The translations under genes were made by a program, and so were the position numbers. The notes under the pieces are model-generated. The model was not told the DNA's origin, searched no databases, and saw only the letters and a program-made list of their open reading frames with translations. Positions 1-64,000 of a stretch of DNA of 64,000 nt are shown piece by piece. The DNA comes from Mya arenaria (taxonomy: Eukaryota > Mollusca > Bivalvia > Myida > Myidae): the NCBI RefSeq assembly GCF_026914265.1, contig NC_069131.1, positions 4,375,501 through 4,439,500 of the forward strand. Reading direction: 5' to 3'. Position 1 is the first letter of the stretch; each line of letters starts with the position of its first letter.

Positions 1-261
1 CAGGGGCAAAATTTGGACAAACTTGTTAGACGACCACGAGACAATGTAACACACCGAATATTCAAACTCTAGGCCTCATAGTTTTTGTCAAGAAGAGTTC
101 TTAAGTTTTTCCCTTTGGTTGCCATAGCAACCATAAATTTGCATGGTATTCATTCCTTCAACAACTTTGAAAGGGCACCAGCCAAGGAACATCCTTGTTA
201 AGTTTCATTTAAACTGTCCTAGCGATTGAGGAGAAGAGTATGTTTATAAGCATTTGCTGAC

Positions 262-330
262 GCCGGAAACCGGACAATGGACGCCGGACACTGGACAATG
301 GACGCCGGAAACCGGACAATGGACACCGGG
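262..330. repeat. Short 21-bp tandem repeat, about 3.5 copies
   Basis: The motif GACGCCGGAAACCGGACAAT is repeated about three and a half times with small changes. It lies just beyond the last visible TTC38 exon, in the next intron. Bases 1-261 and 331-452 show no other structure that I can name. Confidence 0.8.
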
Positions 331-452
331 CACACTGGTTCACCGTGAGCTATTCGTGCTCAAATGAGCTAATAAGTTAAACGTATGATGCCACTCAGTA
401 TTAATTATAATAAAACACGCATACAAATATTTCTACTTTAGGCAATGCTTAC

Positions 453-14128
<13,676 letters not shown>

Positions 14129-16177
14129 TCTCCTTAGATTTCTTTAACAACACTGATATGTCTAAAATGTCACCATGCGTAGTCTGTGCCTTTTGGATTT
14201 TTATTTCCGTGTATATCTTGAATACAAATCTGTCCTGTATTATCGTCTTTAGGCCATGCTCTATTGAATACATAATGTAGGACATACTTAAGCGGTTATA
14301 GTCACACTCAGATTAAGGTTTATTACGATTTTATTGACTTGAACAAAGGGTGCGTTTCTGGTTAAATAATAAAATAATAAATATGACTCCTATATGGACT
14401 CAAACAAATTGTGAAATGCGGCCGAGTGAGCGAGCAACAGAAGTTATATTTCACGAGTGGCTTAGCCATAAGAGTACTGTGTTGTGACCATGCTCGAAGA
14501 CATTGTTCATAATTCCATCCACAAAATGATTATTAAGTATGCAACAGAAAAATACGTGCCTGATATACCGGTTGCCATAAATGAGCTCATCATTGAAAGT
14601 AGCACACCCGTAATTAGTCTAAAATTATAGACGTGTACGGGATTCTTCTAATCCCTAACGTCTAAACGTTTTGAAAAATATTGAAATTGTATTAAGGGAA
14701 GTATTTTATGGTTTAATTTGATCATAAAGGTTTATATTCATATTTTACCATGTAAGTGACAAGTTAATATGCACAAAACAAGCATTTAATGCATTAAAAC
14801 ACATTGTTTACCTTTCCAATAAAACGAAAGTTGACTGACACAGACAACATTTATGCCAAGCGGAACAACTCGACCCAATCATAATAACTCGGCCACCTCC
14901 GACAAGCTTCGAGATAGACCTCGAATACAATCTTACAACTCGGCCATGGCCGAAATGTTCCGATTGTTTAAAAATTGTGCCATGAAGCCTTGCAGGTGCC
15001 CTTCATGTATATATTGCTATGTTTTGACAGGAAGAAATGAAAAAAACACGTCAAACTCATAATTATTCATAGGATATGACATTTTTATGTATGGATCTGA
15101 TATAAAATAACATAATCTAGTAATATTTCTTGTTTTTATGATATTTTTTAGATGTTAAATGCTTTAACCCGGAATCCCGATCGGAATAACTACCCACTTT
15201 TGATACTAAACAATTTGTACGTGAAGGATTTGCCATATCAAAAAACGTAAAAAAGTCCGTAAACGTACAATTATTTGGACTAACCCGTAATGCTGATTAA
15301 GAGGGGCGCATCCGGTGCGCGCACCCTCTAAAATCGTCTGATTGTACTTTTTAAGGGGCAAAAGTAATAGAATTCGCTCAGAGTCATAATGAACTATTTC
15401 CGTCTACAAATCGTTATTTTTTTCTTGAGGTCGTTGCGCCCTAAGTTACGCCTCCTCTTACATCAATTTCTGGACCCGCCCCTGATTTTAATGCCTATGC
15501 TGTTAAGCACAAGACTACCAATCTTTTGAGGGTTTCAAGGCAATGGTTCTAATCCATGTACGCCCAACGATGAACTTGAATGTAAAAACAAAGAACACTG
15601 TTCGAAAAAACATAATTCTGAGGTAACAATAAACTAATCGGTGTTTAGGTTAAAAGAAAGCTGACTAGCTGTAGTTTCAAGCACAGTTTTAGAGAAAAAA
15701 GTTACCGTAACCATCTTTTGAAAAACATATTATTTGGTCGTGGCAATGATAAAATAAATGTTGTATTCAAAGTTCATCACTTCAAGAACGAGCCAGTCAG
15801 AGTCAAATATTTTGTCCAGTGTATTTCGTTTATTAGGCTATATGACTGAATCGATTCATTGGGTCGTGACGTCACACTTTACTTAAGTTTCAAAGAAAAA
15901 AAACGAACTTATTCCACTGATAGCTTTCCCTGCTCTGGAGAAATCGTTTTAATATTGCATTACATGCACTAAAATCTATACATACATCAAATACCGTGTT
16001 CATTGTCAGTCGAATGATTAAGTTCAGTTTTACGTTCCAATGGAAGAAAACAATGAAAATGAAACATGAGCAGTGAACTCGTACTGAAATACTCTTTGTT
16101 AAATGTATAAACACGGTACTGTTACGTGGATATTTAAATATTATGGGACAAAATGACATGCGTCTCTTATTTAAGTT
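14129..16177. other. Intergenic spacer between divergent TTC38 and the TRIM-like gene
   Basis: This 2-kb stretch separates the TTC38 start codon (minus) from the plus-strand TRIM-like start, so it must contain the upstream regions of both. I see no convincing core promoter; AT-rich TATTTAAATATTATG lies about 45 bp before the TRIM-like ATG. A CTCGGCCA motif recurs at 14889 and 14940. No other gene is supported. Confidence 0.5.
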
Positions 16178-17809
16178 ATGCATTCGCCAAAGTGGAAAAT
16201 GGATGACAAAAAGTCATACAAATCTAGCGCATTTTCTGCGTTGACCAAATGGACCCATAAAACTCAGGAGGAAGAGATGGATATCTATGATGTGCCGCGA
16301 CTGTGCAAACAACATTCCTTGAAAATCTTGAACCAATACTGCGCGTTCTGCGAAAAACCAGTTTGCGACAAATGTAAACTGATAACACATGCGCGACACT
16401 TAGCAGAGATTAAAGGATACGATGCTTTAGTTCGGGCGGCAAGAAGCAGACGTGCAAGACTAAGACGCTTGTTGAAGTTCAAAGAAACAGAGGTCACCCC
16501 TTCTTTAAAAGGACTGATATTGCAGATTTCCGAAAGTAGATCGAAACTTGAGAGTGAAGTGGATGACGCTACGCGGAAATATAGAGCGTATGTGGAGAGG
16601 CACAGGGATAAACTGTACCAGATGGAGGAGGAATGGGTAGATGACGTCAACAGGAAGGCGAGTGAATACTACAAACTCATGGACGAGAAGGTGACATTTC
16701 TTAAAGAACAGTTGTTTAAATCTGAAAGTTCTTTTGCTTTTGTTCGAAACAAACTGGATACTGTTAACCATGCCGAACTACTATTGATCATCGGGGTGCT
16801 TCGTTCGTATCTTGAATTCATGCACGATACGAGGTGGCCGAAGGAAGAAATCAAGTTGGTGATGAGTTTAAAATCGGTCCCAGACTTTGGATCCATAATG
16901 TTTCAGACTGACGCTAGTCAAAATGAAAATTGTAAAGTAGATTTTATCCGTGAAATTAAAGAGCATGTTGTGTACGCAAGAGTTTATGACACGAAATTGC
17001 CAATACCTAAGAAAGTTCTCGAAGATGAAACTGCAAAAATTTCTTTGGCGTCTGCGTCAGAGATGTACGTATCATTCCGCGAGTATATTGTGACGTACAC
17101 GTTAGATTCTAGACGTCACGGCAGGGCAAGTAGAAACATTCGATTCACAAGTATTATGTCTGTTAGTGAGAATATATTGGACATATCGTGTGACAAAAGT
17201 GGACATATTTTCTACATCACCAACAAAGCGGTCAAATCAATTACCGACGATAGCAAAATTCTGCAATGTTTTACAGTCCCCGACGTCCCGAGTGCTGTAT
17301 GCGTGGATGATAACGGGCAAAGAAACTTGCTGTACGTCGCTTTTCATAACGCCGGGCGTATTCTAAAGTTCACCATCAGCGGTGAATTGCTGGCTACGTT
17401 AAGCCATCCGGATCCCAGAATGATGTACAGGCCCCGACATTTGACAACAAACATGATCGGGGAATTGTTTTTCTCAGACGATATCTCGAACATAACGATA
17501 CTTGACGACAACGGAATTTGGAAACGTTCCATCAAACGTGACGTCAAAACGACGATTACCAGCGGCCCGTTACGCCCGAACGGAATCGCGTGCTCGCCAC
17601 AACGTCACGTTTTTGTCGTCGACGCCAATGCCGTATCGAATTTGCACATATTCGGCGAAGACGGGAAGTATCAACAAACTGCCGTTTTTAAAAATCTGCA
17701 TGACGCTTACGTCGTGAGCATTGACGTTACTGGTGACGTCTGGATAGCCTTCAAAGACGGCCGTCTTAGAATATACAGACCAGAGTTCATTACTGACCTG
17801 GAAACGTGA
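16178..17809 (+). CDS. TRIM-like protein: B-box, coiled coil, NHL-like propeller; single exon
   Basis: This is a 543-residue uninterrupted frame. A B-box type 2 zinc site is complete: C43, H46, C55, C58, C63, C66, H71, H74 (CKQHSLKILNQYCAFC, then CDKC, then HARH). Residues ~85-205 are charged and helical, as expected for the coiled coil. Residues ~330-540 form NHL-like strands (DISCDKSGHIFYITN; AVCVDDNGQRNLLYVAF; GELFFSDDISNITILDDNG; NGIACSPQRHVFVVDAN). There is no RING finger, so ubiquitin ligase activity is not expected from this protein alone. Bivalves have many intronless genes of this design. The first ATG is chosen; a second at 16199 (MDDKK) is also possible. ATTAAA at 17955-17960 is a candidate poly(A) signal. 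The specific function and vertebrate orthologue are unknown. Confidence 0.9.
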   Translation: MHSPKWKMDDKKSYKSSAFSALTKWTHKTQEEEMDIYDVPRLCKQHSLKILNQYCAFCEKPVCDKCKLITHARHLAEIKGYDALVRAARSRRARLRRLLKFKETEVTPSLKGLILQISESRSKLESEVDDATRKYRAYVERHRDKLYQMEEEWVDDVNRKASEYYKLMDEKVTFLKEQLFKSESSFAFVRNKLDTVNHAELLLIIGVLRSYLEFMHDTRWPKEEIKLVMSLKSVPDFGSIMFQTDASQNENCKVDFIREIKEHVVYARVYDTKLPIPKKVLEDETAKISLASASEMYVSFREYIVTYTLDSRRHGRASRNIRFTSIMSVSENILDISCDKSGHIFYITNKAVKSITDDSKILQCFTVPDVPSAVCVDDNGQRNLLYVAFHNAGRILKFTISGELLATLSHPDPRMMYRPRHLTTNMIGELFFSDDISNITILDDNGIWKRSIKRDVKTTITSGPLRPNGIACSPQRHVFVVDANAVSNLHIFGEDGKYQQTAVFKNLHDAYVVSIDVTGDVWIAFKDGRLRIYRPEFITDLET

Positions 17810-19044
17810 GAACTCTTCTTACAATAATTGTGTAAAACTGATTCGATGACAGTTTCATATAAAACAATAGCACCGCAAACCGATGCCGACGCTTGTTCGT
17901 TTCCATGAGGCGTCCTGCCACTTCCAGCATTTTTGCCCGGCTTTTTGTGAATATATTAAACGCATTTAGCTATAGCAAATATTAAGGATTTTGCCCAGCG
18001 CCGAGGCCGCCGCCAATGACGCCAACGCTATATACATGTTAATACCACGAAGAACTAACCTATAAAATAGATTTCAAATATTGTGATACATTCCCTTTAA
18101 GAAAAATAATTATATGACTTGAAATGGTCCCTCTGATAGCAATATAAGAATAAGAGAAGAAAAAACATAGAAGCTTGAGGATTTAAGATTTCTTTTATTA
18201 AAAATACAATCGTGTGCACATATTTTACATATTTGCACAATTTACAAATGCATATAAATATGGTAAATATTTTTGTATCACGAACCTTGCATGATATGAA
18301 TCATACAGTGTATCTCTGTATTATTCTCTTGGAATTTATCTGATTATATCGTTTAAAATGGCGTACATAGCAACCCAACCATGCGATCTCCATTGATTGA
18401 AATTGTTTTGTTTACGCAAAAGGAACCGAATCCAAAATGTAAAATGAAATATTAGTGGAATTTACATACATGTATTTAAAATGCCTTAAACGTTAACAAA
18501 TGGTGATAACAATTTTAAAAACTGACCTCAAATGCGACTAATATATATATATATATTTGGTGATGGATTGTATATATATATATATATATATATATACTTT
18601 ATATATATATATTTCCACCTCAGATACTAAGTATCAATAAAAGTTAGAAAACGAACATTTAAAATAATATGAAAGATTAATAATATATTATAAAATGAAA
18701 GTAATTATAAAAAGGCTATGTACAATGATCCAGTGTTGGAATGTTAGCAGTGAGTATATGCGAGTATGGATCATTAAAACATATGAATAACAATGAATTT
18801 ATAGATATGGATATTGATTGAGACTTACAAACATGTATGGAAAGAACAGTGTGAAAATTAAAGCCAGTTATTTGTCAAACGATGTGAGCAGCCGTTTCCA
18901 CATTCATATTCAATTTCCAAAACCAAAATGGAACAAGAGTAACTCATGTCTGTAGTAGTCCAACATTTATGCATATATATGTGAAATTTAAAAGCCCAAT
19001 TTGTTAGCATTCTTGCAAAGAGATATAACGTTGGGTAGCTCGAG
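17810..19044. other. Convergent intergenic region with an AT microsatellite
   Basis: This is the 3' side of the TRIM-like gene. An (AT)n microsatellite runs at 18539-18612, broken by TTTGGTGATGGATTG and CTTT. A minus-strand AATAAA (plus TTTATT, 18190-18195) could serve the esterase gene if its 3' UTR is very long. No genes seen. Confidence 0.5.
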
Positions 19045-20230
19045 CTTTTAAGGTCTGCCCCGAGTGTCCACGAGTTGTTGATATTATATTGTATAACTAG
19101 CTACCATATACATATGACAATCACTTTTAAGGTCTGCCCCGAGTGTCCACGAGTTGTTGATATTATATTGTATAACTAGCTACCATATACATATGACAAT
19201 CACTTTTAAGGTCTGCCCCGAGTGTCCACGAGTTGTTGATATTATATTGTATAACTAGCTACCATATACATATGACAATCACTTTTAAGGTCTGCCCCGA
19301 GTGTCCACGAGTTGTTGATATTATATTGTATAACTAGCTACCATATACATATGACAATCACTTTTAAGGTCTGCCCCGAGTGTCCACGAGTTGTCGATAT
19401 TATATTGTATAACTAGCTACCATATACATATGACAATCACTTTTAAGGTCTGCCCCGAGTGTCCACGAGTTGTCGATATTATATTGTATAACTAGCTACC
19501 ATATACATATGACAATCACTTTTAAGGTCTGCCCCGAGTGTCCACGAGTTGTTGATATTATATTGTATAACTAGCTACCATATACATATGACAATCACTT
19601 TTAAGGTCTGCCCCGAGTGTCCACGAGTTGTTGATATTATATTGTATAACTAGCTACCATAAACATATGACAATCACTTTTAAGGTCTGCCCCGAGTGTC
19701 CACGAGTTGTTGATATTATATTGTATAACTAGCTACCATAAACATATGACAATCACTTTTAAGGTCTGCCCCGAGTGTCCACGAGTTGTTGATATTATAT
19801 TGTATAACTAGCTACCATAAACATATGACAATCACTTTTAAGGTCTGCCCCGAGTGTCCACGAGTTGTTGATATTATATTGTATAACTAGCTACCATAAA
19901 CATATGACAATCACTTTTAAGGTCTGCCCCGAGTGTCCACGAGTTGTCGATATTATATTGTATAACTAGCTACCATAAACATATGACAATCACTTTTAAG
20001 GTCTGCCCCGAGTGTCCACGAGTTGTTGATATTATATTGTATAACTAGCTACCATATACATATGACAATCACTTTTAAGGTCTGCCCCGAGTGTCCACGA
20101 GTTGTTGATATTATATTGTATAACTAGCTACCATATACATATGACAATCACTTTTAAGGTCTGCCCCGAGTGTCCACGAGTTGTTGATATTATATTGTAT
20201 AACTAGCTACCATATACATATGACAATCAC
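19045..20230. repeat. 79-bp tandem array, 15 nearly identical copies
   Basis: The unit begins TTTTAAGGTCTGCCCCGAGT and contains CCACGAGTTGTTGATATTAT and ATATGACAATCAC. Only three variable sites are obvious by eye (TATACAT/AAACAT and GTTG/GTCG), so the array is recent or homogenised. Units abut with no spacers. Confidence 0.97.
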
Positions 20231-21257
20231 AGTTTCATGAGTGGATTGCAATTAAACTGATTCTTTAACAATGGATGCCATCAAGGGCATTGTTTTTGTT
20301 TATACTCCTCCCCCAAGACTATTTAAACAATTTCTAGTCCGAAATGGCATTTTTAATTTCTCTTTTCTCCAATATTACAATTAAAAGTAAATTAGGAGAG
20401 GGTGCCATGTGCACCCCCATCTTGAACCGCTAGTGGCGATTCAACAGTAAAAAGCAACAGTTACAATGTTTTCAACATTTTAGAGAAAGAATAACAACCT
20501 GAGACTTAAAATCCTGGAAATAAACAGATGATGATATGTTTATACTGCAAAAGGCTTAACCCCTTAACATTTCATTTCACCAAATTTTACAATCATATTA
20601 TTGGGAGAAGTCCAGCATCTCTAAAAATTACTACACTGGAACCATTAAGAGTTAGCACTACTATGATGCACACGTGTATGGTAGGGTATTCGATATATAT
20701 TATGGCACTGTAACTGTTCTACATCTTCATCTTGGACTTCACCATGTCTCTTTCTTCATATAACAGGGTACAGCTATTATACTGTGTGTTGTTATTGTTT
20801 ATCAGCCATGTAATAAATGTGTACACTAATAAATGTGTACACTCATTAAAAAGTGATCTAGTATTAACTTTATCAAAGTACATTGTACATCATAATCAAG
20901 TAAATGTTAACAATAATTCTAATGATCAAATCTAACTGTTGTAAATTTAACATTACTACAGCTCACTCTCTATTCTAAGGAATATTTTGACATATGGAAA
21001 CTCCAGTTACATGTTTACATACACTCAAATGTCATGAAACACTTTGACTTCAGGACCCATGGATAGTCAAAAATTTATCTATACAGTCCATAAACACTAA
21101 TTCACCATAGTAGCCATGTTATTTGACCTCATTCTAGGCAAAGGCGAGCAAAACTTGTTAGTTACACAGGTTTATGGAAAGTCTGAAGCTATGAAACACA
21201 TAAACTGTATGTGGAGGTTTGCAGAGAGTATGAAGTAGCATGTTTATCACTGGTAGA
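20231..21257. other. 3' flank / probable 3' UTR of the esterase gene
   Basis: This lies directly downstream of the esterase stop codon on the minus strand. A minus-strand ATTAAA (plus TTTAAT, 20352-20357) is a possible poly(A) signal; no AATAAA was seen in this stretch. The small open frames on the plus strand have no recognisable features. Confidence 0.45.
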
Positions 21258-24200
21258 TCAGTAGTCTTTGGGTCTCATTCTCCATATAACGATGGTCAGT
21301 GCTATACAAATGATGAGCAGAACTGCGGCCAGCGCTCCGACAGAATATGTCGCAATCTGGAACTCATTTTCTGACAGCGGTTTGGATGTGGTGGTGGTTA
21401 GAACTGAAAAATATAAAGACAGCTACGTAGTTCAGTAATACTATTATTGAAAATTATTATTGAAACATACAGAAATGGTATCGGTCTAATAGAAAGTCTA
21501 AACAGCTAACTAACTATTACTAATCAGAGAAGGTTTGAACACATATACACATATACACATATACACCATATACTTCAAAGCTTGATCTGTTTCGAAAAAT
21601 TTATAAGTTAACATTGTATATAGCTATGATAATACAATTATCTTGCTAATGCACACATCACAAATCAGTGGTAAGGAATTTGTGATATACCGGTATATGT
21701 ATATCTGCATTGTACATTATTATGCGAAATTAAATAGATTACAGAGGAGCAAGTGTCTGAAAGCACACCATACATGCACATTCAAGATTTAAAAATGTAT
21801 ATGTTTGATTGCAACTGCATGTTAACTACACCGTGGTGAAAGCATGGTCGCAAATCCTTCAAGCACAATTTAAATTAGTACAAAGTATAAAGATAACAGT
21901 TTTATAGTTGATTAGTCAATAAGAGGTATGGATCAGAAGTATTACAGACTAGTACAGAGCTACTTAAAAACTCACTTTGGCCCCTGTTTGTGATAGACAG
22001 GAAATATTCCCGCCAGAAGACATATTGCCGTTGTCGAAAGTTCACCCTGTTTTGTGTCTTGTTTCCAATCTCGAGATAACTGTGGTTTTGTAGGTTATAC
22101 TCCAGCCAAGGTATGTTACCAAAGTTGCTCACTGTGTATTTACTATCTGTAGGGTTCCTGTATAAGCAAGCATTCAAGTTTTCTGTGTGGATATTGTACA
22201 ATGATGTCACCGTTAAGAATTGAATGCATCACAGTTATATTAGAAGTTTTTGTTAAGAATTGAATGCATCACAGTTATATTAGAAGATTTTGTTAAGAAT
22301 TGAATGCATCACAGTTATATTAGAAGATTTTCTTAAGAATTGAATGCATCACAGTTATATTAGAAGTTTTTGTAAAGAATTGAATGCATCACAGTTATAT
22401 TAGAAGATTTTGTTAAGAATTGAATGCATCACAGTTATATTAGAAGATTTTGTAAAGAATTGAATGCATCACAGTTATATTAGAAGTTTTTGTAAAGAAT
22501 TGAATGCATCACAGTTATATTAGAAGATTTTGTTAAGAATTGAATGCATCACAATTATATTAGATTTTGTTAAGAATTGAATGCATCACAGTTATATTAG
22601 AAGTTTTTGTAAAGAATTGAATGCATCACAGTTATATTAGAAGATTTTGTTAAGAATTGAATGCATCACAGTTATATTAGAAGATTTTGTTAAGAATTGA
22701 ATGCATCACAGTTATATTAGAAGTTTTTGTAAAGAATTGAATGCATCACAGTTATATTAGAAGATTTTGTTAAGAATTGAATGCATCACAATTATATTAG
22801 ATTTTGTTAAGAATTGAATGCATCACAGTTATATTAGAAGTTTTTGTAAAGAATTGAATGCATCACAGTTATATTAGAAGATTTTGTTAAGAATTGAATG
22901 CATCACAGTTATATTAGAAGATTTTGTAAAGAATTGAATGCACCACAGTTATATTAGAAGCTTTTGTAAAGAATTGAATGCATCACATTTATATTAGAAG
23001 TTTTTCTTAAGAATTGAATGCATCACATTTATATTAGAAGTTTTTCTTAAGAATTGAATGTATCACAGTTATATTAGATTTTGAAATCAACAACATTTTT
23101 AAGGCTATAAACTAGATGACAGTACATGTATCTTTTCTCTTGACATTTTTAACACTGAACATACAGAAAAACAAACATAGTTCACCATTCTAATAATGCA
23201 ATATTAACATTTATAGCAATGACAAATATGTCTCAACATTCTTGAAAAGTATTATACAAAGAAAAGGTATAAACTGTGAGATACCCTGAGTTGGAGAAAT
23301 TTGTGAAGAGGCTGATCATGTATTCACTGATGTTCCTGTCCGTGAAGTCGATGTCGTACACCTGACGTGGGTAGACTCCGAACAGGTCCCTGTATGTCTG
23401 GTTGATGAACGGGTAACCAAACACGTACTGCAGCTCCTGACCATGGGCAACACCTGGACAATAACCAGTACATCGAAATAAGTTTCCTTTTAAACTTGCT
23501 GGGGTGGAAGGGTATAGAATATCGTTAACCTCCCTTTGATTAGAAATGTACATATAAAAGCAATCTTAAGAACCAATATCATGTACATTCCTTCATAAAA
23601 TTCATGATCATTTGCATACTGTGAATCATATAATTATTACTTGGCACGAAATTTTGTGGTTTTACAAAAATATGCATTTTCATGGTGTTGTTTTAAATTA
23701 CATTGTATATGTAATATAATTCTGACATTGGTTATAATACATGAACTCACACATGTAAAATATTTAATAGCAACAATTAGCATTTTTGTGACTTGTACTT
23801 AAACTGAAACAGAGCCCATCCACTTATTTTAACTTGTATTGCAGATACATATGTATGTACACCCTATTGAAGAGATTCTGAGATTGCAGTACATATATCT
23901 TTTCTAACAATAAATAGATCTATCAGAAGGCACATACCTCTCCAGGTCGGGACATAGTCGTATCTTGACTTGTAGTTAAAAAGATACATATAGGTTCTGT
24001 TGTAGAGATTTTGGGAACGCAGTGTCTCGTCCATCCCTGTACCAAACAGGTAGTCTGACATCATCTGGAAAAGTATGATTATGCCTTATTAATGGCGATT
24101 ATGAACTAAGATAATATGAATATTGACACATTGTAAAAACGTACCTTTAGATATATTGCAAATCATAGTTTATTAATAAAATACATAATGAATTTGGTTG

Positions 24201-27200
24201 TAAATTTATCAAGAGCGATGTCGAGTAAAAGCAAACGATTGTCTTCCCTTGTTTTTTCAGTAAACAAGGGGCAATACTCTATAAGTCAGAGTTATTCCCC
24301 TTCCTATAAATATGCATACTGTCTCTGGTAACATGCATACAAAGTTTTATTTGAATATCATGGAAGGGATTGAGCATTTTATTGTTTCTTATAGGTAAAT
24401 AGTTTTCTGAACATGAAATTCAGCATTACTTGAAAGCTTCTTGGAGCAGGGCTGAACTATTTTTTATGATCAGCATCAGCCACAGACTCGGGACATTTGC
24501 TCTTCTATTTTCTCCTAGACTTGCAATGTTTGGCAATCTGTTTCTTTCATTTTTCAATCAAATGTTACACACATGCTTATGTCAGTATCATACTGACTTT
24601 CATTATGCCACTGACTACTTACATCCATCATCTCCTGGCGTACCCAGGAGTAGTTGCTGCGTTGTGGCCAATACGAGTACTCGAACCGGAGAGCCTCCAG
24701 GGCGTTCACCATGTCCTTCACATTCTGGTCACGCAGGAACTCCAGCAGGATGTTGTCAAATTGAGTTGGTGATAGGCCCTCTTGGAGTGATGGCATGTTT
24801 GCTGGGAGAAAAGAATTATGTTTTATACAAATGTAAAGTAGCTGGGCAAGAGTAAAATATGTTGTCAGAGTCGATAGTCATCTGGACCTGTGGGAGCAAA
24901 TGGTATGTCCGTTAGGATGAGAGAAAGAAATGGGAAAATACACATTGTCAAGAACGTACAATAATTAAAAATAATAAGAAAGTAGTGACTAATCTTCATT
25001 CAGATCTTACATTTCAACCTGTGTTGGTGTCAGTCCCACCTTTAGTGTCACCACATTGGCTTGGGTCAGATTATGTATATATTACTAGTAGGCGAAGAAG
25101 CAGAGTAATTATAAGTATGTTGCCAAACTAGGTTGGCATATGGCTCTCTTGCTAAGGATGGCATGCTAGGGAGAAAGAAACATATTTTATACACAATCAG
25201 AAGCAGAAATTCAGACAACTGTCAATGTCAGTATTAAAATTTAGTACCCTATATTTGCACTCAAGCGCAGGGTAGTGACATTATTAATATGTTATTATTA
25301 TCAAAGGGTAAGAAGCTATTTAAGGGTGATCGGCATTATAAGAATGATTGACTTCTTTCTTTGGTAAAAGAGAGAATAAAATCACTAAATGATTAGAAAT
25401 CATGATAAATCTTACGTATAAAATATGATCCATCATCCTTGGTGAGTCCTCCCATGACTCGTAGCTTCTGGAAACGTCCCTGTGAACGCATATCTCTGGG
25501 CTGGTCGGTCATAAAGGCATACTGTGAGCCCTGGAATGGGCCATCAACAACTGGACTCCATGGGCTCCCTACCGTACCCTCCTAGAATGGGCGATAGTGG
25601 TATATTATAAATCTAAATCTAGCTCCAATATCACAGGCGGTTCTGTCAAAAAGGTATATTGTGAGCCCATTGACCACCAGGATCTCAGGCGGTTCTGTCA
25701 AGAAGGTATATTGTGAGCCCATTGACCACAAGGATCATAGGCTGTTCTGTCAAGACGGTATATTGTGAGCCCATTGACCACCAGGATCACAGGCTGCTCT
25801 GTCAAGAAGATATATTGTGAGCCCATTGACCACCAGGATCACAGGCTGCTCTGTCAAGAAGATATATTGTGAGCCCATTGACCACCAGGATCACAGGCCG
25901 TTCTGTCAAGAAGGTATATTGTGAGCCCATTGACCACCAGGATCACAGGCTGTTCTGTCAAGAAGGTATATTGTGAGCCCATTGACCACAAGGATCACAG
26001 GCCGTTCTGTCAAGAAGGTATATTGTGAGCCCATTGACCACCAGGATCACAGGCCGTTCTGTCAAGAAGGTATATTGTGAGCCCATTGACCACAAGGATC
26101 ATAGGCTGTTCTGTCAAGACGGTATATTGTGAGCCCATTGACCACCAGGATCACAGGCTGCTCTGTCAAGAAGATATATTGTGAGCCCATTGACCACCAG
26201 GATCACAGGCTGCTCTGTCAAGAAGATATATTGTGAGCCCATTGACCACCAGGATCACAGGCTGCTCTGTCAAGAAGATATATTGTGAGCCCATTGACCA
26301 CCAGGATCACAGGCTGCTCTGTCAAGAAGGGATATTATGAGCCAATTGACCACCAGGATCACAGGCTTCTCTGTCAAGAAGGATATCATGAGTCCATTGA
26401 CTACCAGGATCACAGGCGGTTCTGTCAAGAGGGATATCATGAGTCCATTGACCACCAGGATCACAGGCGGTTCTGTCAAGAGGGAGACCATTGACCACCA
26501 GGATCACAGGCGGTTCTGTGAAGAGGGATATTATGAGACCAATGACCACCAGGATCACGGGCGGTTCTGTCAAGAGGGATATCATGAGTCCATTGACCAC
26601 CAGGATCACAGGCGGTTCTGTCAAGAGGGATATTGTGAGACCATTGACCACCAGGATCACAGGCGGTTCTGTGAAGAGGGATATCATGAGCCCATTGACC
26701 ACCAGGATCACAGGCGGTTCTGTCAAGAGGGATATCATGAGTCCATTGACCACCAGGATCACAGGCGGTTCTGTCAAGAGGGATATCATGAGCCCATTGA
26801 CCACCAGGATCACAGGCGGTTCTGTCAAGAAGGATATCATGAGTCCATTGACCACAGGATCACAGGCGGTTCTGTCAAGAGGGATATTATGAGACCCATG
26901 ACCACAAGGATCACAGGCTGCTCTGTCAAGAGGGATATCATGAGTCCATTGACCACCAGGATCAAAGGCGGTTCTGTCAAGGATATTATGAGACCCATAA
27001 CCACAAGGATCACAGGCTGCTCTGTCAAGAGGGATATCATGAGTCCATTGACCACCAGGATCAAAGGCGGTTCTGTCAAGAGGGAGACCATTGACCACCA
27101 GGATCACAAGCGGTTCTGTCAAGAGGGATATTATGAGACCCATGACCACAAGGATCACAGGCTGCTCTGTCAAGAGGGATATCATGAGTCCATTGACCAC

Positions 27201-30200
27201 CAGGATCAAAGGCGGTTCTGTCAAGAGGGAGACCATTGACCACCAGGATCACAGGTGGTTCTGTCAAAAGGATATTATGAGACCATTGACCACAAGGATC
27301 ACAGGCAGTTCTGTGAAGAGGGATATTATGAGACCATTGACCACCAGGATCACAGGCGGTTTTGTCAAGAGGGATATTGTGAGCCCATTGACCACCAGGA
27401 TCACAGGCGGTTCTGTCAAGAGGGATATTGTGAGACCATTGACCACAAGGATCACAGGCCGTTCTGTCAAGAGGGATATTATGAAACCATTAACCACCAG
27501 GATCACAGGCTGCTCTGTCAAGAAGGTATATTGTGAGCCCATTGATCAGAAGGATCACAGGCGGTTCTGTCAAGAAGGTATATTGTGAGCCCATTGACCA
27601 CAAGGATCACAGGCTGCTCTGTCAAGAAGGTATATTGTGAGCCCATTGACCACCAGGATCACAGGCTGCTCTGTCAAGAAGGTATATTGTGAGCCCATTG
27701 ACCACCAGGATCACAGGCTGCTCTGTCTAGAAGGTATATTGTGAGCCCATTGAACACCAGGATCACAGGCTACTCTGTCAAGAAGGTATATTGTGAGCCC
27801 ATTGACCACCAGGATCACAGGCTGCTCTGTCAAGAAGGTATATTGTGAGCCCATTGACCACCAGGATCACAGGCTGCTCTGTCAAGAAGGTATATTGTGA
27901 GCCCATTGACCACAAGGATCACAAGCTGCTCTGTCTAGAAGGTATATTGTGAGCCCATTGACCACCAGGATCACAGGCTGCTCTGTCTAGAAGGTATATT
28001 GTGAGCCCATTGACCACAAGGATCACCGGCTGCTCTGTCAAGAAGGTATATTGTGAGCCCATTGACTGCCAGGATCACAGGCTGCTCTGTCAAGAAGATA
28101 TATTGTGAGCCCATTGACCACAAGGATCACAGGCCGTTCTGTCAAGAAGGTATATTGTGAGCCCATTGACCACAAGGATCACCGGCTGCTCTGTCAAGAA
28201 GGTATATTGTGAGCCCATTGACCACCAGGATCACAGACTGCTCTGTCAAGAAGGTTTATTGTGAGCCCATTGACCACAAGGATCACAGGCGGTTCTGTGA
28301 AGAGGGATATTATGAGACCATTGACCACCAGGATCACAGGCTGCTCTGTCAAGAAGGTATATTGTGAGCCCATTGACCACAAGGATCACAGGCTGCTCTG
28401 TCTAGAAGGTATATTGTGAGCCCATTGACCACCAGGATCACAGGCTGCTCTGTCAAGAAGGTATATTGTGAGCCCATTGACCACAAGGATCACAGGCAGT
28501 TCTGTCAAGAGGGATATTGTGAGCCCATTGACCGCCAGGATCACAGGCTGCTCTGTCAAGAAGATATATTGTGAGCCCATTGACCACAAGGATCACAGGC
28601 TGCTCTGTCTAGAAGGTATATTGTGAGCCCATTGACCACCAGGATCACAGGCTGCTCTGTCAAGAAGATATATTGTGAGCCCATTGACCACCAGGATCAC
28701 AGGCGGTTCTGTCAAGAAGGTATATTGTGAGCCCATTGACCACCTGGATCACAGGCTGCTCTGTCAAGAAGGTATATTGTGAGCCCATTGACCACCAGGA
28801 TCACAGACTGCTCTGTCAAGAAGGGATATTGTGAGCCCATTGACCACCAGGATCACAGGCGGTTCTGTCAAGAGGGATATTGTGAGACCATTGACCACAA
28901 GGATCACAGGCCGTTCTGTCAAGAGGGATATTATGAAACCATTAACCACCAGGATCACAGGCTGCTCTGTCAAGAAGGTATATTGTGAGCCCATTGATCA
29001 GAAGGATCACAGGCGGTTCTGTCAAGAAGGTATATTGTGAGCCCATTGACCACAAGGATCACAGGCTGCTCTGTCAAGAAGGTATATTGTGAGCCCATTG
29101 ACCACCAGGATCACAGGCTGCTCTGTCAAGAAGGTATATTGTGAGCCCATTGACCACCAGGATCACAGGCTGCTCTGTCTAGAAGGTATATTGTGAGCCC
29201 ATTGAACACCAGGATCACAGGCTACTCTGTCAAGAAGGTATATTGTGAGCCCATTGACCACCAGGATCACAGGCTGCTCTGTCAAGAAGGTATATTGTGA
29301 GCCCATTGACCACCAGGATCACAGGCTGCTCTGTCAAGAAGGTATATTGTGAGCCCATTGACCACAAGGATCACAAGCTGCTCTGTCTAGAAGGTATATT
29401 GTGAGCCCATTGACCACCAGGATCACAGGCTGCTCTGTCTAGAAGGTATATTGTGAGCCCATTGACCACAAGGATCACCGGCTGCTCTGTCAAGAAGGTA
29501 TATTGTGAGCCCATTGACCGCCAGGATCACAGGCTGCTCTGTCAAGAAGATATATTGTGAGCCCATTGACCACAAGGATCACAGGCCGTTCTGTCAAGAA
29601 GGTATATTGTGAGCCCATTGACCACAAGGATCACCGGCTGCTCTGTCAAGAAGGTATATTGTGAGCCCATTGACCACCAGGATCACAGACTGCTCTGTCA
29701 AGAAGGTTTATTGTGAGCCCATTGACCACAAGGATCACAGGCGGTTCTGTGAAGAGGGATATTATGAGACCATTGACCACCAGGATCACAGGCTGCTCTG
29801 TCAAGAAGGTATATTGTGAGCCCATTGACCACAAGGATCACAGGCTGCTCTGTCTAGAAGGTATATTGTGAGCCCATTGACCACCAGGATCACAGGCTGC
29901 TCTGTCAAGAAGGTATATTGTGAGCCCATTGACCACAAGGATCACAGGCAGTTCTGTCAAGAGGGATATTGTGAGCCCATTGACCGCCAGGATCACAGGC
30001 TGCTCTGTCAAGAAGATATATTGTGAGCCCATTGACCACAAGGATCACAGGCTGCTCTGTCTAGAAGGTATATTGTGAGCCCATTGACCACCAGGATCAC
30101 AGGCTGCTCTGTCAAGAAGATATATTGTGAGCCCATTGACCACCAGGATCACAGGCGGTTCTGTCAAGAAGGTATATTGTGAGCCCATTGACCACCTGGA

Positions 30201-33200
30201 TCACAGGCTGCTCTGTCAAGAAGGTATATTGTGAGCCCATTGACCACCAGGATCACAGACTGCTCTGTCAAGAAGGGATATTATGAGCCCATTGACCACA
30301 AGGATCACAGGCTGCTCTGTCAAGAAGGTATATTGTGAGCCCATTGACCACCAGGATCACAGGCTGCTCTGTCAAGAAGGTATATTGTGAGCCCATTGAC
30401 CACAAGGATCACAGGCTGCTCTGTCAAGAAGGTATATTGTGAGCCCAATGACCACCAGGATCCCTGGCTGCTCTGTCAAGAAGGAATATTGTGAGCCCAT
30501 TGACCACCAGGATCACAGGCTGCTCTGTCAAGAGGGATATTATGAGACCATTGAACACCAGGATCACAGGCTGCTCTGTCAAGAGGGATATTATGAGACC
30601 ATTGAACACCAGGATCACAGGTGGTTCTGTCAAGAGGGATATTGTGAGCCCAATGACCACCAGGATCACAGACTGCTCTGTCTAGAAGCTATATTGTGAG
30701 CCCATTGACCACAAGGATCACAGGCAGTTCTGTGACGGGATATTATGAGCCCATTGACCACCAGGATCACAGGCTGCTCTGTCAAGAAGGTATATTGTGA
30801 GCCCATTGACCACAAGGATCACAGGCTACTCTGTCAAGAAGGTATATTGTGAGCCCAATGACCACCAGGATCCCAGGCTGCTCTGTCAAGAAGGTATATT
30901 GTGAGCCCATTGACCCTAGGATCACAGGCTGCTCTGTGAAGAGGGATATTATGAGACTATTGAACACCAGGATCACAGGCGGTTCTGTGAAGAGGGATAT
31001 TATGAGCCCATTGACCACAAGGATCACAGGCTGCTCTGTGAAGAGGGATATTGTGAGCCCATTGACCACCAGGATCCCAGGCAGTTCTGTGAAGAGGGAT
31101 ATTGTGAGCCCATTGACCACAAGGATCACAGGCGGCTCTGTTAAGAAGGTCTATTGTGAGCCCATTCACCACCAGGAAGAGAACTCCCTGGATCTGTTTA
31201 AATATTCCATGTAATCCAAATATCATGTACATGTATTTCTAACATGTCTCATTTTATTCTGTGTAAAAGTCTCATTTAAAGTTCTCTTTATCTTGTATCT
31301 TGTGTTAAAGTCACAGGATTTTGAGTCTTTAGTCTACTTGTGTTTAAAACTTTAAATGTATATTGACAATAAACAAGCCTCTTGTAACCACCCTTAAATG
31401 CCAAGGGTTTATGATTGCAGGGTGATCTAATTTAATAGATTAATCATTAATGGGCACCAAACAAACTTTATTTTGTATCTCAAAAACCAGAAAACTTGAG
31501 TCACTAATATGAAAATCTTTTTTGAGTCATAACATCATATATCCAACCAGTTGCTATGAATTTAAAAAAGAGGTGAAAATATTCATACAATAAAGGGCCC
31601 TAACTCCTAAATGATTAAAGCGATTTCCATGGCTATCGAACTTGATCAAGGTATTATGGTTACAAACATGTGTTAAAAGTTTGGTGAGGATTGGACAAAC
31701 AGTTTTCAAGAATTAGATCGGAAACAATCTTCGGGACGTATTTTTCAAGTCTTTTTTTGCAAATAAAGGGCCGTAACTCCTAAATGACAAAAGCGATTTC
31801 CATGGCTATCGAACTTGATCAAGATATTATGGTCACAATCATGTATGTAAAGTTTGGTGAGGATTGGACAAACGGTTTTCAAGAATTAGATCGGAAACAA
31901 TCTTCGGGACGTACGTACGTACGTACAGACAGGCAGACGTACGTACGGACAAGGGCAACCCTATATGCCGCCACTTTGTGGGGGCATAAAAATCAACACC
32001 TACCCTAACCCTGACCCTAGCTGAGGCATTCACAATCTCATCGGCACTGCGGTATTCCTGCAGACACCTGATCAACCGATAATTATCATTGGGTGGACAC
32101 CCTGTCTCACGAGCAAGCTCCGAGGCATAATAACTTGCATCGTCACTGCTCGGCAGAACGGCCCACTGGGTTCGATCAGAACCTGACATCATAATGGCCT
32201 GATGGAACAAATCTGGAAAAGAAACAATTATATCCATATTATTTAGAAATGAAACTCTTATGAGTTATATGTAACATTTATTTGATGTTCCTTGAAAAGT
32301 TTTAGCATACAGTGGCCCGACTGACTCACTGAAAATACCCCAAATTCCATTAACTTCGAATTAAGCAATACTCTGTTCACTTGGATTTTTTAAACCATAG
32401 GTGGAAGTATGGACCTGGTTTATAGGTCCGTGGTGGAAGTATCAGAAGGTACCCCTAGTGGGGGCGCACCCACAACCTCTTTGGCAACAGACTGACCCTC
32501 TACCACTAGACCACTCGCATGATTAATATGCATTAACATGACAACATGGCAATAAGTGTTAGTATGAAAAGTAAGTTTTGAATTTTGGAATATCACAATA
32601 AAAGGGACACAACTCCCAATGGAATTTTGGAGGTAATATTGAATTCACTACCTGTAGGTCAATGAAAGGGACTCTACTCTTACATAGTAATTTATTAATA
32701 GAATAACAGTAGAATAACATTTTATAATAATAGGTAAATGATATATAGTGAGTCATGCAAATGTTTTATTCACAAATAATTTAATTATTATCAAATCTTC
32801 TGCCATACAGAGTTATTTAATGGAATAGAAGACAGACGTTTAATTTTTAATATTGAAATATTACCAAATGTAAAATTGTATAGACTATACTATTTCTAAT
32901 TCATTTATTATATTAATTGAAAAGTAATGAAATTTAGTTACACCCTTAAATTCCAGGGTTCTCAAGAAGTTTCGGTTGAACCGTCTCAAATAGTAAAGTA
33001 AACGACCAGCTTCTACTTATTCTACTGAAAATTCATTTAGTTTTCCAAATTTGAACCGGCCCTATTGCCATTTGAACCGTCCATTTTGCCCGGTAGCCGG
33101 TTCTTATTGAGAACACTGAAATTCGCACAACTTTCATTTTTGACTGACTTGAATGTACTTTGTGTTAAAAATATGTATTAATAGGTTGTCATATTTATGA

Positions 33201-36200
33201 TGATTTAAAGTGACACTCTTATTCAAAATTAATTACACATGAACATTGTATAACAAACATAACTTTTGAGAGATAACCCTTTAATAATTTCTAAATAATG
33301 CATTTATGGAAAATATAAATTACTGATAACAAAATGGTAACCGTGTATTAAAAAGCTGAAAACTCAAAAATATTTAATGATTGGCGAGTGCTAAAGATTT
33401 ACTCTAATGTACTATCGTCTCATAAGGTAGAAATACCATGTTTCCTACACCTTCATTCCAAATTTAACTCGGTATTCTTCATAAGAACCATTGTTTTCGA
33501 CATTTATTAATCCTTTTCGGTATATTAGAACATTTGTATACAATGGGTCAATCTTTTTTGAGAGTAAGTCTGCTTATATTGTATAAAATCTCAATTGAGT
33601 TATGTTGAAATGTCGGTTCAAGGGTCATATTGGCCTACCTCAGACATACAATTTTATATATCATTTCTATGAATAAATGGAGGCTAACTGTTTGTTTCAG
33701 TGTAAGATTGCAATATATTACACCAAGTGAGCACCAAAGCTAACTTTCTTGAGGCCTGTTCAAAAGGTAAACTATTTGGCGATCTTACAATGAAACTAAC
33801 AACTTTTCTTTGTATTATATGCCTAAAAAATATCAAATGTCATTTATTTTCAGAAAAGTGCACCAAATTGTATGTAAACCTAACATTATTTCAGAAATTT
33901 ATAATAAAATAGTGTCCTAGCAGTGTGAGCGGTTGTATTTGGACACAAAAAAGAGCTTATATTTCAAAACAGTAAGAACTCAACTGTTTAATACAGTGAA
34001 ATATGAATTTGATTTCATTGAAAAATCCCTATTAAGAACAGGAAAGCATAATAATAAAATGTTTTTCTTCTTCTTTTCCTTCTCCAATATAACAACCTGG
34101 CTGAATCTTGAGCGTTTAAATCTGAAACTTTGCTAACGCCACTTACTGTAGGATCTTGGAGACAGTAAATGTAGGCCCACACTTGCAGCTCCAGTACTGT
34201 GACCAAATATGGTCACCATGTTAGGATTACCACGGAAACTGCGAATGTTCTCTTTCACAAATTCCAGGGCTCTGTGTTGGTCCCACAAACCATAGTTACC
34301 CGGGGAATATTGATCGGCTGTGCTCAGGAATCCTGTAAAAAGGAAAAACATGTATACACAATTATTGAATGTACTAAATTGCAGCATCAAAAATACATTG
34401 GGCTTATAAAACACTGTCATCAGAGGAAAGGAAATATCCATATAAAAACATTCTTGTTTTTTATCTTTACAGTAAAGCTGCACTCTCACAGATGGACCGT
34501 TTTGACACCTTTTAAAAAAAAGAACATTTTTGTCTAAGAATGAGCTCTTTTTCGTTAATGTTTGAGAACCAGTGATGTTGACTCAGCTGACAAGGTATTG
34601 GATTGCTTTTTTATATTTACGTTCAAAATTGATGTTTTATGCCGAAAAGCTCAATTTTCATAAAGCGTTAGGGATGCTTTGGGCCACAAAACTTCAATTT
34701 TCGAACATAAATATTAAATACTGCGATCTGATGCTGTGTCACCAGTCTTATATCACTAGTTTCCAGATATTAACGTAAAGAATGGTTCATTCCAAGACAA
34801 AAGAATAAAAAGTTGTCAAAAAGGTCAATCTGTGAGATTGCAGCTATAATGCTAACAAACTGACAAAGATAATGTGATCTTAATCTTGAGTAAACCACAC
34901 AATTTCTCACCCAGAGCATTAAGCCTGTAGTTGAATGTAACGACAACAACCCTGCGTTCAGCTAGGAAGATCCCTGGGTACTGTTGGGAGGCCCCCATTG
35001 TCCACCCTCCCCCGTGGATAAACACCATCACTGGAAACAGGTTAGGATTTGCGACTGGCTGTTCATCTGTCGCCTGTCAGGAAAAAGTCATACATGGTCA
35101 CTGTGCATGTTTTAAGGTCCTTAATGGGGTTAAACATGGAACATTGGGGTGAAAATTGCTGAGTACTCAAGATTGTATTAACTTTAAAATAGGCAGAAAA
35201 GGTTAAAGAATGTGATAATTAGTTAATTTTTAAAGAATACACGGATTTTTCCAAACAGAATTGCCATGGGGGACTCCAATCATTTGATATAGCAAATTAA
35301 TAATAAAACAAGGAAAGTATTTACAGAAATTTTTGGAAGAAAATAATGTTTTAAAATTGAGCTGAATTGAGGCCTCAAATTGGTAAGAAAAAGAAACACT
35401 GTTTTTTTTTAAAACTTTCAAAGTTTTTTCTGAAATATAATGCCATCCTTTTATTCCTTAAAGGTTCATTATCTCAGATATGTTACCAGCTAGAGAACTT
35501 CAGGGAGCACGTTATATATTCAACTTTAATGTGTAGTAAATATCAAAAAAATATATATCAACATTAAAGTCATGGAAGCCAGAATTAATGTTTTACCATT
35601 TTTGCACTGATTTAGTAATTTTATAAATTATAAGCAAGCACTTATCATAAGTATATTATTTATAAGCTAGTTACTTACATTGGGGGTAAAGATGTTCATG
35701 TAGAGGCAGTCCTCGCTGGTCGCTGCACGGCTGAAGCTGGGAACTGTCTGCTTCACAAACCATGGCAGCTGGGGACACGCTGGGCCATACTTGTCTGCCT
35801 TCCAAGTCCCAGTCCAAGAAGGCTTCTCTGGTTTCTAAAATGGTCATGTACAAATGGCATTTAAACATGTAGTAACTGACACCACTATGTACACTTGTAC
35901 AACTATCAATAAGTCTGAAATAAGGTCGAATAATTACATTAATTTCTTCTCCAACTTATTGTTATCCAGAATGCTGGATCTAAATGTCACTAGCAAACTA
36001 GGTTTTTATTGTCAGTATGAACTGGGACAATGACTAAATAATTATGATAAATATTGCAGTAAATTGATTCTGTTATTGCTGTTGATTTGTATTTGTAAAT
36101 GGGAAATGGGCTGTGTTTTTACCTTCCAGGAGGCCCCGCAGTGCCGGGTGAATGCGGTGGTTTTGTCTTAGCGCCAATAATAGCGGGAAATGGGCCTTTG

Positions 36201-36543
36201 GCTTACCTAGGGTCCCTTGGGTGCGGGAGCATTTGGCGGGGATAAACACCATTCTTGTGTGGACCGAAAGTCAAAAATAGGTCATCTATGAAAATCTTAC
36301 GTTGAATCGGAATTCCCTTCTCCAGTCCTGGTACTGTGTTGGCTGCTTAGCGTATGGCACTCCAAGGAAGACGTTAACCCTTCGCCTGTCATACGCCTCA
36401 TACTGAGATCTGACTGTGAACCCTTCAACCTCTCCATGTTCTGTTCTGACGAGGACGTGATACTGAGCATTTACAGAGATAATTGACAGAACGAAAACAG
36501 TAAAGTGAAGGCAAGTTACTGTAAGAAGACTTTTCTTCGTCAT
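21258..36543 (-). CDS. Type-B carboxylesterase / cholinesterase-family protein, membrane-anchored; 11 exons, complete
   Basis: An alpha/beta-hydrolase that would cleave carboxyl or choline esters at the cell surface. Exons in order: 36543-36301, 35834-35679, 35073-34911, 34332-34147, 32212-32004, 25581-25416, 24801-24623, 24064-23938, 23453-23285, 22157-21976, 21403-21258; all use GT/AG and join in frame to 641 residues. Features: signal peptide (~1-26), FLGVPYA, C101 and SEDCLYMN C124 (family disulfide), oxyanion HGGG 153-156, nucleophile elbow GHSTG with Ser233, acid position KDDG with Asp369 where Glu is usual, His480 in GVAHGQEL, several N-glycosylation sites, and a C-terminal transmembrane helix (~611-634) before a short basic tail ending RMRPKDY. 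Neuroligins lack the serine, so this is not one. Substrate (choline or other ester) cannot be decided. Introns hold the 40-bp and 51/52-bp arrays, a MITE and SINE-like repeats. Confidence 0.94.
22213..23085. repeat. 40-bp tandem array, about 21 copies
   Basis: The unit is AAGAATTGAATGCATCACAG plus TTATATTAGAAGATTTTGTT, with GTTTTTGTAA variants and a few 36-bp units lacking AGAA. It starts about 55 bp upstream of the acceptor of esterase exon 10 and fills much of that intron. Confidence 0.96.
25629..31176. repeat. Minisatellite with 51- and 52-bp units, about 107 copies
   Basis: The 52-bp form contains GAAGGTATATTGTGAGCCCA and TTGACCACCAGGATCACAGG, then CTGCTCTGTCAA. The 51-bp form, mainly 26.3-27.5 kb, has GGGATATCATGAGTCCATTG. 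The 51-bp form stays in frame, producing open frames of about 300 codons on both strands that are not genes. The array occupies the intron between esterase exons 5 and 6, and starts within about 50 bp of the exon 6 acceptor. It contains a 1452-bp internal duplication. Confidence 0.97.
31177..31589. other. Intron sequence with no recognised feature
   Basis: This AT-rich esterase intron sequence lies between the minisatellite and the dispersed repeat pair. No gene or structured repeat was seen. Confidence 0.5.
31590..31995. repeat. Two tandem copies of a dispersed bivalve-type repeat
   Basis: Two blocks at ~31595-31757 and ~31765-31990 share TAACTCCTAAATGA, GCGATTTCCATGGCTATCGA, TTTGGTGAGGATTGGACAAA and CGGAAACAATCTTCGGGACG. 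The second ends with a (TACG)n run and GCCGCCACTTTGTGGGGGCA, a phrase common in bivalve interspersed repeats. It ends beside the donor of esterase exon 5. The 74-codon frame here is not a gene. Confidence 0.7.
32395..32520 (-). repeat. tRNA-derived SINE-like fragment
   Basis: The minus strand reads TGGTCTAGTGGTAGAGGGTC, a good A box, followed by GAGGTTGTGGGTGCGCCCC where a B box would be. The T arm is weak, so it is a tRNA-derived repeat rather than a working tRNA. Located in the intron between esterase exons 4 and 5. Confidence 0.5.
34473..34848. mobile_element. MITE, 376 bp, related to 59675-59923
   Basis: The left end is TAAAGCTGCACTCTCACAGA. The right end, reverse-complemented, reads TATAGCTGCAATCTCACAGA. 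Interior phrases shared with the 59.7-kb copy are CGTTTTGACAC, ttccaagacaaaa and AAAAGTTGT. A TA target duplication fits. It lies between esterase exons 3 and 4. Confidence 0.8.
36130..36285. mobile_element. Fragment of the 1123-1440 MITE family
   Basis: It shares GGCCCCGCAGTGCCGGGTGA, ATGCGGTGGTTTT, CATTTGGCGGGGAT and TGGACCGAAAGTCAAA with the interior of 1123-1440 in the same order. The terminal repeats are missing. It lies immediately inside the first esterase intron, about 15 bp from the exon 1 donor. Confidence 0.75.
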
Positions 36544-36554
36544 TTTTACGATTT

Positions 36555-36720
36555 TTATGTAATTTCTGATAGTTTGTACATTTTGAATCCGAAAACACCT
36601 GAGTGAAATCCGGTTAGCCTAAGGTACAGTGCGGATTGTAGTATTGCCAGATAAACGACAGTGCGGATTTCAGCAGGTGCTTAGATGGCCTATTTACGTC
36701 ATAGATATTTGTGTAAATAG
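36555..36720 (-). promoter_or_regulatory. Upstream region of the esterase gene, with an inverted copy at 51540-51680
   Basis: It lies 10-180 bp upstream of the esterase start codon. Its reverse complement shares TTTACACAAATATCTATGACG, AGCACCTGCTGAAATCCGCA and CTGTCGTTTATC with 51540-51610, with few changes. An ATGACGTAA (CRE-like) core is kept in both copies. No TATA box was confirmed. The promoter role is inferred from position. Confidence 0.55.
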
Positions 36721-37194
36721 AAAATAGACAATTACATTTGCCTTTGCAGCAAAGTATTGATAATGTTTATCATAATTTTCTCTTGTCAAAATGAACTCAA
36801 CATTGATTGTGTTTATATAAAATAATAATGTAAGTAGTTGCCACATTTTCCCATGATTATTTTATGAAATAACAATTAAGAAATAATGGAAGATCTACAC
36901 TGTACTTCGGGACCGCTGTACTTCATCTTTGAGGGACCCATCTTTGATTTAGATTTCTAAGCTAGTATTTTAGTACTCCATATAAACAGCCGCTTTAGAG
37001 TCTTTAACGGTTTTTGAATAGGCGAAAGTTCCCTATACTAGGATTATTGTGGCTAGTATTTTAGAAGGGGTAAACAAAAAGTCCATTGTTTGAATTTTAA
37101 TACCTATCAATCCTATATTTATGTTTATCATGAAAAGCATCCAACATTAACACTGAAATTTAAGACATCCATTACGTTTTGAAGTATTTTGACT

Positions 37195-40100
37195 GTAAAT
37201 CATATGGCTGTAGTGATCATTGCAGGGGGACACGTTCTAAAGCACTGTAGTTTATCAGTTGACCATATATCTTTATACTGGTGATCATAGCTGGGTGACA
37301 CGTTCTAAAGCACTGTAGTTTATCAAATGACCATTTATCTCTATCTTGGTGACCATAGCTGTGTGAAACATTCTAAAGCACTGCAGTTTATCAGTTGACC
37401 ATATATCATTATACTGGTAGTCATAGCTGGGTGACACGTTCTAAAGCACTGTAGTTTATCAAATGACCATATGTCTTTATACTGGTGATCATAGCTGGGG
37501 GACACGTTCTAAAGCACTGTAGTTTATCAGTTGACCATATGTCTTTATACTGGTGATCATAGCTTGGGGACACGTTCTAAAGCACTGTAGTTTATCAAAT
37601 GACCATATATCTTTATACTGGTGATCATAGCTAGGGGACACGTTCTAAAGCACTGTAGTTTATCAGTTGACCATATATCTTTATACTGGTGATCATAGCT
37701 TGGGGACACGTTCTAGAGCACTGTAGTTTATCAAATGACCATATATCTTTATACTGGTGATCATAGCTGGGTGACACGTTCTAAAGCACTGTAGTTTATC
37801 AAATGACCATATATCTTTATACTGGTGATCATAGCTGGGTGACACGTTCTAAAGCACTGTAGTTTATCAGTTGACCATATATCTTTATACTGGTGATCAT
37901 AGCTGGGTGACACGTTCTAAAGCACTGTAGTTTATCAGTTGACCATATGTCTTTATACTGGTGATCATAGCTGGGGGACACGTTCTAGAGCACTGTAGTT
38001 TATCAAATGACCATATGTCTTTATACTGGTGATCATAGCTGGGGGACACGTTCTAAAGCACTGTAGTTTATCAGTTGACCATATGTCTTTATACTGGTAG
38101 TCATAGCTGGGTGACACGTTCTAAAGCACTGTAGTTTATCAGTTGACCATATGTCTTTATACTGGTGATCAAAGCTGGGTGACACGTTCTAAAGCACTGT
38201 AGTTTATCAGTTGACCAAATGTCTTTATACTGGTGATCATAGCTGGGTGACACGTTCTAAAGCACTGTAGTTTATCAGTTGACCAAATGTCTTTATACTG
38301 GTGATCATAGCTGGGTGACACGTTCTAAAGCACTGTAGTTTATCAGTTGACCATATATCTTTATACTGGTGATCATAGCTGGGTGACACGTTCTAAAGCA
38401 CTGTAGTTTATCAAATGACCATATATCTTTATACTGGTGATCATAGCTGGGTGACACGTTCTAAAGCACTGTAGTTTATCAAATGACCATATATCTTTAT
38501 ACTGGTGATCATAGCTGGGTGACACGTTCTAAAGCACTGTAGTTTATCAGTTGACCATATATCTTTATACTGGTAGTCATAGCTGGGTGACACGTTCTAA
38601 AGCACTGTAGTTTATCAGTTGACCATATATCTTTATACTGGTGACCATAGCTGGGGGACACGTTCTAGAGCACTGTAGTTTATCAGTTGACCATATGTCT
38701 TTATACTGGTGATCATAACTGGGTGACACGTTCTAGAGCACTGTAGTTTATCAGTTGACCATATGTCTTTATACTGGTGATCATAGCTGGGTGACACGTT
38801 CTAGAGCACTGTAGTTTATCAGTTGAGCATATGTCTTTATACTGGTGATCATAGCTTGGTGACATGTTCTAAAGCACTGTAGTTTATCAGTTGAGCATAT
38901 GTCTTTATACTGGTGACCATAGCTGGTGGACACGTTCTAAAGCACTGTAGTTTATCAGTTGACCATATTTCTTTATACTAGTAGTCATAGCTTGGGGACA
39001 CGTTCTAGAGCACTGTAGTTTATCAAATGACCATATGTCTTTATACTGGTGACCATAGCTAGGGGACACGTTCTAAAGCACTGTAGTTTATCAGTTGACC
39101 ATATATCTTTATACTGGTGATCATAGCTTGGGGACACGTTCTAGAGCACTGTAGTTTATCAAATGACCATATATCTTTATACTGGTGATCATAGCTGGGT
39201 GACACGTTCTAAAGCACTGTAGTTTATCAAATGACCATATATCTTTATACTGGTGATCATAGCTGGGTGACACGTTCTAAAGCACTGTAGTTTATCAGTT
39301 GACCATATATCTTTATACTGGTGATCATAGCTGGGTGACACGTTCTAAAGCACTGTAGTTTATCAGTTGACCATATGTCTTTATACTGGTGATCATAGCT
39401 GGGGGACACGTTCTAGAGCACTGTAGTTTATCAAATGACCATATGTCTTTATACTGGTGATCATAGCTGGGGGACACGTTCTAAAGCACTGTAGTTTATC
39501 AGTTGACCATATATCTTTATACTGGTAGTCATAGCTGGGTGACACGTTCTAAAGCACTGTAGTTTATCAGTTGACCATATATCTTTATACTGGTGATCAT
39601 AGCTGGGTGACACGTTCTAAAGCACTGTAGTTTATCAGTTGACCATATATCTTTATACTGGTGATCATAGCTGGGTGACACGTTCTAAAGCACTGTAGTT
39701 TATCAGTTGACCATATATCTTTATACTGGTGATCATAGCTGGGTGACACGTTCTAAAGCACTGTAGTTTATCAAATGACCATATATCTTTATACTGGTGA
39801 TCATAGCTGGGTGACACGTTCTAAAGCACTGTAGTTTATCAAATGACCATATATCTTTATACTGGTGATCATAGCTGGGGGACACGTTCTAAAGCACTGT
39901 AGTTTATCAGTTGACCATATATCTTTATACTGGTAGTCATAGCTGGGTGACACGTTCTAAAGCACTGTAGTTTATCAGTTGACCATATGTCTTTATACTG
40001 GTGACCATAGCTGGGGGACACGTTCTAGAGCACTGTAGTTTATCAGTTGACCATATGTCTTTATACTGGTGATCATAACTGGGTGACACGTTCTAGAGCA

Positions 40101-41410
40101 CTGTAGTTTATCAGTTGACCATATGTCTTTATACTGGTGATCATAGCTGGGTGACACGTTCTAGAGCACTGTAGTTTATCAGTTGAGCATATGTCTTTAT
40201 ACTGGTGATCATAGCTTGGTGACATGTTCTAAAGCACTGTAGTTTATCAGTTGAGCATATGTCTTTATACTGGTGACCATAGCTGGTGGACACGTTCTAA
40301 AGCACTGTAGTTTATCAGTTGACCATATATCTTTATACTAGTAGTCATAGCTTGGGGACACGTTCTAGAGCACTGTAGTTTATCAAATGACCATATGTCT
40401 TTATACTGGTGACCATAGCTGGGGGACACGTTCTAAAGCACTGTAGTTTATCAAATGACAATATATCTTTATACTGGTGACCATAGCTGGGGGACACGTT
40501 CTAGAGCACTGTAGTTTATCAAATGACCATATATCTTTATACTGGTGATCATAGCTGGTGGACACGTTCTAAAGCACTGTAGTTTATCAGTTGACCATAT
40601 GTCTTTATACTGGTGATCATAGCTGGGGGACACGTTCTAGAGCACTGTAGTTTATCAGTTGACCATATGTCTTTATACAGCTGATCATAGCTGGGGGACA
40701 CGTTCTAGAGCACTGTAGTTTATCAAATGACCATATATCTTTATACTGGTGGTCATGGCTTGGGGACACGTTCTAAAGCACTATAGTTTATCAAAAGACC
40801 ATATATCTTTATACTGGAGATCATAGCTGGGGGACACGTTCTAAAGCACTGTAGTTTATCAAAAGACCATATATCTTTATACTGGTGATCATAGCTGGGG
40901 GACACGTTCTAAAGCACTGTAGTTTATCAAATGACCATATATCTTTATACTGGTGGTCATGGCTGGGGGACACGTTCTAAAGCACTGTAGTTTATCAAAT
41001 GACCATATATCTTTATACTGGTGATCATAGCTGGGGGACACGTTCTAAAGCACTGTAGTTTATCAAATTACCATATATCTTTTTACTGGTTAACAAAGCT
41101 CGGGGACACGTTCTAAAGCACTGTAGTTTATCAAATGACCATATATCTTTATACTGGTGATCATAGCTGGGTGACACATTCTAAAGCACTGTAGTTTAGC
41201 AAGTGACCATATTTAGCTATACTAGTGATCATAGGTGGGGGACACGTTCTAAAGCACTGTAGTTTAACGAATGTCCATATATCTAAATACTGGTGATCAT
41301 AGCTGGGGGACACATTCTAAAGCACTGTAGTTTAGCAAGTGACCATATTTAGCTATACTAGTGATCATAGGTGGGGGACACGTTCTTAAGCACTGTAGTT
41401 TACCAAATGA
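37195..41410. repeat. 68-bp tandem array, about 62 copies
   Basis: The unit contains CTGGGTGACACGTTCTAAAG, CACTGTAGTTTATCAGTTGA and CCATATATCTTTATACTGGT, then GATCATAG. Variants (AAATGACC for AGTTGACC, CTAGAG for CTAAAG, GGGGAC for GGTGAC) mark individual units. The edges decay gradually near 41160-41460. The same satellite recurs inverted at 49545-51140. Confidence 0.97.
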
Positions 41411-41459
41411 CCATTTTTACTTATGTTCATAGTTGATTGACACATTTTAAAGTGCTGTA

Positions 41460-43440
41460 GTTAGGCAACTGGTGACTTTTGCTAGGGGACATGTTTAAAA
41501 GTGACAAGCTCATAATTTGTTAAATGCAAAGTGTGTCAAATCATAAGGAATGTTAAAACAAAAATAACAAAAGCTGGAACCGTTTAGCAAAATAATGTTG
41601 AAGACCACAATTTCAAACCTGTATTCAAAATTAATTACAGCTGTAGTGTTGCTTGATTGGTTGATTGACATTATCATGGGAGAAAATGGATGTTTCCTTA
41701 AGGGGCAAACATATCCACCATTTTTGTTAAAGTCCCGGTGGCTGTGTTGACTAGCCAGCTGTTTTTTTTACTGTTTACTTGGGGTTTTTTGGCATGGGTT
41801 TGAACCCCACAAAAACCAAAATAAATTTTTATTCACTGGATTTTTTTCTGCATTATTGATAACATAAAATAATGATAAAAATAGTTTTTTCAGATGCATT
41901 ACCGGGAAAAGTAATATTTGGTCCAAAAACAAAAGCGAGTCACTTTTAAGTACTGCATTAAGTTTACTTGGTATATGCCTTCCAGATACGTAGTCAGGCT
42001 TTACTGAATGTTACGCATGAAAGGGGGATGGTGTTGAAGGAGGAATATCACTGTAGCCGCAGGGGGCCTCCCCAAGGAAAAAAATGAAGTATAGAACTAA
42101 CATGTTGGGCATTGATGTGTATTTGGAGGGATTTATAGGTTCGGGGCCGCCGACTTTGTAGTAACCAAGTGATTGATTTAGGCTCAGTAAGCTATCCAAC
42201 ACAGAGAAACAATACTTACTATAGCTGATCTTCCCTTTATTCTGATATCAATATTTAGCTTAGCCCTTGAATTTGATGCCATTTTTTGCCATATTTATTT
42301 TTTCATTTTTCAAATTGATGTTACACACATGCGTAAGTGCATAACGCTGGCTACGCCCAGCCTTTAATGTTTCATATGAGTAGTTATGACTGTGACAGCT
42401 GATGTGAAGTTCTAAATCTTAAGCAATGCAGTTTATCAACTGATCACCTGGAATCATTGGATTGGATTTTCACCTAGATACACTTGAGGAGCAAAGAGAT
42501 GTTAAGTTTGAAAAACTATGAAAAAAAAGTTGTTTGATTTGAAGTCTACAGATAAAACTCAGGATCTATACAAGTGTAAGAAATGTGGTTAGAATTAGTA
42601 AAGACTTAAAAGAAAGTCTTCACTGGATGTGTTAAGAAATAGGTAACTTTTGGTTTAGTGAAGAGACATAAAAATGGAATTAGAGAAAAAAGGTCACATT
42701 GGATTAAGAAAGTGATCTACAAGAAAAGGTTTATGTGAAGAAAACTACTAGCTCAACAATTGGATTCACCTGAGGAGTTACAAGAACATTGGATTAAGAA
42801 AATCTACAAAAATAGGTTGGATTATGTGAAGAAACTACAAGATAAACAGAATTGGATTCACCTGAGGAACTACAAGAAACTATATGATGAAGGTCTTTTT
42901 TACTGTGCTTTGAAAAAAGTTCATCTGAAATGGGCCAAAGTTGAAGAGACGATTGAAATAATATGAAAGAATTGTGTGGATTTTAGATGACATGATTGAG
43001 TCTGTAACAAAAACACTTCCATTGTAGGTAGTTTTCTATGCTTGGTGAAATTGAGAAATAATTTTTCATACAAGTATGGTTACTTATCTGCATGGAACAA
43101 TCAACATAAGCGGAACTTATGTGAACTGTGTCACAAATTAATTCTTCTGAAAGTACACAGTAACTATAATACACTTTTGTTTGCAAATCAGCTAAAATAC
43201 ATAGATCAAGGGTCTGAAGCATTGATTGATCTTGGCTTTTGTTCACGCTTAAACCACCAAGTGAATTTCCTTTCAAGTCTGACAGCTATGGCCTGTCATT
43301 TAACTTCATGCATCATTTTGCTAACATCATCTGCAAAGATGTGGGCTCATTTCCACACAAACCATCCATGTTCAGTTTGCATTGATCTCCCCTTGAACAG
43401 GGCTTTAAAGTATGCTTGCAACAACTGCATGGTTATAAAG
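41460..43440. other. Intergenic sequence; only a short imperfect repeat
   Basis: No gene is supported. At 42590-42960 short phrases (ACATTGGATTAAGAAA, AATTGGATTCACCTGAGGA, ATGTGAAGAAA) recur two or three times, making a lysine-rich 68-codon frame that looks like a repeat artefact. The 138-codon frame at 43042-43458 has no signal, domain or splice evidence. Confidence 0.5.
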
Positions 43441-43442
43441 GG

Positions 43443-44375
43443 AAATCTTAAGAGTTGATCATGACTACCTGGGTAATCTTTTAAGAGTTGATCATGACTA
43501 CCTGGGATATCTATGAAGAGGGGATCATGAATATCTGGGTTATCTTTTTAGTTTTAAGAGTTGATCATGACTACCTGGGATATCTTTGAAGAGGGGATCA
43601 TGAATATCTGGGTTATCTTTTAAGAGTTGATCATGACTACCTGGGATATCTTTAAAGAGGGGATCATGACTACCTGGTATATCTTTTAGAGGTGATCATG
43701 AATATCTGGGATATCTTTGAAGAGGTGATCATGAATAACTGGGATATCTTTGAAGAGGTGATCATGAATATCTTTGAAGAGTTGATTATGACTACCAGGG
43801 ATATCTTTGAAGAGGTGATCATGCCTACCCGAGATATTTTTGAAGAGGTGATCATGAATATCTGGGATATTTTTAAAGAGTTGATCATGAATACCTAGGA
43901 TATCTTTGAAGAGGTGATCATGAATACCTGAGATATCTTTGAAGAGTTGATCATGACTACCTGGGATATCTTTGAAGAGGTGATCATGCCTACCTGAGAT
44001 ATTTTTGAAGAGGTGATCATGAATATCTGGGATATTTTTAAAGAGTTGATCATGACTACCTAGGATATTTTTGAAGAGGTGATCATGAATACCTGAGATA
44101 CCTTTGAAGAGTTGATCATGACTACCTGGGATATCTTTGAAGAGGTGATCATGACTACCTGGGATAGATATCTTTGAAGAGGTGATCATGAATAACTAGG
44201 ATATCTTTGAAGAGGTGATTATGAATATCTGGGATATCTTTGAAGAGGTGATCATGAATACCTGGGATATCTTTTAAGAAGTGACCATGCATACCTGGGA
44301 TAACTTGAAAGAGTTTATCGTGATTACCTTTACCTGGGATATCTTTGAAGAGTTCATCATGACTACCTGAAGGTG
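43443..44375. repeat. 33-bp tandem array, about 28 copies
   Basis: The unit is GATATCTTTGAAGAGGTGAT plus CATGAATACCTGG, with GTTGATCATGACTACC variants. The 33-bp period keeps frames open on both strands (minus-strand 11-residue repeat GSHDHLFKDIP, 167 codons). It lies between the two inverted 68-bp arrays. Confidence 0.96.
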
Positions 44376-44889
44376 GTATAAATTAACCATCTGCTTTTTG
44401 CAAAATGGAAAAATGCTTTTAATCATGTAACAGATACTTTTTCAAGCTTCCTGTTGACGTTATAAGGATTGTAGTAATCACTTTATACAAGAAATCAACA
44501 TTTTTAAATACTTTATTTGAAATCATAATATGAAAATAAAATAAATTCATTTAAACAAGTGCTGACACAGCAATTTGACAAATGTTCTGGACAGGGTTTA
44601 CTTTACACAGAAAGCCAATTGTTCAATGTTCTGTTCGCATACATAAAAGCCCATATTAGGGAGAAACATTTACAGATATACATCTTGATGAACCCACTGG
44701 TTCAATGAACTTTTAAAAGTTTGAAGGCAAAAGCTATTACATTTGAGATGAACAGTTACCTTAAATGGAGCTTTAAGCAAAAATCTTTCAATACACTATC
44801 TAATATAAAAGTAAGGTAAAAAAAGTTCTTAGTTTCAGCTAACTTCTCTAAAATAAATAGGGTTGGTCAGTATGCTTTTTTTCTAAAAA
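44376..44889. other. AT-rich spacer with no recognised feature
   Basis: Nothing beyond AT-rich sequence was seen here. Confidence 0.5.
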
Positions 44890-46060
44890 AAACAAGAGGC
44901 CCATGAGTGCCTATGCTCTACTGGCATGGCTCATGTGGTTATTTTTAATCCAGAGCGTGTATGTATGAGTAATAGCCAACAAACATATTGTTCACATTTT
45001 GTGTTTGGGTTAGCTTAAAACATTGCACATTCAACATCTGAGAACAGAAAGTGTTGTAAGCATATTAATGGCATGAACTACTAGTATTCTAATATGTGCC
45101 AAGTAAAGGTCATCTGAGGAGAATAAAATTTGCTACAAAACTGTACTATTGGTCAAAATTTCATTTTTGTAGCTTTAAAAGGACAAAAGGGATTGGGCCA
45201 GCTTTGGCCCCGGCCCAGGGCACATAATTTCAGCTGTTTTGCTAGACGGTCTACATAATATTACAATGCTCCACAATAAATATCAAAGATATGAGCCTTG
45301 TGGTTTGAAACAAGAAGATTTTGAAAATATTTCTTAAAAAACTTGTGACCCCGGGGGGCAGTGCCAGTTTTGACCCTAGGGGCATAATTTGAACAACCAT
45401 GGTAGCAGACCACTAAAATAATCCTTATTCAAAATAACAAGGGTCTGCACAGTTGTTTCAGACAAAGATATTCAAACATTTCTCAATTTAAGTATACCAA
45501 ACCTGTGAACGCAATGGCGTGGCCAATAATGACCCCAGGGACCTAATTTGAACAATTTTTCACATGAATTTGTGACTTTACATGTAAACTTGTCTAACAA
45601 CAGACTTCGCTCATGTAGACTTGGCTAAAAATAGACTAACCTAAAAATAGCATTTTTTTTAACTTTTGAGGCCCATAATCTAGGCATGCACATGCGGATC
45701 TGGTTTTCGAAAGGAACCAAGCTCTAATTGATATCTTAATACTGTACAAGTTTCATCTATATACAATTAAAACTGAAGACTGTATCATGTTCACAAGCAA
45801 TTGTTTACAGACGCACAGACGTTCAAGGCCCATAATCTAGGCATGCATTGGCAGATCTGACTGGTTTTCGAAAGGAACCGAGCTCTATTGGATATCTAAA
45901 TACTATTTTATTGAGATACAATCATAACTAAAGACTGTATGGTGTTCACAAGCAACTGTTTACAGGCGTTCGGAAGCACATACTACGTACACATTACCAT
46001 CACATCAGATCTTCTGATCTTTGGCCAGTAAAGCTAGACTTTAAACCGTGATTATGTACC
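44890..46060. repeat. Dispersed repeat block of bivalve type, including a ~160-bp direct repeat
   Basis: It starts with ACAAGAGGCCCATGAGTGCC and contains GACCC-rich stretches (tgaccctaggggcataattt). Two direct copies at ~45664-45815 and ~45826-45975 share GGCCCATAATCTAGGCATGC, GGTTTTCGAAAGGAACC and GTTCACAAGCAA. No coding frame survives. The family name is not known to me. Confidence 0.55.
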
Positions 46061-46104
46061 AAAACTACCTATATCAGGGTATATCACTATTGTATTCTTT
46101 TTAG

Positions 46105-46600
46105 GATATACAAGAGCTGTCATGGGGCAGTGCCCTCAACTATATGCTGCTTTGTCTTAGAAATGAATACAATAATGATAAAGGTAATATGCAATAAAGA
46201 GACAAAATAAGAATTAAGCAAGAAATGCTGCAATGCAAAAAAAACAAGTTTTCAGTGATTGACAGAAAACCCTAATTAATTAAGCCTTTGGTGTGCGATT
46301 AAGTTTCAATAGTTTTTTTTTGTTTTAGTGACCTTGATCCTATGGGCCCCGAAAGCAATTCCATGAGAGGTCTCTATAATACTTTGTATACTAAGTTTGT
46401 AGATGTATTTGATGCTGCCCTCCTCCTGGCCAGCCAACACAATGACACAGTCATGTCATTTTTATAATCAGGTTTCACTTGACAGGTTAACAAGAGCTGT
46501 CGTAAAACAGTGCGCTCTACTACGCCTCTTGGACGTGAATACAATAATAGTGTGATATGTGCCTGTAAAAAGCAATAAAAATGTGCCTTTCAAAATAAAA
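46105..46600. repeat. Two copies of an ACAAGAGCTGTC dispersed repeat head
   Basis: ACAAGAGCTGTCATGGGGCAGTGCCCTC at about 46110 and ACAAGAGCTGTCGTAAAACAGTGCGCTC at about 46490 are diverged copies, each followed by GAATACAATAAT. The second continues into a short CAAGACGCCAATGCGGCAACG phrase. Confidence 0.5.
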
Positions 46601-46669
46601 AAAATAACAAGACGCCAATGCGGCAACGCCGCATAAAGCTGTTTTTTTATTTGACGATGCAATTTTGCA

Positions 46670-47330
46670 AACCTAGGATTTGAGCTAGTGACCTAGTACT
46701 TTAACCAAAAAGACCCATATTTATATTTATCGGAGATATCATTCATACAAATAACCTGATCAACAGAAACTATTCCATTTTTGTGAGGAAAAACGAACAT
46801 TTTATAGATAAATACATCAGCTTTTCCAATAAGATCTGTCCAGAGACCTAGTTTTTGACCCTAGACGACACACTTTATATCATCTAAGATTTCATGTACA
46901 CAAATATTTTTAAAGTTAATTAAAATTTAAATTTTTGAAAAATATGGTTAGATCTGAAATTCATGATTGGGATGTGTGTTTATAAATAACAATTGAATTT
47001 AGTTATTAACTGATATGGATAGCTTTGGTAAGCATAGATTTTTTTATGACATCAGAAAAATATTTCCTAAGATTTGACCATGTGACCTAGTTTTTGATCT
47101 GAGGTGACCCATATTATAGAACTTTTAAGATATTATGCAGACAAATATTCTGACCAAGTTTCATAAAGAGTTGACAAAAAATGTTGAATTTGTGACATGG
47201 AAATATTTTCTCTAAGATGTGACCTAGTGACCTAGAATTTGACCAGGGATGACCCATATTCATATATCTTCAAGATAACATGCCGACAAATAGTCTGACC
47301 AAGTTTGATTACCATTGGATAAAAACTCTT
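46670..47330. repeat. Dispersed GTGACCTAG-rich repeat
   Basis: Three or four diverged units carry GTGACCTAGTTTTTGA, GACCCATATT and caagtttcataaag-like phrases at roughly 150-200 bp spacing. It resembles the 2520-2995 block in style. Noncoding. Confidence 0.5.
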
Positions 47331-48136
47331 GATTTTATTACATAAAATTAAAACTTTAATGCAGAATTGTTAACGATAGTATAGCCCACCTATTCTTCAA
47401 ATAGTCGAGCTAAAAATGCACAAATAATAATTTGCAATGCTAATAAGCTCTTGCTCAATTTCGTCATGTCCCTTTCACATATGAGTTGGAGAGATATATC
47501 AATCACTAAATATTAATGGTCCTAGGTCAAAGAATTCAAGGGTCATTGTGCAGAATAACCACTGTTTGCCATGACCTTCAACTTCGACCAACAAACTCCG
47601 AAAACAATACTTGTCATGTTCTGGTCAAATATAACCTACCATTAATGTTTCATGGTGTGAAGTCAACCTACAAAATGTATTTTCAAGTTATTCAAAAATA
47701 TAATGTGTCTGTTTGCAAACATATGCTAAAACATAAGCCCATTTGTTTTTACAATAGTCACATAATACATATTAAATATCTTTAAGGTCAATAAATCAAT
47801 GACACAATGCAAGCACAAAAGAGGTCTTTTATATCACAGATCCTCTGCAAGCCAAGCTTGGGTAATTCCATCCAAAGAGCATGCAAACTGACAACAGCCT
47901 GTTGAAGAGATTTTCCTGAGGAACAATCCTGGGGATTCATTCCCTTCCTTCTGTCAGAGTAGAGACGTTTCAAACTGACAGCCTGCAATTTTAATGTACA
48001 TATTTGAAAACTGTTTATATTCACAGTGACCTTTTATAAACTTTTTACATAAAGTAATGTTACATAAAATGTTGCCCATATACAATAAAATGATTAAACA
48101 GACTATCATAAACAATAAGTCTACAAGTATAAGGCC
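47331..48136. other. Spacer with one exon-like open stretch on the minus strand
   Basis: On the minus strand, 47788-47975 is an open stretch following TTAAAATTGCAG (acceptor-like), coding AVSLKRLYSDRRKGMNPQD and onward. I do not recognise the protein and see no matching partner exons, so it is listed only as a possible exon or 3' UTR. Confidence 0.25.
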
Positions 48137-48613
48137 TTAAAGGGACTGTACACCAGATTGGCACTAAAAGTTTTTTTCTGTCACATATCTCAGGACAATT
48201 ATTTAATAGAATGTGTTACGCTTTTATGTCATAATTGTAAAAAAAGTACAAATGTAAAAAAAAATCTGTTGCCAAAATTGAAGTCCAGTGTTGTATCAAC
48301 TATGCTACGAAGGCTTACTTCAATCAAGAGGTATATTAAAGCTATAAACCTAACTTGGTAACATCATGTGATAACATCAACTAGCCAATCACGCATAAGA
48401 AATGAGTTCTACTAGGTAAACATACCCAGTAATCTTTTTGAATGGAAAAATATGAAATAACTGCTAAACTTAATAAATTGTAAACTATGTGGTACTTCAG
48501 TTAGTAAGTATCAATGCATTGTACACATTAATACCAGTCATGTCAGTTTATGTCAGTTTTCGACAATTTTCTTTTTTTCTTGCAATTTGATCAAATGCTC
48601 AGTTGCTTTAACA
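48137..48613 (-). mobile_element. Element related to 60704-61202, opposite orientation
   Basis: It begins TTAAAGGGACTGTACACCAG, matching the reverse complement of the right end of 60704-61202. It then follows that element in reverse order: GTGTTACGCTTTTATGTCA, CAACTAGCCAATCACGC, ACATACCCAGTAA, CTAAACTTAATAAATTGTAA and TTTTCGACAATTTT. Its far end is degraded. It lacks the T-arm-like insert found in the other copy. Confidence 0.8.
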
Positions 48614-48768
48614 GCATTTAAAAAAAACACATTCATGAAACAAATGATATAATTTACTTTGTCTGTATATAATTATTTAAAACTATATTTTTATTTAAAA
48701 AAAATAAATAATTATTTTTAGTTTTAAATACAGAAATGCTGATGCTGAGGACTTGGAAAGTTTTATTC

Positions 48769-49290
48769 TTACACATGGAAGTGGTGCAGAATGTATCCAT
48801 TAATAGGCAGATGTAATTTTGTAGATGTTTTCATGGCTGCTACTGATATCATGGACGGCATGGTCAACTGTTGGTCCAGGCAGCGATGTATCGGCCATCG
48901 CTGTGGAAGGCTCTGGATGAAGGGCGGCAAAGGTCCATAACCAGCTCCTAATAGCAAAATGAATTATTATTCAGAGTATGAGATGCATTATTTATTAAGC
49001 ATATAAATGTACATGGGTATATCATTTTTGTTCTCACTCATCAACTCAATGCTCTTTAAATCATTGTTTATATTTCAATCCTGTACTTGTTCATAGGCAT
49101 TTACTTTAGGCCTGGCAGAAACAATATATTATACAAAATTACAAACACGAAGCACAGTCTTACCAGTTGGCGTTTCAACACAGTTTGTTCTACAACATTC
49201 CAGAAGCAAGCATGTGCAGACAGACACCAAGCACACACTTTATGGTGAAAGTGGTGGTGGTCATTTTGTGCTATTGTGCATCTTGTTAAC
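48769..49290 (-). other. Possible exon pair of an unrecognised minus-strand transcript
   Basis: On the minus strand, 49160-49270 reads toward a donor (CCAACTG|GTAAGAC) and 48769-48953 follows an acceptor (TTTGCTATTAG|GAGC). Joined, one frame reads CCRTNCVETPTG then AGYGPLPPFIQSLPQR and stops near 48769. No initiator methionine is visible in that frame, no family is recognised and composition is not decisive. It could equally be a noncoding transcript. Confidence 0.25.
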
Positions 49291-49544
49291 TGCTACAGGT
49301 CTTTTTAGGTCAAACCTAAAAAAAATGAACATCTGTCAATTGACCCTCAGTGCATGAGAAAGTCACCTTTATAGAGATATATGGTAAGAGAATTTTATTA
49401 AAAAACAGAGCTTTTAAGGTAAAGTGGTCAAAATCCCTAATATACATGTGTAAGGTCAGTGGAATAAGAACACGGCTGAAGACAATATACTTCCTGTCAT
49501 ATCAAACAGTGTTATGTATAGATATGTACCGGGGTATATATAGT

Positions 49545-51140
49545 CATCTGTTAAACTACAGTGCTTTATAACGTGTCCCAAAGCTATGATAACTAGTATA
49601 GAGATAAATGGTCATTTGATAAACTACAGTGCTCTAGAACGTGTCACCCAGCTATGACTACCAGTATAAAGACATATGGTCATTTGATAAACTACAGTGC
49701 TTTAGAACGTGTCCACCAGCTATGACCACCAGTATAAAGATATATGGTCATTTGATAAACTACAGTGCTCTAGAACGGTTCCCACAGCTATGATCACCAG
49801 TATAAAGACATATGGTCATTTGATAAACTACAGTGCTTAAGAACGTGTCACCCAGCTATGATCACCAGTATAAAGATATATGGTCAACTGATAAACTAGA
49901 GTGCTTAAGAACGTGTCACCCAGCTATGACTACCAGTATAAAGATATATGGTCATTTGATAAACTACAGTGCTTTAGAACGTGTCCCCGGGCTATGACTA
50001 CCTCTATAAAGATATATGGTCATTTGATAAACTACAGTGCTTTAGAACGTGTCACCCAGCTATGATCACCAGTATAAAGATATATGGTCATTTGATAAAC
50101 TAGAGTGCTTAAGAACGTGTCCCCCAGCTATGACTACTAGTATAAAGATATAAGGTCAACTGATAAACTACAGTGCTTTAGAACGTGTCACCCAGCTATG
50201 ACTACCAGTATAAAGATATATGGTCATTTGATAAACTACAGTGCTTTAGAACGTGTCCCCCAGCTATGGTCACCAGTATAAAGATATATGGTCGTTTGAT
50301 AAACTAGAGTGCTTTAGAACGTGTCCCCAAGCTTCGATCACCTGTATAAAGATTTATGGTCATTTGATAAGCTACAGTGCTTTAGAACGTGTCCCCCAGC
50401 TTCAATCACCTGTATAAAGATATATGGTCATTTGATAAACCACAGTGCTCTAGAACGTGTCCCACAGCTATGTCTACCAGTATAAAGATAGATGGTCATT
50501 TGATAAACTACAGTGCTCTAGAACGTGTCCCCGAGCAATGACTACCAGTATAAAGATATATGGTCAACTGATAAACTACAGTGCTTTAGAACGTGTCCCC
50601 CAACTATGACTACCAGTATAAAGATAGATGGTCATTTGATAAACTACAGTGCTTTAGAACGTGTCACCCAGCTTTGATCACTAGTATAAAGATATATGGT
50701 CATTTGATAAACTACAGTGCTTTAGAACGTGTCCCCGAGCTATGACTACCTGTATAAAGATATATGGTCATTTGATAAACTACAGTGCTCTAGAACGTGT
50801 CCCCGAGCTATGACTACCTGTATAAAGATATATGGTCATTTGATAAACTACAGTGCTCTAGAACATGTCCCCAAGCTATGACTACCAGTATAAAGATATA
50901 TGGACGACTGATAAACTGCAGTGCTTTAGAACGTGTCCCTAAGCAATGATCACCAGTATAAAGATATATGGTCATTTGATAAACTACAGTTCTCTAGAAC
51001 GTGTCCCCGAGCCTCGGTCATCAGTTTAAGATATATATGGTCATTTGATAACCTACAGTGCTTTAGAATGCGAGCCCCAGCTATGACTACCAGTATAAAG
51101 CCAATTGTCATTTGTTTAACTACACTGCTTTAGAACCTGT
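49545..51140. repeat. 68-bp satellite, inverted copy of the 37.2-41.4 kb array, about 24 copies
   Basis: The units read ATAAACTACAGTGCTTTAGA, ACGTGTCCCCCAGCTATGA and CCAGTATAAAGATATATGGT, which is the reverse complement of the other array's unit. Copies are more diverged here. The edge near 51100-51160 decays as in the other array. Confidence 0.96.
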
Positions 51141-51539
51141 CGAGCATCTCTGGTGTCAAGTAATTAGAACGACTACTCAAGTAATAAGATAATTATATGG
51201 TCATTTATTAATCTATATACTGCTTTTGAAATGTTTTTAAAGCAAAAAAATCAATCATCATTAAAAAAAAAAGCCTGGACGGCATTTTAGAATGACTACA
51301 TGGGTACAGTACACCTAAATCAGTAAAATGGATGTACTTTGCTGAAAACAAATTGCAAGCATCAATAGTTAAATAATGCATAAAATTATGGAAATATTCA
51401 ATACCGTCTTCCCAAAATTCTTCGTACTAGAGTCAGGCACAAATTATCTTGCATTTCCAGCTCCTGGATTTTTCTTGAAGCCTCTTTCAAGGTTTTACAA
51501 ACCAGCATTTTTGTTCGCTGTGGTGTACTCATGTGTTTT

Positions 51540-51680
51540 ACACAGATATCAATGACGTAATTGTGTAAACACGCACCTGCCTAAATCCGCACTGTCGTTT
51601 ATCAAAATCCATACTGTATTTAATTTTTACGGTGAAATCCGATTGTATACACAAACTTGTCACGTGACCATTAGTCAGGT
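51540..51680 (+). other. Inverted partial copy of the esterase upstream region
   Basis: It shares TGACGTAA, GCACCTGC.TAAATCCGCA and CTGTCGTTTATC with the reverse complement of 36600-36720, just outside the inverted 68-bp array. No esterase exon 1 coding sequence follows it, so it is a promoter-side fragment, not a second gene start. Confidence 0.65.
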
Positions 51681-52701
51681 AACCGGTGTGCAGGTATGAA
51701 AATACCAGACAAAAGAGCCAGCTATACATTTTGAAAAGCGTTGTTTAGTGTTCAACGTCTTTTATGATTGTCTTTTAAATGTTTTACTTTTACTCATTCA
51801 AAAGTAAAGCAACGTATTAACAGTTTGTCTCATAATCGTATTTTTGTCTTTCGGAGATCCTCGGTTATTTTATCGAAAACAACAAAAATGGCCGAGGAGT
51901 TCCGAATGGTATTTTTTGCATAGTCAAAACGGCAATAAGCTCAACTATAATTCTAGCAGCGGTTACCTTAATTACATTACTCTTTAATGTCACCAACAGT
52001 AAGAAGACGTCATTATTTTTTTGAATTTAATAATCAAGGGTGTTCCAGGTTTCGACGTAAGAGGGGCATCATTTAGAGGCGTAACCGTTTGACTTGCCCC
52101 GCAAGTAACAATTTCTAGTCTGAAATCGGATGCATTTTGGGCGTAAATACCTTTTTTCTCCTACTGTATAGCTATAAAAAGTAATCTTTAACTATTTGGG
52201 GAGGGGGTGGGGCATCGGGTACCCCTCCCCTGAGCCGCATGTGATAGTGTTGGTAATGTTGAATGAATTGGATAAATTTGTTTCTGATTTATTTGAATTG
52301 TCTGCATACAAGTGGTTTGCGAAACCGTCATGTATAGTTTGTGTACTTATACTGGTCATGTTAAGAAATTGATGACATTTTCTAACGTGTTCAAATGAGT
52401 AATTGACAGTTGTTTCTTGTTCTACAAGTCATATTGTAAAATGACACGCAAACTTTTATTAAGATTAAAATCGGAAAACAAGTCTCCTTAACAAAACGGT
52501 TGTGGACATTGAACGTTTTGGGTGTTTTTAAAGTTAAAGTTTTTAAATAGTGAATATTTTGGGCAATATACTATTTCCCGGCCTCACGCCGTATTATCGG
52601 TCCATATATATTGAAATAATTTAAGGCTTCAGGCCTCGGATTGTGTTGCAAACCGTTTTGTTAAACAAAATTGACAATCTTATTTGCTTTTAATATGTTA
52701 C
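51681..52701. other. Spacer with no recognised feature
   Basis: Low-complexity AT-rich sequence with scattered short open frames; no gene or repeat family was recognised. Confidence 0.5.
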
Positions 52702-52706
52702 ATATA

Positions 52707-55700
52707 CACGGTGGAGAACCCACGTGACTTATTTGGTAAAGTGCACGGCAACAAATGTCAACAAGTCTCGATTCAGGTAAGGTTTTTAAAGATAACTTTC
52801 TTAATATTTGGAGAATTTTTGTGAAATAAAGACCATAAACCCCGCATTTAAGAGCTCTATCCACGGTAATAAAGAACTTTCTCTAATATCCTAAAGTTTT
52901 CCTGAAAATCTTGACCAACTGATTTCTCAGAGTTGAAATATAATGCAAAGTACACGGCTTTTGACAAATCTATCGGTTTACCTCATGTAAGCCGTAAATA
53001 ATTCATACACAAATCTTATTTTAAAACGTTTTATGTATTTTATAGTTTTCAGCGTGTATTGTTTAACTTTTAGTTATTTCAAAGGTAAAAATGAACTAAA
53101 ACCAAATTGATAAAGTACACGGACATTTTAGGATGATAAAGTACACGGTCATTTTAGTTTATGTTTGAAAGTAGAGTGCGGTTTACAAACTAATCGTTAT
53201 ATAAGCATTTTCTATTCGTGAAGTCAGAATGTATATTGTTTAGTTTTTATCTAAGTTGTAACAATAAATTTTGCATTATAACGCACACCTAAATAACTAA
53301 ATATTTAGCAATCATATTTAATGAGGAGTTGAAAGATAGTCTATGGAATAATTTAAGAGAAAGTCTGCCATTATAAGTTCGATTACTTTAAAATATGCAG
53401 ATCAATACAGAATCATACATACATTTCTTCAAAAATCTGATAGTTTTACTTATAAATTACAAGCTGGACTGTCGGCGAATAAAACATCTCTGTAGTTAGC
53501 GGCCCGTTTGTGGTGATTATAAATTTCATGAATGTTCCTATTTTGATGTGTTTTGCACATCACAATTAGTTTATATATATTTCCACATTTAAAGCATATT
53601 GTTCATACCTTTCAGGTAACGCTGAATCTTTTATTTGGTTCAGTCTGAACAAATATTATCTGATCTACATCAGTAAAACTGCGGTCGTTCGAACAATACA
53701 GACAGGAACTCATTGTAAAGATGGAGGCTCGGAGTTAGATGGTAAACAGCAAGGAGGAATGAGAGCACACTATATTACCAACTTACAGGCTAGGACTAAG
53801 ACTTGAACATCTAGATAAGAGCTGAGCATGGAACATAAGAATGTTCTAGACTAAAGGCTGAAATGTGATTACAAAATAATTGTGTTTCAAAGCTTGCTGA
53901 ATTATATAAGATACATGCAGTTAAGAGTTTATAGGAAATAAATGGGAAAATGACAACAATGCATCTCTAAACCTTGTGAAAATGTTTTATGCTCAATCCG
54001 TTTTCATACTATTTTTACACTGCAATTTTTTCAGTACTGTAAGACAAACGAACATTTTGAAAGAGCACCATTTGGTAACAGTACGTTTTGCTATTTATCT
54101 TAATAAAATGTTAAACTCATGAAAACGTTATTTTAACTCGGCAACATACTGGAATACACTTCTAACTAGACCATTTTAATCTTTCAATGTGTCATGATTA
54201 GGTGTGTTTCGCCTTAAATTGCCTGCTGAGTCCAGATTTGAACTTGAATGCTGAGCGACACTAGACATTTGTGACGTGTCATACCCCTGTGTCTAGCAGA
54301 AATCTGGTCACTGAGATTGGTCGTGTCACCCAAGTTGAACCCACACACACCACAGGTTAGCTTCAATTGGCCGCTTTCGCGTCTTTCGTGTATCTTCAAG
54401 TCTTGCAAGGGCAGTTTTGCCACACTATTTGCAAACGTGCAACTTTGTCTCGCCGTGATTGCTGCACCTATAAAAAAGACATGTACTGTCACAAGTTAGC
54501 GAGAATTGCTGGCAATGTCAGTACTTGAATATAATTTATAAAAAACACTATATTACTGCCACGCAATGAGTGTTTGATTGTGTAATCAGCACCATAAAAC
54601 TGAACGACCCTATCCACTGAAACATGGACCACATTATTACCCGGTATGTGAAAAACGCCACCCCTAAAAAACGTTGAAAACACAGTCAGACGACGGCAAA
54701 TCTTAACCTCTACACGAGGGGAGTCGTAATAAAAGTATAACTGTTAGTATATTCTTATTTCTCGGCGAAAAAAATAAAGCTAAAAACTAACCTTTGTCTG
54801 TGTAAACACTTTCCCGCAAAAACGATGGCAATCGACCAGAATGCCTTCTATCGTGGTCTACTAGATGTTTTTTTATTTTTTTTTTGAAATGCCATTCCGC
54901 ATTCTTTGCATAAAGTCGGAGTCTTCATATTCTGAAATGAAACAAATATCACAAAATTATAAGTCTTTCAAATCAGCTAGCAATCGAAGACATTAAAAGT
55001 ACAAGAATACTTTTCTTTCTCAAAATTGACAAAATGAAGAGTTATTAAGCAGTTATGTGATACTGTTTACCATGTAAAATGAATACAAACACGTTTTACA
55101 TATACGATACGAAAAAGAAGTGGAACACCCTTTACAAAAACTTCAAGCCCTTTATATGTCAATTGCGAATATATTGTTAAAATACGGGACTGAATTTTAG
55201 TGTGATAACACATGTTTCCATGATTCATGAAAATGAGCCCATCATTTAGGCGACTCTGTCGGTCTAACTGTTAAAACGCGTTCATTCTTCCCTTGCCACT
55301 CCATTACAATGCGTCTTTTCAAACATGGAGCAATGTTCAATAATGAATTTGAAGAATAGAAATAATAAAAATATTTATAATAACTCGTTTTAGCACCAGC
55401 CATTGAAATAATGAGTATATACACTGAAGGTTGTAAACGACCGTGTACTTTATCAAACCTAAAATGTCCGTGTACTTTATCAATTTGGTGTTAGTTCATT
55501 TTCGACTTTGAAATAACTATAAGAAGTTCAACAATACACGCTGAAAACTTTAAAATACATAAAATTTGCTTAAAATAAGATTTTTGTATGAATTATTTAC
55601 GGATAGCATGAAGTAAACCGATAGATTTGTCAAAAGCCGTGTACTTTGCCTTAGATTTCAACTCTGAGAAATCAGTTGGTCAAGATTTTCAGGAAAACTT

Positions 55701-55887
55701 TAGGATATTAGAGAACGTTCTTTATTGCCGTGGATGGAGCTCTTAAATGTGGGGTTTATGGTCTTTATTTCACAAAAATTCTCCAAATATTAAGAAAGTT
55801 ATCTTTAAAAACCTTACCTGAATCGAGACTTGTTGACATTTGTTGCCGTGCACTTTACCAAATAAGTCACCTGGGTTCTCCACCGTG
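52707..55887. mobile_element. 3.2-kb element with ~445-bp terminal inverted repeats, CACGGTG ends and 5-bp duplication
   Basis: The left repeat (52707-53150) and the reverse complement of the right repeat (55439-55887) both begin CACGGTGGAGAACCCA and match over their full length with small changes. Homology stops exactly at CAC. Both sides are flanked by ATATA (52702-52706 and 55888-55892), a candidate 5-bp target duplication in AT-rich DNA. Each repeat carries four AAAGTACACGG-like motifs. The interior of 2.3 kb has no recognisable transposase. It contains a decayed zinc-finger sequence, so the element is non-autonomous. CACGGTG ends with 5-bp duplications are reminiscent of Transib/ProtoRAG elements, but that assignment is inference. 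Confidence 0.85.
54214..54931 (-). pseudogene. Decayed C2H2 zinc-finger coding sequence inside the long-TIR element
   Basis: An exon-like block at 54931-54792 follows an acceptor (ATTTCAG) and starts ATG AAG ACT, reading CKECGMAF. A run of ten A then seven A around a T breaks the frame; beyond the run, another frame shows a C2H2-like L-x2-H-x3-H tail. A second block at 54467-54214 follows TTTTTTATAG and holds finger-like pieces (LQDLKIHERRESG, LTCGVCGF) split by a frameshift and a stop. This looks like a broken C2H2 gene, though homopolymer sequencing error could explain the first break. No transposase motif was seen. Confidence 0.5.
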
Positions 55888-55892
55888 ATATA

Positions 55893-56533
55893 TTAATTGA
55901 TATTTTGTAGGAATGAGTTAAATATTACACATTCTGTTATTTTTGTCTTCCACTACTTATCCATGATGCCAACATCAAGTTCACGTATTTCCTTTAAAGT
56001 TAATTCTTCTTGTGCCGCAGACTCTTAACAAAAAGCAACCGTACATATGCGTTGTATTGTTTGTAAGAGTTTTGTCACTATATTATTTCTATTAATTGTT
56101 TAAGATTTGAAAGTGGAGTTGGAACAAAGTTAAGGTTTCGTGCTTAATTTAAAGTTATATATGATATTTTATGGAGGAATTTCGCAATCTTCCATATAAA
56201 GGTTATGCATGTCGTTCTTCGCTTTGTTTGATCCGGAAATACACTACCGCGCCATGTCCTTTTTCTGACTTTTTAAAATTTCTTTGACAAGTTTTTCCGT
56301 ATATACAGCTAGACGATTCGTTTTCCCAACATTAATAAAGTCTGCATCCATTAAGGATATGTAAAACATATAGCAGCCATTTTGAGTAGGGGACTAAATC
56401 AATCAAGGCCTGCTCCATTACAAACTGATGCATGTACATGTAGTTAATAAGAATGTGATGAAAGTATTTTTGCCCACTACTCAATCATTTTTGCCTTTAT
56501 AATAATATGTAATGCGCAGTGAGCTCGGCATAC
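55893..56533. other. Spacer with no recognised feature
   Basis: No gene, structured RNA or repeat family was recognised. Confidence 0.5.
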
Positions 56534-56953
56534 TATGGGCGTTTTTGTTGATACCGAACCAGTTTCAGTTTTGGTGTCAATGCTTTCAGCAGTTTCGAAC
56601 TGGTTTTTGATAGTTTGGCTAAAAGTAACAATTAAACGCATGGTTTTGTGTACAGTTTAAACATGGTGCAGCTACTGCATGTAGCCATTATTTCTAGTTA
56701 TAAATATAACCTTTATCACTTAGCTCATTTGCCCATTGTAAGGCATTGTTATCAAAAGGATTGAGTTCCAACAAAGGTGGTTCATCACTTTCCGCCATGT
56801 TGGGGTTTCGATAGTTTCGAAAACCGGTTTCGGTTTTCGTTAAAAAAACGATAAAACTGGTTTTGGTTTTATTTGAAACTGTAACAACAAATGCACAGTT
56901 CGTGAAACCGATCTAAAAATGAAACCAGTTTATAACCAACAAAAACGCCCTAT
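56534..56953. mobile_element. MITE-like element, about 420 bp
   Basis: The left end is TATGGGCGTTTTTGTTG and the reverse complement of the right end is ATAGGGCGTTTTTGTTG, continuing to a shared AACTGGTTTC/ACCAGTTTC motif. The interior is rich in GAAACCGGTTTCG-like palindromic pieces. Noncoding; superfamily not assigned. Confidence 0.75.
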
Positions 56954-57090
56954 TATATTCAGAGGAGTGTTTTCTCTTATTTATTATATGTCTAAGGAAG
57001 TCATTTTGTATTTTTTTATTTGATCAGAAATTCATATCCTCAAATATCTGATCCAAGGTAAGTATAGGTAACTATGTAATAGTAAGATGA

Positions 57091-57178
57091 CATGAATTAA
57101 AATCTTAATGATTAAGAATGGGCGGAGTGAGCGGGGCGAACGAGCCCTTTTTAATTACTAAGATTTTAATTCAGGTCA
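57091..57178. repeat. Short hairpin (inverted repeat, arms about 36 bp)
   Basis: GACATGAATTAAAATCTTAA..GATTAAGAATGGGC pairs with the block ending in CTAAGATTTTAATTCAGGTC, with a GC-rich loop (ggagtgagcggggcgaacga). It may be a small foldback element. Confidence 0.65.
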
Positions 57179-57309
57179 TATAACTGACTTAGAAATCAAC
57201 CTCATTGGCTGACACATTGTCAACGCAAAATCTGACGCAGGGATTGTGTATAGGATCGAGTGGCAGTGGGCGGACCTACAAAATGGAATCAGTCTTAATG
57301 ATTAAGCCT

Positions 57310-58600
57310 AGTAATTCCTGATTGCCTATCTGCAATTTCATTGGCTGTAAATGTAGGTTGTATTCTGAAGTAGAATGAAAAAATAAGTTGAACATTAATT
57401 GGTATATTTAAATTTCTTCTAGGATTAGATGGAGAAGCATGGCTTTATTTCTCGGTTTAACCATCCTCGGCACCTCAGCGTATCATGACCTATATGATAT
57501 CATATAGGTTATATAGGATGGGTTTAACTTGACAGCTTGGGGAAAATGTGCCTCAGTATTTATATCTATATGTTCTGACCATTTCGATTGTTTTATTTCT
57601 ATTTTAAAAGGGAATTTGTATGTCTTGTCTACTCCAAACACCAATACATTGTATTTATTTTTGTTAATAAATTTTAAGTTTCAAAACTATACATTATTAT
57701 TTAAACGCATTTTATATTCCTTGAGAAGGTATCCTTTGCAAAATGACCGTGTCGCCAGAATACAACAGCGCCTGAAGAATAACGGGTTTGTGAAATTTCA
57801 ATCATTTAGTTAATGGCAATAAGGCCACTGATTTTATTGTTCGTTTTACAAACCCGCCGCTCAAAAAAGCGCGATTTCAGAAAAAAAAATGAAAATCTCA
57901 AACTGTTTTATTAACTCTGCTCTTTTACTCGTCGATTGAAATAAAACGTCGGGGAAAGAAAGACAACTTCTTCCATATACACTTTTCATCGTTTCTATAG
58001 CCAGTCGTCCAATCGTAAGCGCTGATTTTTTTATCCAGACGTTTGATTGGACAACAACGCTCGAAGATACATGGCAGACTGGTTACAGTTAAACTATTTC
58101 TTGGACAACAAAACAGTATATATATATGTTAAAATAGATGAAAATGATACTGCCTCCGATATTATTAACATAAGAATTCCCTTTAATACTTTCATAAAGA
58201 ATGTATGTGCATATCGAACAGCTCGAAATGCATGTAAACATGAAGGGAGATCGACATCATACCAATTGACATGCCGGGCTACGTGTTGATACAATTCGGG
58301 GTCAAATTCAATGTCATAGAGGTTCTGTCAAAAACAGAAGTAAAAAACGTGCTAGAGACAAAGACTGTCAATTCATTTGATATAATGATGTCCACGACAG
58401 TCGACAAAGAAATTTGATTGAGTTCCTCCTGAAAAATATTATTCTGGCGTTTTTTTACTCTGACTTAAATGTTTTTATTTGTGCCGGTGCCACGGACCTA
58501 TTATATTCCGTGTTTGCGCCATATATAAAAAAACGCTGCACATAATAAGTTCAAAATAGTTTTTACTTTCTTTTGCTGTGTATAAACCTGGGAAGAAAAG
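57310..58600. other. Spacer; short open frames only
   Basis: Plus-strand frames of 94 codons (57529-57813) and 80 codons (58047-58289) start with ATG but show no domain, signal or exon support. I list them only as unsupported frames. Confidence 0.4.
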
Positions 58601-58680
58601 TGTGTCCTGGTTTGGGATTCGAACCCATAACTACCGGAGGACTAGCATGGCCATCTTATAACAGTATTCAGACTCATGGT
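58601..58680 (-). repeat. tRNA-like sequence (degenerate)
   Basis: The minus strand contains GGGTTCGAATCCCAAACC, an excellent B box/T arm at about 58611-58628. It is preceded by GATGGCCATGCTAGTCCTCCGG, which could be the anticodon side. The D arm is poor and no clean acceptor stem closes, so it is probably a tRNA pseudogene or SINE head. Confidence 0.45.
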
Positions 58681-58734
58681 TTGGTCTGAAATGGTGTTTG
58701 AAAGTCATTTTGGGACCAAATTGAGCTAACTTGT

Positions 58735-58965
58735 GTTTATAATGTGAACAGTGTTATGATTGCGAACAGCATCTAGTCAGTATTACCAGTCATGTGATAA
58801 TTCAAATGAAACTTAAGTGTTTAATATAAAACTTAGGTTAAGATTGTGAACAGTACCTAGGCAGTATTAACCATCATGTGATAATTTAAATGAAACTTAA
58901 TAATATTGATCAATATCGAATTGCTGTTAAGATTTAATGATGTGAACAACATTCAGGCAGTAATT
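58735..58965. repeat. Two to three diverged ~95-bp direct repeats
   Basis: GTGAACAG..CTAG.CAGTATTA, CATGTGATAATT and AAATGAAACTTAA recur at ~58745-58830 and ~58850-58920. A weaker third copy follows from about 58935. Noncoding. Confidence 0.6.
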
Positions 58966-59049
58966 GGTCAGTGATCGGAAGAAAACTATTGTTGTACCAA
59001 AAATAACAAGATTTTGTTTTTTTGTTGATTTTATTTCCATCTCCAGTCT

Positions 59050-59233
59050 TGAACATATTCAATGATAGAGAGGACTCTATTTAGTCATTTCGAGATTTTC
59101 TGATATTGTTAAACTGCAGTAATTCATAGTCATTTTATGCTAGATCGTTGGTAGGAGTGACCCCTTTGATAAGCCTGAAGATAAAAATAAATATTTTAGG
59201 TTTAATGTCACTAAATTTTCTACAGGTCAAATG
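59050..59233 (-). repeat. Dispersed repeat, inverted copy of 13019-13200
   Basis: Its reverse complement carries AAATTTAGTGACATT, CCTAAAATATTTATT, ATCAAAGGGGTCACTC and TCAGAAAATCTCGA in the same order as the 13-kb copy. The two copies are 46 kb apart, one in a TTC38 intron and one intergenic. Confidence 0.7.
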
Positions 59234-59275
59234 ACACCAAAGCAGGAGTTCATTCCCATCAAATCACTGTGATAA

Positions 59276-59378
59276 ACGTAATAAGATTCGTGTTACCCTT
59301 TACGAAGTGAAATTCTGTTAGCGCCTGAATCTGGAATGCATTTATAGCTAAATGGTAACACGAGTCTTTTTACGTTAA
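59276..59378. repeat. Short inverted repeat (arms about 27 bp)
   Basis: AACGTAATAAGATTCGTGTT at the left pairs with the reverse complement of GGTAACACGAGTCTTTTTAC at the right. Further palindromic pieces (ATCTAGATATCTAGAT, 59537-59552) follow. Probably a foldback remnant. Confidence 0.6.
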
Positions 59379-59674
59379 CCAGTTAGTATGTTACTTATTA
59401 AGTATAATTCGCAAACCATAACTAGATAACCTGTTACTGTTGTACAGCTAAAAAAGGTGGCAGTTCTGGGCACTTTTAAGCCTGTTTTTATAAGTCTAAT
59501 GATAGTTACGTTACCAAAAACGTAACGCGAATATTATCTAGATATCTAGATAACTATCGCGAAAATTAAGTGGTGAACACGAAACAATTCGCGAACGTTA
59601 GCAGGTTATCTTACGGCGGTTTTATGTCACCATAATTTTGGTTAAACGAAATACGTTACTAAAGCTTATTACGC

Positions 59675-59923
59675 TTAAAGCTGCACTCTCACAGATTGAA
59701 CGTTTTGACACTTTTTTAATTGTTTGTCTTGGAACGAGCCAATTTTTGCGAAAATCCATGAAAACCAGTTATATGAGACTGCTGACAAAAAATATAGCGC
59801 AGATTTTTAATCAGCCATCTTATATCATTGGTTTGAAGAAATTTATGCAAATATTTGCTCTTTCCAAGACAAAAAAATAAAAAAAGTTGTAAAACTGGTA
59901 TATCTGTGAGGGTGCAGCTTTAA
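59675..59923. mobile_element. MITE, about 250 bp, same family as 34473-34848
   Basis: The left end is TTAAAGCTGCACTCTCACAG and the right end, reverse-complemented, is TTAAAGCTGCACCCTCACAG, flanked by TA. The interior shares CGTTTTGACAC and CCAAGACAAAA..AAAAAGTTGT with the 34-kb copy. The 80-codon frame inside is not a gene. Confidence 0.85.
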
Positions 59924-60703
59924 TATCTTTCGAGAAGTTGGGGCTGCCCACCAAAGTTATTAAAAATACAGTTAGAACATTTCTTTCAACTTTACATCAC
60001 TTTTATTTTTGCATATTTCCAAGAAACAGTTCAGTCCAAAAGCGATGTGGTCTGCATATGTAAGTCTCCTGACGTGTTTACTTCCCGACTGAAAATATAA
60101 ACGCAAAATATGATTTGTTTAACGAAACACTAAAAAAGAGTATAATTAAATGTCGGTCTACCGTCCGAAGAAGCAATTTGTATCTAATTATCACTATAAG
60201 ATCATATTGATTTCTATTGACTAAAACGTTGTTAGGAACATTCAAGACACAAGAATCCTTATTTAAAGACGAGTATATGCTTACAAGAAACATAAGCTCA
60301 ATGAGCTATTTTCAGACATATGGTATATTTATATATATAGAGGGAGAAATTGATGGCTGCGTGTATATAAAAAACAACATATTTTCGAAATAAGTAAAGA
60401 AATACTGTCATTTGTAAACGACTTGACAAAATAATAATTTCACCCTGCCTTTCCCCCAATTCTACTGCTACTTCTAGTTTCTATTTTCTTGTTTTATGTT
60501 TTACTAATTTCAAAACCTGACTGTTGAAGTGTTATTGTACAGCACTTCCTCAAAAGTCAGTTTTACGACTAGGGGACTATATATTTAGTCTTGACACAAT
60601 GCATGAATACATAAGTGTTCTTGCATCATCTGCTATACCGGAGGTACTACTTTGTCCTATGTAACGTCGTCTGCGAAAATAAGTCATGTTGATGTATTCT
60701 TGT

Positions 60704-61202
60704 TAAAAGGACTGTCTCACAGATGAAAAAATAGCGAAAAAAAATTGTCGAAAAATGACATAAACTTGGCATCGATGTGTTCAATGCATTGAAACTTAAT
60801 TATTGAAGTACCACATAGTTTACAATTTATTTAAGTTTAGCAGTTATTTCGTATTTTTCCATAAAAAAGTTACTGGGTATGTCTACCGGGTAGAATTCAT
60901 TCCTTTTGCGTGATTGGCTAGTTGGCGTTATCACGTGATATTGCGGAGGTAGGTCTATAGCTTAATTATGTCACCCTATATGTAAAAGCCTTGATAGATT
61001 AGTATGGAAGACGCTAGATTTCAATTTTGGCGACGCGGGTTCGAACCCGGGCTCCGACACATTTTTTTTTAAACATTTTGGTACCTTTTTTACAATTTTG
61101 ACATCAAAGCGTAACACATTCTATTAGATAATTGTCCTGAGATTCGTTACAAAAAAACAACAACGTTTTTTGGTGCCAATATGTGAGACAGTCCCTTTAA
61201 CA
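60704..61202. mobile_element. Element of about 500 bp with TIRs and a tRNA T-arm-like insert
   Basis: The left end is TTAAAAGGACTGTCTCACAG and the right end, reverse-complemented, is TTAAAGGGACTGTCTCACAT. At 61033-61060 it carries GCGACGCGGGTTCGAACCCG plus GGCTCCGACACA, a strong B-box/T-arm sequence next to a T run. A second copy without this insert is at 48137-48613. It has no coding frame. Confidence 0.8.
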
Positions 61203-61665
61203 ACTAAAACAAAGTTTAAACGTAAAGACAGATATCAAACCAACTTGTGTAATATTAAATTTAAGAATCATTTTGAAAAATTGTAAACATAGTAACGATT
61301 GCGTGTTCATGTGGCACGAAACCTCGCAAGAAAAAAAATCGTCACTTTTTTGCCACATGACTTATTTCCTTGACAACGACACGTCTTGTATTTTACAACT
61401 TAATATTGGGCTTGATTGGATCAAAGAACGATGTAGCTAATCGGATTACTCGATTTGAATAACGGACCTATTCAGTAAAAGCAGTCAATGATGTATGACC
61501 ATAAGACTGACTTAAGTCGCATATTAAATACCACCCCTGAACGAAGGCCCTGCAACCGTACGCCAATCGCCTTTAAATATCCGATCATATTTAACTCAAA
61601 ACCAGTCACCCACACTGACGGGATCAGCTTCATGTCTGCTTATTGTCATTCCTGACATCACATAC
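61203..61665. other. Spacer with no recognised feature
   Basis: A short inverted pair (CATGTGGCA at 61310 and TGCCACATG at 61352) is present. No gene was seen. Confidence 0.4.
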
Positions 61666-61669
61666 AGTG

Positions 61670-61838
61670 TGTGTATACCACGTGATAAATTACGTCATAA
61701 ATGCTACGTAGGAAGGCAATATTTTGCTCTGAATGAAGACTTCTACTATTCATTCATCTTATGAAATGTAACATGGCGCAGTCTACGCCGCTTCCGACGT
61801 AGCATTTGTGACGTTATTTGTCACGTGGTATAGACGCA
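61670..61838. repeat. Hairpin-forming inverted repeat with arms of about 47 bp
   Basis: The left arm TATACCACGTGATAAATTAC..GTCATAAATGCTACGTAGGA pairs with the right arm TCCGACGTAGCATTTGTGAC..GTTATTTGTCACGTGGTATA. The loop is about 75 bp. Both arms carry CACGTG and a GACGT/ACGTC core. It could be a small foldback element. Confidence 0.75.
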
Positions 61839-62500
61839 CTAACATATAGATATAAGAGGTTGAAGCCCTACTAGGTCGAGTAAGAGAACCAGTTAACTGT
61901 TTTGTCGGTGAAAGTTTTACATGTATGCGTGTATTTTGTGAACAATTTATAAAGCGTCGAGTCAATATGTAAGACATGTAAACATGGGTGTTGTATGTCA
62001 TACAAGCTACAATTCTTGCCCAACACAATTAACTTCCTGTGAATAAAAATAAAAATAAAACATTTTCGTTCTTAAATTCTTTGACTCCTGTTGTATTTCT
62101 TAATAATCAAACCAAAATTTGTGCGTAAATAATCTTCTTTAAAATTTGCAAAGGAAACAGATAATTATTGCACTTATGACTTTTGAGTAATTAATTACTC
62201 AAGCAAATATAGTGCTCTTAGACAAATCCTTTCCAGACACCTAAATCAATATAATCTTTGAGATAATATGATCATAACATAGTAAAACACTTTTGAACCA
62301 TGCTAGGATGTAAAGTGGTTAATTAGGTTGAGTAAATAAATAAGTGAATATTTGAGTAATTTATCGAGTAATCACTTAGGTTTTTTCGAGAAACTCGGAC
62401 AAAGACTTATTAGTCAACGGTTATGGTATGTACGACATCAAGAGGAAAGTTTAAGTCGAGTATTCTATAGACACAGGTGAAAAGAGAGATGGCTCTAACG
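61839..62500. other. Spacer with no recognised feature
   Basis: AT-rich sequence leading into the terminal tandem array; nothing else was seen. Confidence 0.5.
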
Positions 62501-62504
62501 ATAT

Positions 62505-64000
62505 TACACTTACACTTCACTAGGTCCTTCTTGTATAAACTGACACTTCACTAGGTCCTATTTGTATAAACTGACACTTTACTAGGTTCTTCTCGTATAA
62601 ATTAACACTATACTGGGTCATACTTGTATAAACTGACACTTTACTAGGACCTACTTGTATAAACTAACACTTCACTAGGTCCTACTTGTATAAACTAACA
62701 CTTCACTAGGACCTACTGGTATAAACCGACACTTCACTAGGTCTACCTTGTATAAACTGACACTTCACTAACCCCTACTTGTATAAACTGACACTTCACT
62801 AGGTCTTCCTTGTATAAGCTAACACTTCACTAGGTCCTACTTGTATAAACTAAAACTTCACTAGGACCTACTTGTATAAACTAACACTTAACTAGGTCCT
62901 ACTAGTATAAACTAACACTTCACTAGGACCTACTGGTATAAACTGACACTTCACTAGGTCTACCCGTTTATAAACTGACACTTCATTAACCCCTACTTGT
63001 ATAAACTGACACTTCACTAAGTCTTCCTTGTATAAGCTAACACTTCACTAGGTCCTACTTGTATAAACTAACACTTCACTAGGACCTACTTGTATTAACT
63101 GAAACTAAACTAGGTCCTACTTGTATTAACTAACATTTCACAAGGACGTACTTGGATAAACTGACACTTCACTAGGTCTTTCTTGTATAAACTAGCACTT
63201 AACTAGGTCCTACTTGTATAAACTAACACTTCACTAGGGCCTACTTGTATAAACTAACACTTCACTAGGACCTTCTTGTATAATCTGACACTTAACTAGG
63301 TCCTACTTGGATAAACTGACACTTCACTAGGTCTTCTTTGTATAAACTAACACTTAACTAGGTCCTACTTGTATAAACTAACACTTCACTAGGGCCTACT
63401 TGTATAATCTAACACTTCACTAGGACCTGCTTGTATATACTGACACTTTACTAGGTCTTCCATGTATAAACTGACATTTCACTAGGTCTTCCTTGTATAA
63501 ACTAACACTTCACTAGAGTATACCTGTATAAACTGACACTTCACTAGGTCCTTCTTGTATAAACTGACACTTCACTAGGTCTTCTATGTATAAACTGACA
63601 ATTCACTAGGTCTTCCTTGTATTATCTAACACCTCACTAGGTTTTACTTGTATAAACTGACACTTCACTAGGTCCTTCTTGTATAAACTGACACTTCACT
63701 AGATCTTCCTTGTATTAACTAAAACATCACTAGGACCTACTTGAATAAACGGACACTTCACTAGGTCCTAATTGTATAAACTAACACTTCACTAGGTCTT
63801 CCTGGTAAAAACTAACACTTCACTAGGACCTACTTGAATAAACGGACACTTCACTAGGTCCTGCTTGTATAAACTTACACTTAGCTAGATCCTACTGGTA
63901 TAAACTAACGATCTACTAGGATCTACCTGTACAAACTAACGCTTAACTAGGACCTACCTGCATAAACTAACACTTCACTAGGACCTACTGGAATAAACTA
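62505..64000. repeat. 31-bp tandem array, about 48 copies, running off the window end
   Basis: The unit is TGACACTTCACTAGGTCCTA plus CTTGTATAAAC, with AACAC/GACAC, GGACC/GGTCC and CTTCCTT variants. Copies are moderately diverged and the array continues past base 64000. Confidence 0.96.

Follow-up and report, generated by a model that had tools for sequence, protein, structure and literature searches.

An apparently non-autonomous, high-copy transposon family with CACGGTG ends and predominantly 5-bp target site duplications in the clam Mya arenaria

Transposon tips that resemble recombination signal heptamers (RSS), combined with 5-bp target site duplications, bear on the origin of the V(D)J recombinase. 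The window analysed here (the whole stretch of 64,000 nucleotides at C10:4375501-4439500, from a Mya arenaria assembly of 1.216 Gb in 18 contigs) contains a structure of this appearance and thereby raises the question of whether it is a mobile element and, if so, which kind of enzyme moves it. A reading made from the letters of this stretch alone (the sequence-only reading) had described two inverted repeats of about 445 bp that begin at CACGGTG and lie between copies of ATATA, and had proposed a Transib- or RAG-like transposon or a different superfamily with convergent ends. The description was borne out. The two arms (52707-53154 and 55435-55887) are 93.8% identical over 453 alignment columns, each starts exactly at CACGGTG, and ATATA could be read directly on both flanks, which run ...ACATATA, CACGGTG ... 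CACCGTG, ATATATT.... The ends of the element read CACGGTGGAGAACC. Taken alone, the flanks in the window are compatible with a duplication of 1, 3 or 5 bp. The element and its boundaries are as follows.

52707..55887, no strand: complete element of 3,181 bp, apparently non-autonomous (from the arm and end-pair data)
52707..53154, plus strand: left terminal inverted repeat, tip CACGGTGGAGAACCCACGTGACTTATTTGG (boundary from 30 aligned genomic left ends)
55435..55887, minus strand: right terminal inverted repeat, matching the left arm at 93.8% identity (arm alignment)
52702..52706, no strand: left 5-bp target site duplication, ATATA (the commonest length among copies with two readable ends, 28 of 37)
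55888..55892, no strand: right 5-bp target site duplication, ATATA (flank reading)

Searching the genome with the terminal 37-mer and allowing up to three mismatches yielded 500 ends (254 forward and 246 reverse) and none for the reversed control, which is far above chance and rules out a chance palindrome or an artefact; the structure is thus a real mobile element, as had been supposed. A search with the left arm returned 733 first-look candidates, and the 40 that were scored were all 96-100% identical. When 30 left ends, including the window copy (L039), and four right ends are aligned, CACGG marks the exact onset of similarity. The copies read end at CACGGTG, as the sequence-only reading would have it, the exception being the left tip of L048 (CACGGTT). 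Such sharp terminal-inverted-repeat boundaries in independent copies are one mark of a cut-and-paste transposon with terminal inverted repeats. The 30 aligned left arms, which are the best matches to the window arm and include the window copy as well as two flank-sharing pairs, differ by 3.2% on average, and this low divergence argues for a fairly recent amplification of the family. Minor-allele bases number 16 in the first 99 positions, rising to 34-87 per bin further in (25 sequences, with the window copy counted twice), as would be expected if the tip must be recognised by the enzyme. One hundred of the 500 ends were listed individually, and a minority of these were read inside. Among the listed ends, 46 form 23 convergent pairs less than 12 kb apart, of which one measures 412 bp, 16 measure 2.96-3.21 kb, two about 3.7 kb and four 5.2-9.4 kb.

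Both ends were sought in 42 distinct copies including the window copy, and 37 could be read at both. As for the other five, other sequence truncates L041, L065 gives way to other sequence with no right arm in the stretch fetched, the right-arm similarity of L057 stops 18 bp short of the tip, and the right ends of L108 and L112 do not lie in the 600 bp fetched (an exact end is listed 3.9 kb from the L108 left end). The duplication measures 5 bp in 28 of the 37 copies, counting L100 and L102, which share flanks with L098 and L059; it measures 6 bp in three (ATTGTT, TATAAT and TGGCTC) and is not exact in six (L043, L046, L051, L104, L110 and L133, the last matching at four of five positions), which are perhaps rearranged. 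The 5-bp duplication proposed for the element therefore stands as the mode, with 3 of the 31 exact duplications being 6 bp long, and a duplication of largely fixed length is again what characterizes a cut-and-paste transposon of this kind. The concern that AT-rich flanks weaken the evidence in the window proved unfounded: an AT-rich coincidence is ruled out by exact duplications of 5 bp (AGTAA, CGTAA, AGGAT and ACCAT among them) at other sites.

Empty sites, which had been put forward as a check of the duplication, provided it for one insertion context. Queries made from the joined flanks (n = 32) gave six spanning matches in three loci, all for the flank-sharing copies L059 and L102. The repeat that surrounds L059 and L102 recurs at these loci free of the element, with a single copy of the target and a 1-base indel at the site, and such paralogous empty sites agree with insertion and duplication in the L059/L102 context; the other 30 of the 32 queries found no empty site in the genome sequence searched. 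Moreover, the insertion sites are biased. The duplications have a GC content of 27%, and at 29 non-redundant sites G follows the duplication on the right-arm side in 20 cases (p 2e-9 against 18%), while C precedes it on the left side in 11 (p 0.009 against 18%), with a difference between the two sides at p 0.03.

Within the arms we also observed a repeated motif, AAAGTRCACGG, which is absent from the sequence-only reading. It is present four times per arm, and all eight of its occurrences in the 64-kb window fall inside the two arms.

52738..52748, plus strand: subterminal motif AAAGTGCACGG, one of four in the left arm
52947..52957, plus strand: subterminal motif AAAGTACACGG, left arm
53112..53122, plus strand: subterminal motif AAAGTACACGG, left arm
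53138..53148, plus strand: subterminal motif AAAGTACACGG, left arm
55846..55856, minus strand: subterminal motif AAAGTGCACGG, one of four in the right arm
55637..55647, minus strand: subterminal motif AAAGTACACGG, right arm
55468..55478, minus strand: subterminal motif AAAGTACACGG, right arm
55441..55451, minus strand: subterminal motif AAAGTACACGG, right arm

The pentamer CACGG closes this motif and also opens the tip of the element. Because the motif ending resembles the start of the tip in this way, the repeats suggest themselves as putative binding sites of the transposase. Relatives in viral contigs were considered as well; the motif pattern matched 38 stretches with a single match each, which we read as chance (15 specified bases).

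The interior contains no long frame. As the sequence-only reading had stated, no transposase is found inside: the longest stop-free frame of the window copy spans 93 aa, and that of a second complete copy, on contig C4, spans 101 aa. Two segments on the minus strand resemble exons of a zinc-finger gene.

54217..54495, minus strand: decayed C2H2 zinc-finger-like exon, the longest stop-free interior frame (93 aa)
54790..54967, minus strand: second decayed C2H2-like exon (MKTPTLCKECGMAF...), split across two frames in the window copy

The corresponding 93-aa frame of copy L180 has weak Pfam C2H2 matches (E 0.0024 and 0.005, both under the curated cut-offs), and in the C4 copy, where the second exon is unbroken, it matches zf-C2H2_3 at E 3.9e-4, below the cut-off. 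The broken minus-strand exons show C2H2 spacing in CKECGMAF..., CDVCGFKLGDTTNL... and HKCLQCRSAFKFKSGLSRHVKAKHT. We read the interior as a probable decayed zinc-finger gene fragment, either a relic or captured, perhaps from the host. The usual size of about 3.1 kb, the lack of a long frame and the decayed zinc-finger-like exons make the element look non-autonomous. Long-TIR non-autonomous transposons of the MITE-like or foldback-like kind are characterized by high copy number, near-identical long arms, an internal gene fragment and no transposase frame, and the clam element differs from such transposons in general in nothing essential.

A longer copy carrying a RAG1-like or Transib core had been envisaged, and the four listed pairs of 5-10 kb did not provide one. 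They measure 5.17, 5.53, 8.68 and 9.36 kb, and all four (L131, L132, L134 and L135) consist of the 3.1-kb element plus inserts in which no DNA transposase was recognised. The L131 insert is Penelope-like (reverse transcriptase and GIY-YIG matches, below curated cut-offs) and that of L134 is a LINE with reverse transcriptase, endonuclease and GDSL frames. In the inserts of L132 (2,360 bp) and L135 (5,851 bp) no frame exceeds 101 and 111 aa, respectively; a Pfam comparison of ten frames from the two gave no match below E 0.05 and one at E 0.072, under the cut-off, and these inserts may hold a broken or intron-split transposase. The main insert of L135 is a nested insertion, since it is flanked by a 10-base repeat of the element (GTATCTTCAA). 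More generally, no autonomous copy turned up among the 100 of 500 ends that were listed, a minority of which were read inside; one may be present among the 400 unlisted ends.

For 54 of the 100 exact ends, no partner within 12 kb is listed (mismatched partners are not in this listing). Interior probes of 32 partnerless ends, out of 48 otherwise unexamined, recovered the main interior in 18 and not in 14. Among the latter, L180 belongs to the main family and carries an insert, six, which we take to be truncated ends, lose similarity at six different points (about 124, 190, 197, 255, 336 and 531 bp), and four belong to an apparent segmental duplication of 77-81 kb; the remaining three are L184, L193 and L194, the last two being identical to each other. 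The four ends form two convergent pairs on contig C1, 77,435 and 80,798 bp apart, with common sequence just inside both ends, and a giant element of this size with the same ends might have been the autonomous form. However, over the 49-57 bases compared the outer flanks show no difference, and a flanking duplication is absent, so that the pairs have the appearance of a single segmental duplication with two truncated ends in it. Furthermore, 13 samples of 1 kb and end pieces of 4.0 and 4.4 kb from one copy contained no stop-free frame longer than 173 aa, the longest being repetitive, and a 129-aa frame had no Pfam match. We therefore reject the giant element as very improbable, a rejection that rests on about 21 of 77 kb read. 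A candidate for a diverged end of the family ('family B'), the stretch CACGGTAGAG inside copy L046, was likewise set aside. A search with it gave 152 candidates, of which 40 were scored and 12 fetched, and eight loci show the relevant side: the query with CACGGTAGAG, five with CACGGGAGAG, one with CACGGGAGCG and one with CATGGGAGAG. Because all eight loci agree upstream of the stretch and the stretch itself reads in variant forms, it is instead the interior of another repeat.

Taken together, we consider it highly probable (about 0.9) that the locus represents a high-copy, non-autonomous cut-and-paste family that is moved by an enzyme acting in trans. Presumably one transposase serves all of these ends. 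It would bind the long arms, probably via the conserved tip and the AAAGTRCACGG sites, would cut exactly outside CACGGTG and would insert the tips into a target cut with a 5-bp, occasionally 6-bp, stagger, with a preference for AT-rich sites that have a G just past the duplication on the right-arm side.

Because no transposase was found with these ends, the class of this enzyme rests on the tips and the duplication length. Among candidate movers, a Transib-like enzyme of the CMCT (CACTA-Mirage-Chapaev-Transib) clade, counting true Transib and RAGL enzymes, appears the most likely, though at somewhat below even odds, and a relation to Transib/RAG is a live but tentative lead of about the same or slightly lower probability. 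In its strict form, this relation would make the family a true Transib or RAGL non-autonomous element that is mobilised by a RAG1-core transposase and whose long arms are a secondary elaboration, which we put forward tentatively and at clearly less than even odds. Its tips read CAC..GTG, and CACGGTG agrees with CACWRTG, the form given in the sequence-only reading, at six of seven positions as counted there, departing from it at position 4. The modal 5-bp duplication has its counterpart in the protostome RAGL transposons, which start with CAC and occur in molluscs among other protostomes (available text of PMC7204232), as well as in Transib, where the available text on Drosophila hopper gives 5 bp in 532 of 533 sites and the target CCANTGG (PMC3276498). 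The C before and the G after the 5 bp agree in part with this target; otherwise CCANTGG was not recovered in the duplications, which at 27% GC are AT-rich, and the 6-bp minority also speaks against a true Transib. Since autonomous Transibs are usually present in one or a few copies or are absent (PMC4411706, in the part available), failure to find an autonomous partner is expected for such an element and decides nothing. Beyond CAC, however, the tip CACGGTGGAGAACCCAC does not match the protostome RAGL terminal consensus CACTWMCAAACKTYKBB and has no AAA at positions 8-10 (available text of PMC7204232). The arms of about 450 bp contrast with the 13-bp TIRs of TransibSU (PMC4411706), and the accessible part of a survey of mollusc genomes reports one Transib element in all (PMC10294476). 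Searching the genome with the RAG1 family PF12940 gave no match, and the control genomes were silent as well. What fits the Transib/RAG-like proposal is the CAC tips, the modal duplication length and the partial C/G border, whereas the RAGL consensus, the composition of the duplications, their 6-bp minority and the long arms with repeated motifs depart from it. A rather doubtful variant is that the mover belongs to a CAC-cutting lineage new to description, related to the Transib/RAG branch yet distinct from it by arms of about 450 bp with AAAGTRCACGG motifs, by 5- or 6-bp staggers at AT-rich sites and by telling apart two near-identical ends.

A hAT5-like enzyme, that is, a hAT transposase of the group with 5-bp duplications (hAT6 producing 6 bp), is an equally doubtful candidate, and something other than a Transib-like or hAT5-like enzyme makes up the rest. 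The tip of the clam element presumably resembles the Hermes end. The usual hAT tip form is YARNG, which the C at the third tip base breaks; hAT5 may differ from this form. The duplication lengths fit hAT5 and, for the minority, hAT6, both of which are described in the available text of PMC12730594, and in bivalves hAT ranks with the most abundant superfamilies according to the part available of PMC10294476. Moreover, hAT enzymes act on subterminal repeats, and AAG(T/C), the BED site of Hermes (PMC10368747, in part), can be compared with the AAAGT in each clam motif; the same source gives TIRs of 17 bp for Hermes, which the clam arms far exceed. No hAT transposase was linked to the ends examined. 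An enzyme of the CACTA/EnSpm or Chapaev type is unlikely, being largely excluded by the duplication length. Such elements have CAC tips, and repeated short subterminal motifs are typical of CACTA, as in the clam arms; Chapaev duplications are 4 bp long. The CMCT clade as a whole makes duplications of 2-5 bp, but those of EnSpm are 3 bp (PMC12730594, in the part available), whereas 28 of our 37 copies have exact duplications of 5 bp and three have 6 bp.

The several hundred ends provide a statistically strong record of the end recognition, stagger and target choice of what is presumably one enzyme. If this enzyme is a Transib relative, the family would show long, motif-rich arms in use by a transposase of that kind; should it instead be hAT5 or another enzyme, the CAC ends would be convergent and would caution against taking a heptamer and a 5-bp duplication as evidence of RAG ancestry. 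The family is likely new to science: our search of the literature, with Repbase and most subscription papers outside its scope, found no description, and the available text of PMC7204232, PMC12730594, PMC9435367, PMC10368747, PMC8355894, PMC3276498, PMC10294476, PMC10663159 and PMC4411706 does not describe the element.

In the 64-kb window, we also observed carboxylesterase and B-box-like frames.

Among the genomic copies of the 3,181-bp inverted-repeat transposon, two (L093 and L094) have in common an insert of ~490 bp at about position 2305 of the element, which marks them as a subfamily. Two further copies have been enlarged by inserts. One of these, L134, carries a nested LINE (positions 2654-7711, - strand) with an open RT/endonuclease frame of 1,106 aa and a second frame of 579 aa containing a GDSL lipase/OSK-like domain. 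The insert of the other, L135, is 5.85 kb long (1724-7595), begins with CAATCGGAACTCCTCGGC, ends with GCCGAGTTGTTACGATTG and is bordered on both sides by a 10-base repeat; it is a nested inverted-repeat element of a different kind from the present transposon.

In copy L046, the stretch CACGGGAGAGC resembles the transposon's end and was rejected as such, since it lies inside a different repeat family (L046 about 500-924 and relatives L119-L130), some copies of which are inverted and closely spaced. On another contig of the assembly, C1:27090937-27168371 and C1:28384167-28464964 have outer flanks that are identical over the parts compared and apparently form a segmental duplication of about 80 kb, each duplicate holding two truncated ends of the transposon.

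Elsewhere, the window contains the following features.

3158-3229, + strand: single tRNA gene (Rfam tRNA, 68.5 bits)
16175-17809, + strand: 544-aa open frame, B-box hit (E 6e-5, slightly under the curated cut-off)
19045-20230: large tandem array, 79-bp unit, 99% homogeneous
22212-23078: large tandem array
25630-31177: large tandem array
31839-32264, - strand: frame matching COesterase (carboxylesterase)
34133-34582, - strand: frame matching COesterase (carboxylesterase)
37213-41414: large tandem array, 68-bp units
49536-51141: large tandem array, 68-bp units
62508-64000: large tandem array

The 544-aa frame is possibly a TRIM-like gene. Compared by eye, the 68-bp unit of the array at 37213 is almost the reverse complement of the unit at 49536, so a single satellite is present twice, in opposite orientations.
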